Positions 1 to 64,000 of a stretch of DNA of 64,000 bases are shown here, in pieces. The DNA is taken from the NCBI RefSeq assembly GCF_003086295.3, contig NC_092051.1, forward strand, positions 79,368,445 through 79,432,444, in the 5' to 3' direction. How positions within the stretch are numbered: the stretch's first letter is position 1; every line of letters starts with the position of its first letter. Origin of the DNA: Arachis hypogaea (lineage: Eukaryota > Streptophyta > Magnoliopsida > Fabales > Fabaceae). Both the position numbers and the translations under genes were made by a program. The notes below the pieces were generated by a model, which saw nothing but the letters and a program-made list of their open reading frames with translations, did not search any database and was not told the DNA's origin.

Positions 1-41
1 CCTAAATCGTGGCATAACAAGTTTATGCGCATCACTCCCTT

Positions 42-362
42 GTGTTCAAAACTCAAGGATCTCCCTCTGCAACCATGGAAAGGAAGCAGAAAAAGCTTCT
101 CTCAAAGCAGAGTCAACCAGAGCCCCCACAGTCAAACTCTAAGTTTGGTGTTGGGAGGCCACAACCAAACTTTAAGTTTGGTATTGAACTCCCATATCCA
201 AACTCTAAGTTTGGTGTTGGAGAGTCTCAACAAAGCTCTGCACATCTGAGAAGCTCCATGAGAGCCCACTGTCAAGCTATTGACATTAAAGAAGCGCTTG
301 ATGGGAGGCAACCCAATTTTTATTTATCTAACTATATTTTTCTTAGTTATATGTCTTTGTAG
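42..362 (+). pseudogene. C-terminal tail of family A gag-pro
   Basis: The frame begins at the point matching the end of the A-inner protease frame (QGSPSATMERK here, QGSPSVTMERK there). It then runs through repeated NSKFGVG-type motifs encoded by copies of the AAGTTTGGTGTTG DNA motif. A-inner stops shortly after this motif run. Here that stop is lost, and the frame reads on into sequence that is untranslated in the sister copy. No protease core is present because it would lie upstream, outside or deleted. This is element debris, not a host gene. Confidence 0.7.
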
Positions 363-431
363 GTTCATGATCATGTGGAGTCACAAAATAAATATAAAAA
401 TTAAAAACGGAATCAAAAATAGCAGAAGAAA

Positions 432-640
432 AATCACACCCTGGAGGAGCATCTGTCTGGCGTTCAGCGCCAGAACAGAGCATGGTTCTGGCGCTGAACG
501 CCCAAAATGGGCAACATCCTGGCGCTGAACGCCCAGAACAAGCATGGTTCTGGCGTTCAACGCCAGAAAAGGCAGCAATTGGGCGTTGAACGCCCAAAAT
601 GGGCACCAACCTGGCGCTGAACGCCCAGAGTTGTGTGCAA
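432..640 (+). repeat. Array of CTGGCGTT-AACGCCAG palindromes
   Basis: About seven short perfect or near-perfect inverted repeats of the type TGGCGTTCAACGCCA lie 15-30 bp apart. Both CTGGCGCTGAACGCCC and CTGGCGTTCAACGCCAG variants occur. The array sits between the gag-pro tail and the 3' ORF. Equivalent arrays lie at 6832-7062 and 46563-46805, and single copies occur in A LTRs. Confidence 0.9.
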
Positions 641-960
641 AGGCATTTTGCATGCCTAAATTGGTGCAGGGATGTAAATGCCTTGACACCTCAAGATCTG
701 TGTACCCCAAAGAATCACCTCAGGATCTGTGGACCCCACAGGATCCCCACCTACCTCCACTCACTCTCTTCTCTCTTCTCAATCATCCTCTATTCCCAAT
801 AAACATTCTTCCCTATTAACCCTTTACCACTCACATCCATACACCCACTTACCTTCAAAATTCAACATCTCTTTCCCACCCAATCCCACCCATATGGCCG
901 AATATACACCTCCCTCCATCTCCTTCATATCTTCTTCTTCTTCTTCTATTCTTTCTTCTT

Positions 961-997
961 TTGCTCGAGGGCGAGCAACATTCTAAGTTTGGTGTGG
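961..997 (+). other. Internal hairpin plus AAGTTTGGTGT module (A1)
   Basis: TTGCTCG-AGGG-CGAGCAA (961-978) is a perfect 7-bp stem with a 4-base loop. It is followed 5 bases later by CTAAGTTTGGTGTGG (983-997). The same two-part module occurs at the 3' LTR junction (2457-2493). It lies about 40 bp upstream of the small 3' ORF start. Confidence 0.85.
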
Positions 998-1035
998 TAA
1001 AAGCATAGCTTTTTTATTTTTTTCCATAACCGTTG

Positions 1036-1348
1036 ATGGCACCTAAGGCCAGAGAAACCTCTAGAAAGAGGAAAGGGAAGACAAAAGCTTCCATCAAGGG
1101 TCTATAGCTCAGTGGTAGAACATTTGACTGCAAATCAAGAGATCCCTGAGATACCTCAGGGGATACATTTTCTTCCACACAATTATTGGAAGCAACTAAG
1201 GGTGGAACATCAAGAGCACTCCATCATGCTCCATGAAATAAGAGAAGATCAAAAAGCAATGAGGGAGGAGCAACAAAGACAAGGAAGAGACATAGAAGAG
1301 CTCAAGGACATCATTGGTTCCTCAAGAAGGAAACGCCACCATCACTAA
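1036..1348 (+). pseudogene. Small basic coiled-coil 3' ORF of family A, broken
   Basis: The ATG at 1036 opens MAPKARETSRKRKGK, a strongly basic, nuclear-signal-like start. The frame stops soon after because a tRNA-Cys fragment (1098-1146) replaces roughly 190 bp present in A-inner. The downstream part, in another frame, encodes EHQEHSIMLHEIREDQKAMR and then a Glu/Gln/Arg-rich helical stretch, ending in a His-rich tail. It is likely a short coiled coil. Copies lie at 47309-47802 (+) and 6184-6476 (-), all disrupted. I do not recognise the protein. Extra 3' ORFs are known in plant LTR elements, but no function can be read here. Confidence 0.65.
1098..1146 (+). pseudogene. tRNA-Cys(GCA) 5' half embedded in A1
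   Basis: The sequence begins GGGTCTATAGCTCAGTGGTA, as in plant tRNA-Cys. The D-loop AGTGGTA is present. The anticodon arm TTTGA-CTGCAAA-TCAAG pairs (one T-G pair) around a 7-base loop with U33 and anticodon GCA. The D stem has one mismatch (GCTC/GAAC). Sequence identity ends around the variable loop; no T arm or 3' acceptor strand follows, so the gene cannot make a tRNA. The piece lies exactly where A1 lacks sequence present in A-inner. Confidence 0.85.
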
Positions 1349-2456
1349 GGTGGATTCATTCCTTGTTCTTATTTCTTCTGTTTTTCGTTTTCTATGTTAT
1401 GTGCTTATCTATGTTTGTGTCTTCATTACATGATCATTAGTAGTTAGTAACTATGTCTTAAAGTTATGAATGTCTTATGAATCCATCACCTCTCTTAAAT
1501 GAAAAATGTTTTAATTCAAAAGAACAAAAAGTACATGAGTTTCGAATTTATCCTTGAACTTAGCTTAATTATATTGATGTGGTGACAATGCTTCTTGTTT
1601 TCTGAATGTATGCTTGAACAGTGCATATGTCTTTTGAAGTTGTTGTTTAAGAATGTTAAATATGTTGGCTCTTGAAAGAATGATGACTAGGAGACATGTT
1701 ATTTGATAATCTAAAAAATCATAAAAATAATTCTTGAAGCAAGAAAAAGCAGCAAAGAACAAAGCTTGCAGAAAAAAAAAATTAGGCGAAAAAAAAATAG
1801 AAAGAAAAAGAAAAAGCAAGCAGATAAAGCCAAAGCTCTTAAAACCAAAAGGCAAGAGCAAAAAGCCAATAACCCTTAAAACCAAAAGGCAAGGGCAAAT
1901 AAAAAGGATCCCAAGACTTTGAGCATCAGTGGATAGGAGGGCCTAAAGGAATAAAATCCTGGTCTAAGCGGCTAAACCAAGCTGTCCCTAACCATGTGCT
2001 TGTGGCGTGTAGGTGTCAAGTGAAAACTTGAGACTGAGCGGTTAAAGTCAAGGTCCAAAGCAAAAAAAGAGTGTGCTTAAGAACCCTGGACACCTCTAAT
2101 TGGGGACTTTAGCAAAGCTGAGTCACAATCTGAAAAGGTTCACCCAATTATGTGTCTGTGGCATTTATGTATCCGGTGGTAATACTGGAAAACAAAGTGC
2201 TTAGGGCCACGGCCAAGACTCATAAAGAAGCTGTGTTCAAGAATCATCATACTGAACTAGGAGAATCAATAACACTATCTGAACTCTTAGTTCCTATAGA
2301 TGCCAATCATTCTGAACCTCAATGGATAAAGTGAGATGCCAAAACTATTCAAGAGGCAAAAAGCTATAAGTCCCGCTCCTATGATTGAAGCTCTGTTTCA
2401 TTGATAGTTTGGAATTTATAGTATATTCTCTTCTTTTTATCCTATTTGATTTTCAG
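1349..2456 (+). other. A1 3' non-coding region
   Basis: No gene is seen. The region has an A-rich, Lys-codon-like tract (1735-1905) that matches the T-rich tract at 5690-5770 in the opposite strand of A-outer. The rest is conserved 3' untranslated sequence shared with A-inner (47803-48896) and A-last (63304-64000, minus). Confidence 0.75.
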
Positions 2457-2493
2457 TTGCTTGGGGACAAGCAACAATTTAAGTTTGGTGTTG
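2457..2493 (+). promoter_or_regulatory. Polypurine-tract junction with hairpin (A1)
   Basis: TTGCTTG-GGGA-CAAGCAA (2457-2474, 7-bp stem) is followed by TTTAAGTTTGGTGTTG (2478-2493), which directly abuts the LTR start TGATGAGCGG. By position this is the plus-strand priming site, although it is G/T-rich rather than a classical A/G tract. Confidence 0.75.
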
Positions 2494-2867
2494 TGATGAG
2501 CGGATAATTTATACGCTTTTTGACATTGTTTTTAGTATGTTTTTAGTAGGATCTAGTTACTTTTAGGGATGTTTTCATTAGTTTTTATGTTAAATTCACA
2601 TTTCTGGACTTTACTATGAGTTTGTGTGTTTTTCTGTGATTTCAGGTATTTTCTGACTGAAATTGAGGGACTTGAGCAAAAATCAGATTCAGAGGTTGAA
2701 GAAGGACTGCTGATGCTGTTGGATTCTGACCTCCCTGCACTCAAAGTAGATTTTCTGGAGATACAGAACTCAAAATGGCGCGCTTCCAATTGAGTTGGAA
2801 AGTAGACATCTAGGGCTTTCCAGAAATATATAATAGTCCATACTTTGGCCAAGAATAGACGACGTAA

Positions 2868-2975
2868 ACTGGCGTTCAACACCAGCTTTCTACCCAAATC
2901 TGGCGTCCAGCGCCAGAAAAGGAGCCAAAACCAGAGTTGAACGCCCAAACTGGCACAAATACTGGCGTTCAACTC
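2868..2975 (+). repeat. GGCGTT palindromes inside A1 LTR
   Basis: Several CTGGCGTT and AACGCC half and full palindromes occur, for example TGGCGTCCAGCGCCA. They match the array in the internal 3' region. Equivalent clusters lie at 4577-4690, 22222-22340, 49330-49410, 50480-50600, 57350-57420 and 62780-62900. Confidence 0.75.
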
Positions 2976-3093
2976 CAAGAAGGACCTCTACACGTGCAAC
3001 ACTTTAGCTCAGCCCAAACACACACCAAGTGGGCCCCGGAAGTGGATTTATGCATCAATTACTTACTCATGTAAACCCTAGTGACTAGTTTAT

Positions 3094-3103
3094 TATAAAT
3101 AGG
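3094..3103 (+). promoter_or_regulatory. LTR TATA box (A1)
   Basis: TATAAATAGG lies about 600 bp into the LTR. The same box is at 22448, 49534 and 50712 on the plus strand, and on the minus strand at 4442-4451, 57209-57218 and 62656-62665, so it is probably the LTR core promoter. Confidence 0.65.
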
Positions 3104-4213
3104 ACCTTTTACTATTGTATTTGGTATCTTTGATCAGTTGTATGCTATCTTAGATCACAATTGAGGGCTGGCCTCTCGGCCATGCCTGGACTTTCACTTA
3201 TGTATTTTTAACGGTAGAGTTTCTACACTCCATAGATTAAGGTGTGGAGCTCTGCTGTTCCTCAAAGATTAATGCAAAGTACTACTGTTTTCTATTCAAT
3301 TCATCTTATTTCGCTTCTAAGATATCCATTCGCACCCAAGAACGTGATGAAGGTGATGATTATGTGTGACGCTCATCATCCTTCTCCCTTATGAACGCGT
3401 GCCTGACAAACACTTCTGTTCTACATGAATTAAGCTAGAATGAATATCTCTTAGATCTCCTAACCAGAATCTTCGTGGCGTAAGCTAGAATGATGGCGGC
3501 ATTCAAGAGAATCCGTAAAGTCTAAACCTTGTCTGTGGTATTCCGAGTAGGATTCAATGATTGAATGACTGTGACGAGCTTCAAACTCGCGAGTGCTGGG
3601 CGTTATTGACAGACGCAAAAGGAGGGTGAATCCTATTCCAGCATGATCGAGAACCGACAGATGATTAGCCGTACTGTGACAGAGCATGTGAGCATATTTT
3701 TCACTGAGAGGAGGGGATGTAGCCACTGACAACGGTGATGCCCTTGCATAAAGCCAGCCATGGAAAGGAGTAAGACTGATTGGATGAAGATAGCAGGAAA
3801 GCAGAGGTTCAGAGGAACGAAAGCATCTCCATTCGCTTATCTGAAATTATCACCAATGAATTACATAAGTATTTCTATCCCTATTTTATTATATTAAATT
3901 CAAAAACACCATTATCCATTTATATCTGCCTAACTGAGATTTGCAAGGTGACCATAGCTTGCTTCATACCAACAATCTCCGTGGGATTCGACCCTTACTC
4001 ACGTAAGGTATTACTTGGACGACCCAGTGCACTTGCTGGTTAGTTGTATCAAAGTTGTGAACCATGGTATTGGCATCATGTTCTTGGCGCCATTACCAGG
4101 GAAAGAAAGAGCCATGAATTTTACATAATTAAAGTGTAATCACGATTACGCGTACCAAGTTGCTCACGTTGCCAGGGATTGTTCGAGCCTGGACATCACA
4201 ATTTCGTGCACCA

Positions 4214-5059
4214 CCCCTTCATTCTGACTTAACTGAATTAAGTACGAGAGTATATACTGGAGAAGAAGTTGGCGTGAATTGAAAGGAAAACAATAGTACT
4301 TGCATTAATTCATGAAGAACAGTAGAGCTCCACACCTTAATATATGGGATGTAGAAACTCCACCGTAGAAAATACATAAGTGAAAAGAGGTCTAGGCATA
4401 GCCGTGAAGCCAGCCTCCAAACGTGTACAATGGTAAAAAGTGCTATTTATACTAAACTACTAACCTAGGTTTACAGAAAATGAGTAACTAAGTGCAGATA
4501 GTGCAGAAATCTACTTTCGGAGCCCACTTGGTATTTTCTTGGGCTGAGCATTGAGCTTTACACGTGCATATGCTGTTCCTGGAGTTAAATACCAGCTTGG
4601 GTGCCAGTTTTGGCGTTTAACTCCAATTCTGGTGCCAGTTTGGGCGTTTTACGCCAGGAAGTTTTAGGCTGGCTTTGAACGCCAGTCTGGGCCATCAAAT
4701 CTCGAACAAAGTATACACTATTATATATTGCTGGAAAGCCCAAGATGTCTACTTTCCAACGCAATTAAGAGCACTCCAATTGAGCTTCTGTAGCTCCAGA
4801 AAATCTACTTCGAGTGCAGGAGTGTCAGAATCCAAGAGCATCTGCAGTCCTTTTTCAGCCTCTGAATCAGATTTTTGCTCAGGTCCCTCAATTTCAGCCA
4901 GAAAAACCTGAAATTATAGAAAAACACACAAAATCTTAGTAAAGTCCAGAAATGTGATTTTTGAATAAAAACTAATAAAAATATCATAAAAAGTAACTAA
5001 AACATACTAAAAACTATGTAAAAACAATGCCAAAAAGGGTATAAATTATCCGCTCATCA
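4214..5059 (-). repeat. A-outer 3' LTR, left part removed by A1
   Basis: On the minus strand this reads from TGATGAGCGG (ending at 5059) through a TATA box (4442-4451) to the A1 insertion point. About 816 bp of the LTR end, present in the 5' LTR at 56138-56953, is missing here and should lie left of A1 outside the window. Confidence 0.88.
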
Positions 5060-5096
5060 CAACACCAAACATAAATTGTTGCTTGTCCCCAAGCAA
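5060..5096 (-). promoter_or_regulatory. Polypurine-tract junction with hairpin (A-outer)
   Basis: On the minus strand the hairpin TTGCTTG-GGGA-CAAGCAA (5079-5096) is followed by a slightly mutated TTTATGTTTGGTGTTG directly beside the LTR start. Confidence 0.72.
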
Positions 5097-6183
5097 CTAA
5101 AAATAAAATAGGATAAAAAGAAGAGAAAATACAATAAATTCCAAACTTATCAATGAAGGTTAGCTTTAATTAGATGAGCGGAACTTGTAGCCTTTTCGCT
5201 TCTGAACAGTTTTGGCATCTTACTTTATCCTTTGAAGTTCAGAATGATTGGCATCCATAGGAACTTAGAATTCAGATAGTGTTATTGATTCTCTTAGTTC
5301 AATATGTTGATTCTTGAACACAGCTATTTTATGAGTCTTGGCCGTGACCCTAAGCATTTTGTTTTTCAGTATTACCACCGGATACATAAATGCCACAGAC
5401 ACATAACTGGGTGAACTTTTTCAGATTGTGACTCAGCTTTGCTAGAGTCCCCAGTTAGAGGTGCCCAGAGTTCTTAAGCACACTCTTTTTTCTTTGGACC
5501 ACGGCTTTAACCGCTCAGTCTCAAGCTTTTCACTTGACACCTTCACGCCACAAGCACATGGTTAGGGACAGCTTGGTTTAGCCACTTAGGCCAGGATTTT
5601 ATTCCTTTGGGCCCTCCTATCCATTAATGCTCAAAGCCTTGGATCCTTTTTACCCTTGCCTTTTGGTTTAAAGGGCTATTGGCTTTTTCTGCTTGCTTTT
5701 TCTTTTTCTTTCTTTTTTTTCTCTTTTTCTTTATTTTTTTCGCCTTTTTTTTTGCAAGCTTTGTGTTCACTGCTTTTTCTTGCTTCAAGAATCAATTTTA
5801 TGATTTTTCAGATTATCAATAACATTTCTCCTTTTTCATTATTCTTTCAAGAGCCAACAATTTTAACATTCATAAACAACAATATCAAAAATATGCACTG
5901 TTCAAGCATTCATTCAGAAAACAAAGAGTATTGCCACCACATCAAAATAATTAAACTAATTTCAAGATAAAATTCAAAATTCATTTACTTCTTGTTCTTT
6001 TGCAAATAAAAGCAAATTTTTTATTTAAGAAATGTAATGGATTCATAGGACATTCATAGCTTTAAGACATAGATATTAGACACTAATGATCATGTAATAA
6101 AAACACAAACATAGATAGAACATAAAGCATAGAATTCGAAAAACAGAAAAATAAGAACAAGGAAATTAAAGAACAGGTCCACC
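5097..6183 (-). other. A-outer 3' non-coding region
   Basis: Non-coding sequence homologous to 1349-2456 and 47803-48896 in opposite orientation. It includes a T-rich tract at 5690-5770. No gene is seen. Confidence 0.75.
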
Positions 6184-6476
6184 TTAGTGATGGCGGCTAG
6201 TTCTTCTTCTTGAAGATCCCATGGAGTGCTTTAGCTCTTTAATATCTCTTCCTTGCCTTTGTTGCTCCTCTTTCATGGCCTTTTGGTCCTCTCTGATTTT
6301 ATGGAGGATAATAGAGTGCTGTTGTTGAGGTCCATGAGTGGGCTCTCTTGTTTGCTCCATCCTCTTTCTAGTGATGGGATTTTGAGATGAATTTCTCCAT
6401 CTCTCATAACTCAGAGTTGGAAGCAACTACCTTCCCTTTCCTCTTCCTAGAGGTTTCTCCGGCCTTAGGTGCCATT
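6184..6476 (-). pseudogene. Small basic coiled-coil 3' ORF of A-outer, broken
   Basis: Minus-strand ATG at 6476 opens MAPKAGETSRKRKGK. An in-frame TGA follows after about 24 codons, and a later frame gives KRMEQTREPTHGPQQQHS and the REDQKAMKEEQQRQGRDIKE coiled-coil segment with a basic/His tail. The middle is shorter than in A-inner. This is the same unrecognised ORF as at 1036-1348 and 47309-47802. The conserved start, basic patch and coiled coil in three copies suggest it was once a real protein of this family. Confidence 0.65.
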
Positions 6477-6510
6477 AATGGTTATGGAAAAACAAAAAAC
6501 TGAGCTTTTC

Positions 6511-6547
6511 CACACCAAACTTAAAAGCTTTGCTCGTCCTCGAGCAA
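6511..6547 (-). other. Internal hairpin plus AAGTTTGGTGT module (A-outer)
   Basis: On the minus strand TTGCTCG-AGGA-CGAGCAA (6530-6547, 7-bp stem) is followed by TTAAGTTTGGTGTG (6511-6524), just upstream of the 3' ORF, as in A1 and A-inner. Confidence 0.85.
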
Positions 6548-6831
6548 AATAAGATAGAAGGGAGTAGAAGAAGAGTGATGCAATTAATTTTGAAAACATA
6601 TTAATGTATAAAAGAAAGAGAGTTGAAAAGAATTTGAAAAGATATGTAAGTCTTGAAAACGTTTTAAAAGAATTAAAAAGAGAATTAAAAAGAATTGGAA
6701 AGATTATTAATTTTTTAAAATAGAAATTGAAAGATGAAAGTTTAAAATATGTTTGATGCAAAAAATTATGAATTAAAACATGAAAAATTGAAAAAACCGA
6801 ATTGGAAACAAAATTACCTCCCTTGTGTCAT

Positions 6832-7062
6832 CCTGGCGTTAAACTCCCAGAATGCTATCTATTCTGGCGTTTAACGCCCACTTGACTGCCATTTTGGGCG
6901 TTTAACGCCCAGCCAGATACCTTGGCTGGCGTTAAAAGCCAGGATTCCTTCTTTAATGGGCGTTTTTCTGAATGCCCAGAATGCTGCCCATTTTGGCGTT
7001 TAACATCCAGAATGCTATCCTTACTGGCGTTTAAATGCCAGTAAGCCTGTCCTCCAGGGTGT
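6832..7062 (-). repeat. Array of CTGGCGTT-AACGCCAG palindromes (A-outer)
   Basis: About eight units such as TGGCGTTTAACGCC are spaced 20-30 bp apart. It is the positional equivalent of 432-640 and 46563-46805. Confidence 0.88.
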
Positions 7063-7261
7063 GCTATTTTTGATGCTGTTTTTGATTTTTCTTTATTTTT
7101 GCAACTATTTTTATCACTTCACATGATCATCAACCTAAAGAAAACATAAAATAACAATGAAAAACAAATGTATAAAATAAATATAATTAAATAACATTGG
7201 GTTGCCTCCCGATAAGCGCTTCTTTAATGTTAATAGCTTGACAGTGAGCTCTTAGTGGGCT

Positions 7262-7369
7262 TCACAGAGACTCAGAGCTTAATGGTGGCCTCCTAACACC
7301 AAACTTAGAAGTTGAGTGTGGGGGCTCTGTTTGACTCTGTATTGAGAGAAGCCTTTCATGCTTCCTCTC
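7262..7369 (-). pseudogene. Tail of A-outer gag-pro, cut by element B
   Basis: On the minus strand this continues the frame that is interrupted at 53250. It gives a KFGVRRPP-type motif tail and stops with TGA at 7264-7262. Joining 53250 and 7369 across B, with one copy of CTCTC, gives the sequence order seen uninterrupted at 46200-46260. This shows B landed in this coding tail. Confidence 0.8.
7365..7369. repeat. Target site duplication CTCTC of element B (left)
   Basis: CTCTC lies directly before the B LTR end at 7370 and again directly after the other B end (53245-53249). The sequence occurs once in the uninterrupted homologue. Confidence 0.92.
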
Positions 7370-8875
7370 TGATGATCGGAAGATTGATGGTTTAGAACTC
7401 ACAATAAATTCTCGTTGCAAGTATAGTTTCTAAACCAAGCAATAATCCTTTCATACAAAAAAACTTGTTTGTCACTTAAGCAAACCCAATTAAATTGATA
7501 ACCGATGTATTGAAACCTCGGGTCGTCTCTCAAGGAATTGCAGGGAGGTATGATTTATTATTGGTTATGGAAAAAGGTGTATTTTTGGGTTTTTGAAATA
7601 GGGAACAAGTAATTTAAATGGCAAGGAAAATAAATTAATAATTAAGAGAATCTCTTGGCAAGGTATAAGAGCTGGAAATTCTATCCTATTTATCCTTATC
7701 AGGTGTGATGAGAATTGTTTGTTGCTCCCACTTAGTTAACCCTTACTAAATAAAGGAAAGTCAAGTGGACTAATTAATTTGATCCTCAAGTCCTAGTCAA
7801 CTCCTGTGGAAAGACTAGCTTTAGAGCGATCCAAATCAATCAGCAATTCCCAAATCTCAATCAACTGCTGAGTTTGACAACTCAAGTGTTACCAATTACT
7901 TAACCAAAACTAAAAAAAGAAAAATATAAATTAAATTAAAAGCATTAATAGCATAAATTTGAAGAAAGTAATCTTAAATCTGAAATACCTCAATATGCAT
8001 TAAATAGAATATTCAAATCTAACATGAGAAGGTTCATAAGCCACTTTGGCAACATAAGTCAAATACAAGTAAAATCATTAGAATAAATAAAAGTAGAAGA
8101 GAAACATTAATTAAAGGAATATTGAACCTGTGATTAAAGAGAAGTAGCCTAATCATAATAGAAATCCCAAATCCTAATCCTAAATCCTAATCCTAAGAGA
8201 GAGGAGAGAGCCTCTTTCTCTAAAACTACATCTAAACCTAAAATTGTGAATTCTCCATGTTCTCTCTATCATCCTCTTCGATTCCCCCATTCTCTGGCAT
8301 CTATTCCGTGCTTCTGGGCTTGGATCTAGGCCGAAAGGGGCCCAGATATCATTGAGGGCATTTTCTGCATATTCTTGTACGTGGCGTCCGTCACGCGTAC
8401 GCGTGGGTCACGCGTTCGCATCGTTTGGAGTTTTTCCTGGTCACGTGTACGCGTCAGTCATGCGTACGCGTCATTTGCGTTATGCTCAAAGCACATGTCC
8501 GCGTCATCCATGCGTACGCTTCGCTGCCATTTTGCGCTAGGCACGCGTCCACGTCGTCCATATGTTCGCGTCGCTGCCTTTTCTTCAGAACTCCATTTTT
8601 GTGCTTTCCTTCCATTTTTGTATGTTTCCTTTCTGTCCTCTAAGTTATTCCTGCCCTATGAAGCCTGAAAATACTTAACACACAGATCACGCATCGAATG
8701 GTAATAAAGGATAATTAAAATTAATATTTTTAAAGAATTGGAAATATGTTTTCACATATATTATAAAATAAGGAAGGGAAAGTAAAACCATGCAATTCAT
8801 ATGAATAAGTGGGTGAAGAATTGATAAAAACACTCAATTTGAGCACAAGATGAATCATAAAATAGGGGTTTATCA
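7370..8875 (-). repeat. B 3' LTR
   Basis: 1506 bp. It matches the B 5' LTR at both ends. It contains about 130 bp (around 8032-8165) that the 5' LTR lacks, and an ACGCGT-rich array at 8380-8565. Confidence 0.92.
8380..8565. repeat. ACGCGT/CGCGTACGCG array in B LTR
   Basis: Repeated GTCACGCGTACGCGT-like units occur in an otherwise AT-rich LTR and give a dense cluster of CpG and MluI-like palindromes. The partner array in the other LTR is 52743-52945. Confidence 0.88.
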
Positions 8876-8912
8876 ACCTCCCCACACATAAACAATAGTA
8901 TGTCCTCATGCT
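8876..8912 (-). promoter_or_regulatory. Polypurine tract of B with hairpin
   Basis: The minus strand reads AGCATG-AGGA-CATACT (8897-8912, one mismatch), a short spacer, then TTATGTGTGGGGAGGT ending at the LTR start TGATAAACCCC. GTGGGGAGG is a good polypurine tract. Confidence 0.8.
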
Positions 8913-10442
8913 AAATCCAAGAGAAAAAAGTGAAGGTAGAATGGTGGAATCTTATGCAATGCAATCTATTCTAAATGCAAGCTACCTAAAATGAATCATG
9001 CAATTCTAATTATCATCCACCTATATATACAGAGCTTACATGTGGTTAATTTGATTGATATTTTCAAGGAATCACATATGCATAGCCAAGCCTAAATCAT
9101 GTTAAAGCACTTTCACCATTGAGTTGAGTCAAAGGAATTCACAAACTTGCAAGACAATTAACAATTAAACAGGGATATATAGAGATGAGCTATTAAACCC
9201 TCACTGAATTTTGTGTTTACTCTCTAGTCACTCAGTGTTTGGGGTTAATCACTCTATTCTTTTCTATTCATGCTTTCTAAAACTTTGTTCTTCATCTAAC
9301 CAATCAACAAATATCTAATGCATACATACAAACATCATGAGGTCTTTTTGAAGGTTGTAATGAGGCCAAGGTAAAGGTGAGGATATATATAAGGCTAAGT
9401 GAGCTATAAGTTGAATCCCTGATTAGTCTAAGATCTCACCTAACATATACATTCTCTATAAAAATTTAAACTTATCCTGGTCTTCCCAATTTTTTCACTT
9501 TCTTATTACATACTCATATACCAACTTTATTTTGATTTTACCTCATGTGCATTGATTTCTTTACTAAACTTATTATTGGGGTAATTTTGTCGCCTTATTT
9601 ATTTATGTAATTAAAAGGGATTTTTTTTAAAACATAAACACAACATATATCAATACACATGTTATTTTAATTTAAATTTGTTTCACATGAGCATGCTCCC
9701 AAATTTCTGATTATTTTACTAATTTAATCCTTTCCTATCAACCCATGTTCCCATGTTTCCCTACACTTAGTGGATACACAATCTCTATCTTAAGCTAACC
9801 AAGGATTCAACTTGGGATTTTTAATTTTTTTTCTGCTTAAAGCTAGTGATGTGGTTATAGAACAAAAGGGGATTAAAAAAGCTCAAGGGGACTAACAAGG
9901 GTGATGTTGGAGGTATTCTTATTTGGGATAAGTGAGCAAAACAAGCAATGGCCTCAATCACATGCATGTATATATCTACAAACTATATTGGACATATAGA
10001 TTGAAACAAAGTTAAGATTACAACCATAGAAAAGAAGTGCAAAACACACAGAAATGAAATTTATGGTTGAATATAGCCATACAATTAAGCTTAAAAACTC
10101 ACGGGTTGTGTGTTCTCTGGCTCAAAAACCATTTATCAGTTATGTATGTCATGCAAGTAGAAATCAAGAGTTTCCATTCAACTAAATGTGAATCTTAGAA
10201 TGGCTTTTATAAACTTTAGTATTTTCCATGAAAAATGTTGTCAATTAACCAACATTTATTGCTATATATATATATAAGGTGTGTGGATTGTTGTGATTCT
10301 GTTATACTAAAGTTTCTAGTTTACTCTTTTTATTTTAAATTAAACCAAATTATCATATGCTAAAAGGGTAAACTAAACTAATTAATCTATATTTTCTATA
10401 TCACAACTTAATAAGCTAAAAGTGCAAACTAACTAAATATCT
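8913..10442 (-). other. B 3' non-coding region
   Basis: AT-rich with no credible ORF. Parts resemble, in opposite orientation, the E 3' region around 16070-16900, for example the shared phrases around TGATTGAGGCCAT and TTTGCTCACTTATCC. B and E are therefore related families. Confidence 0.7.
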
Positions 10443-10443
10443 A

Positions 10444-10477
<34 letters not shown>
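10443..10477. repeat. AT dinucleotide microsatellite
   Basis: A run of about 14 TA repeats in the B interior. Confidence 0.95.
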
Positions 10478-10480
<3 letters not shown>

Positions 10481-10646
10481 AAAGTGCAAGATGCAAAAAT
10501 AAAGTAAAAATACAGCAAAAAAAATGTGCAAGTACTGAAAGATAAATAAAATAAGATAAAATAAAATAAAATATAGAAAATAAACAAAATAGGATAAAAG
10601 AGAGTCTGAAAGTGGTTCACCAAAATAAAGTTCGCCAGAGATGGTG

Positions 10647-10685
10647 ACCTCCCCACACTTAAATAATAGCATCGCCCTCGATGCT
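10647..10685 (-). other. Internal hairpin plus TTAAGTGTGGGGAGGT module of B
   Basis: The minus strand reads AGCATCG-AGGG-CGATGCT (10668-10685, perfect 7-bp stem), then TTTAAGTGTGGGGAGGT (10647-10663). This is a better match to a polypurine tract than the one at the LTR junction, yet it lies about 1.8 kb inside the element. Confidence 0.85.
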
Positions 10686-10739
10686 TAATCAAGCTGGGTG
10701 TGAAGAAGGGTCATCTCTGGACGGATGTGCAGTAGGTGT

Positions 10740-10890
10740 CTCTATGGTGGTGACGGTACTGGGGCGGCTCCGGTATGGGGCTGGGGTCGTGGAGGGAGGA
10801 GGGGAGAGGGGAAGGAAGAGGGAAGAAGAAGGGGAGGGAGGAGGGGGGTGCTGTGAGGGCAGCGTGGTGGTAGGGGGCACGGCACGGCGG
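10740..10890 (+). repeat. G-rich purine tract in B interior
   Basis: A long run of G and A with many GGG/GGGG blocks (GGAGGAGGGGAGAGGGGAAG type) ends where E is inserted. The G-rich character resumes after E (18936-19020), so E landed inside it. Confidence 0.8.
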
Positions 10891-10891
10891 G

Positions 10892-10896
10892 GCTGG
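10892..10896. repeat. Target site duplication GCTGG of element E (left)
   Basis: GCTGG before 10897 is matched by GCTGG at 18931-18935 after the E 3' LTR. Confidence 0.92.
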
Positions 10897-12487
10897 TGAT
10901 AAACCCCGATTTTGTCACCTTTTCTCACATTTATTCAATGAAATAGCATGGTTTTGCAATTCTCCCTTGATTTGTGCTTAAATGTGAAAACATGCTTTTT
11001 AGGCCCTAAAATTGGTGATTTTAATTCATTTTAATTCTATTCGATGCCTTGATATATTTTTTAAGTAATTTCAGGTTCATAAGGCAAGTATTGGATAGAA
11101 GAAGTGAAGAGAAAAGCATGCAAAGTGGGAGAACTCATGAAGAAATGAAGGAACCGAAAAGCTGTCAAGCCTGACCTCTTCGCACACAAATGACCATAAC
11201 TTGAGCTACAGAGGTCCAAATTAGGCGGTTCTAGTTGCGTTGGAAAGCTAACATCTGGGGCTTCAAAGTGATATAACATTTGCTATATGTTTTCTGACGC
11301 ATATGGGCGCGCACGCGCACTTTGCACGCGCGCGCCGATGCTTTCCGTAGCCCACTTTAATGAAATCGCCCCCAGTGATTTTGCAGCTCATTTTGGGCCC
11401 AATCCAACCCATTTCTGATGCTATTGAACCCAAGGATTGGAGGGAGAATGAATCAAGTAGTCATAGTTTTAGTTTTCATCATGTTTTAGGATAGAATTCT
11501 AGAGAGAGAAGCTCTCTCCTCTCTCTAGATTTAGGATAGAAATTAGGATAGAGTTATGATAATCACTCTCAAATTTCTCTTTTAATTCTTGTTTTGATTT
11601 CAATTCTCTTTATGTTTTAGTGTTCTATTGTCTTTGATCTTGTAGTTTCTCTTGTTAATTTCTTATTTTACTCTCTTTTATGTTGATGGACATTGTTGGA
11701 TCTTGATTTTCTTTAATGCAATTTTTATGTTTCCATGTTCTTTTATGTTGATCTTAGTTGCTATTATTGATTTCTTGCTTATGTTGGTCATGGGTTCCTT
11801 TAATTCTTACATTTTATAATGTTTACTTTTCTTGCACACTAAGTGTTTGATATAATGTTTCCTTTAGTTCTAGAGTAGTTCTCTTTACTCTTGGCCTAGG
11901 CTAAAGGAATTGAGTGACCTTGAGTCATTGGGTCTCAATGATTTGGTAATTTGAGAACCCTTGGTGATCAATTTGATACTCATTGATGCCAACCCACTAC
12001 TAATCTAATTAGTAGGTAGGTTGGGACTTATGGGTTGATGTGATCAAGCCTATTTGACGTACTTCAAGCCTAAGAGTAGATATTACGTACTTAAGGCTTT
12101 TGGAAGTAGACTTAATGGGTTGGCCTCTCATAATTATCAATATTTGGTTTGTAGACAAGGATGGTGATCTCAATTACCTATGTCTTAGCCAAGAGTTCTT
12201 TTCCTTTATTTTATTTAGCTCTTGTCATTTTACCTTCTTGTCATTTAATTTTTCTTGCCATTTACTTTCTTGTAAAAAAATATAAAACCAACCCCCTTAC
12301 CCCCTTTATAGCCAATAATTGAGCACTTCATTGCAATTCCTTGTTAGACGACCCGGAGTTCAAATACTTTGGTTAATTCTTATTAGGGTTACGTGGGAAT
12401 TGTTTGTTGGTTTAGAACTATGCTTACAACGAAGTAATTCTTTCTATAAGAAGAAATTCTAAACCGACACGACAAAACTCGTTATCA
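10897..12487 (+). repeat. E 5' LTR
   Basis: 1591 bp, TGATAAACCCCGATTTT to CTCGTTATCA. It is highly similar to the 3' LTR, with small indels near both ends. A GC-rich block of CGCGCACGCGC type lies at 11305-11335. The stretch 12100-12285 reads as an ORF in both LTRs but is just LTR sequence. Confidence 0.93.
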
Positions 12488-12490
12488 AAA

Positions 12491-12508
12491 TGGCGCCGTT
12501 GCTGGGGA
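12491..12508 (+). promoter_or_regulatory. Primer binding site of E (tRNA-Asp type)
   Basis: TGGCGCCGTTGCTGGGGA, three bases after the LTR, is complementary to the 3' end expected for plant tRNA-Asp except for one base. Confidence 0.88.
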
Positions 12509-12639
12509 GTTGCAATGGTGTTATGTTATTGGCTATTGTGAATATTGTGAATATGTTTGCCTTTTGCTTATTTGTTAGTTTTTGTTAGGCTTAGGACCTT
12601 GTTGCTTATTTTTGTTAGTTTTTGTTTTTGTTTGTTACT

Positions 12640-14288
12640 ATGAATTCTCATCACTTTGGCTATGAGTTTGGTTCAATTTATGTTGTAGGAAATGGGAACT
12701 ACAATGAGGATGTGCATCATGGATGGAACAATCAAAGGTGGGAGGAGCCTCAAGGGATTGATCAACCTTCTTGGCAACAACAACCTCCGGATTCTTATGG
12801 TATAATTCCAATCTTAATGCATATCAATCTAATGGATGTGGTGACCCTTATTATGATTGTTAACAACCACCACCACATGCCTATGAACCACCCTCTCAAC
12901 ATAATTTTGAACCATTATACTCACAAGCCTCATATCACCAAACACCTCCATACGATCCCAACCCATATCCACCATACCAACCACCTTGTGAACCATATGA
13001 ACCATATGAAGAACCACCCCAATTCCACCACTAATACCCTCAAGAACCACCACCTCTATACTATTACCAAGATGAATCACCTCCCATGTATGATAACTTT
13101 CAACCACATAATGAATTTCCCTTACCACCACAACCCTCCATGGAAGAACACCCATATCCATCCATCCAAGAGCAAACGGATCGTCTCAAGGAAGAAATGG
13201 ATCGGCTTCAAGCAATAATCCATCAAAAGGAGCAAGAAGAAGCCCAAAGAAAGAATTATGAAGCTATTGAGGCTAACCTTTCCAAAATTAAAGCCAACTT
13301 GGACTCATGGGACTCATGCAACAAGCAAAGCATCTCCACGGATGAATATGAGAAATCAACCGAAGAAAGTAGCATGAAGGAGATTTTAGAATCTCAATAT
13401 GAGGACAAGGAGATGGGGTATATTTTGCAACAAGTGGAGGAGGGAGAGATTGTTAAAGAAGAAGAAGTGGTTGAAGAGTTAGAGGAAGCTGAACAAGAGG
13501 TGAATTTCAAACTTGAGAGCACTTCCACACCAAGTGACATTTTTGATGATTTTGTGGAAGTTGTTGAACCTTCTTCCAATGAGCTTGAATTTGATGTTGA
13601 TGAGGATAATGCGCAACCTCCAAGGCATAGTGTGAATGATGAAAGATTGGAAGAGGGTGATCAAGAGGCAAGCTCCACCAATGAAGAATGTGTGGAAGAA
13701 GTTGGTGGGCAAAGAATTGAAGTTGAAAAAGCTTGCCAAGAGGTGGAGGTAGTCAAAGAAGAGCACAAGGGAATGGAACTTACAAGACCATTGGAGATGT
13801 CCCTTCCTAAGTCCCCATCTAACATAACATTCAAGTGGGTAAACTCCTTATCTCTAATCTTTACTTTCCCACTTGAATATGGTTTGATTGAGACGGATGG
13901 GCAACTTAGAGCTCTTTGTGGGGTTAAGAACAAAATGAAATTGAGTAGTGGGTGGAAATGCCAATCAAGGTTCCTTATGGTTGGAAGCTTAAAGTCTAAG
14001 TGCAATGGTTGGTATAGTTCTCAACTAAAGGGGTCTAGGAAGATGCTTTGGTGTTTACTTGAGAATTCGGATCACTTCTCACCCAATTGGAATTATGATG
14101 ATCAACTTGAAGATGGGTGTAGAAACAAGATTTGGGATCCGGGTATATATGAGTATCAATTTTGGGAACCCTTAGCTTGTGAAGGACTTCATCAAGACTT
14201 GTTGCAACTCATTAGAAATTTTGGAGCACAATGGAAAACCAAGCATTGGTGGAGGTTCCAAGATGAATTCAAGCACAAGTCACCATAA
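12640..14288 (+). pseudogene. Unrecognised acidic, Trp-rich ORF of element E
   Basis: ATG 12640 opens MNSHHFGYEFGS, then a Pro/Tyr/His-rich region. A frameshift near 12800 and a stop at 13032-13034 precede a 400-codon open frame (13086-14288). This has a predicted coiled coil (KEEMDRLQAIIHQKEQEEAQ), a Glu-rich acidic middle, and a C-terminus with FKWVNSLSLIFTFPLEY, ETDGQLRALC, KIWDPGIYEYQFWEP and WWRFQDEFKH. Element B encodes the same order (19731-21386). The KWV...FPLEY...WDPGIY and WWRF..EFKHK.P motifs are the most conserved. No zinc knuckle, protease or RT motif is visible. It may be a very diverged gag-like protein, or a protein private to these pol-less elements. Confidence 0.7.
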
Positions 14289-14654
14289 CAAGGAGCTTCC
14301 CAAATGTCCAACTTAAGGACTTAAACTAAAAGTGCTAGGTGGGAGACACCCCACCATGGTAAACTCTTTCCACTCTCTTTTAGATTTGGTTAATAAGAGA
14401 TTGGAGTTGCCATTGTAGGTAGTTCTTCTTATTGTCTATACTCTTATGCATTTTGCTTTTATTGATAGGTTATTTGTTGCATTCATGCCTTGATTAGTCT
14501 AGTTATTGTTGAATTGTATTTTGCTTGTAGTATAAGTTTTGTTTTTAGTGTATTTGAAAATTTTTCAAAAACCAAAAAGATTTGTTGTTGAATTTAATTT
14601 TGATTGTTTTAGAATGCTTGTAGATTAGGAAAGTGCCTTGTTTTTGAAAAAAAA

Positions 14655-14890
14655 AAAATGGGCATCCGCGCGCGCGCCTGTGGTGCATATCACACTCCTG
14701 GTACAAAAACCAAAGAGTTGTGCCAAAGTTATGCCTATTCTGTGCCGCGACCCACGTGCAAGCGTACATGACGCGTCCGCACCGGTCGCCATCTTCACAT
14801 CCACGCGTATGCGTGCTATGCGCGTACGCGTTGCTTGTCCCGCCTGCCCGCCCACGCGTACGTGTGCCGTGCGCGTACGTGTCGGTTCCG
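14655..14890 (+). repeat. CGCGTACGCGT-rich array in E
   Basis: Repeated CACGCGTACGTGTGCC and GCGCGTACGCGT-like units occur in AT-rich surroundings. It is comparable to arrays in B (8380-8565, 19040-19520, 52743-52945). Confidence 0.85.
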
Positions 14891-15692
14891 CGTGCTGCTT
14901 CCCCTGTTTTCTACTTTGTTTTCTTCCTCTTTCTTTTTAACTTCTTCTTTCTTCTTCTTTCTTCCTTTCTTACTTTCTTTCACTTCTTCTTTTCTTTTCA
15001 AAATTCCAGTTTTTATTTTTCTTATTTTCATTTTCTTCTATATGTTGCATTTGCATATTATCAACCATTGCATTTTAATTTTGTTTTCATAAATTGTTCT
15101 TATTTTCTTTTCTAAGTTATTATTTTAATAATGGTGTTGGATTCTTATATTCAATTGTTGAGGATTTCTTGGTTAATCTTGGTGCTTTGTGACTTGTTCG
15201 ACATTAATTGTAATATTTACTCTACACACAAGATTAGTGCTTTAGTCCTTCCTGACTCATGATCCCTTATTTTTATACTTCATCATCATTGAGTTAGGAT
15301 GGGACCAAAAGCTCTCACGCTTACCACTAATCTTGTTTGTGTCAATTATTGATTAAGCTTGATGCTCAATATGCTCTTCATGCTTTAACTTGTTTTTGCA
15401 TCAAGTATTAATTGATATGCCCTTTGCCTATATTGTTCTCTCACTTACATGCGTAGCTAACATGTAGTGAGAACCTCAGTCTTATTTGGCATTAGCCCCC
15501 GCCTATGTTCTACTTGCTCTGATATCTTTGATATAGGCTTAATTATCCTTCTTTCTCTTTCCTTTTAGGTTGGCCACCAAGAAGGAAAGGAATGGAAAGG
15601 CTTCTAAATGGGGCAACAAACAAGTTCATTCGCACAACCTTTTGAAGGAGCTCATCAATTGTAGCAACCCATCCACCTTGCTCTCCTTTGCA

Positions 15693-15726
15693 TGCACCGA
15701 GGACGGTGCAAATTTCTAAGTGTGGG
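15693..15726 (+). other. Internal hairpin plus CTAAGTGTGGG module of E
   Basis: TGCACCG-AGGA-CGGTGCA (15693-15710, perfect 7-bp stem, 4-base loop) is followed after 5 bases by CTAAGTGTGGG (15716-15726). It lies about 1.5 kb upstream of the true polypurine tract. Confidence 0.85.
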
Positions 15727-17242
15727 AAGGTCGTCCGACCGATCTCCATGGGTAACAATTTCTTTCTTTCAACACCAATTTTTTAATTTTTGTCGTTGTT
15801 AGATTAGTTGTTGCATTGCATGATAGGTTGCATGTTTGTTAGAATTTGTACATATTTTTACAACTTCCTTTTTATGTTAGGACTACTTGGTTAGGGTGAT
15901 GATTTCTTTTCCAAGAAAAATTGTTTTTAGGGCACCCTACCAATTTGAAAAAAAAAATTTCTTTTGTGACAAACTTGCTTGAAGAATTTATTTTGGAACA
16001 TGGTTTTTGAGCTAAGAACACAAGCATGTGAGTTTTGAGCCCAATTGTATGGTTACATCTTATAACCACTTATTTTTCATTCTTGTGTGTATTACTCTCT
16101 TTCTATGATTGTGATCTTTGATTTGTTTGATTCTATATGTCCATTATTCCATGTATACATGCATTTATATGATTGAGGCCATCATTTCATTTAGCTCACT
16201 TATCCAAATAGCTTACCTTTCATCAACCATTGTTAGCCAAATTTGAGCCTATTTAATCCCTTTTATTCTTAATATTAGCACATCACTACCCTTAAGTGAA
16301 AAAACAATAAATGTCCTTAATTTGGATCTTTGATTAGCTTAGGCTAGTGAGGGTGTATATCATTTGGGTATGGGAACCTTGGGACATTAGTTGAGGTAAA
16401 AGTGTAATTTTTTTTTTTTGTTGAAAATATTGTGAATTGGGTACATATTCATGCACTATATGTAAAACTATATGCATTAATACATTTGTATATACTTTAG
16501 AAAAAAAATGATGATAAAGACAAAAGAAAAAAAAGAACATATATATATATATATAAAATATAGAAAAAAAAGAGAAAAAGAAATAAAAAGGGGACAAAAA
16601 GGCCCCAAAGTAAAGTTCAATAAAAATCAATGCATACGGAATGTGAATTAAAGATAATACATGAGTATGTGAAAAAGTGGGAATCATGGGTAGCTAGGTA
16701 CTATATTAGAATTTTATAGGTTGTTATATGTGTTAGGTGAGAGCTTAGGTTAATCAAAGATGCAAATTTCAAGCTCAAGTGACCATATGCATCCATACCT
16801 TGACCCTAGCCCCACTACAACCTATGAATAAGTTCTCATGATGAATGTATGCATGCATTGAATAATTGTTGATTGTTAGATGAAAAACAAATCATAGAAA
16901 GCATGATTAGAAGAGAATTGAGTGATCGACCCTATACACTTGAGCAACTAGAGCGGATACACCTCCGGTGAGGGTTCGATGCTCAATTCCTTGTTTCCGG
17001 CTTTCATGAGCGTTCTTCTTGCAAGTCTATTTGAACTTCATTTTGATATTTGAATTGGTAGAGTTTGTGAGTCGTCATATGACCTTTGCCCTACTTGCTT
17101 ATATATGTTCTTGGAGATTGATTTACTTTTAACCAAGTAGGTAGAATCATTTTGCATTTAGTTGCATGCATGTAGATAGGAACATCTAGTTTATTTGCAT
17201 TGAATAAATGTTCATACCCTTTTCTTGTCCTTCTTTATTCTT

Positions 17243-17279
17243 AGCATGAGGACATGCTTGGTTTAAGTGTGGGGAGATT
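17243..17279 (+). promoter_or_regulatory. Polypurine tract of E with hairpin
   Basis: AGCATG-AGGA-CATGCT (17243-17258) is followed by TTTAAGTGTGGGGAGATT (17262-17279) touching the LTR start TGATAAACCCC. Confidence 0.87.
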
Positions 17280-18930
17280 TGATAAACCCCAATTTTGTGG
17301 TTTATCTTGTGCTTATTTTGGGAGATTTTATCAGCTTTTCTCAAATTTATTCAATGAAATAGCATGGTTTTGCAATTCTCCCTTGATTTGTGCTTAAATG
17401 TGAAAACATGCTTTTTAGGCCCTAAAATTGGTGATTTTAATTCACTTTAATTTCATTCGATGCCTTGATATACTTGTTAAGTAATTTCAGGTTCATAAGG
17501 CAAGTATTGGATAGATGAAGTGAAGAGAAAAGCATGCAAAGTGGGAGAACTCATGAAGAAATGAAGGAACTGTAAAGCTGTCAAGCCTGACCTCTTCGCA
17601 CTCAAATGACCATAACTTGACCTACAAAGGTCCAAATGAGGCGGTTCCAGTTGCGTTGGAAAGATAACATCTGGGGATTCGAAATGATATAAAATTAGCT
17701 ATATGTTGACTGACGCATAGGGGCGCGCACGCGCACTTTGCGCGTGCACGCCGATGCTGTCCGTGGCCCACTTTAATGAAATCGCCCCCCAGCAATTATG
17801 CAGCTCATTTTGAGCCCAATCCAATCCATTTCTGATGCTATTGAACCCAAGGATTGGAGGGGGAATGAATCAAGTAGTCATAGTTTTAGTTTTCATCATG
17901 TTTTAGGATAGAATTCTAGAGAGAGAAGCTCTCTCCTCTCTCTAGATTTAGGATAGAAATTAGGATAGAGTTATGATAATCACTCTCAAATTTCTCTTTT
18001 AATTCTTGTTTTGATTTCAATTCTGTTTATGTTTTAGTGTTCTATTATCTTTGATCTTGTAGTTTCTCTTGTTAATTTCTTATTTTACTCTCTTTTATAT
18101 TGATGGACATTGTTGGATCTTGATTTTCTTTAATGCAATTTTTATGTTTCCATGTTCTTTTATGTTGATCTTAGTTGCTATTATTGATTTCTTGCTTATG
18201 TTGGTCATGGGTTCCTTTAATTCTTACATTTTATGATATTTACTTTTCTTGCACACTAAGTGTTTGATATAATGTTTCCTTTAGTTCTAGAGTAGTTCTC
18301 TTTACTCTTGGCCTAGGCTAAAGGAATTAAGTGACCTTGAGTCATTGGATCTCAAAGATTTGGTAATTTGAGAACCCTTGGTGATCAATTTGATACTCAT
18401 TGACACCAACCCACTACTAATCTAATTAGTAGGTAGGTTGGGACTTATGGGTTGATGTGATCAAGCCTATTTGACGTACTTCAAGCCTAGGAGTAGATAT
18501 TACGTACTTAAGGCTTTTGGAAGTAGACTTAATGGGTTGGCCTCTCATAATTATCAATATTTGGTTTGTAGACAAGGATGGTGATCTCAATTACCTATGT
18601 CTTAGCCAAGAGTTCTTTTCCTTTATTTTATTTAGCTCTTGTCATTTTACCTTCTTGTCATTTAATTTTTCTTGCCATTTACTTTCTTGCAAAAAAATGT
18701 AAAACTAACCCCCTTACCCCCTTTATAGCCAATAATTGAGTACTTCATTGCAATTCCTTGTAAGACGACCCGGAGTTCAAATACTTCGGTTAATTCTTAT
18801 TGGGGTTTGTACTTGTGACAACTTAAAATTTTGATGTGGGAATTGTTTGTTGGTTTAGAACTATGCTTACAACGAAGTAATTCTTTCTATAAGAAGAAAA
18901 TCTAAACCGACACGACAAAACTCATTATCA
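17280..18930 (+). repeat. E 3' LTR
   Basis: 1651 bp, TGATAAACCCCAATTTT to CTCATTATCA. It carries two short segments missing from the 5' LTR (around 17300 and 18805), and is followed by GCTGG. Confidence 0.93.
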
Positions 18931-18935
18931 GCTGG

Positions 18936-19730
18936 GTGGTGGTGGCTAATCGATGGTGGCAGAAGGGAGGAGGGAGAGTGCAGAGGAGTGGTGGGTTTTG
19001 GGATGCGAAAGGGGTAGGGTTTCGCGTGGGTTGGGGGTTAGTGTTTTTGAATCCACGCAGATGCGTGGGTCACGCGAACGCATGGTTAGGGTGAAAACGC
19101 AATAACGCGAATGCGTCATTGACGCGATCGCGTAATTGAGAGATAATGAAAGTGACGCGTACGCATGGGGCACGCATATGCGTCGCTCAGTATTGTGCTA
19201 AACGCACAATTCCAGTGTCATTTTGGCGCAACTCTCTGTTTCCAATTAGGGGGGCTAAGATTTCCACGCGACGCGTACGCATTGCCCATGCTTTCGCGTG
19301 GTATGTGTGAAGTGAAAGTGACGCGTTCGCGTCACTGACGCGATCGCGTGTGTGAGGTATAATGAAGGTGACGCGTTCACATCACCGAGGGGATCACATG
19401 GCCCAAATTGTGCCTAACGCATGCCAGCCGCACGATTCCAGCCCAACTTTCTGGGCGTTGGATTGTTACGTCGATTTGGAATCGACGCCCACGCGTGTCC
19501 CATGCACACGCGTGGGGTGCTTTTTTTTTTATGCATGATGCAAAATGTAATGCCGATATGGATGTTATGAATAATTTCATATTCAATAAAATAGAATAAA
19601 ATAAAACTTAGAAACAAACAAAACGAAATAAAATTAAAAGTGAAAAAAGAACGATCATACCATGGTGGGTTGTCTCCCACCTAGCACTTTTGGTTAAAGT
19701 CCTTAAGTTGGACATTTGCTGAGCTCCCTA
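18936..19730 (-). other. B interior downstream of its ORF, with CpG-rich array
   Basis: The region continues the G-rich tract that E interrupted. At 19040-19520 it holds many ACGCGTACGC / GACGCGATCGCG-type units 20-40 bp apart. A minus-strand copy of the untranslated start of E (around TAGGTGGGAGACACCCC) lies near 19670. No gene is seen. Confidence 0.75.
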
Positions 19731-21386
19731 TTATGGTGGCTTGTGCTTAAATTCATCTAAAAATCTCCACCACTGTTTGGAATGCCAACAGCCTCCGAGG
19801 TCCCAAACTAGGCATATAAAGCCTTTGAGTAAATTCAAACAGGTGTTCAGGTTCCCGGGGTGTTCAATGTCAGAATAGATTCCAGGATCCCAAACCTTGC
19901 TTTTGTAACCGTCTTTGTCTTGATCTACATTTTTCCAGCCGGACGGTACGGGATTTGAATTCTCACTAAGATGACCAAACATCTTCTGAGACCCATTCAA
20001 TCAAACTTGAAACCAATCCTTGTACTTCAAATTGAAGTGTGGAGCTTTATTGAAACTTGCATACCAGCTCTGAGTGTGAGCCATTTCTCTTTTACTCTTA
20101 AAGACGCAAAGAGCTCTAAGCTGGCCATCTGTTTCAAGTAAATCATATTCAAGTGGAAAAATAAAGATAAGGGCTAAGGATTTTACCCACTTGAAGTTTG
20201 TATTGGGTGGTAATGGCCTTGGAATAGGTGTTTCTAGTGGTTTTGCAAGCTTTACTCCCTTGTATTCGCCTGTGAATGCCACCACTTCTTTGCAAACTTC
20301 TTCGACTACAACCACGTCTTGATCAAAGTCTTCGATATCCTCCTTATCACTCAAGTCATAATTTGGAGGTTGAGAGAAGTCTACCTCCACATCATCTTCG
20401 TATTCACTTGGGGAAGATTCTTCAGTCTCAAAGAATTCACTTGCGGATGCAAATTCATTACTAGGAGAACTTGACTCGTGATTGTCATTATCAAGGAAAC
20501 TCGCTTCTTGAGTTGTTCCGTCCAGTTCTTCAAAAGATACCTGCTTTGGGATTTGTGCACTATCCTCCTTAGCATCAATTACAAATTTCTTGACGGAATT
20601 CTCCACAATTCTGGATTCCCATTGAGGTTCAGCATCTCCTAAGTCTTCAACTAATTCTTCTTCTTCGATAATTTCATCTTCCTCCACTTGTTCTAGTACA
20701 AAGTCATGCTCCTTACTGTCCATAAGAGTTTCTAGTATCTCTTTCATGCTACGTTCTTCTTTAGATTGTCCACATGAAGCCATGGGGGTTCCTTGATTGT
20801 CCGAACGTCGAGAAGGTAATCGATTGGTTGCTTGCTCCAGTTGGTGAAGGGTTGCATGAAATTTTTCCACTGTTTCCTTGAGACGCTCCCGTGATTCTTG
20901 GGTCGATGGATATGGACATGGTACATAGGGAAGTGGTGGTTCTTGGGAGCAATTGGATTGGAATTGGGGTGGATATGGGTTAGGGTCATGTGAAGGTGAA
21001 TGGTGGTAGGGGGCTTGTGAGTGTGGTGGTTCATAGCTATGTTGAGGAGGTGGTTCATAGGTATATGATGGGGCTTGTTGGTAACTATAAGGGGGTCCAC
21101 CATATCTATCATCTTGGTACGCACCTCGAAATGGCTCTTGACCGTAGTAATTTGGTGGTTGTTGGTTGTCACAAAAGGGTCCACCATATCTATTGTCTGG
21201 GCATGCATTGTAGGATGGTCGTTGTCCATGGTATCTTGGAAGGTGTTGTTGCCGAAAGGGTTGATCAGATCTTCGTGGCTCCTTCCATCTTTGATTGTTT
21301 CAACCTTGATGCATGTTCCTGTTATAGCTTCCATTCCTTTCAACAACATTAGAACCAAACTCAAAGCGACGGGGGTGAGAACTCAT
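19731..21386 (-). pseudogene. Unrecognised acidic, Trp-rich ORF of element B
   Basis: ATG at 21386 opens MSSHPRRFEFGSN. The 552-codon frame is continuous except for TGA at codon 29 (21302-21300) and TGA at 20003-20001. In order it has a Pro/Tyr/Gln-rich N-terminus (EPPPQHSYEPPHSQAPYHH), a coiled-coil stretch near KETVEKFHATLHQLEQ, a long Glu/Asp-rich middle, and the C-terminal signatures FKWVKSLALIFIFPLEY, ETDGQLRALC, KVWDPGIY and WWRFLDEFKHKPP shared with E. The frame is well kept despite two stops, so decay seems fairly recent. Function unknown. It begins about 95 bp after the primer site, the position gag normally occupies. Confidence 0.72.
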
Positions 21387-21480
21387 AGTAACTAATAAAA
21401 ATTAAAAACAAAAATAAAAACAAATGAACAAGCAGAATAAAATATTTACAATAACCAATAATAAGGCACACGTTTGCAAC

Positions 21481-21498
21481 TCCCCGGCAACGGCGCCA
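21481..21498 (-). promoter_or_regulatory. Primer binding site of B (tRNA-Asp)
   Basis: The minus strand reads TGGCGCCGTTGCCGGGGA, an exact complement of the expected plant tRNA-Asp 3' end, four bases inside the 5' LTR. Confidence 0.93.
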
Positions 21499-21502
21499 TT
21501 TT

Positions 21503-21906
21503 TGATGATCGGAAGATTGATGGTTTAGAATTCACAATAAATTCTCGTTGCATGTATAGTTTCTAAACCAAGCAATAATCCTTTCATACAAAAGAACTTG
21601 TTTGTCACTTAAGCAAACCTAATAAAATTGATAACTGAAGTATTGAAACCTTGGGTCGTCTCTCAAGGAATTGCAGGGAGGTATGATTTATTATTGGTTA
21701 TGGAAAAATGTGTATTTTTGGGTTTTTGAAAGAGGGAACAAGTAATTTAAATGGCAAGAAAAATAAATTAATAATTAAGAGAATCTCTTGGCAAGGTATA
21801 AGAACTGGAAATTCTATCCTAGTTATCCTTATCAGGTGTGATGAGAATTATTTGTTGCTCCCACTTAGTTAACCCTTACTAAATAAAAGAATGTCAAGTG
21901 GACTAA
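21503..21906 (-). repeat. B 5' LTR, inner part
   Basis: It matches 7370-7776 of the B 3' LTR and is cut at ACTAA by A-inner. The rest resumes at 52269. Confidence 0.92.
21902..21906. repeat. Target site duplication ACTAA of A-inner (left)
   Basis: ACTAA before 21907 is repeated at 52269-52273. The uninterrupted B 3' LTR has GTGGACTAATTAATTT only once. Confidence 0.94.
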
Positions 21907-23464
21907 TGATGAGCGGATAATTTATACGCTTTTTGGCATTGTTTTTAAGTAGTTTTTAGTATGATTTAGTTAGTTTTTAGTATATTTTTATTATTTTTTA
22001 AATAAAAATCACATTTTTGGTAGACTTGAGCAAAAATCTGAATCAGAGGCTAAAAAAGGACTGCAGATACTGTTGGATTCTGACCTCCCTACACTCGAAA
22101 TGGATTTTCTGGAGCTACAGAAACCCAATTGGTGCGCTCTTAATTGCGTTGGAAAGTAGACATCCAGGGCTTTCCCACAATATATAATAGTCCATACTTT
22201 GCCCGAGTTTTGACGACACAAACTGGCATTCAAACACCAACTTCCTATCCTATTCTGGAGTTAAACGCCAGAAACAGGTTGGAATTCAGAGTTAAACGCC
22301 AGAAATAGGCTACAACCTGGCGTTTAACTCCAAAAAGAGTCTCTACACATGAAAGCTCAATGCTCAGTCCAAGCACACACCAAGTGGGCCCGGAAGTGGA
22401 TTTCTGCATCATTTACTTATCTCTGCAAACCCTAGTAACTAGTTTAGTATAAATAGGACTTTTTACTATTGTATTAGACGTCTTGGTCATTCTGGTTCCC
22501 TCTCTGGGGGCCGAAGCAAATGAACACGATTATCACTTATGTATTTTCAACGGTGGAGTTTTTACACCCCATAGACTAAGGTGTGGAGCTCTGCTGTTCC
22601 TCAAGAATTAATGCAAAGTACTATTGTTTTTCTATTCAATTCAACCTTATTCTTATTCTAAGATATTCATTCGCACCCAAGAACATGATGAATGTGATGA
22701 TTATGTGACACTCATCACCATTCTCACCCATGAATGCGTGCCTGACAACCACTTTCGTTCTACATGAAAACAAACTTGAATGCATATCTCTTAGCCTCCT
22801 GGTTCACAATTAGAGTCTTCGTGGTATAGGCTAGAATTATTGGTGGCCATTCCTGAGATCCAGAAAGTCTAAACCTTGTCTGTGGTATTCCGAGTATGAT
22901 CTGGGATGGTATTCCGAGTGTTGGGCGTAGCGACAGACGCAAAAGGATCAATGGATCCTATTCCAACATGATTGAGAACCGACAGATGATTAGCCGTGCG
23001 GTGACAGCGCATTTGGACAATTTTCACTGAGAGGACGGACGGTAGCCATTGACAACGGTGATCCCCCAACATACAGCTTGCCATGGAAAGTAATATGAAG
23101 GATTGAATGAACGCAGTAGGAAAGCAGAGATTCAGAAGGAGCAAAGCATCTCCATACGCTTATCTGAAATTCTCACCAATGAATTACATAAGTATCTCTC
23201 TCTTATTTTATGTTCTGTTTATATTTTAATTTTCAAAACCTCATAACCATTTGAATCTGCCTGACTGAGATTTACAAGATAGCCATAGCTTGCTTCAAGC
23301 CGACAATCCCCGTGGGATCGACCCTTACTCACGTAAGGTTTATTACTCGGACGACCCAGTGCACTTGCTGGTTAGTTGTGCGGAATTGTGACAAAGAAGT
23401 TGAGATTACATTCATGCGTACCAAGTTTTTGGAACTGTTTTAGAGATCACAATTTCGTGCACCA
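21907..23464 (+). repeat. A-inner 5' LTR
   Basis: 1558 bp, TGATGAGCGG to TTCGTGCACCA. It lacks about 70 bp near 22018 that the 3' LTR has. TATAAATAGG is at 22448-22457 and GGCGTT palindromes at 22222-22340. Confidence 0.92.
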
Positions 23465-23470
23465 AGTTTT

Positions 23471-23488
23471 TGTCGCCGTTGCCAGGGA
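23471..23488 (+). promoter_or_regulatory. Primer binding site of A-inner
   Basis: TGTCGCCGTTGCCAGGGA lies six bases after the LTR end and is a tRNA-Asp-type site with two changes. Confidence 0.82.
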
Positions 23489-25099
23489 TTGTTCAAGTTT
23501 GGACAACTGACAGTTCATCTTGTTGCTCAGATTAGGTAATTTTATTTTAATTCTAAGCTTTTTCTTTTTATTTTTATTTTCGAAAAAGTTTCAAAAAAAA
23601 ATATATTATTCTATGTTCTTCAGAATTTTTAAGAATGAATTCTAAAGTTTCAGATGATGCTTTTATCATCACAGGAGCTAGTTGATTCCATCAATTTGGC
23701 TATTGTATGTATTGTCCTGCTGAAGCTTGGCTAGCCATGTCTAATCTTTTTAGATTGAAGCTTTAGACTAACATTACACGATTCTTGGAATTCTTATTAA
23801 AAATTTTGAAATCCTTATTTTTCTTTTTCCAAATAATTTTCGAAAAATCCAAAAATTTTTTTTATAAAATCATAAAACCAAAAATAATTTTGTGTTTCTT
23901 GTTTGAGTCTAGTGTCAATTTGTAAGTTTGGTGTCAATTGCATCTTTTTAATTTTCAAAAAAAAATTTCAAAACCTCATGCATGGTGTTCTTCATGATCT
24001 TCTTTGTTTGATTTTTGCATTTTCATGTTTTGTGTCTTTTCTTGTTTTTCATATGCATTTTCAATTTGTCATTGTCTAAAGTTTGAAAATTTATAAGTTT
24101 GGTGTCTTGCATGTTTTTCTTTTCTTAAAAAAAAAAATAAGTCTTGATGTTCATCTTGGTCTTCAAAGTGTTCTTGGTGTTCATCTTGACATTCAAAGTG
24201 TTCTTGCATGTATTAGTTGTTTTGATTCATAATTTCTATGTTTTGTTTCAATTTGGTGTTTTCTCTCTCTTTACTAAAAATTTAAAAATAAAAAATATAT
24301 CTTTCCTTGTTTTACTCATCAATTTCAATTTCAAAATTCTATCTTTTTCAAATCGTTTTCAAAAATCAAATCTTTTTCATTTATTTTACATATTTTTTAT
24401 TTTTTTTAATTTGATTTCCAAAATATTTTTCTTATTCTTACTTCATATTTTCGAAAATCTCACTAACATTTAATGTTTTGATTCAAAAATTTTCAAGTTG
24501 TTACCTGCCTATTAAGAAAGGTTCAATCTTTAAACTCTAGAATCATATCTTTTTAGTTTCTTGTTAGTCAAGTAATCAACTTTAATTTTTAAAATCAAAT
24601 ATTTTTAAATTTCCAATTCAAATCTTTTTCAAAATGATTTTCAATCATATCTTTTTCAAAAATCAGTTTCAAAATCTTTTCTAACTTCTTATCTTTTCAA
24701 ATTTGATTTTCAAATCTTTTTCAATTAACTACTTGACTTTTTGTTTGATTTTAAAAGTTTTCTATTTTAATCATATATTTTTCAAAACCACCTAACTATT
24801 TCTCTCTCTCCAACTTTCGAAAATCACTAACACTTTTTCAAAATTCTTTTTAATTAACTAATTGCTTCAAATTTTAATTTTAATTTTATTTCTCCTTTTA
24901 ATTTTTGAATTCTAACTAATAATTAAAATAAAAACAATAATATTTTCCTTTTATTCTTTTTAAATTCGAAATTCTCTGTCTCATCTTTCTCATCTTTCTC
25001 TTCTTCTTCTTCTATTCTTCTCTTTTTCTACTCACATAAAGGAATCTCTATACTGTGACATAGAGGATTCCTCTTCTTTTTTGTTCTCTTCTTTTTTAT
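23489..25099 (+). other. A-inner leader, AT-rich
   Basis: About 1.6 kb of T-rich sequence with many TTTTCAAA/ATCTTTTTC blocks and two isolated TAAGTTTGGTGTC motifs (near 23919 and 24092). The open stretch 24144-24473 is low-complexity Phe/Leu/Ile and not credible as a gene. The homologous A-outer leader is 54625-56113. Confidence 0.75.
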
Positions 25100-26451
25100 A
25101 TGAGCAGGAATAGGGACAAAGATATTCTTATTGAAGTTGATCCTGAACCTGAAAGGACTCTTAAGAGGAAACTAAGAGAAGCTAAAGCACAACCCTTTGG
25201 AGAGGACCTGAAAAAATTTTTCGAAAAAGAAAGAGACATGGCCGAACCCAACAACAATGGTGGAGATGCAAGGAAGATGCTTGGTGACTTTATTGCACCC
25301 TCTTCTGACTTCTGTGGAAGGAGCATCTCAATTCCTACAATTGGAGCAAACAACTTTGAGCTTAAGCCTTAATTAGTTTCTCTAATGCAGCAGAATTGCA
25401 AGTATCATGGACTTCATTTGGAAGATCCTCATCAGTTTTTAGCTGAGTTCTTGCAAAACTGTGACATTGTTAAGACTCATGGGGTTGACCCTGAGATCTA
25501 CAAACTTATGCTTTTCCCTTTTGCTATAAGAGACAGAGCTAGGACATGGTTGGACTCACAACCTAAGGATAGCCTGAACTCTTGGAAAAAGCTGGTCAAT
25601 GCCTTCTTGGCAAAGTTCTTTCCACCTTAAAAATTGAGTAAGCTTAGAGTGGAAGTCCAAACCTTCAGATAGAAGGAAGGCAAATCCATCTATGAAGCTT
25701 GGAAAAGATACAAGCAATTGATCAGAAGATGTCCTTCTGGTATGCTTTTAGAATGGAGCATCATATGCATATTCTATGATGGTTTGTCTGAACTATCCAA
25801 GATGTCATTGGACAACTCTGCAGGTGGATCTCTTCATCTGAAGAAGACGCCTAAAGAAGCTCAGGAACTCTTTGAAATGGTTGCAAATAACCAATTCATG
25901 TACACTTCTGAAAGAAATCCTATGAATAATGGGACAATTCAGAAGAAAGGAGTTCTTGAGATAGATACTCTGAATGCCATATTGGCTCAGAAAAAAATAT
26001 TGACTCAGCAAGTCAATATGATTTCTCAGAGTCTGAATGGATTGTAAGCTGCATCCAACAGTACTAAAGAAGCATCTTCTGAAGAAGAAGCTTATGATCC
26101 TGAGAACCCTGCAATTGCAGAGGTGAATTACATGGGAGAACCCTATAATTCTTCATGGAGAAATCATCCAAATTTCTCATGGAAGGACCAACAGAAGCCT
26201 CAACAGGGCTTCAGCAATAATGGTGGAAGAAATAGGTTTAGCAATAGCAAGCCTTTTCCATCATCTTTTCGGCAACAGACAGAGAATTCTGAACAGAGCC
26301 ATTCTGGCCTAGCAACCATAGTCTCTGATCTATCCAAGACCACACTAAATTTCATGAATGAAACAAGGTTCTCCATTAGAAATTTGGAGGCACAGGTGGG
26401 TCAGCTGAGTAAGAAGATTACTGAAACTCCTCCCAGTACTCTCCCAAGCAA
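25100..26451 (+). pseudogene. Family A gag, truncated by CACTA insertion
   Basis: ATG 25100 opens MSRNRDKDILIEVDPEPERT. One frame runs to 26451 with in-frame stops near 25370, 25628, 25670 and 26045. The capsid-like part shows LEDPHQFLAEFLQNCDIVK, YKLMLFPFAIRDRARTWL, SWKKLVNAFLAKFFPP and SIYEAWKRYKQLIRRCP, a standard plant Ty3 gag pattern. A YNSSWRNHPNFSW region and a SIRNLEAQVGQLSKKI coiled coil follow. No CCHC zinc knuckle is seen. It is clearly related to D gag (30581) and to Athila-type gag. The frame ends where non-element sequence starts at about 26452. Confidence 0.88.
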
Positions 26452-26879
26452 TATCGATTTCCGGGTAACGTCGGGCTTCTCGGCACCTCGCACGGCGATA
26501 TCGATTTCCGGCCGGCGGAAACTTCGGAAGTCTTCTCCTCTTTTGATATTTCTCCGGCGGCGATAGAGAAAACGGCGGAAGAAGAATTATTCTTAGGATT
26601 CTTCTTGTTACCTGATAATGAGGTGAATTAAAAAAGAAAAAGAAATGATTAGTTATGTGAACGATCGAAAATTTAGCGAAGAATGAAAAGGATTTTGGTG
26701 TTTTATAGGAGAATGTGAAACGGAACGAAGGTGAGGAAGCGGCGTTGGCGGCGGCTATTGGAGTGGGAGATGAGGTGGAGAATGCCAGACATGCAACCGA
26801 TGGTCTTGGCGTGAATTTTTTCTGGCGCGTTTTCTCGCCGGGATGACGACGGTGACACCGCGCTGGTTTGCCTCTTCAT
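26452..26879 (-). pseudogene. Captured host exons, possibly a TRM/DUF3741-type gene 5' end
   Basis: On the minus strand an exon starting MKRQTSAVSPSSSRRENAP (26879) contains KTIGCMSGILHLISHSNSRR and ends near FLTF (26727). A second open exon (26611-26452) follows a good acceptor (T-rich tract, then CAG at 26614-26612) and reads GNKKNPKNNSSSAVFSIAAG and on to CEVPRSPTLPGNRY without stops. GCMxGIxxL near the N-terminus is reminiscent of plant TRM/LONGIFOLIA-like proteins. That identification is from memory and tentative. The donor after exon 1 is not canonical. The fragment is cut at the A-inner junction. Confidence 0.4.
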
Positions 26880-27404
26880 CACCGTCTCTCTACTCGTTTC
26901 TCTTCCACTTTTTTGGAATTTTTTGGGCCTCGAAAATTTCAATGCGATATCATATTTGTCACATTTGTCTGATAAAGTTGTGTTTTTGTTCATATAAGTG
27001 TTGTTGGTTCTAAATGATGAGTGGGTTCTTGGGAAACATGTAAAAAAACCTTAAACCTTTTACTGTCTCTGGAACCCCTTTGAGTTTTTCTTTCTGCTTG
27101 ATGAAATTCTTGAGTTGATTGTGCTTTATGATTTAAAGTTCCATTTGGAGTATTTTTCCACTGAATATGTTATTCTTGAAGATTATGCCATGCTTTCTTT
27201 TTGTTTTTTGCTTGTTCAAATTTCATTCCGTGTTTGCATATTAATAATGTCCGTTATTTCAATCAGCATAATCATTGATTTACGTTTTAATGGTGTGCAG
27301 GAGATTCTGTAATTAAAGGGCTTTTTGGATGATCAGATATTGATTAATTCACTGAGCTTACTTGAAATTTCAGTTTCAAGCTTTTGTGTTCATAATTTCT
27401 TCAT

Positions 27405-27569
27405 GGAGTCACTGCAAATGGAGTAGTAGATTCTTTATCAGAGGTTCAGAATTTAGTTTCTGTTGCACAGCAGCATGATCCTCCTTCTACATCTGGGACT
27501 CCCCGTTCTACGCGGCCTCCCTTAAGACCATCTCGGAATCATGTTCATGGGCCTATACTGGGAAGCTAA
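27405..27569 (+). pseudogene. Captured exon-like fragment, unrecognised
   Basis: An open stretch reads GVTANGVVDSLSEVQNLVSV, then PPSTSGTPRSTRPPLRPSRN and ends at a TAA (27567). The Ser/Pro/Arg composition and absence of low-complexity bias look protein-coding, unlike its surroundings. It has no clear splice sites and I cannot name it. Confidence 0.35.
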
Positions 27570-28210
27570 ACAAAGTTTCACCTATACTGAAATTATTGAG
27601 TGTGGTACTAGTGTTGATAAGTCACTAGCAAACCCAATATTAGCTGATTCTGTATTAAATTTATGAACTCAATTGTTCCACAGTTGGGGTTTTTGATGTA
27701 CCTCTAATCACTCCAGTCCCTATTTGTAGCGAAACATGGTTTGCTAGTTTTATAACTAACCAAGTTGATTTGTTTTCTTATGGCCTTATTATTGGAAAAA
27801 CTCATGGATATGTTCATCTTTATTTTACTTATTGCCTTTATGCTTAGTTGATTATTCTATCTCTATGCTTTCTATTTTCCCAGAATTGTTACATTCTGAT
27901 TCCATTAGAGTTCAGTTTTAATCGATTGTTGTTTTTCGTGAAAGTTTTATAGTTTCCAGATCATGTTATTGTGGCAATACATGAATGGATAATAGTACAA
28001 ACAAATTCTTTTTGTTGACAATTGATAAAAAATGAAGAACTCATATACCAATTAATTGGCCTCTCTGACAGCTTGCTTGATATGTTAATTTCTCATTATT
28101 GAAACATATATCCAACTTATGACAAGTAGATTAATTTTGCTGGTGTGTTGGTTTCTAGTTATATCTTTAATGATCACTCTATTTATAAGTTGATGAATCT
28201 TTGAATGCAG

Positions 28211-28582
28211 GTTTTATGTGGCAAAAGTTCTCCTTGCTTTAGAGTATTTACTTTTGCTTGGGATCATCTACAGAGACCTTAAACCCGAGAACGTGTTGGT
28301 GAGGGAAGATGGTCATATAATGCTATCAGATTTTGACCTCTCCCTAAGGTGCACGGTTAGTCCAACTCTTGTAAAGTCATCAAACTCTATCCTGGAGACG
28401 AAGACCTCAGGATACTGCATTCAGCCTTCTTGCGCCGAACCAACTTGTTCAATGCAGCCAGACTGCATCCAACCGGCATGCTTCTCGCCTCGATTTCTTT
28501 CCAGCAAATCCAAGAAAGGAAAGAAGTACAAGCCAAACAATGACATGCATCATCAGGTGACCCCTCTTCCGGAGCTTATCGC
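28211..28582 (+). pseudogene. AGCVIII (D6PK-like) protein kinase exon fragment
   Basis: A good acceptor (GAATGCAG at 28203-28210) precedes a split Arg codon, then [20 protein letters not shown]. The catalytic loop YRDLKPEN and the metal-binding motif DFDLS follow; DFD in place of DFG is the hallmark of plant AGCVIII kinases. Next comes the family-specific insertion with [27 protein letters not shown] and a Lys-rich stretch, up to TPLPELIA. The frame is then cut by element D. After D (43070-43085) it gives only A-K-L-V-P and a stop, whereas intact family members continue into the activation segment. N-lobe and C-lobe are absent, so no kinase activity is possible. Confidence 0.9.
28578..28582. 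repeat. Target site duplication ATCGC of the D array (left)
   Basis: ATCGC is matched by ATCGC at 43065-43069. It defines the first LTR as starting TAATGACAAG, a G-to-A change from TGATGACAAG in the other two LTRs. Confidence 0.88.
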
Positions 28583-28970
28583 TAATGACAAGTCATCTTA
28601 GCCTATTTTAACTAGCCTTTTTCTTTTGTTTTCATTAGAATTATGCACTTTCTTGAACCATAAGCAAGCTAATTGAGTAGATTTTCATGTTTCCTTTGAT
28701 TGAATCAACCATGTATGAATTCATGCTATTTCATGAGGTTTTATACTATAATTGTCACATATTATGAAAGAATGAATATCTCATGATTTTGAGCATAGCT
28801 TTGATGTGTTTGGTTGATTAATGATAGGTGAAGAAAGCTTGGAGAAAGGTTGAAGCAAGAAGGAATACCTAGGAGTAAAGAGAAGACAATGGAATAAGTG
28901 AAATTGAACCAGGAAGCAAAAAGCTGGACCTAAAGTTAGCCTCAAACTTTTGCACAAACTTTTGTGTGAA

Positions 28971-29370
28971 AAGTTAGCCCCAACGTTAGCCCCTAACTTT
29001 TGGGCTAACGTTGGAACTTGAAAATCACTCCCTGGGTACCAAAAGTTTGCGCCAACGTTAGCCCCTAACTTTGAGGCTAACGTTGGCACAAGAAAATCAC
29101 CCCTGGGCACCAAAAGTTTGCGCCAACGTTAGCCCCTAACTTTGAGGCTAACGTTGGCATGAGAAAAACACTCCCTGGGCACCAAAAGTTTGCGCCAACG
29201 TTAGCCCCTAACTTTGAGGCTAATGTTGGCACATGAAAACTACAAGGGGAGGAGAAAAAGTTTGCGCCAACGTTAGCCCCTAACTTTGAGGCTAACGTTG
29301 GCGCCACAAGTGCACCAAGGAAGGCTAACGTTGGTGCAAAAGTTAGACCCTTAACTTTTGCACCAACATG
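28971..29370 (+). repeat. Hairpin array in D LTR 1
   Basis: Five ~72-bp tandem units each hold GCCAACGTTAGCC, an 11-base spacer CCTAACTTTGA, then GGCTAACGTTGGC, a 13-bp perfect stem in the best units. A diverged pair of AAAGTTAGACC / AACTTTTGCACC arms follows. Minus-strand ORFs through it, reading LASKLGANVGANF repeats, are by-products. Confidence 0.93.
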
Positions 29371-29583
29371 AGTATCAGCAAGTAATGGGAGCTGATATGA
29401 AAAGTTAGACCCTAACTTTTGCTCCAACTTTTGGTCCAACTTTTGCAAAACTCCAACCCGGTTCAATTGGTTTACTTTGGTTCTTCTCCAAACTTCAAGA
29501 GCAATCAACCAAGGCCTCTTTTAACCCAATTCCACCAAGAGCAAAGGCCCAACTCAAGGCTTGAAGATCATTTGAAGAAAGTG

Positions 29584-29593
29584 TATAAATAGG
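29584..29593 (+). promoter_or_regulatory. LTR TATA box (D LTR 1)
   Basis: TATAAATAGG lies about 1.0 kb into the LTR. Identical boxes are at 35924-35933 and 42263-42272. Confidence 0.65.
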
Positions 29594-30392
29594 ATAGAAT
29601 TCAAGTTCTTCGGGGAGCTTTCCTTTGGAATTTTCATAATAGTTTTCGGAGAGCTTTGGATATTGAGTGATCTTTAATTTCTTAGTCTTGGGGAAGGAGA
29701 ATTCACTTCTCTTCCTCTTAGTTTTATTGCTTTCAATTTCTATTACAATTGTCTTGGATCTTGGGTTGAAGAATTGAAGAAATTCTGTTTCAATCTCATC
29801 CTTGGATCTCTCTATTTTTATTTACTAATTGAGTGACTTTAATTTCTGTTAATTGCTCTTCATCTACTTTTCTTGCAATTGTTCTTGTTGGATCTAGGAA
29901 GGCATTGAGATCTAGACTTTGTTTTCTAGTCTCTGGGCCCTGAGATCTGAATTCCTAATTTACATTTTGTTTCTTGCTTTTAATGTTCATTTACTTTACT
30001 GCTTCAAGATCCGATTCAACCCAAACCTTCTTTTACTCTTTTGTTTGATGCAAGTTACTTTCCTTTGTTTAATTTCTGCAAATCCAACTCCTAATCTCCT
30101 TTACATTTCGAGCCATTTACATTTTCTTGCACTTTAAGATTCCGCAATTTAATTTCCTGCTCTCTTTAATTTCATGCAATTTAAATTCTGCAAATCACAA
30201 ATCACCCAACCAAATCTTGATTCGCTTGACTAAATCAACCACTAAACTAAAATTGCTCAATCCTTCAATCCCTGTGGGATCGACCTCACTCCCGTGTGTT
30301 TTTATTACTTGATGCGACCCGGTGCACTTGCCGGTTAGATTTGTGTGTTTTGGGAGGATTTCACTTTTCCACTAAAATACTCATCAAGTTTT

Positions 30393-30410
30393 TGGCGCCG
30401 TTGCTGGGGA
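30393..30410 (+). promoter_or_regulatory. Primer binding site, D copy 1
   Basis: TGGCGCCGTTGCTGGGGA, six bases after LTR 1, is of tRNA-Asp type with one change. The copy-2 equivalent is 36732-36749. Confidence 0.9.
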
Positions 30411-30580
30411 TTGATTAGATTGACAATGATTAAGTGAGGTGGTAATCTAGATCAAGCACTTTTTCTTTAATTTTGATTAACCCACTAACTGTTTGATTTT
30501 TTGCTTAAACTAACTAACACTTCAATCTAGCAGTAGATTGAAGTGTCACTGGTTTTGTGCATTTCTCATGCTCTGCTTGT

Positions 30581-32254
30581 ATGTCAGGTACAAGAAGAAC
30601 CACACCCAATTTTCATGAACAAGACGAAAGAACTCTCAGGAGGTTAAGAAGAGCTGAAAGAGGGAAAAACATTGTTGGAGAAGAGGAATCAGACAAAGAA
30701 TTCCAAGAGATGGAGGAACATTCAACCAATCCACCAGGTGGAGCAGACAACAACAATGACAACCCACCCCAGAGGAGAGTTTTGGCTTCCTATACCTTTG
30801 CAAATCCTAGACATTGTGGGAGCAGCATCTTGGCTCCAAATGTCAATGCTAACAATTTTGAACTCAAGCCACAACTCATCACTTTGGTTCAGAACAATTG
30901 CTCTTTTGGTGGAGGACCACTTGAAGACCCACACCAACATTTGTCCACTTTCTTGAGGATATGCAACACTGTCAAAACTAATGGAGTGCCTCCTGACAGT
31001 TACAAACTAATGCTATTCCCATTTTCTCTCAGGGACAAGGCCACTCAATGGTTGGAATCTTTTCCAAGGGACAGCATCAACAACTGGGATGATTTGGTAA
31101 CCAAGTTTCTTGCCAAGTTTTACCCACCTCAGAGGATTATAAGGTTGAAGGCTGAGGTACAAACATTTACACAAATGGAGGCTGAACCCATCTATGAGGC
31201 ATGGGAGAGGTACAAGGCTCTAATCAGGAAATGTCCCCCTGCCATGTTTAATGAGTGGGAGAAGCTGCAGAACTTCTATGAAGGCTTAACACTGAAATCC
31301 CAGGAAGCTTTAGATCATTCAGCTGGAGGTTCCTTGCAACTCATGAAAACTACAGAGGAGGCTCAAGAACTCATTGATATGGTGGCCAACAACCAATATT
31401 TCTTTGCTCATCAAAGAGGCCGCCAACCATCACAAAGGAGAGGAGTAATGGAGCTAGAAGGAGTGGATTCAATCTTGGCTCAAAACAAATTAATGCAGCA
31501 GCAAATTCAACAACAATTTGAGCAAATGACCAAGAGGATTGATGGCCTCCATGTTGCAGCAGTTAACACCGGCCAACCATCAGCCACATGGGGGCAAAAT
31601 GAAGAAATCCAAGAGGAGCAACAGCAGGAACAAGTCCAGTACATGCATTCAAATCCAAATGAATTCTATGGTGATACTTACAATCCCTCATGGAAAAATC
31701 ACCCCAACCTCAGATGGGGAGACACCCACAACCAAAACCAACACCCATGGCAGAGGAACTCAAACCAAAACAACCCAAGAAACAATCAAAACTACAACCA
31801 GCAGCAGACTAACCAAAACACATACAGAAAACCTCAAAACAACTACCCTAATCTCAACCAGTACCAATCCAACAACCATTCCACCAACCAAAATGTTTAC
31901 CACCCACAACCCACACCTCACAACCCACCACAAGCACCACCTGAACCTCAAAGACTCACCAACTTAGAGACCTTGATAGAGAAAATGATGAAACACCAGG
32001 AAATAACAAACAAAAACCATGAAGCATCATTAAAGAGCCTAGAGAGGCAGATTGGGCAACTCTCCAAGCAAGTATCTGTTGAGAGACCTTCAAACTCACT
32101 GCCCAGTGACACAATCCCAAATCCCAAGGAGGAATGCAAGGCAATACAATTAAGGAGTGGGAGAACATTGATAAGCAACAATAACACTACAAAGAAACAA
32201 GCAGAGAGCATCAAAGAACCAACAAAGGATGAGAAGCAAGCAAAGGACGATTAA
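30581..32254 (+). CDS. D gag, copy 1
   Basis: The ATG at 30581 (MSGTRRTTPNFHEQDERTLR) is preferred to the in-frame GTG at 30557; it gives 557 residues. An N-terminal Arg/Glu-rich region is followed by a capsid-like part with FELKPQLITLVQNNCSFGGG, LEDPHQHLSTFLRICNTVK, YKLMLFPFSLRDKATQWLE and EPIYEAWERYKALIRKCPP. Then come a Gln-rich stretch, a YNPSWKNHPNLRWGD motif, a long Asn/Gln-rich tail and a coiled coil near the end. There is no CCHC zinc knuckle. The frame is intact and stops at TAA (32252-32254), after which the protease continues in the same frame. It would form the particle of a Ty3/Athila-like element in the cytoplasm. Confidence 0.92.
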   Translation: MSGTRRTTPNFHEQDERTLRRLRRAERGKNIVGEEESDKEFQEMEEHSTNPPGGADNNNDNPPQRRVLASYTFANPRHCGSSILAPNVNANNFELKPQLITLVQNNCSFGGGPLEDPHQHLSTFLRICNTVKTNGVPPDSYKLMLFPFSLRDKATQWLESFPRDSINNWDDLVTKFLAKFYPPQRIIRLKAEVQTFTQMEAEPIYEAWERYKALIRKCPPAMFNEWEKLQNFYEGLTLKSQEALDHSAGGSLQLMKTTEEAQELIDMVANNQYFFAHQRGRQPSQRRGVMELEGVDSILAQNKLMQQQIQQQFEQMTKRIDGLHVAAVNTGQPSATWGQNEEIQEEQQQEQVQYMHSNPNEFYGDTYNPSWKNHPNLRWGDTHNQNQHPWQRNSNQNNPRNNQNYNQQQTNQNTYRKPQNNYPNLNQYQSNNHSTNQNVYHPQPTPHNPPQAPPEPQRLTNLETLIEKMMKHQEITNKNHEASLKSLERQIGQLSKQVSVERPSNSLPSDTIPNPKEECKAIQLRSGRTLISNNNTTKKQAESIKEPTKDEKQAKDD

Positions 32255-32272
32255 GCTAAGGAGCAAGTTGTG

Positions 32273-33445
32273 ATGCCAAACAAAAGCACTGAGAAACTTA
32301 AAGAGAAGGACAACCAGCCACATAGCTCAAAGAAAGTGGCTCAGGGACAGCAGCAAATAGGAAAGAGCATCACACCTCCACTGCCATATCCCCAGAGGTT
32401 CAACAAAGAGGTTAAAGACCAGCATTTTCACAAGTTCCTTGAGATTTTTAAGAAGCTAGAAATCAATATTCCTTTGGCTGAAGCACTTGAGCAAATGCCT
32501 CTGTATGCCAAATTCTTGAAGGAGCGTGTCAACAAGAAAAGAAGCTGGGATGAGAAAGAAACCATAATGATTACTGAGGAATGCAGGGCCTTGATTCAAA
32601 AGGGGCTTCCTCCCAAGCTTGAGGACCCAGGGAGCTTCCTGTTGCCTTGCACCATTGGGGAATTGACCATCACTAAAGCAATGTGCGATCTCGGAGCAAG
32701 TATTAACTTAATACCATCCTCCCTGGTGAAAAAGCTGCATATAGAGGAGGTCAAACCAGTACAAATGTCTCTGGAGCTGGTAGATAAGTCAATGGTATAC
32801 CCCAGGGGTGTAATTGAAAATCTTTTGGTCAAGGTGGACAGTTTTATATACCCTGCTGATTTTGTGGTTCTAGAATCAAACGATGATGATGGTGACTCTG
32901 TTATATTGGGAAGGCCATTCTTGGCCACTGCTAGAGCTATCAAAGACGTAGAGGAAGGGGAATTAACTCTCAGGATGCATGACCAGAGTGTCACTCTGAA
33001 GGTATTACCAGAGGCACAATTTAGCAAGGAGAATAAAGACTATATGAAAAATGACCAGGAAGGTCACAGCAACATCCCAATGCTAAGGATTGTGCAGACT
33101 GATGAAGAAGCCCAAGAGAATATTAGAATATTAGCCACTGAAAAGAGAGGTCCCCAAGGAAAGCCTACGGCCAGAAAAGAAAGATCAACAAAAGGAAAGA
33201 TGAAACGCAGAAACAAAGCAAAAAGGGGTTGGAAGAACAGAAAGATTCCAACAGAGGGGCTTTCCAAAGGTGACAAAGTGCAGCTGATATATCAACAGCT
33301 GGGGGCAAATCAACAAATCGAGGACTACTACACTGTCAGCAACATACTCTCATTAGAGCATGCTGAAATTGAACAGCAGAGAACAAAGAAGAGGATCACG
33401 GTCAGAGGAGACAAATTGAGGCCCTACAAGCACCAACCACCATAA
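32273..33445 (+). CDS. D protease-like ORF with integrase-like C-terminal tail, copy 1
   Basis: ATG 32273, about 390 residues, in the gag frame and separated from it by one TAA and a few codons. A linker (NIPLAEALEQMPLYAKFLKE) precedes a retropepsin-like core with LPCTIGELTITKAMCDLGAS, where DLGAS is the expected catalytic triad region. SMVYPRGVIENLLVKVD and the C-terminal VILGRPFLATARA motif follow. Plant Ty3 elements normally continue into RT. Here a Lys/Arg-rich stretch leads to GDKVQLIYQQLGAN and ITVRGDKLRPYKHQPP, resembling the very end of a Ty3 integrase. RT, RNase H and the integrase catalytic core therefore seem deleted in frame. Expression would need stop read-through or re-initiation. 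Confidence 0.85.
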   Translation: MPNKSTEKLKEKDNQPHSSKKVAQGQQQIGKSITPPLPYPQRFNKEVKDQHFHKFLEIFKKLEINIPLAEALEQMPLYAKFLKERVNKKRSWDEKETIMITEECRALIQKGLPPKLEDPGSFLLPCTIGELTITKAMCDLGASINLIPSSLVKKLHIEEVKPVQMSLELVDKSMVYPRGVIENLLVKVDSFIYPADFVVLESNDDDGDSVILGRPFLATARAIKDVEEGELTLRMHDQSVTLKVLPEAQFSKENKDYMKNDQEGHSNIPMLRIVQTDEEAQENIRILATEKRGPQGKPTARKERSTKGKMKRRNKAKRGWKNRKIPTEGLSKGDKVQLIYQQLGANQQIEDYYTVSNILSLEHAEIEQQRTKKRITVRGDKLRPYKHQPP

Positions 33446-34873
33446 AAGAAAGCCTCAATGTCAAGCTAGTGACAATAAAAGAGCGCTTGTTGGGAGGCAA
33501 CCCAACCGGGGGTAGTTTTCTTTTCATAACTTTTTCAATAAGAGTGTTGGATAACTGCTATGTATTGCAAGAAGCTAAGTTTGGTGTTGCACACCAAAAA
33601 CAATCGAAGGGAGAATGCAGGATGCTAAGTTTGGTGTTCCACCAAAACTTCATTTAAAATTACATTCTAACTTCCTGCACATTGCTAGTTCCAAGCAATC
33701 AAACAGATTATTCAAACAACTTAACTGTTTTTGTTTAGTCTCAATTTCATAACCTTTAGCAAGGACACAAAAGTTTGCCCAGAGTTAACCTGTTGAATCA
33801 GAAGAAGTAGCAAGGAATTAAGTCTGGGAGTTAACCACCAATTGAAGATACTATGCATCAAGACTCAAAAAGGGGCACAACAGAAAGAAGAACAAAAGAA
33901 ATGCAAACCAATAGGTTGTATCTATACTTAACCTTTGCTGTTGAGAAATATTTTTGATTGATGTCTTGTTAAAGTGTTCATTTAGTTCAAACAGATTCAA
34001 AATTCTTTTAAAATAAGTAAGCTAGTTTATGTGTGTGCTTGTGTGTTTACTTTCACTTGACAAGAAGCATGTTTTGTCCCCTGCATCTTTAAGCTCAATA
34101 AAAGAAATGTTTGAATGTGAAGCAAGATAGTCTCTGTTCGATAGAAGTAGAATAAAAGTAAATGGTGGTATGTGTGTGGTTGTATAATAGCTCACTTTTA
34201 GTGAATAAAGAGCTAGGATATCTCATTCTAAGTAAAGAGTGGCCTACTGTCTATGAATCTCAATTAAATAAAAAAAAATTCCTTGGTTAGAAAGAAAAAC
34301 AAAAAGAAAGAAAGAAAAGAGATAGCCAAAAAGTGGCAGAACAAAAGGAAACAAAAAGAAACAAAGCTGGACACCAATAGTTTGAACTTTAAAATATATG
34401 CCTGTGGTGTCTTTGTACTAGGATCTGCTTGGATTAGTAAGCTCTTAGGAGTGCATCAACACTCGGTGACTTGGGTTAACTAATCCGGGATCATCAGCCG
34501 AAAGTCCACTATCAAGAGCAACCTAACTACAAGGCATTTAGTAACCCAAAGAGGTGCTGGGCATCAATGTTTTAAGAAGGAATGAGAGCCAAGTGTCTAT
34601 GGTGAATAATGTGTCAAGTATAAAGAAAAGGAAATGAACTTGCTACACATGACACTCAAATAAAGCTTATAAACAAAGTAATAGCCAAGGATAAAGGAAT
34701 AATGAGAGGTCATAGCAGTATGTTACTTGAAGCTTGAAGGAGACTTTCTAGGCCTAGGAGTCAATAAGAAGTGAGTATTTACATATCCACACAAAATCCC
34801 ATGAACTATCAATAATACTCTGCTAGCATGAACATCCTCTTCCATTTCATTCTCTCTTCTCAATAAATCTTTT
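33446..34873 (+). other. D 3' non-coding region, copy 1
   Basis: No credible gene. It includes two extra CTAAGTTTGGTGTT motifs (near 33574 and 33632), each followed by a reverse CACCAAA so that TTTGGTGTT...CACCAAA can pair. A Lys-rich A tract (34280-34370) does not look coding. The conserved phrase GGGAGGCAACCCAA near 33495 is shared with family A. Confidence 0.75.
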
Positions 34874-34910
34874 CTTGCTTGGGGACAAGCAAGCTTTAAG
34901 TTTGGTGTTG
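34874..34910 (+). promoter_or_regulatory. Polypurine-tract junction with hairpin, D copy 1
   Basis: CTTGCTTG-GGGA-CAAGCAAG (34874-34893, 8-bp stem) is followed by TTTAAGTTTGGTGTTG (34895-34910), then the LTR start TGATGACAAG. Confidence 0.8.
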
Positions 34911-36725
34911 TGATGACAAGTCATCTTAGCCTATTTTAACTAGCCTTTTTCTTTTGTTTTCATTAGAATTATGCACTTTCTTGAACCATAAGCAAGCTAA
35001 TTGAGTAGATTTTCATGTTTCCTTTGATTGAATCAACCATGTATGAATTCATGCTATTTCATGAGGATTTATACTATAATTGTCACATATTATGAAAGAA
35101 TGAATATCTCATGATTTTGAGCATAGCTTTGATGTGTTTGGTTGATTAATGATAGGTGAAGAAAGCCTGGAGAAAGGTTGAAGCAAGAAGGAATAGCTAG
35201 GAGTAAAGAGAAGACAATGGAATAAGTGAAATTGAACCAGGAAGCAAAAAGCTGGACCTAAAGTTAGCCTCAAACTTTTGCATAAACTTTTGGGTGAAAA
35301 GTTAGCCCCAACGTTAGCCCCTAACTTTTGGGCTAACGTTGGAACTTGAAAATCACTCCCTGGGTACCAAAAGTTTGTGCCAACGTTAGCCCTTAACTTT
35401 GAGGCTAACGTTGGCACATGAAAATCACCCCTGGGCACCAAAAGTTTGCGCCAACGTTAGCCCCTAACTTTGAGGCTAACGTTGGCATGAGAAAAACACT
35501 CCCTGGGCACCAAAAGTTTGCGCCAACGTTAGCCCCTAACTTTGAGGCTAACGTTGGCACATGAAAACTACAAGGGGAGGAGCAAAAGTTTGCGCCAACG
35601 TTAGCCCCTAACTTTGAGGCTAACGTTGGCGCCACAAGTGCACCAAGGAAGGCTAACGTTGGTGCAAAAGTTAGACCCCTAACTTTTGCACCAACGTGAG
35701 TATCAGCAAGTAATGGGAGCTGATATGAAAAGTTGGACCAAAAGTTAGACCCTGACTTTTGCTCCAACTTTTGGTCCAACTTTTGCAAAACTCCAACCCG
35801 GTTCAATTGGTTTACTTTGGTTCTTCTCCAAACTTCAAGAGCAATCAACCAAGGCCTCTTTCAACCCGATTCCACCAAGAGCAAAGGCCCAACTCAAGGC
35901 TTGAAGATCATTTGAAGAAAGTGTATAAATAGGATAGAATTCAAGTTCTTCGGGGAGCTTTCCTTTGGAATTTTCATAATAGTTTTCGGAGAGCTTTGGA
36001 TATTGAGTGATCTTTAATTTCTTAGTCTTGGGGAAGGAGAATTCACTTCTCTTCCTCTTAGTTTTATTGCTTTCAATTTCTATTACAATTGTCTTGGATC
36101 TTGGGTTGAAGAATTGAAGAAATTCTGTTTCAATCTCATCCTTGGATCTCTCTGTTTTATTTACTGATTGAGTGACTTTAATTTCTGTTAATTGCTCTTC
36201 ATCTACTTTTCTTGCAATTGTTCTTGTTGGATCTAGGAAGGCATTGAGATCTAGACTTGGTTTTCTAGTCTCTGGGCCCTGAGATCTGAATTCCTAATTT
36301 ATATTTTGTTTCTTGCTTTTAATGTTCATTTACTTTACTGCTTCAAGATCCGATTCAACCCAAACCTTCTTTTACTCTTTTGTTTGATGCAAGTTACTTT
36401 CCTTTGTTTAATTTCTGCAAATCCAACTCCTAATCTCCTTTACATTTCGAGCCATTTACATTTTCTTGCACTTTAAGATTCCGCAATTTAATTTCCTGCT
36501 CTCTTTAATTTCATGCAATTTAAATTCTGCAAATCACAAATCACCCAACCAAATCTTGATTCGCTTGACTAAATCAACCACTAAACTAAAATTGCTCAAT
36601 CCTTCAATCCCTGTGGGATCGACCTCACTCCCGTGTGTTTTTATTACTTGATGCGACCCGGTGCACTTGCCGGTTAGATTTGTGTGTTTTGGGAGGATTT
36701 CACTTTTCCACTAAAATACTCATCA
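34911..36725 (+). repeat. D LTR 2 (central, chimeric)
   Basis: 1815 bp. Its 5' part agrees with LTR 3 where LTR 1 differs (for example the 12-bp segment near 35735 and GACTTGG near 36255). Its 3' part agrees with LTR 1 where LTR 3 differs (positions near 36433, 36635, 36692 and 36712). Confidence 0.92.
35299..35699 (+). repeat. Hairpin array in D LTR 2
   Basis: Same ~72-bp GCCAACGTTAGCC...GGCTAACGTTGGC units as in LTR 1. Confidence 0.92.
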
Positions 36726-36731
36726 AGTTTT

Positions 36732-36749
36732 TGGCGCCGTTGCTGGGGA
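36732..36749 (+). promoter_or_regulatory. Primer binding site, D copy 2
   Basis: TGGCGCCGTTGCTGGGGA, identical to copy 1, six bases after LTR 2. Confidence 0.9.
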
Positions 36750-36919
36750 TTGATTAGATTGACAATGATTAAGTGAGGTGGTAATCTAGATCAAGCACTT
36801 TTTCTTTAATTTTGATTAACCCACTAACTGTTTGATTTTTTGCTTAAACTAACTAACACTTCAATCTAGCAGTAGATTGAAGTGTCACTGGTTTTGTGCA
36901 TTTCTCATGCTCTGCTTGT

Positions 36920-38593
36920 ATGTCAGGTACAAGAAGAACCATACCCAATTTTCATGAACAAGACGAAAGAACTCTCAGGAGGTTAAGAAGAGCTGAAAGA
37001 GGGAAAAACATTGTTGGAGAAGAGGAATCAGACGAAGAATTCCAAGAGATGGAGGAACATTCAACCAATCCACCAGGTGGAGCAGACAACAACAATGACA
37101 ACCCACCCCAGAGGAGAGTTTTGGCTTCCTATACCTTTGCAAATCCTAGACATTGTGGGAGCAGCATCTTGGCTCCAAATGTCAATGCTAACAGTTTTGA
37201 ACTCAAGCCACAACTCATCACTTTGGTTCAGAACAATTGCTCTTTTGGTGGAGGACCACTTGAAGACCCACACCAACATTTGTCCACTTTCTTGAGGATA
37301 TGCAACACTGTCAAAACTAATGGAGTGCCTCCTGACAGTTACAAACTAATGCTATTCCCATTTTCTCTCAGGGACAAGGCCACTCAATGGTTGGAATCTT
37401 TTCCAAGGGACAGCATCAACAACTGGGATAATTTGGTAACCAAGTTTCTTGCCAAGTTTTACCCACCTCAGAGGATTATAAGGTTGAAGGCTGAGGTACA
37501 AACATTTACACAAATGGAGGCTGAACCCATCTATGAGGCATGGGAGAGGTACAAGGCTCTAATCAGGAAATGTCCCCCTACCATGTTTAATGAGTGGGAG
37601 AAGCTGCAGAACTTCTATGAAGGCTTAACACTGAAATCCCAGGAAGCTTTAGATCATTCAGCTGGAGGTTCCTTGCAACTCATGAAAACTACAGAGGAGG
37701 CTCAAGAACTCATTGATATGGTGGCCAACAACCAATATTTCTTTGCTCATCAAAGAGGCCGCCAACCATCACAAAGGAGAGGAGTAATGGAGCTAGAAGG
37801 AGTGGATTCAATCTTGGCTCAAAACAAATTAATGCAGCAGCAAATTCAACAACAATTTGAGCAAATGACCAAGAGGATTGATGGCCTCCATGTTGCAGCA
37901 GTTAACACCAGCCAACCATCAGCCACATGGGGGCAAAATGAAGAAATCCAAGAGGAGCAACAGCAGGAACAAGTCCAGTACATGCATTCAAATCCAAATG
38001 AATTCTATGGTGATACTTACAATCCCTCATGGAAAAATCACCCCAACCTCAGATGGGGAGACACCCACAACCAAAACCAACACCCATGGCAGAGGAACTC
38101 AAACCAAAACAACCCAAGAAACAATCAAAACTACAACCAGCAGCAGACTAACCAAAACACATACAGAAAACCTCAAAACAACTACCCTAATCTCAACCAG
38201 TACCAATCCAACAACCATTCCACCAACCAAAATGTTTACCACCCACAACCCACACCTCACAACCCACCACAAGCACCACCTGAACCTCAAAGACTCACCA
38301 ACTTAGAGACCTTGATAGAGAAAATGATGAAACACCAGGAAATAACAAACAAAAACCATGAAGCATCATTAAAGAGCCTAGAGAGGCAGATTGGGCAACT
38401 CTCCAAGCAAGTATCTGTTGAGAGACCTTCAAACTCACTGCCCAGTGACACAATCCCAAATCCCAAGGAGGAATGCAAGGCAATACAATTAAGGAGTGGG
38501 AGAACATTGATAAGCAACAATAACACTACAAAGAAACAAGCAGAGAGCATCAAAGAACCAACAAAGGATGAGAAGCAAGCAAAGGACGATTAA
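36920..38593 (+). CDS. D gag, copy 2
   Basis: An intact 557-residue gag with the same domain order as copy 1 (30581). I count six amino-acid differences: T to I near the N-terminus, K to E in the acidic stretch, N to S before FELKPQ, D to N in NNWDN, A to T in PPTMF and G to S in NTSQPS. All are single substitutions scattered along the protein. No frame is broken in either copy, which points to recent duplication. It stops at the same in-frame TAA (38591-38593) before pro. Confidence 0.92.
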   Translation: MSGTRRTIPNFHEQDERTLRRLRRAERGKNIVGEEESDEEFQEMEEHSTNPPGGADNNNDNPPQRRVLASYTFANPRHCGSSILAPNVNANSFELKPQLITLVQNNCSFGGGPLEDPHQHLSTFLRICNTVKTNGVPPDSYKLMLFPFSLRDKATQWLESFPRDSINNWDNLVTKFLAKFYPPQRIIRLKAEVQTFTQMEAEPIYEAWERYKALIRKCPPTMFNEWEKLQNFYEGLTLKSQEALDHSAGGSLQLMKTTEEAQELIDMVANNQYFFAHQRGRQPSQRRGVMELEGVDSILAQNKLMQQQIQQQFEQMTKRIDGLHVAAVNTSQPSATWGQNEEIQEEQQQEQVQYMHSNPNEFYGDTYNPSWKNHPNLRWGDTHNQNQHPWQRNSNQNNPRNNQNYNQQQTNQNTYRKPQNNYPNLNQYQSNNHSTNQNVYHPQPTPHNPPQAPPEPQRLTNLETLIEKMMKHQEITNKNHEASLKSLERQIGQLSKQVSVERPSNSLPSDTIPNPKEECKAIQLRSGRTLISNNNTTKKQAESIKEPTKDEKQAKDD

Positions 38594-38611
38594 GCTAAGG
38601 AGCAAGTTGTG

Positions 38612-39784
38612 ATGCCAAACAAAAGCACTGAGAAACTTAAAGAGAAGGACAACCAGCCACATAGCTCAAAGAAAGTGGCTCAGGGACAGCAGCAAATAGG
38701 AAAGAGCATCACACCTCCACTGCCATATCCCCAGAGGTTCAACAAAGAGGTTAAAGACCAGCATTTTCACAAGTTCCTTGAGATTTTTAAGAAGCTGGAA
38801 ATCAATATTCCTTTGGCTGAAGCACTTGAGCAAATGCCTCTGTATGCCAAATTCTTGAAGGAGCGTGTCAACAAGAAAAGAAGCTGGGATGAGAAAGACA
38901 CCATAATGATTACTGAGGAATGCAGGGCCTTGATTCAAAAGGGGCTTCCTCCCAAGCTTGAGGACCCAGGGAGCTTCCTGTTGCCTTGCACCATTGGGGA
39001 ATTGACCATCACTAAAGCAATGTGCGATCTCGGAGCAAGTATTAACTTAATACCATCCTCCCTGGTGAAAAAGCTGCATATAGAGGAGGTCAAACCAGTA
39101 CAAATGTCTCTGGAGCTGGTAGATAAGTCAATGGTATACCCCAGGGGTGTAATTGAAAATCTTTTGGTCAAGGTGGACAGTTTTATATACCCTGCTGATT
39201 TTGTGGTTCTAGAATCAAACGATGATGATGGTGACTCTGTTATACTGGGAAGGCCATTCTTGGCCACTGCTAGAGCTATCAAAGACGTAGAGGAAGGGGA
39301 ATTAACTCTCAGGATGCATGACCAGAGTGTCACTCTGAAGGTATTACCAGAGGCACAATTTAGCAAGGAGAATAAAGACTATATGAAAAATGACCAGGAA
39401 GGTCACAGCAACATCCCAATGCTAAGGATTGTGCAGACTGATGAAGAAGCCCAAGAGAATATTAGAATATTAGCCACTGAAAAGAGAGGTCCCCAAGGAA
39501 AGCCTACGGCCAGAAAAGAAAGATCAACAAAAGGAAAGATGAAACGCAGAAACAAAGCAAAAAGGGGTTGGAAGAACAGAAAGATTCCAACAGAGGGGCT
39601 TTCCAAAGGTGACAAAGTGCAACTGATATATCAACAGCTGGGGGCAAATCAACAAACCGAGGACTACTACACTGTCAGCAACATACTCTCATTAGATCAT
39701 GCTGAAATTGAACACCAGAGAACAAAGAAGAGGATCACGGTCAGAGGAGACAAATTGAGGCCCTACAAGCACCAACCACCATAA
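38612..39784 (+). CDS. D protease-like ORF with integrase-like tail, copy 2
   Basis: Same architecture as 32273-33445: linker, DLGAS protease core, ILGRPFLATA, basic linker, then an integrase-like terminal GDKVQLIYQQLGAN and RGDKLRPYKHQPP. Four amino-acid differences from copy 1 are visible (E to D after WDEK, I to T in NQQTEDYY, E to D in SLDHAE, Q to H in IEHQRT). The deletion of RT, RNase H and integrase core is shared, so it predates the tandem duplication. As in copy 1, expression depends on passing the upstream TAA. Confidence 0.85.
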   Translation: MPNKSTEKLKEKDNQPHSSKKVAQGQQQIGKSITPPLPYPQRFNKEVKDQHFHKFLEIFKKLEINIPLAEALEQMPLYAKFLKERVNKKRSWDEKDTIMITEECRALIQKGLPPKLEDPGSFLLPCTIGELTITKAMCDLGASINLIPSSLVKKLHIEEVKPVQMSLELVDKSMVYPRGVIENLLVKVDSFIYPADFVVLESNDDDGDSVILGRPFLATARAIKDVEEGELTLRMHDQSVTLKVLPEAQFSKENKDYMKNDQEGHSNIPMLRIVQTDEEAQENIRILATEKRGPQGKPTARKERSTKGKMKRRNKAKRGWKNRKIPTEGLSKGDKVQLIYQQLGANQQTEDYYTVSNILSLDHAEIEHQRTKKRITVRGDKLRPYKHQPP

Positions 39785-41212
39785 AAGAAAGCCTCAATGT
39801 CAAGCTAGTGACAATAAAAGAGCGCTTGTTGGGAGGCAACCCAACCGGGGGTAGTTTTCTTTTCATAACTTTTTCAATAAGAGTGTTGGATAACTGCTAT
39901 GTATTGCAAGAAGCTAAGTTTGGTTTTGCACACCAAAAACAATCGAAGGGAGAATGCAGGATGCTAAGTTTGGTGTTCCACCAAAACTTCATTTAAAATT
40001 ACATTCTAACTTCCTGCACATTGCTAGTTCCAAGCAATCAAACAGATTATTCAAACAACTTAACTGTTTTTGTTTAGTCTCAATTTCATAACCTTTAGCA
40101 AGGACACAAAAGTTTGCCCAGAGTTAACCTGTTGAATCAGAAGAAGTAGCAAGGAATTAAGTCTGGGAGTTAACCACCAATTGAAGATACTATGCATCAA
40201 GACTCAAAAAGGGGCACAACAGAAAGAAGAACAAAAGAAATGCAAACCAATAGGTTGTATCTATACTTAACCTTTGCTGTTGAGAAATATTTTTGATTGA
40301 TGTCTTGTTAAAGTGTTCATTTAGTTCAAACAGATTCAAATTTCTTTTAAAATAAGTAAGCTAGTTTATGTGTGTGCTTGTGTGTTTACTTTCACTTGAC
40401 AAGAAGCATGTTTTGTCCCCTGCATCTTTAAGCTCAATAAAAGAAATGTTTGAATGTGAAGCAAGATAGTCTCTGTTAGATAGAAGTAGAATAAAAGTAA
40501 ATGGTGGTATGTGTGTGGTTGTATAATAGCTCACTTTTAGTGAATAAAGAGCTAGGATATCTCATTCTAAGTAAAGAGTGGCCTACTGTCTATGAATCTC
40601 AATTAAATAAAAAAAAATTCCTTGGTTAGAAAGAAAAACAAAAAGAAAGAAAGAAAAGAGATAGCCAAAAAGTGGCAGAACAAAAGGAAACAAAAAGAAA
40701 CAAAGCTGGACACCAATAGCTTGAACTATAAAATATATGACTGTGGTGTCTTTGTACTAGGATCTGCTTGGATTAGTAAGCTCTTAGGAGTGCATCAACA
40801 CTCGGTGACTTGGGTTAACTAATCCGGGATCATCAGCTGAAAGTCCACTATCAAGAGCAACCTAACTACAAGGCATTTAGTAACCCAAAGAGGTGCTGGG
40901 CATCAATGTTTTAAGAAGGAATGAGAGCCAAGTGTCTATGGTGAATAATGTGTCAAGTATAAAGAAAAGGAAATGAACTTGCTACACATGACACTCAAAT
41001 AAAGCTTATAAACAAAGTAATAGCCAAGGATAAAGGAATAATGAGAGGTCATAGCAGTATGTTACTTGAAGCTTGAAGGAGACTTTCTAGGCCTAGGAGT
41101 CAATAAGAAGTGAGTATTTACATATCCACACAAAATCCCATGAACTATCAATAATACTCTGCTAGCATGAACATCCTCTTCCATTTCATTGTTTCTTCTC
41201 AATAAATCTTTT
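39785..41212 (+). other. D 3' non-coding region, copy 2
   Basis: Duplicate of 33446-34873 with scattered substitutions. The first extra motif reads AAGTTTGGTTTTG here, so its pairing with CACCAAA is weakened. No gene is seen. Confidence 0.75.
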
Positions 41213-41249
41213 CTTGCTTGGGGACAAGCAAGCTTTAAGTTTGGTGTTG
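41213..41249 (+). promoter_or_regulatory. Polypurine-tract junction with hairpin, D copy 2
   Basis: Identical in structure to 34874-34910: an 8-bp stem with GGGA loop, then TTTAAGTTTGGTGTTG beside TGATGACAAG. Confidence 0.8.
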
Positions 41250-43064
41250 TGATGACAAGTCATCTTAGCCTATTTTAACTAGCCTTTTTCTTTTGTTTTC
41301 ATTAGAATTATGCACTTTCTTGAACCATAAGCAAGCTAATTGAGTAGATTTTCATGTTTCCTTTGATTGAATCAACCATGTATGAATTCATGCTATTTCA
41401 TGAGGATTTATACTATAATTGTCACATATTATGAAAGAATGAATATCTCATGATTTTGAGCATAGCTTTGATGTGTTTGGTTGATTAATGATAGGTGAAG
41501 AAAGCTTGGAGAAAGGTTGAAGCAAGAAGGAATAGCTAGGAGTAAAGAGAAGACAATGGAATAAGTGAAATTGAACCAGGAAGCAAAAAGCTGGACCTAA
41601 AGTTAGCCTCAAACTTTTGCACAAACTTTTGGGTGAAAAGTTAGCCCCAACGTTAGCCCCTAACTTTTGGGCTAACGTTGGAACTTGAAAATCACTCCCT
41701 GGGTACCAAAAGTTTGCGCCAACGTTAGCCCCTAACTTTGAGGCTAACGTTGGCACATGAAAATCACCCCTGGGCACCAAAAGTTTGCGCCAACGTTAGC
41801 CCCTAACTTTGAGGCTAACGTTGGCATGAGAAAAACACTCCCTGGGCACCAAAAGTTTGCGCCAACGTTAGCCCCTAACTTTGAGGCTAACGTTGGCACA
41901 TGAAAACTACAAGGGGAGGAGCAAAAGTTTGCGCCAACGTTAGCCCCTAACTTTGAGGCTAACGTTGGCGCCACAAGTGCACCAAGGAAGGCTAACGTTG
42001 GTGCAAAAGTTAGACCCCTAACTTTTGCACCAACGTGAGTATCAGCAAGTAATGGGAGCTGATATGAAAAGTTGGACCAAAAGTTAGACCCTGACTTTTG
42101 CTCCAACTTTTGGTCCAACTTTTGCAAAACTCCAACCCGGTTCAATTGGTTTACTTTGGTTCTTCTCCAAACTTCAAGAGCAATCAACCAAGGCCTCTTT
42201 CAACCCAATTCCACCAAGAGCAAAGGCCCAACTCAAGGCTTGAAGATCATTTGAAGAAAGTGTATAAATAGGATAGAATTCATGTTCTTCGGGGAGCTTT
42301 CCTTTGGAATTTTCATAATAGTTTTCGGAGAGTTTTGGATATTGAGTGATCTTTAATTTCTTAGTCTTGGGGAAGGAGAATTCACTTCTCTTCCTCTTAG
42401 TTTTATTGCTTTCAATTTCTATTACAATTGTCTTGGATCTTGGGTTGAAGAATTGAAGAAATTCTGTTTCAATCTCATCCTTGGATCTCTCTGTTTTATT
42501 TACTGATTGAGTGACTTTAATTTCTGTTAATTGCTCTTCATCTACTTTTCTTGCAATTGTTCTTGTTGGATCTAGGAAGGCATTGAGATCTAGACTTGGT
42601 TTTCTAGTCTCTGGGCCCTGAGATCTGAATTCCTAATTTACATTTTGTTTCTTGCTTTTAATGTTCATTTACTTTACTGCTTCAAGATCCGATTCAACCC
42701 AAACCTTCTTTTACTCTTTTGTTTGATGCAAGTTACTTTCCTTTGTTTAATTTCTGCAAATCCAACTCCTAATCCCCTTTACATTTCGAGCCATTTACAT
42801 TTTCTTGCACTTTAAGATTCCGCAATTTAATTTCCTGCTCTCTTTAATTTCATGCAATTTAAATTCTGCAAATCACAAATCACCCAACCAAATCTTGATT
42901 CGCTTGACTAAATCAACCACTAAACTAAAATTGCTCAATCCTTCAATCCCTGTGGGATCGACCTCACTCCCGTGAGTTTTTATTACTTGATGCGACCCGG
43001 TGCACTTGCCGGTTAGATTTGTGTGTTTTGAGAGGATTTCACTTTTCCACCAAAATACTCATCA
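41250..43064 (+). repeat. D LTR 3
   Basis: 1815 bp with private changes concentrated in its last ~800 bp (near 42284, 42775, 42977, 43031 and 43051). It ends TACTCATCA and is followed by ATCGC. Confidence 0.93.
41639..42038 (+). repeat. Hairpin array in D LTR 3
   Basis: Same ~72-bp hairpin units as LTR 1 and LTR 2. Confidence 0.92.
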
Positions 43065-43069
43065 ATCGC
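43065..43069. repeat. Target site duplication ATCGC of the D array (right)
   Basis: It is the partner of 28578-28582. The kinase reading frame resumes immediately after it. Confidence 0.88.
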
Positions 43070-43085
43070 CAAGCTTGTTCCCTAA

Positions 43086-43448
43086 GATTGTGTTGGAGTT
43101 CTAGCACTGTTAGTATTTCAAATTAGTTCATGATTACTTCAATTTGTACTATTTTGTTCGCTTTAGTATTAATCTTTGATTTGGCTTTATAATATGACTA
43201 GTTGAGCTGTTTATGTAGCCTTATATTAAGTTAAAAGTGAGGAAGTTTTGTCTAGTTAGTCTAAACAGAACACAGCAAGGTTTATTCTCTTACCGTGCCT
43301 TCATTTTTAATCCACTAAGTTATACATAAAATTTTACTGATTAATTGTTTTTTTTTCCTGGACGAGTCATATTCATTGTTCTATTATTCTAGATGTTCAA
43401 AACTTTGGTGCTTATATTTGTTTATCCTGTTTAGTAGAACCAGTGCAG
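43086..43448 (+). other. Intron-like sequence between captured exons
   Basis: AT-rich with no ORF, ending in an acceptor (CAGTGCAG). It has the look of plant intron sequence within the CACTA cargo. Confidence 0.5.
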
Positions 43449-44249
43449 GCCTAGGGGAAGCGAGGTATTACCTGCTGGTATAGTGTCCAGTACTTCCAGC
43501 TTTGAAAGGCGACCTCTATGGAATATTCCTGCCATAAGGAAGAAGCATCATCAGCGGAGACAAGTTGTAAGTTTCAGTCAGTCATGAATAAATGAGTGAA
43601 TATGATAATACAAAATTTTTACAGGACATTAAAATTAAGCTCTTTAATAAATGTGCTCATATACGAGGCCAAGATACTTAGGCAAGTGTCCAAAATTAAA
43701 ATTGAAATCATTTTGGAGATACCCTGCTCTATTTGAGTTGGGCAAGATCACCACCATATACTGATATGGGAGCATTTGGATAGATATCTTTTAAAAGTTT
43801 GTCCTCTCCTTATAGATGCATTTTTATTCTTTATTGTTTGTGTTTGAAGTTATTGATATAGCTTACATAATCTTTTTAATTGACACTTCAATGGCATGAA
43901 ACATGTATCATGATATAATAGTCTTAGTTACTTTTCATTTCTTTATAGTATGCCTGACTTGCTTATACTTTATCAGAAGGAGGTAAACATGACTAGAAAC
44001 TTGGAGTTTATGAGTTCCATAAGCTTGTTGCAACCCAATTAATTCTGCCCTTAAGTTTGACTATAATCTTTGATGAAAGTGCAGCCTTTTGGTTAATATT
44101 GTGTTCTGCTATGGATATTTGTGTTAGTTTCTTAATCTACATCTGCTGAAAAATGAGTAATTGCTTACAATTAGCCTTTCTAGATTGTCTTACAATTCAT
44201 GTGCTTTTGGTTGCAGGCATATGTGGAAAAGGTTCACAAGGCCATTTGA
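43449..44249 (+). pseudogene. Captured 3'-terminal exons of an unrecognised host gene
   Basis: The exon 43449-43566 lies between AGTGCAG and GTAAGT and reads PRGSEVLPAGIVSSTSSFER, then RPLWNIPAIRKKHHQRRQV. After a 650-bp AT-rich intron, a second acceptor (TTGGTTGCAG) leads to AYVEKVHKAI and TGA (44247-44249), in the same phase. Both splice boundaries are canonical and the phases agree, so this looks like genomic capture of the end of a gene. I do not recognise the protein. The Arg/Lys/His-rich end could be a nuclear or nucleic-acid-binding tail. Confidence 0.5.
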
Positions 44250-44720
44250 ATGCAGTTTAGAAAATTTAGGCACCTAATTTGTGGATTCTATTTTAGGAAT
44301 TGTTATTTATTGTCTTAAATGTGTATTATGTTTCCTTATACCTAGATTTTTGTTTTAGGATTAGGACATTTTCCTTTGGGATGAGGACGTTGGAGTTTAA
44401 GAGTTCCACCCAGATAAGAAAGTTGAAAACCATCTCTGATTTCTGAAAATTAGAAAAAATATAGTTTGATGCTCTTAGATTGTTTAATTAAAAACAAAAT
44501 TGGTGGATATTACTTTTGTTTTATTTTTTTTAAATGGGCACTCCTATAATGTTACAAAATCTTAATAATTCTCAAATGATTTTTCAGTTATATATCTATC
44601 ATTAAAAGTGAAGGGCTGGAGATTTCACAACCAGCGCTTGATCCTCAACTTTCTAAAAGGTCTTGCTGTGGAGATTTCACAACCAGCTCTGGAGATTTTT
44701 CAGTTACTTACTGTGCTTAG
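44250..44720 (+). other. Probable 3' flank of the captured gene
   Basis: AT-rich with no ORF. It contains a short repeated phrase, GGAGATTTCACAACCAGC (near 44613 and 44669). Confidence 0.4.
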
Positions 44721-45280
44721 AACTGGGTTTTGACTTCCTTGGTATCCAAACTGAAAGGTCTTGCTGAGAGAACAAAGCTAGAGGACTTGACAATTGGTCC
44801 AGTTCTCACTGTAAGTACATGTCTTTCATTTTCTTAAATTTAAAATTAAAATAAGTGTTATCAGCTTCATACATTTGTGTATTATCCTCCCTAAGATATG
44901 ATTTGTGGAGAGAGAACTACTCTTGAGTGCAGTAATTGAGAAAATATGAACGAATTCTAGAGTTAATTGAAATAAGTTATACATAACTATTCTAGTGTAA
45001 ATAGAGAAAATTAAATAGAAGAAAAGCACAGCTTAACGAAAAGCTTTTGAAGATGCATATACTCACAATCATGTTCTTACATACTTTTGGTTGTTGTACT
45101 TGCAGAAGGACATATAAAATTGGAGGTTGTGATTTAAGCAGCACTGCTCCTCCTTGTACCAGGTAAAGTTTCGGTAATAAGTAATTCAATTGGCTTTCTC
45201 TTTACTTCCCTAGACTTGAAGGAAGATTATCTATTTTCTTCAGGTGGATTGAAATGATGGCTCCTGGATTAGGAATATGA
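44721..45280 (+). pseudogene. Further captured exons, unrecognised
   Basis: 44721-44810, between CTTAG and GTAAGT, is open and reads NWVLTSLVSKLKGLAERTKL then EDLTIGPVLT. 45106-45162, between TTGCAG and GTAAAG, reads RTYKIGGCDLSSTAPPCTR. It joins in phase to 45244-45280 (acceptor TTCAG) giving WIEMMAPGLGI and a stop. The first exon does not join the second in phase, so they may come from different genes or the first junction is damaged. No function can be assigned. Confidence 0.4.
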
Positions 45281-45639
45281 AATTCAAGGATGGTAGCTTG
45301 CTTAGAATCTTCGTTAGCTTGGGTACTAGTAGTGTTTTTTTTGTTTTAGTAAAAACTAGTAGTCTCTTTTGTAACTTCCTACTGAATCTAAAATTTTTTC
45401 TCTTATTTAATAATATGTAAAGGAAGTAGATAATGTAATAGTTGTTGTAATGATTTTGATTTTTGGTATTTTGTTAGAGCATGTCATGTGATCAATCACA
45501 CTATATTTGGTGACAAGTTTATAAAGATTGGATTAGTTGATTTAAAATTAATGGTCATTGTATAAATATTACAATTATCTATGAATTTTAAAAGATTTTA
45601 TTACAAAGATTAGAAAAAGAACAATAGAACCTGAACAAA
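45281..45639 (+). other. CACTA interior, no gene seen
   Basis: AT-rich non-coding sequence between the last captured exon and the subterminal repeats. Confidence 0.6.
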
Positions 45640-46075
45640 GTTATAGCTACGCTTTAAAAGCGTAGCCATATTGTACAACAGTCTAGCCATATCTCTTGCT
45701 ATTGGCACGCTTTAAAAGCGTAGCCATATCTCTCGCTGTTGGCACGCTTTAAAAGCATAGCAATATCTCTCGCTGTTGGCACGCTTTAAAAGTGTAGCCG
45801 TATCTCCAGCTATTAGCACGCTTTAAAAGCATACCGATATCTTTCACATACGGCCACGCTTAAAAGCGTGGAAATAGATAAAAGCGTGGCGACAGAAAAA
45901 GCGTGGCCATAGGTCACCAAAAATGTGGCGATAGAGCAACTGACATGCTAGAAGTTGTGACGCTTTCAAAAGCGTGCTGGTAGCTCAAAAAGCGTGGCGA
46001 AAAGCTATCGCGACGCTTTTTTCAATTTTTCGCCACGCTTTAAAAGCGTAGCAAAATTCTGGTTTTCTTGTAGTG
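45640..46075 (+). repeat. CACTA right end with subterminal palindromic repeats
   Basis: About a dozen CACGCTTTAAAAGCGTAGCC-like units occur, many with the perfect palindrome ACGCTTTTAAAGCGT or ACGCTTTAAAAGCGT. They are followed by the terminal TTCTTGTAGTG. Subterminal arrays of this kind are the transposase-binding zones of CACTA elements. Confidence 0.85.
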
Positions 46076-46357
46076 GAGGATGAATCCATCATCCTTGGCA
46101 AACCCTTCGTAGCCACAGCAAAAGCTGTGATTGAAGTTGGCAGAGGAGAGTTGGTCCTTCAGTTAAATGAGGACTACCTTGTATTTAGGATTCAAGGTTC
46201 TCCTTCTGTAACCATGGAGAGGAAGCATGAAAAGCTTCTCTCAATACAGAGTCAAACAAAACTCCCATATTCAAACTCTAAGTTTGGTGTTGGGAGGCTA
46301 CAACCAAACTCTAAGTTTGGTGTTGAGAGGCCACAACCCTGCTCTGATTATCTGTGA
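46076..46357 (+). pseudogene. Family A protease C-terminal remnant (A-inner)
   Basis: The sequence resumes after the CACTA with EDESIILGKPFVATAKAVIE, the last protease motif (GRPFLATA in the A-outer copy), then RGELVLQLNEDYLVF. It passes directly into the QGSPSVTMERK and NSKFGVG tail and stops at 46355-46357. The catalytic DLG half is lost in the deletion at the CACTA left junction. There is no RT after the protease, which shows the family itself lacks pol. Confidence 0.85.
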
Positions 46358-46562
46358 GGCTCCATGAGAGCTCACTGTCAAGCTATTGACATTAAAAAAG
46401 CGCTTATTGGGAGGCAACCCAATGTTATTTAATTATATCTATTTATTTTCCATTGTTATTTTATGTTTTCTGTAGGTTGATGATCATGTGAAGCCACAAA
46501 AACAACTGAAAAATCAAAAACAGAATAAAAAATAACATTAAAAATAGCACACCTTGGAGGAT

Positions 46563-46805
46563 AAGTTTACTGGCGTTTAAACGCCAGTAAGAAGCAGCAG
46601 ACTGGCGTTTAACGCCAGAAAGAAGCATCAAGCTGGCGTGAAACGCCAGAAAGAAGCATCAAGCTGGCGTGAAATGCCAGAAACAGGCACCAGACTGGCG
46701 TTTAATGCCAAAACAGAGCACAAAGTTGGCGTTAAATGCCAAGGAAGGGAGAAATGTTGGCGTTTAACGCCAGTAACAAGCAGCAGTCTGGCGTTAAATG
46801 CCAGG
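46563..46805 (+). repeat. Array of CTGGCGTTTAACGCCAG palindromes (A-inner)
   Basis: Eight or so units, several perfect (CTGGCGTTTAACGCCAG). Some have decayed to CTGGCGTGAAACGCCAG or TTAAATGCCA. Confidence 0.92.
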
Positions 46806-47235
46806 ATTGCACTCTAAGGGCATTTTTGCACGCCTCAATGGAGTATGGATGCTAAGTCCTTGACCCCTCAGGATCTGTGGACCCCACAGGATCTCCACCT
46901 ACCCCACCTCTTCTTCTCTCTTCTTCACACCTTTTCATAACACCTTTCCCCAAATACCCATCATCGATCACCTCCATATCTCTTCCTAAATACTCTTCAC
47001 CAATCACATCCATCCACTCTTTCCCAAAAACCCCACCTACCGTCAAATTCAAAATCCCTTCCCTCCCAAACCCAACCCTAATACACGAAACCTAACCCTC
47101 CCCCCACCCCTATATAAATCCCTCACCACTCCTTCATTTTCACACATTACAACCACTACTTCTACCCCTTGGCCGAACCATATATCTCCCTCTATCTCCT
47201 CCATTTTCTTCTTCTTCTACTACTTTCTTTCTTCT

Positions 47236-47273
47236 TTGCTCAAGGACGAGCAAACCTTCTAAGTTTGGTGTGG
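47236..47273 (+). other. Internal hairpin plus AAGTTTGGTGT module (A-inner)
   Basis: TTGCTC-AAGGAC-GAGCAA (47236-47253), with the seventh pair lost relative to A1, then CTAAGTTTGGTGTGG (47259-47273). Confidence 0.83.
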
Positions 47274-47308
47274 TAAAAGCATTGCTTTTTGTTTTTCCAT
47301 AACCATTT

Positions 47309-47802
47309 ATGGCACCTAAGGCTGGAGAAACCTCTAGAAAGTAGAAAGGGAAGGAAAAAGCTTCCACCTCCGAGTCATGGGAGATGGAGAGATTCATCTC
47401 ATTTGTTATCTATGCAATTCAGCTGGAGTTGTCATAAAGGAAGAAACCCTCATTGAAGAGGACAAGCCCATCACTAAAAAGAGGATGGAGCAAATAAGAG
47501 AGCCCACTTATGGACCTCAACAAGAGCATGAGGAAGTCCCTCATCAAGAAATCCCTGAAATACCTCAAGGGATACATTTTCCTCCACACAACTATTGGGA
47601 GCAAATTAACTCCTCCCTAGGAGAATTAAGTTCCAATATGGAGCAACTAAAAATGGAGCACCAAGAGCACTCCATTATTCTCCATGGAATTAGAGAGGAT
47701 CAAAGAGCTATGAGGGAGGAGCAACAAAGGCAAGGAAGAGACATTGAGAAGCACAAGCACTCCATAAGATCTTCAAGAGGAAGAACTAGCTGCCATCACT
47801 AA
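47309..47802 (+). pseudogene. Small basic coiled-coil 3' ORF of A-inner, broken
   Basis: ATG 47309 opens MAPKAGETSRK, then a stop where A1 has Arg. KGKEKASTSESWEMERFISF follows, then a frameshift and a longer open frame with KRMEQIREPTYGPQQEHEEV, PQGIHFPPHNYWEQINSSLG, a coiled coil (ELSSNMEQLKMEHQEHSIIL, REDQRAMREEQQRQGRDIEK) and a His-rich end. This is the longest of the three copies and best shows the ancestral layout: basic N-terminus, middle domain, coiled coil. Function unknown. Confidence 0.68.
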
Positions 47803-48896
47803 GGTGGACCCGTTCTTTAATTTCCTTGCTTTTTATTTTCTGTTTTTTGTTTATTATGCTTTATGTTTTATTTATGTTTATGTCTTCATTACATGAGCGT
47901 TAGTATCTAGTGTCTTTGTCTTAAAGCTATGAATGTCCTATGAATCCATCACCTTTCTTAAATGAAAAATGTTTTAACCACAAAAGAACAAGAAGTACAT
48001 GATTTTGAATTCATCATTGAAATTAGTTTAATTGTTTTGATGTGGTGGCAATACTTTTTGTTTTCTGAATGAATACTTGAACAGTGCATATTTTTGAATT
48101 TGTTGTTTATGAATGTTAAAATTGTTGGCTCTTGAAAGAATGATGAAAAAAGAGAAATGTTATTGATAATCTGAAAAATCATAAAATTGATTCTTGAAGA
48201 AAGAAAAAGCAGTGAATAACAAGGCTTGCAAAAAAAATGGCCAGAATAAAAGAAAAGAAAAAGCAAGCAGAAAAAGCCAAGAGCTCTTTAAACCAAAAGG
48301 CACGAGAAAAAAGCCAATAACCCTTTAAAGCAAAAGGCAAGGGTAAAAGGATCCAACGCTTTGAGCATTAATGGATAGGAGGGCCCAAAGGAATAAAATC
48401 CTGGCCTAAGCAGCTAAACCAAGCTGTCCCTAACCATGTACTTTTGGCGTGAAGGTGTCAGGTGAAAAGCTTGAGACTGAGCGGTTAAAGTCGTGATCCA
48501 AAGTAAAAAGAGTGTGCTTAAGAACCATGGACACCTCTAATTGGGGACTCTAGCAAAGCTGAGTCACAATCTGAAAAGGTTCACCCAGTTATGTGTCTGT
48601 GGCATTTATGTATCCAGTGGTAATACTGGAAAACAAAGTGCTTAGGGCCACGACCAAGACTCATAAAGTAGCTGTGTTCAAGAATCAACATACTGAACTA
48701 GGAGAATCAATAACACTATCTAAATTATGAGTTTCTATAGATGCTAATCATTCTGAACTTCAAAGGATAAAGTGAGATGCCAAAACTGTTCAGAGGCAAA
48801 AAACTACTAGTCCCGCTCATCTAATTGGAGCTAAGTTTCATTGATATTTTGGGATTTATTGTATATTCTCTTCTTTTTATCCTATTTGATTTTCAG
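47803..48896 (+). other. A-inner 3' non-coding region
   Basis: Homologous to 1349-2456 and 5097-6183 (minus). No gene is seen. Confidence 0.75.
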
Positions 48897-48933
48897 TTGG
48901 TTGGGGACAAGCAACAATTTAAGTTTGGTGTTG
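48897..48933 (+). promoter_or_regulatory. Polypurine-tract junction (A-inner)
   Basis: The hairpin is TTGGTTGGGGACAAGCAA, with one stem mismatch, followed by TTTAAGTTTGGTGTTG beside the LTR start at 48934. Confidence 0.72.
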
Positions 48934-50110
48934 TGATGAGCGGATAATTTATACGCTTTTTGGCATTGTTTTTAAGTAGTTTTTTAGTATGATTTAGTTG
49001 GTTTTTAGTATATTTTTATTAGTTTTTAAAAAAATCTCACATTTTGGACTTTACTATGAGTTTGTGTGTTTTTCTGTGATTTCAGGTAATTTCTGGCTGA
49101 AATTGAGGGACTTGAGCAAAAATCTGAATCAGAGGCTGAAAAAAGACTGCAGATGCTGTTGGATTCTAACCTCCCTGCACTCGAAATGGATTTTCTGGAG
49201 CTAAAGAAACCCAATTGGCGCGCTCTCAATTGCGTTGGAAAGTAGACATCCAGGGCTTTTCAGAAATATATAATAGTCTATACTTTATCCGAGTTTTGAT
49301 AATGAAAACTGGCATTCAAAGACAAACTTCCTGCCCTATTCTGGAGTTAAACGCCAGAAACAGGTTAGAAATCAGAGTTAAACGCCAGAAACAGGTTACA
49401 ACCTGGCGTTTAACTCCAAAAAGAGTCTCTACACATAAAAGCTCAATGATCAGCCTAAGCACACACCAAGTGGGCCCGGAAGTGGATTTCTGCATCATTT
49501 ACTTATCTCTGTAAACCCTAATAACTAGTTTAGTATAAATAGGACTTTTTACTATTGTATTAGATGTCTTGGTCATTCTGGTTTCCTCTCTGGGGGCCGA
49601 AGCCAATGAACACGATTATCACATATGTATTTTCAACGGTGGAGTTTCTACACCCCAAAGACTAAGGTGTGGAGCTCTGCTGTTCCTCATGAATTAATGC
49701 AAAGTACTATTGTTTTTCTATTCAATTAAAGCTTATTCTTATTCTAAGATATTCATTCACACCCAAGAACATGATGAATGTGATGATTATGTGACACTCA
49801 TCACCATTCTCACCCATGAAAGCGTACCTAACAACCACTTCCGTTCTACATGAAAACAAGCTTGAATGCATATCTCTTAGCCTCCTGGTTCACGATCAGA
49901 GTCTTCGTGGTATAGGCTAGAATTATTGGCGGCCATTCTTGAGATCCGGAAAGTCTAAACCTTGTCTGTGGTATTACGAGTAGGATCTGGGATGGGATGA
50001 CTGTGACGAGCTTCAAAATCGCGAGTGTTGGGCGTAGTGACAGACGCAAAAGGATAAATGGATCCTATTCCAACATGATCGAGAACCGACAGATGATTAG
50101 CCGTGCAGTG
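48934..50110 (+). repeat. A-inner 3' LTR, first part
   Basis: It starts TGATGAGCGG, has TATAAATAGG at 49534, and is interrupted after CAGTG by a solo LTR. It resumes at 51804. Confidence 0.9.
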
Positions 50111-51803
50111 TGATGAGCAGATAATTTATACGCTTTTTGGCATTGTTTTTACATAGTTTTTAGTATGATTTAGTTAGTTTTTAATATATTTTTATTAGTT
50201 TTTAAATAAAAATCACATTTCTGGACTTTACTATGAGTTTGTGTGTTTTTTTGTGATTTCAGGTATTTTTTGGCTAAAATTGAGGGACTTGAGCAAAAAT
50301 TAGATTCAGAAACTGAAGAAGGACTGCAGATGCTGTTAGATTCTGACCTCCCTGCACTGAAAGTGGATTTTCTGGAGCTATAGGAGTCCAAATGGCACGT
50401 TCTCAATTGCGTTGGAAAGTAGACATCCAGGGCTTTCCATCAATATATAATAGTCCATACTTTGCCCGAGTTTTGATGATGCAAACCGGCGTTCAAAGAC
50501 CAACTTCCTGCCCTATTCTGGAGTTAAACGCCAGAAACAGGTTGGAAATCAGAGTTAAACACCAGAAACAGGCTACAAACTGGCGTTCAACTCCAAGGAA
50601 GACCTCTACACATGAAAGCTTCAACACTCAGCCCAAGCACACACCAAGTGGGCCCGGAAGTGGATTTCTGCATCATTTACTTATCTCTGTAAACCCTAGT
50701 AACTAGTTCAGTATAAATAGGACTTTTTACTATTGTATTTATATCTTTGGATGTTTTGGACCATCTTTGGTGAATCTTTTGATCATTTTAGATCTCTAGA
50801 CCTCCAAGGGAGGCTGGCCACTTGGCCATGTCTACCCTATTTTCACTTATGTATTTTCAACGGTGGAGTTTTTACACACCATAGATTAAGGTGTGGAGCT
50901 CTGCTGTTCCTCATGAATTAATGCAAAGTACTATTATTTTTCTATTCAATTCAATCCTATTTCTTCTCTAAGATATTCATTCGCACACAATAACATGATG
51001 AATGTGATGATTATGTGACGCTCATCATCATTCTCACTTATGAACGCCTGCCTGACAAACACTTCCATTCTACATGCAAACAAGCTTGAATGCATATCTC
51101 TTAGGCTCCTGATCTACGATCAGAGTCTTCGTGGTATAGGCTAGAATTATTGGCAGCCATTCTTGAGATCCGAAAATTCTAAACATTGTCTGTGGTATTC
51201 TGAGTAGGATCTGAGAAGGGATGGCTGTGACGAGCTTCAAACTCGCGAGTGCTGGGCGTAGTGACAGACGCAAAAGGATTACTGAATCCTATTCCAGTAT
51301 GATCAAGAACTGACAGATGATTAGCCGTGCGGTGACAGTGCATTTTGGACCATTTTCACTGAGAGGACGGGATGTAGCCATTGACAACGGTGATGCCCAA
51401 CATACAGCTTGCCATGGAAAGGAGTATGAAGGATTGGATCAAGGCAGTAGGAAAACAGAGATTCAGAAGGAACTAAGCATCTCCATACGCTTATCTGAAA
51501 TTCTCACCAATGAATTACATAAGTATCTCTATCCTATCTTACGTTTTATTTATATTTTAATTATTAAAACTCTATAACCATTTGAATCCACCTGACTGAG
51601 ATTTACAAGGTGACCATAGCTTGCTTCAAGCCGACAATCTCCGTGGGATCGACCCGTACTCACGTAAGGTTTATTACTTGGATGACCCAGTGCACTTGCT
51701 GGTTAGTTGTGCGAGATTGTGAAGAAGAACTAAGATTAAGAACGTGCGTATTAAGTTTTTAGCGCCGTTACCAAGGAATGAATGATCAAGATTTCGTGCA
51801 CCA
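50111..51803 (+). repeat. Solo family A LTR inserted in the A-inner 3' LTR
   Basis: 1693 bp, TGATGAGCAG to TTCGTGCACCA, flanked by CAGTG (50106-50110) and CGGTG (51804-51808), a 5-bp duplication with one later change. There is no interior, so it arose by LTR-LTR recombination. Confidence 0.9.
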
Positions 51804-52268
51804 CGGTGACAGCGCATTTGGACCATTTTCACTGAGAGATGGGACAGTAGCCATTGACAACGGTGATCCCCAACATACAGCTTGCCAAGGAAAGGAATAT
51901 GAAGGATTGAATGAAGGCAGTAGGAAAGCAGAGATTCAGAAGGAGCAAAGCATCTCCATACGCTTATCTGAAATTCTCACCAATGAATTACATAAGTATC
52001 TCTATCTTATTTTATGTTCTATTTATATTTTAATTCTCAAAACCTCATAACCATTTGAATCTGCCTGACTGAGATTTACAAGATGGCCATAGCTTGCTTC
52101 AAGTCGACAATCCCCATGGGATCGACCCTTACTCACGTAAGGTTTATTACTTGGACGACCCAGTGCACTTGCTGGTTAGTTGTGCGGAGTTGTGACAAAG
52201 AAGTTGACATCACATTCATGCGTACCACATTTTTGGCGCTGTTTTAGAGATCACAATTTCGTGCACCA
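51804..52268 (+). repeat. A-inner 3' LTR, second part
   Basis: It continues at the point where 50110 stops (GCCGTGC-GGTGACAGCGCATTT order as at 23000) and ends CGTGCACCA, followed by ACTAA. Confidence 0.9.
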
Positions 52269-53244
52269 ACTAATTAATTTGATCCTCAAGTCCTAGTCAA
52301 CTCCTGTGGAAAGACTAGCTTTAGAGCGATCCAAATCAATCAGCAATTCCCAAATCTCAATCAACTGCTAAGTTTGACAACTCAAGTGTTACCAATTACT
52401 TAACCAAAACCAAAAGGAGAAAAATCTAAATTAAATTAAAAGCATTAATGGCATATATTTGAAGAAAGCAATCTTAAATCTAAAATATCTCAATATGCAT
52501 TAAATAGAATATTCAAATCTAACATGAGAAGGTTCCCAAATCCAAATCCTAAATCCTAATCCTAAGGGAGAGGAGAGATCCTCTCTGTCTAAAACTACAT
52601 CTAAACCTAAAATTGTGAATTCTCCATGTTCTCTCTATCATCCTCTTCGATTCCCCCATTCTCTGGCTTCTATTCCGTGTTTCTGGGCTTGGACCTGGGC
52701 CAGAAAAGGCCCAGAAATCGCTGAGGGCATTTTCTGCAGATTCTTGTACGTGGCGTCCATCACGCGTACATGTGGGTCACGCGTTCGCATCGTTTAGAGT
52801 TTTTCATGGTCAGGCGTACGCGTCAGTCACGCGTACACATCATTTGCGTTTTGCTCAAAGCACGCGTCCGCGTTGTCCACGCGTACGCGTCGCTGCCATT
52901 TGCGCTAGGCACGTGTCCGCGTCGTCCATGCGTTCGCGTCGCTGCCTTTTCTTCAGAACTCCATTTTTTTGCTTTCCTTCCATTTTTGTATGTTTCCTTT
53001 CTGTCCTCTAAGCGATTCCTGCCCTATGAAGCCTGAAAATACTTAACACACAGATCACAGCATCGAATGATAATAAAGGATAATTAAAATTAATATTTTT
53101 AAAGCATAGGAAACATGTTTTCACATATATTATAAAATAAGGAAGGGAAAGTAAAACCATGCAATTCATATGAATAAGTGGGTGAATAATTGATAGAAAC
53201 ACTCAATTTGAGCACAAGATAAATAATAAAATAGGGGTTTATCA
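52269..53244 (-). repeat. B 5' LTR, outer part
   Basis: It continues the LTR broken at 21906, with an ACGCGT-rich array at 52743-52945, and ends (element start) at TGATAAACCCC, complement at 53244. It is followed by CTCTC. Confidence 0.92.
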
Positions 53245-53249
53245 CTCTC

Positions 53250-54624
53250 CATGGTTATAGAAGAAGATCCTTGAGCCTTAAACACAAGGTAGTCCTCATT
53301 CAATTGAAGGACTAACTCTCCTCTGTCTACATTAATCACAACTTTTGCTGTGGCTAGGAAGGGTCTTCTAAGGATGATGGATTCATCTTCATCCTTCCCA
53401 GTGTCTAAGATTATGAAATCAGCAGGGATGTACAGGCCTTTAACCTTCACTAAGACATCCTCTACAAGTCCATAAGCCTGTTTCATTGATTTGTCTGCCA
53501 TCTCTAGTGAGATTCTTGTAGCTTGTAGCTCAAAGATCCCTAGTTTCTCCATTACAGAGAGTGGCATGAGGTTTATTCCTGACCCCAGGTCACACAGAGC
53601 CTTCTCAAAGGTCATGGTGCCTATGGTACAAGGTATTAAGAACTTTCCGGGATTCGGTTTCTTTTGAGGTAATTTTAGTTGAACCAAGGCATTCAGTTCA
53701 TTGATGAGCAATGGAGGTTCATCCTCTCAAGTTTCATTACCAAATAACTTGGCATTGAGCTTCATGATTGCTCCTAGATACTGAGCAACTTGCTCTTCAA
53801 CAATATCTTCATCTTCTTCAGAGGAAGAATACTCATCAGAGCTCATGAATGACAACAGTAAGTTCAGTGGAATCTCTATGGTCTCTGTATGAGCCTTAGA
53901 TTTCTTTGGTTCCTCAGGAGGGAACTCCTTAGTGGTCAGTGGACATCCATTGAGGTCTTCCTCACTGGAAATAACTGCCTTTTGACTCTCTCCAAGTTCG
54001 GCCATGTTGGGTATATTGATGGCTTTGCACTCTCTTTTTGGATTCTCTTCTGTATTGCTTGGGAGAGTACTAAGAGGAGTTTCAGTCACTCTTTTACTCA
54101 GTTGACCCACTTGTGCCTCCAAATTTCTGATGGAGGACATTGTTTCAGTTATGAAACTGAGAGTGGTCTTAGATAGATCAGAGACTATGGTTGCTAAGTC
54201 AGAGAGGCTCTGCTTAGAATTCTTTGTCTGTTGTTCAGAAGATGATGGAGAAGGCTTGCTATTGCCAAACCTATTTCTCCCACCATTATTATTATTGAAG
54301 CTTTGATTAGGCTTTTGCTGATCCTTCCATGAGAAATTAGGATGATTCCTCCATGAATGATTGTAAGTGTTTCCATAGGATTCTTCCATGTAATTCACTT
54401 CTTCCGTTGAAGTTGGAAGTTGGTGCAGTAAAGTCACCAAGCACCTTCCTAGCATCCCCACCATTGTTGTTGGGTTTGGCTGCCATGTCTACTTCTTTTT
54501 CAAAAATTTCTGTCAGGTCCTCTCCGGAGTGTTGTGCTTTAGCTTCTCTTAGCTTCCTCTTTAGAGTCTTTTCAGGTTAAAGATCAGCTTCAACAAGAAT
54601 GTCTTTATCCTTGTTTCTGCTCAT
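53250..54624 (-). pseudogene. Family A gag-pro of A-outer, capsid part deleted
   Basis: Minus-strand ATG at 54624 opens an MSRNKDKDIL-type start. After GDFTAPTS the frame jumps directly to EEVNYMEESYGNTYNHSWRN, so the capsid core seen in A-inner (25385-26100) is missing. An Asn/Gly linker, the coiled coil SIRNLEAQVGQLSKRV and the linker to protease follow. The protease has LIPCTIGTMTFEKALCDLGS (DLGSG where most have DLGAS) and SIILRRPFLATAKV. At least one frameshift and a stop near 53725 break it. It ends at the B insertion (53249) and finishes at 7262-7369. Confidence 0.85.
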
Positions 54625-56113
54625 ATGAAAAAGAAGAGAATAGAAAGGAAGAGGAATCCTCTATGTCACAGTATAGAGATTCCTTTATGTGAGTATAAGA
54701 ATAGAAGAATAGAAGAATGAGGTAGAAGACGAAATTCAAACACAGAGAGGGAGAGAGGGTTCAAATTATTAATTAAAAGAAAAGAAAAATATTTTTGTTT
54801 TTATTTTAATTATAAGTTAGAATTCAAAATTTAAGAAAAGAAATAAAATAAAATTGAAAACTAAATAAATTAATTAATTAAAAAGATTTTTGAAAAAGTT
54901 TTTAGTTAGTTTTCAAAAATGAGGAGTGAAAAAATAGTTAGATGGTTTTGAAAAAGATAAGAAATAGTAAACTTTTTAAAATCAAAACAAACAAGTCAAG
55001 TGGTTAATTGAAAAAGATTTGAAAATAAATTTTGAACAGATAAGAAGTTAGAAAGAGATTTTAAAATTAAGTTTTGAAAAAGATATGATTGAAATTTATT
55101 TTTAAAAAGATTTGAAAAGGAAATTAAAAAGATTTGATTTTTGAAATTAAAGTTGATTACTTGACTAACAAGAAACTAAAAGATATGATACTATAATTTA
55201 AGGATTGAACCTTTCTTAATAGGCAAGTAACAACTTGAAATTTTTTAATCTAAACATCAATTGTTAGCATTAATTTCGAAAATTATGAAATAAAAATAAG
55301 AAAAAATTTTGAAAATCAATTTTAAAATTTTCGAAAAACAGGAAAGAAAAATGAAAAAGATTTGATTTTTTTTTTGAAAAATATTTGAAAAGATCCAATT
55401 TTTAAATTAAAATTTTGACTTGACTAACAAGAAATAATTAAATTTTAAAAATTTTTGACTAAGTCAACCCAAAATTTTGAAATTTAGGAGTGAAATAAGG
55501 GAAAGATATTTTTTTGATTTTTGAATTTTTAATGAGGGGAGAGAAAAATAACTAAATGATGCAAAACATAAGAAATTAAAATCAAAATAACTAATGCATG
55601 CAAGAACACTTTGAATGTCTAGATGAACACCAAGAACACTTTGAAGATCATGATGAAAATCAAGAACATATCCTTGAAAATTTTTAAGAAAAGAAACACA
55701 TGCAAGACATCAAACTTAAAAATTTTTAATGTTTAGACACTACTAATTCGAAAATGCATATGAAAAACAAGAAAAGACACAAAACAAGAAAAACTAAAGA
55801 TCAAACAAGGAAAATCATCAAGAACAATTTGAAGATCAAGAAAGAACACATGATGAATTTTCGAAAATTCAAAAAAACGTAAAAACATGCAATTGACACC
55901 AAACTTAAAATTTGACATAATACTCAAACAAGAATCACAAAATATTTTCGGTTTTATGATTTTATTAAATTTTTTTTGTATTTTTTTTCGAAAACTAGAA
56001 ATTATTTTTGTATATTTTTTTTTTCGAAATTAAAGATTAAAAAGCTTAAACATAAAATAAAATTACCTAATCTAAGCAACAAGATGAACCGTCAGTTGTC
56101 CAAACTCGAACAA
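54625..56113 (-). other. A-outer leader, AT-rich
   Basis: Homologous to 23489-25099 in opposite orientation, with many GAAAAAGATTTGA blocks. No gene is seen. Confidence 0.75.
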
Positions 56114-56131
56114 TCCCCAGCAATGGCGCCA
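56114..56131 (-). promoter_or_regulatory. Primer binding site of A-outer
   Basis: The minus strand reads TGGCGCCATTGCTGGGGA, tRNA-Asp type with two changes, six bases inside the LTR. Confidence 0.87.
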
Positions 56132-56137
56132 AAAACT

Positions 56138-57796
56138 TGGTGTGGGAAATCATGATTCACACTTTTCACAACTCTGCACAACTAACCAGCAAGTGCACTA
56201 GATCATCCAAGTAATAAACCTTACGTGAGTAAGGGTCGATCCTACGGAGATTGTCGGCTTGAAGCAAGCTATGGTCATCTTGTAAATCTCAGTCAGGTGG
56301 ATTCAAATGGTTATGAGGTTTTGATAATTAAAATATAAATAAAACATAAAATAAGATAAAGTTACTTATGTAATTCATTGGTAGAAATTTCAGATAAGCG
56401 TCTGGAGATGCTTTGTTGCTTCTGAATCTCTGCTTTCCTATTACCTTCTTCCAACAATGTGTGCTCCCTTCCATGGCAAGTTGTAGGATCCTCTCAGTGA
56501 AAATGGTCCTCTACGGTTTCTGCACGGCTAATCAATTGTCGGATTTCTCGTGTCGGATGAAAAATACCAGGCACAACTACCGCATTGCTAATCATCTGTC
56601 GGTTCCCGCTAGCATCGGATTAGAATCCATTGATCCTTTTGCACACTGTCACTGCGCCCAACATTCGCAGGTTTGAAGCTTGTCACAGTCATTCCTTCCC
56701 AGATCCTACTTGGAATACCACAGACAAGGTTTAGACTTTTTGGATCCCAAGAATGGTTGCCAATTGGTTCTAGCCTATACCACGAAGATACTAATCTCAC
56801 AGACTCGGTCGATGTATTAGATATCCAAGAGAATATACTCCAACTCTCGTCCAATGACTACGTTGAACATCATGTAGATCGCTTTGTGGTTGTCAGGCAC
56901 GCGGATCTTGGCTAAGCGAGTAACGAAGATTGGGTGATTGTCACGGGTCACCCCTTCATTCTGACTTAACTGAATTAAGTACGAGAGTATATCTTGGAGA
57001 AGAAGTAGGTGTGAATTGAAAGGAAAACAATAGTACTTGCATTAATTCATGAAGAACAGCAGAGCTCCACACCTTAATATATGGGGTGTAGAAACTTCAC
57101 CGTAGAAAATACATAAGTGAAAAGAGGTCTAGGAATGGCCGTGAGGCCAGCCTCCAAACGTGTACAATGGTCAAAGGATTCTTAGATGCGAATACAATAG
57201 TAAAAAGTGCTATTTATACTAAACTAGTAACTTAGGTTTATAGAAAATGAGTAACTAAGTGCAGATAGTACAGAAATCCACTTCTGGGGCCCACTTGGTG
57301 TGTGCTTGGACTGAGCATTGAGCTTTACACGTGCATAGGCTGTTCCTGGAGTTAAACGCCAGCTTGGGTGCCAGTTTGGGCGTTTTATGCCAGGAAGTTT
57401 TAGGCTGGCTTTGGACACCAGTTTGGGCCATCAAATCTCGAACAAAGTATGGAGTATTATATATTGCTGGAAAGCCGAAGATATCTACTTTTCAACACAA
57501 TTGAGAACGTGCCAATTGGGATTCTGTAGCTCCAGAAGATCCACTTCGAGTGCAGGAGGGTCAAAATCCAACAGCATCTGCAGTCCTTTTTCAGCCTTTG
57601 AGTCAGATTTTTGCTCAGGTCCCTCAATTTCAGCCAGAAAATACCTGAAATCACAGAAAAACACACAAACTCATAGTAAATTCCAAAAATGTGATTTTTG
57701 AATAAAAACTAATAAAAATATAATAAAAAGTAATTAAAACATACTAAAAACTATGTAAAAATAATGCCAAAAAGGGTATAAATTATCCGCTCATCA
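56138..57796 (-). repeat. A-outer 5' LTR
   Basis: 1659 bp. On the minus strand it runs from TGATGAGCGG (57796) to TTTCCCACACCA (56138). Its terminal segment differs from the TTTCGTGCACCA ends of the other copies. The TATA box is at 57209-57218. Confidence 0.9.
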
Positions 57797-60519
57797 TCAC
57801 CCAAATCTGGCTACAGATTTTGAACTGAAGACGTTGCTAATCAACTTGATGCCTAAGTTTCACGGCTTACCTGCTCATGAGCCTATAAAGCACATCAGAG
57901 ATTTTCAGACAGCCTGTTCTACTGTTAGGCGTCATGGTACAGATGAGACTACTATTTTGCTGATCGCCTTCCCGTTTTCTCTTGAAGGAAAGGCGAGGGA
58001 GTGGTACTACACTCAACCTGAGGCAGTGGTTACTAACTGGGATACACTCAGGGGAGAGTTCCTGGACAAATACTTTCCAGCTGAAGTTACAGACAGACTG
58101 AGGAAAGAGATCTCCTGTATTATCCAAGGAGAGTCAGAAACCCTTTATGAGTGCTGGGAACGCTTTAGGAACCTCTTAGATTCATGTCCCCACCATAAGA
58201 TTGATGAGATGGTGTTGATCAGCTACTTAACAGAAGGCATGAAGCCTCAGGACAAGACCACACTAGATGCTGCAAGTAATGGCTCTCTAAAGAAGTACAA
58301 GACGGCAACAAAAGCGTGGCAGCTGATTACCGATCTAGCTGAGTCCACTCAGAATGCTAGACACAGGAACCACCCTCCCAAAGCTGTTGCAGAGGTTTCC
58401 TCTAGCAGGGAGACTACTGCTTTCACACAGGCTATATGTGAGATGACCAACCTACTGAAGCAGATACAGCTAAATTAACAACAACCTTAGCCTCCCCCAT
58501 CACAACAGAGTCAACAGTTGGTTCCTCAAAGAGTATGTGGAATATGTGATGATTATAGTCATTAGACTGATGAGTGTCCACAGCTCCAACAAAAAGACAA
58601 CACCTTGGCAGCTACTCACAACTTCTGTGACCACCCGGATCAAGGATACTATCAACAAGGCGGCCATAATAACCAAGGTGGGAACTATAACCAAGGTTGG
58701 CAGGATAACTCCAACCAGGGGTGGAGAGATAATTCCAACTAGGGCTTGAGGGATAATTCCAACCAAGGCTGGAGGGACAACAAAGGCGACAGAGACAACA
58801 ATGGAAATCAGAGGTGGAACAACAATAACAACAACAAACAGCAGAACCAGAACTAACCTTACAGAGCGCCTCACCTAAGGCAGTCCCAAGCACCTCAGAA
58901 CAACCAACAGCATGCCCCTCAAATCACCTATCCCTCTTCTTCTAATGACAAGTTGCTTTACTCCCTTGCGCAAGGACAGAAGACCATTGAAAGCACACTT
59001 AACAGTCTATCTTCTGCCATATAAGCTCTCGTCTCTCAGATGGGATCATCTAGTACCTCTAACACTCAACCTGCAAGCTCTAGTGGAATTCCTTCTCAAC
59101 CTCTACCCAACCCCAAAGGTGGAATCAATGCCATCACTTTGAGGTTTGGGACTACCCTACCAGAGAAGAGTCATGAGGAGCCAAGCTTAAAAGAAGACAC
59201 GACAGTTGAAAGCGTTGTGGAGGTAGAGGACGCTGAAGAAGAAGATCTAATACAAGACTTGGTTAAAAAAGAAGAAGCTCACCCCAGGAATGGAGCACCA
59301 AGGGACGCAGAAGCTGCAGGGAAAGCCATCCCTATCCTATTTCCGCACCTTGCAAGGAAGCCCAGAAAGCAGATGGAACTTGATCCCAAAATGGTAGAAT
59401 TCTTCAAAAAGGTTGAGGTAACTGTTCCCCTTTTTTATGTTATTCAATATGTACCTAAATATGCAAAGTTTCTAAAGGATTTGTGCATGCATAAGAATAG
59501 GATTAATGAATTAGAAATTATTCCTTTAGGTAGTTCCATTTCTGCTTTAATGGGGGATATACCTGAAAAATGTAGTGATCCAGGGCCATGCATAGTTAAC
59601 TTGACCATTGGGGGTGTAATATTTTCTGACTGCATGTGTGACTTAGGAGCGTGCATGAGTATTATGCCTTTGTCTATATATGATGCTTTGAGGCTCCCTC
59701 CCTTAAAAAGGTCGGCAGCTCGTTTTGTGTTAGCAGATAAAAGCATTATTACAGTGGTTGGAATTGCTGAGGACGTACTGGTGAGCATTAAGGGGCTCAT
59801 ATTTCCCATTGAATTCTATATCTTGGAAATTCCCCTAATGACTCAGGAAGACCGTCATCCATCCTGCTTGGAAGACCATTCCTGAAGACTTCAAAGTTCA
59901 AGTTAGATGCCTTCTCAGGGACTTATTCTTTTGAGATAGACGGCCGAGCAGTGAGCTTCAATCTGAATGAAGCCATGAAGCACCCTTCGGATGATTATTC
60001 CATCTTCCAGTTTGATATCATTGATGAGATCGTGGCTGAGATCTACCAAGAAGAAGTAGAGGAGCTACACATGGAGCAAGCTATAAGTATGGGGAAACCC
60101 CCTGAACACAATAAGGACACTTTGCCATCCTCACTAGCTCCAGATGATCAAGTACCTAGCCATGAGCAGAAATTAGAGTTAAAGCCTCTTTCACCCTACC
60201 TCAAGTATGATTACCTTGAGGAAAATCAGAAGCTTCCAGTCATCATTGCAAGGGAACTCACTTACCAACAAGAGGAGTAGCTGCTTAGTGTGTTGAGAAG
60301 ACACAAGAAGGCTATTGGGTGGAGCTTGGTGGATATAGTAGGCATCAGCACTCATGTTTGTGAGCATAGGATATTTTTAGAAGAGGGAGCAAGGCCTGTC
60401 CATCAACCCTAAAGGAGACTGAATCCCACCATCTTGGAGGTTGTCAAGAAGGAATTGACCAGATTACTGGAAGTAGATATTATCTACCCCATCTCAAATA
60501 GTGAATGGCTCAGCCCAGT
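57797..60519 (+). pseudogene. Element C: Athila-like gag-pro-RT, decayed and cut at both ends
   Basis: The frame enters at FELKTLLINLMPKFHGLPAH and runs through gag (HIRDFQTACSTVRRHG, FPFSLEGKAREWYY, GEFLDKYFP). A CCHC zinc knuckle CGICDDYSH-x-TDEC follows near 58535, with a stop codon inside it, then an Asn/Gln-rich stretch. One frame with several stops continues to the protease (CDLGACMSIMPLS, Cys replacing Ser of DLGAS). A frameshift near 59850 precedes LLGRPFLKTS. The RT linker reads LKPLSPYLKYDYLEENQKLP, VCEHRIFLEEGARP and EVVKKELTRLLEVDIIYPIS, and ends at WLSPV. A-outer removed the gag N-terminus and an A LTR cuts the RT. It is the only pol sequence in the window. Confidence 0.9.
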
Positions 60520-61524
60520 TGGTGCACGAAATTATGATCATCAATAATGGCGCCAAAGACTTGGAGCTCTCAAATGTGAATCACACTTTGTCATAATTCC
60601 GCATAACTAACCAGCAAGTGCACTGGGTCGTCCAAGTAATACCTTACGTGAGTAAGGGTCGATCCCACGGAGACTGTCGGCTTGAAGCAAGCTATGGTCA
60701 TCTTGTAAATCTCAGTCAGGCAGATTCAAATGGTTATGGAGGATTGATAATTAAAGATAAATAAAACATAAAATAAAGATAGAGATAGAGATACTTATGT
60801 AATTCATTGGTAGGAATTTCAGATAAGCGTATGAAGATGCTTTGTTCCTCCTAAACCTCTGCTTTCCTATTGCCTTCTTCGAATCATTCATACACCTTTC
60901 GCTTTATGTTGGGCATCACCGTTGTCAATGGCTACTTCCCGTCCTCTCAGTGAAAATGTTCTACGCACGTTGTCACTGCACGGCTAATCATTTGTCGGTT
61001 CTCGATCATGTTGGAATAGGATCCATTGATCCTTTTGCGTCTGTCACACGCCCAACACTCGCGAGTTTGAAGCTCGTCACAGTCATCCCTTCCCAGATCC
61101 TACTCAGAATACCACAGACAAGGTTTAGACATTCCAGATCTCAGGAATGGCCACCAATAATTCTAGCCTATACCACGAAGGTTCTAATCTTAGATTAGAA
61201 ACCCAAGAGATACACATTCAAGCTTGTTTGCATGTAGAACGGAAGTAGTTGTCAGGCACGCGTTCATAGGTAAGAATGGTGATGAGTGTCACATAATCAT
61301 CACATTTATCATGTTCTTAGGTGCGAATGAATATCTTGGAGAAGAAATAGACTTGAGTTGAATAGAAAAACAATAGTACTTTGCATTAATTCATGAAGAA
61401 CAGTAGAGCTCCACACCTTAATCTATGGTGTGTAGAAACTCCACCGTTGAAAATACATAAGAACAAGGTCTAGGCATGGCCGTGAGGCTAGCCTCCAAAA
61501 GCGTCTAAGATAGCATAAGACTTC
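60520..61524 (-). repeat. Family A LTR inserted in C, cut by A-last
   Basis: It starts TGGTGCACGAA, the minus-strand LTR end, exactly inside the RT frame of C. It includes an internal primer-site-like TAATGGCGCCA near 60546. It breaks off at 61524, where another LTR end begins. Its other end lies beyond the window, so a solo LTR and a full element cannot be told apart. Confidence 0.87.
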
Positions 61525-63266
61525 TGGTGCACGAAATTGTGATGTCCAGGCTCAAACAATCCCTGGCAACGTGAGCAACTTGGTGCGCTGATCTCAATAC
61601 ATAATTGTTACAACTTCGATACAACTAACCAGCAAGTGCACTGGGTCGTCCAAGTAATACCTTACGTGAGTAAGGGTCGAATCCCACGGAGATTGTTGGT
61701 ATGAAGCAAGGTATGGTCACCTTGCAAATCTCAGTCAGGCAGATATAAAGTGATAATGGTGTTTTCGAATATTATATAATAAAATAGGGATAGAGATACT
61801 TATGTAATTCATTGGTAGGAATTTTAGATAAGCGAATGGAGATGCTTTTCGTCCCTCTGAACCTCTGCTTTCCTGCTATCTTCACCCAGTCAGTCTTACT
61901 CCTTTCCATGGCTGGCTTTATGTGATACATCACCACTGTCAACGATTACTTTCGATCATCTCTCGGGAAAATGATCCAATGCCCTGTCACGGCACGGCTA
62001 ATCGTCTGGAGGCATCACCCTTGTCAATGGCTTCATCTTATCCTCTCAGTGAATAATATGCTCACGCACCCTGTCACGGCACGGCTATTCATCTGTTGGT
62101 TCTCGATCATGCTGGAATAGGGTTTACTATCCTTTTGTGTCTGTCACTAACGCCCTGCAATCGCGAGTTAGGAGCTCGTCACAGTCATTCAATCATTGAA
62201 TCCTACTCGGAATACCACAGACAAGGTTTAGACCTTCCGGATTCTCTTGAATTCCGCCATCATTCTAGCTTACGCCACGAAGATTCTGGTTAGGAGATCT
62301 AAGAGATATTCATTCTAGCTTAATTCAAGTAGAACAGAAGTGTTTGTCAGGCACGCGTTCATAAGGGAGAAGGATGATGAGCGTCACACATAATCATCAC
62401 CTTCATCACGTTCTTGGGTGCGAATGGATATCTTAGAAGCGAAATAAGAAGAATTGAATAGAAAACAGTAGTACTTTGCATTAATCTTTGAGGAACAGCA
62501 GAGCTCCACACCTTAATCTATGGAGTGTAGAAACTCTACCGTATGAAAATACATAAGTGAAGGTCCAGGCATGGCCGAGATGGCCAGCCCCCTAAAGCGT
62601 GATCAAAGGATCATAAGGTAATCCAAAGATGGTCTAAAAGACAATAGTAAGAGGTCCTATTTATAATAAACTAGTCACTAGGGTTTACATGAGTAAGTAA
62701 TTGATGCATAAATCCACTTCCAGGGCCCACTTGGTGTGTGCATGGGCTGGGCTTTAAGTGTTGCACGTGCAGAGGTCCTCCTTGGAGTTGAACGCCAGTT
62801 TTAGTGCCAGTTTGGGCGTTCAACTCTGGTTTTGGCTCCTTTTCTGGCGCTGGACGCCAGATTTGGGTAGAAAGCTGGCGTTGAACGCCAGTTTACGTCA
62901 TCTATTCTTGGCCAAAGTATGGACTATTATATATTGCTGGAAAGCCCTGGATGTCTACTTTCCAACGCAATTGGAAGCGCGCCATTTCGAGTTCTGTGGC
63001 TCCAGAAAATCCACTTTGAGTGCAGGGAGGTCAGAATCCAATAGCATCAGCAGTCCTTTTTCATCCTCTGAATCTGATTTCTGCTCAAGTCCCTCAATTT
63101 CAGCTAGAAAATACCTGAAATCACAGAAAAACACACAAACTCATAGTAAAGTCCAGAAATGTGAATTTAACATAAAAACTAATGAAAACATCCCTAAAAG
63201 TGACTAGATCCTATTAAAAACATACTAAAAACAATGTCAAAAAGCATATAAATTATCCGCTCATCA
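61525..63266 (-). repeat. A-last 3' LTR
   Basis: 1742 bp, from TGATGAGCGG (63266) to CGTGCACCA (61525) on the minus strand, with TATA at 62656-62665 and GGCGTT palindromes at 62780-62900. Over the first 125 bp it differs from A1 (2494 onward) at about three positions. Confidence 0.92.
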
Positions 63267-64000
63267 CAACACCAAACTTAAAGTGTTGCTTGTCCCCAAG
63301 CAACTGAAAATCAAATAGGATAAAAAGAAGAGAATATACTATAAATTCCAAACTATCAATGAAACATGGCTCCAATAATATGAGCGGGACTTATAGCTTT
63401 TTGCCTCTTGAATAGTTTTGGCATCTCACTTTATCCATTGAGGTTCAGAATGATTGGCATCTATAGGAACTTCAGATTTCGAATAGTGTTATTGACTCTC
63501 CTAGTTCAGTATGATGATTCTTGAACACAGCTTCTTTATGAGTCTTGGCCGTGGCCCTAAGCACTTTGTTTTCTAGTATTACCACCGGATACATAAATGC
63601 CACAGACACATAATTGGGTGAACCTTTTCAGATTGTGACTCAGCTTTGCTAGAGTCCCCAATTAGAGGTGTCCAGGGTTCTTAAGCACACTCTTTGTTTT
63701 TGCTTTGGACCTTGACTTTAACCGCTCAGTCTCAAGTTTTCACTTGACACTTACACGCCACAAGCACATGGTTAGGGACAGCTTGGTTTAGCCGCTTAGA
63801 CCAGGATTTTATTCCTTTAGGCCCTCCTATCCACTGATGCTCAAAGCCTTGGGATCCTTTTTATTTGCCCTTGCGTTTTGGTTTTAAGGGTTATTGGCTT
63901 TTTCTGCTTGCTTTTTCTTTTTCTCTTTTTTTTTCGCCTATTTTTTCTTTTTTTTTTTCCTGCAAGCTTTGTTCTTTGCTGCTTTTTCTTGCTTCAAGAA
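63267..64000 (-). mobile_element. A-last internal 3' region
   Basis: The polypurine junction comes first: TTTAAGTTTGGTGTTG-type motif at 63267-63282 and hairpin TTGCTTG-GGGA-CAAGCAA at 63286-63303. The 3' non-coding region, homologous to 1750-2456 of A1 in opposite orientation, runs to the window end. No gene is seen. Confidence 0.88.

What the first reader, a model, noticed from the sequence alone, without database searches (positions are those of the whole stretch)
961..17279. A covarying hairpin plus TAAGT(TT/G)TGG module shared by four LTR-element families and duplicated inside three of them
At each 3' LTR junction I read a short hairpin with a purine RGGR loop and then the plus-strand priming motif: A1 2457-2493, A-outer 5060-5096, A-inner 48897-48933, A-last 63267-63303, D 34874-34910 and 41213-41249, E 17243-17279, B 8876-8912. 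The same module recurs 1.5-1.8 kb inside the element in A (961-997, 6511-6547, 47236-47273), E (15693-15726) and B (10647-10685). Most copies have 18 bases as 7+4+7. The stem changes as paired sets: TTGCTTG/CAAGCAA, TTGCTCG/CGAGCAA, TGCACCG/CGGTGCA, AGCATCG/CGATGCT. The loop stays GGGA, AGGG or AGGA. Covariation plus duplication points to selected RNA structure. The role is inference: a central-polypurine-tract analogue, an RNase H guide or an RNA packaging signal.
Basis: partly seen in the sequence, partly recalled or inferred. Interest (0 to 1): 0.9.

Follow-up and report, generated by a model that had tools for sequence, protein, structure and literature searches.

The report
Paired hairpin beside retrotransposon plus-strand primer
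Peanut jumping elements of one plant lineage carry a small hairpin, conserved in its pairing rather than its letters, next to the spot where their second DNA strand should start, and often a second copy further inside; it is probably a replication signal, a new twist on a known kind of feature, and has not been tested in the laboratory.

Summary
All 13 sites are where stated; 9 of 13 stems pair 7/7 and 4 of 13 pair 6/7. The genome is 2.56 Gb, read as peanut from gag hits. Primer binding sites are of the tRNA-Asp type, as reported for Calypso and Diaspora. Genome-wide there are 39,154 exact A-type hairpins and 6,147, 7,740 and 13,638 matches to three patterns that fix loop, closing G-C and motif but not the other six pairs (reversed controls 4, 1, 3). 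Of 200 such matches analysed, 186 pair at 6 or more of 7 positions. Six of seven pairs change on both sides. An internal copy with core lies 1.4-2.1 kb upstream in 13 of 20 fetched A 3' ends (correcting my count). Best explanation: a plus-strand-priming cis-element at the 3' LTR and again internally. An extra PPT in Athila4 and Calypso is already in print; my searches found no report of the hairpin. Mechanism is inference. The 12-base core also recurs without hairpin, even in 5' leaders, which complicates a pure primer reading.

The parts
961..997 (+). A1 internal module: stem TTGCTCG/CGAGCAA, loop AGGG, then TAAGTTTGGTGTGG
2457..2493 (+). A1 3' module, abutting the LTR that begins TGATGAG: stem TTGCTTG/CAAGCAA, loop GGGA
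5060..5096 (-). A-outer 3' module (motif reads TATGTTTGG)
6511..6547 (-). A-outer internal module, stem extends to 9 pairs counting G.T, loop AGGA
8876..8912 (-). B 3' module, one broken pair, motif TATGTGTGG; LTR TGATAAACC begins at 8875 on the minus strand
10647..10685 (-). B internal module: stem AGCATCG/CGATGCT, loop AGGG, TAAGTGTGGGGAGGT
15693..15726 (+). E internal module: stem TGCACCG/CGGTGCA, loop AGGA, TAAGTGTGGG
17243..17279 (+). E 3' module: stem AGCATG/CATGCT, loop AGGA; LTR begins 17280
34874..34910 (+). D first-unit 3' module; LTR begins 34911
41213..41249 (+). D second-unit 3' module; LTR begins 41250
47236..47273 (+). A-inner internal module, loop-closing pair broken
48897..48933 (+). 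A-inner 3' module, one broken pair
63267..63303 (-). A-last 3' module
12491..12508 (+). E primer binding site, tRNA-Asp type
   Evidence: the tRNA's letters are recalled; PMC1142308 passage gives tRNA-Asp for Calypso and Diaspora
21481..21498 (-). B primer binding site, same type
30393..30410 (+). D first-unit primer binding site, same type
36732..36749 (+). D second-unit primer binding site, same type
10897..18930 (+). E element, LTR to LTR, between B pieces, GCTGG on both sides (target duplication)
28583..43064 (+). D tandem: three LTRs, two internal regions, ATCGC on both sides (target duplication)
33576..33637 (+). D linker: two copies of TAAGTTTGGTGT without the RGGR hairpin

Best explanation
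The module is a cis-acting RNA element of Athila-lineage retrotransposons for starting plus-strand DNA: a pyrimidine-rich tract, a 6-9 bp hairpin with a G-RGGR-C loop, 4-6 bases, then the primer core (TAAGTKTGG and the bases after it) that ends at the 3' LTR. A copy inside the element would give a second plus-strand start, like a central PPT. SHOWN: the conserved, covarying stem; its place next to the LTR; the frequent internal duplicate; its presence in elements in whose examined pieces gag or protease but no reverse transcriptase domain was found. INFERRED: that the core is the plus-strand primer (from its place at the LTR edge); that the hairpin helps by pausing reverse transcriptase while it copies the minus strand, so that its RNase H, 18-20 bases behind, cuts at the primer/LTR border; that the loop is held by a protein such as nucleocapsid or reverse transcriptase.
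For: Covariation: 15 distinct stems, 95.2% of cells paired against 67.5% shuffled (0/500), 6 of 7 pairs changed on both sides, slid controls 20-50%; eight family-level stems, 54 of 56 pairs formed, 6 of 40,320 permutations as good, 94 of 98 5'-arm differences compensated; 65 distinct stems, 87.7% paired against 57.0% (maximum of 2,000 shuffles 63.3%), the three top column pairs by APC-corrected mutual information being stem pairs. With only loop, closing G-C and motif fixed, 95 of 100 and 91 of 100 listed matches pair at 6 or more of 7. Place: 20 of 20 fetched A hairpins are followed by core and LTR; from the 7-bp stem to the LTR it is 19 (A), 18 (D), 20 (E), 20 (B) bases in the window and 20 in a fifth family whose LTR start is inferred. 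Duplication: 13 of 20 A ends; 12 same-strand E/B-type pairs among two lists of 100, 11 at 1.4-1.7 kb and one at 3.0 kb. The 40 bases before the 13 hairpins average 77% pyrimidine against 50% background. No RT domain in the ORFs and pieces examined. RT stalls at hairpin bases and pausing allows more RNase H cuts (PMC3187697, passages); HIV-1 RT's polymerase-dependent cut lies 18 bp behind its polymerase site (PMC3185654, passages).
Against: Yeast Ty3 RT, from the same superfamily, has its two sites about 13 bp apart (PMC5371799, passages), which does not fit 18-20 unless RT stops several bases before the hairpin; PMC3187697 also notes structures that act without a detected pause. Pausing needs a stem, not a conserved loop; my search patterns fixed the loop and its closing pair, so their constancy is not measured there. 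The core TAAGTTTGGTGTTG is 7 of 14 purines, unlike known PPTs (PMC3185511, passages). 43 of 64 exact copies of TAAGTTTGGTGT in the window plus 20 random loci lack the hairpin, several in the 5' leader, so the core may do something else as well. D has no internal hairpin copy; of 20 A ends 5 showed no upstream hairpin within about 2.2 kb, one had a decayed core and one (L131) only another LTR-edge module. No experiment.
Confidence: 0.5

Rival explanations
1. RNA packaging or dimerisation signal: Gag/nucleocapsid binds the exposed purine loop, as it binds purine-loop hairpins in retroviral packaging signals (recalled).
For: In the window copies the loop stays purine (GGGA, AGGG, AGGA) while the stem varies; the core word without hairpin occurs 120-637 bases after the primer binding site at 6 of 7 random-locus sites with TGGCGCCGTTGCCGGGGA, the region where packaging signals usually lie (recalled); present in elements with gag and no RT found.
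Against: The hairpin sits next to the LTR-edge core; 11 of 11 exact-core LTR edges in the window and random loci carry it, and no leader copy of the core did. At the window's B, E and D primer sites no core lies within 1.5 kb.
Confidence: 0.2
2. The internal copy is a splicing or expression signal for the extra ORF that follows, and the hairpin marks that border.
For: In L141 an ORF piece with Transposase_32 (PF20167, E 7.6e-36) lies between the internal and 3' modules; the 40 bases before the three A internal hairpins of the window are 80-93% pyrimidine; an ATG follows within about 60 bases in the A copies.
Against: A similar tract and hairpin stand at the 3' LTR edge with no ORF behind, and the window A copies keep the module although their linker is shorter than in L141.
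Confidence: 0.12
3. The internal module is a fossil of a former 3' end (old PPT left behind when a new 3' part was gained), passively inherited.
For: It carries the same three parts; in A, E and B of the window the pair next to the closing pair is C-G internally and T-A at the 3' end, which suggests an old split. Some A internal copies elsewhere have T-A there.
Against: Internal stems differ between families by compensated changes; in A/D-type copies hairpin and core are better conserved than flanks (0.88 and 0.96 against 0.52-0.76 in 27 internal copies, where the core and five pairs were required for inclusion).
Confidence: 0.13
4. Chance inverted repeat or sequence-composition effect.
For: None found.
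Against: Reversed-pattern controls 0-4 against thousands of matches; outside plants none of 42 viral and none of 16 prokaryote matches to the loop-plus-motif pattern has 6 or more pairs.
Confidence: 0.02

Closest known systems
Extra PPT in the linker of Athila4 (Arabidopsis) and Calypso (soybean)
   Different: The passage seen mentions no hairpin or covariation for them; here it is also in elements where no RT was found.
Sirevirus (Ty1/copia) multiple PPTs with an inverted repeat around the terminal PPT
   Same: Repeated PPT copies upstream of the 3' LTR, and an inverted repeat tied to the PPT, proposed as a signal for RNase H (PMC2829016, passages; also named in PMC3601003, passage).
   Different: There PPT and LTR start sit inside the loop and the upstream PPTs lack the repeat; here the hairpin lies wholly before the core and is at the internal copy too.
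Central PPT of lentiviruses and Ty1
   Same: A second plus-strand start inside the genome is proposed here.
   Different: Known as purine tracts; here the A/D core is half pyrimidine and a hairpin comes with it. No central PPT is known for Ty3 (PMC5371799, passage).
Retroviral packaging-signal hairpins with purine loops (recalled)
   Same: Short stem, exposed purines.
   Different: Those are in the 5' leader; here at the 3' LTR edge and in the linker.

Membership tests
Athila lineage (Ty3/gypsy, OTA clade) | tRNA-Asp primer binding site about 5 bp after the 5' LTR | tested here: met
   TGGCGCCGTTGCYGGGGA at D, E and B, starting 6, 3 and 4 bases after the LTR, and at 7 random-locus sites with C. 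The site behind A1 (4085) is decayed. tRNA letters recalled; trait of Calypso/Diaspora from PMC1142308 passage.
Athila lineage (Ty3/gypsy, OTA clade) | RT/integrase phylogeny | not testable with these tools
   No RT domain found in the pieces examined; the assignment rests on the primer site and layout.
Central polypurine tract | second copy of the 3' plus-strand primer sequence inside the element | tested here: met
   B internal and E 3' share TAAGTGTGGGGAG; A internal and 3' share TAAGTTTGGTGT; 13 of 20 A ends. D: hairpin-less copies only.
Central polypurine tract | polypurine composition | tested here: not met
   TAAGTTTGGTGTTG is 7 of 14 purines; the E/B core is richer in purine but mixed.
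Central polypurine tract | mapped plus-strand start at the site | not testable with these tools
   needs DNA from particles
Structured RNA element | compensatory changes across independent families | tested here: met
   not R-scape, and relatedness only reduced, not modelled
Rfam family | match at gathering score | tested here: not met
   0 matches in the window

The most novel reading that the evidence does not exclude
In these elements plus-strand starts are set by structure and a distributed word rather than by purine content: a 12-base core is repeated several times along the RNA (5' leader, coding array, linker, LTR edge), and a dedicated covarying hairpin marks which copies act as start sites, at the LTR and at an internal site.
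Probability: 0.25. Interest if true: 0.8.

Novelty: new variant of a known kind. Interest (0 to 1): 0.55.

Why it matters
How reverse transcriptases choose the plus-strand primer is an old question, studied mostly on purine tracts. A hairpin with tens of thousands of copies in one crop genome, conserved in pairing rather than in letters and often present twice per element, makes a structural contribution directly testable. It also gives a sequence-plus-structure handle for finding 3' ends, internal borders and gag-only relatives of Athila-type elements.

Tried and rejected
Relatives outside plants: two IMG/VR pattern scans (42 and 51 stretches) and two GTDB scans gave no module. With the loop pattern none of the 42 had 4 or more pairs and the best of the 16 had 5 (L101); with the core-plus-LTR pattern one of 51 had a 6-bp stem with an unrelated loop (L075). 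A gag-profile search of IMG/VR found no relative. Rfam: none. A text search for motif letters gave 249 papers, of which 40 were listed, none by title about plant retrotransposon ends.

Literature for a prior description: listings; passages only, no whole paper, in PMC1142308, PMC3601003, PMC2829016, PMC7264820, PMC3185511, PMC3187697, PMC2410132, PMC6317226, PMC3185654 and PMC5371799. None of those passages describes a hairpin upstream of the PPT in Athila-type elements. PMC3605345 (listed for 'duplicated PPT' in chromoviruses) was not opened. Wright and Voytas 2002 is not held, so an earlier description there cannot be excluded.

Rejected: direct chance (see rivals); a former LTR between the modules (self-BLAST with E 1e-20 and 150 bases or more shows no match between the A1 linker and its LTR). 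MAFFT mis-registered the E and B internal stems in a 51-column alignment, so I used 18-base pieces without gaps. E 15600-17300 against B did not bring the internal modules into register, so no flank comparison was made for E/B.

Rows dropped: from the list I left out three distinct array-type words (GTGTTGGGAGGCC... and two variants, five sites, 4-5 pairs), because they belong to the coding array and not to the module; with them the percentages would be lower. Searches had thresholds on loop or pairing.

The odds did not need to change.

Not answered: the spacer-5 TAAGTGTGG pattern, the loop-free upstream pattern and the genome-wide count of TAAGTTTGGTGT. So the share of LTR edges that carry the hairpin, with no condition on the loop, is known only from 11 of 11 exact-core edges.
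Full report
CHECK. All 13 sites exist as described. Nine of 13 stems are perfect over seven pairs and four have one broken pair. In the window 10 of 14 hairpins with an RGGR loop and 6 or more pairs are followed by the motif. TAAGTKTGG is present 25 times against a mean of 1.4 in 60 shuffles.

WHAT IT LIES IN. The window is a plant nest of LTR elements. Self-comparison shows A copies, B with E inserted, and a D tandem with three LTRs; E and D have clear target duplications. Of 10 ORFs scanned, 6 matched gag or aspartic-protease domains; further pieces of E, B, D and A gave no reverse transcriptase. Not scanned for domains: the E linker 15727-17242, the B linker 8913-10646, and other gaps. D gag hits with names are mostly Arachis species among the 120 listed of 400, and the own genome is 2,557,474,382 bases in 440 contigs, so I read it as cultivated peanut. 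Primer sites are of the tRNA-Asp type, the type reported for Calypso and Diaspora (PMC1142308 passages).

STRUCTURE. On the 13 window sites (9 distinct) 93.7% of cells pair against 65.5% shuffled, and six of seven pairs have changes on both sides. With sampled loci, 15 distinct stems: 95.2% against 67.5%, covariation score 0.709 against 0.167, 0 of 500 shuffles as high, slid versions 20-50% paired; two of the five measures were reached by 9 and 10 of 500 shuffles. Shuffles ignore relatedness, so I also reduced the data to eight stems (A, E, B and a fifth family G; internal and 3'): 54 of 56 pairs form, 6 of 40,320 permutations reach that, and 94 of 98 differences in the 5' arm are compensated; three of those eight share one 5' arm. 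In 65 distinct stems 87.7% of cells pair against 57.0%. The top three column pairs by APC-corrected mutual information are stem pairs; ranks 4 and 5 are neighbouring, unpaired columns (15-16, 3-4), and two stem pairs (2-17, and 7-12, which the patterns fixed) are not in the top 15. RNA folding with 60 bases on each side gives the helix high probability at 12 of 13 window sites, apart from single broken pairs; B 3' does not fold so.

GENOME-WIDE. Exact A-type hairpin 39,154 (reversed control 0). Patterns that fix the loop, its closing G-C and the motif but not the other six pairs: spacer 4 with TAAGTGTGG 6,147 (control 4), spacer 6 with TAAGTGTGG 7,740 (control 1), spacer 6 with GAGGRC and TAAGTTTGG 13,638 (control 3). 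In the first 100 listed of the first two, 95 and 91 pair at 6 or more of 7, one of the seven being given by the pattern; the list was not tallied. The pair next to the closing pair is T-A in 95 of 100 spacer-4 matches, and C-G in 71 and G-C in 16 of 100 spacer-6 matches. I take the former for mostly LTR-edge and the latter for mostly internal modules; this was checked only for the 12 paired cases and for the loci read in full. In the A family some internal copies have T-A there.

DUPLICATION. I fetched 2.3 kb upstream of 20 A hairpins, taken in list order. All 20 are followed by core and LTR. Thirteen have an internal hairpin with core 1.4-2.1 kb upstream; L118 has a hairpin with a decayed core; L131 has an upstream module of LTR-edge type, so another element; five have none. 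The two lists pair 12 times on one strand, 11 at 1.4-1.7 kb and one at 3.0 kb; the lists are truncated, so this is not a rate. A fifth family, met in a random region, has internal TGCACGG/CCGTGCA and, about 1.5 kb on, 3' TAGCATG/CATGCTA. In L141 an ORF piece with Transposase_32 lies between the modules and gag lies upstream, again without RT in the pieces scanned.

THE CORE WORD. TAAGTTTGGTGT occurs 19 times in the window and 0 times in each of 60 shuffles. In the window plus 20 random 10-kb loci there are 64 exact copies: 11 at LTR edges, all with hairpin; 10 internal with hairpin; 43 without. Of these some lie 120-637 bases behind the primer binding site, at 6 of 7 random-locus sites with TGGCGCCGTTGCCGGGGA (and at one decayed site of the window), others in a 33-base coding array and in the D linker. 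The B, E and D primer sites of the window have none within 1.5 kb, so the leader copies belong to A-like elements only. The class names come from a rough script rule; the hairpin column is firmer. This word is therefore more than an LTR-edge primer, or primer-like sites are spread along the RNA as in Sireviruses.

MECHANISM. The stem ends 18-20 bases before the LTR in five families. If RT pauses at the stem during minus-strand synthesis, an RNase H site 18 bp behind, as in HIV-1 (PMC3185654), would sit at the border where the primer must be cut. For Ty3 the distance is about 13 bp (PMC5371799), which speaks against a simple version. The pyrimidine-rich stretch before the hairpin (77% against 50%) recalls the U-rich stretch before retroviral PPTs (recalled). 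In the unselected window copies the loop stays purine, which pausing alone does not need, so a bound protein is possible. Conservation in A/D-type copies peaks at hairpin and core (0.88 and 0.96 in 27 internal copies; 0.98 and 1.00 in 12 LTR edges) over flanks (0.52-0.76 and 0.74-0.88), with the caveat that the core and five paired bases were required for inclusion.

KNOWN AND NEW. An extra PPT in Athila4 and Calypso, and Sirevirus PPT repeats with an inverted repeat, are in print (PMC2829016 passages); PMC3601003 calls for a systematic search for PPT hairpins (passage). In the searches named under Tried and rejected I found no description of this hairpin; the key 2002 paper is not held. I rate it a new variant of a known kind.

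Noticed in passing
140-220, 7299-7307, 46279-46323, 23923, 24094, 55907 (minus), 33576, 33626: TAAGTTTGGTGT repeated without the RGGR hairpin in coding arrays, 5' leaders and the D linker; in L141 and L143 the copies run leader-array-internal-3' on one strand.
   Followed up: partly
33576-33650: In D the core is followed by its own near-complement (ACACCAAA, CCACCAAAAC), so here the core itself can sit in a stem; in A arrays it is preceded by CCAAACT.
   Followed up: no
L159 minus strand 437; window 9761 (minus): A third TAAGTGTGGGG-like motif without hairpin in the linker of the fifth family, and a changed one (TAAGTGTAG) in B.
   Followed up: no
28583-43064: D tandem of three LTRs and two internal regions with target duplication ATCGC, beside a kinase-like ORF (28197-28598, by eye only).
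   Followed up: partly
43072-47235: Fragment matching DUF707 (E 4.9e-8) downstream of the D tandem.
   Followed up: no
L141:6422-8600: Transposase_32 (PF20167) ORF piece in sense between internal and 3' modules of an A-type element.
   Followed up: no
28969-29358; L113:706-1119: Tandem repeats of about 72 bases in the D LTR; L113 has repeats of similar spacing with AAGTTAGGGGGCTAACTT palindromes.
   Followed up: no
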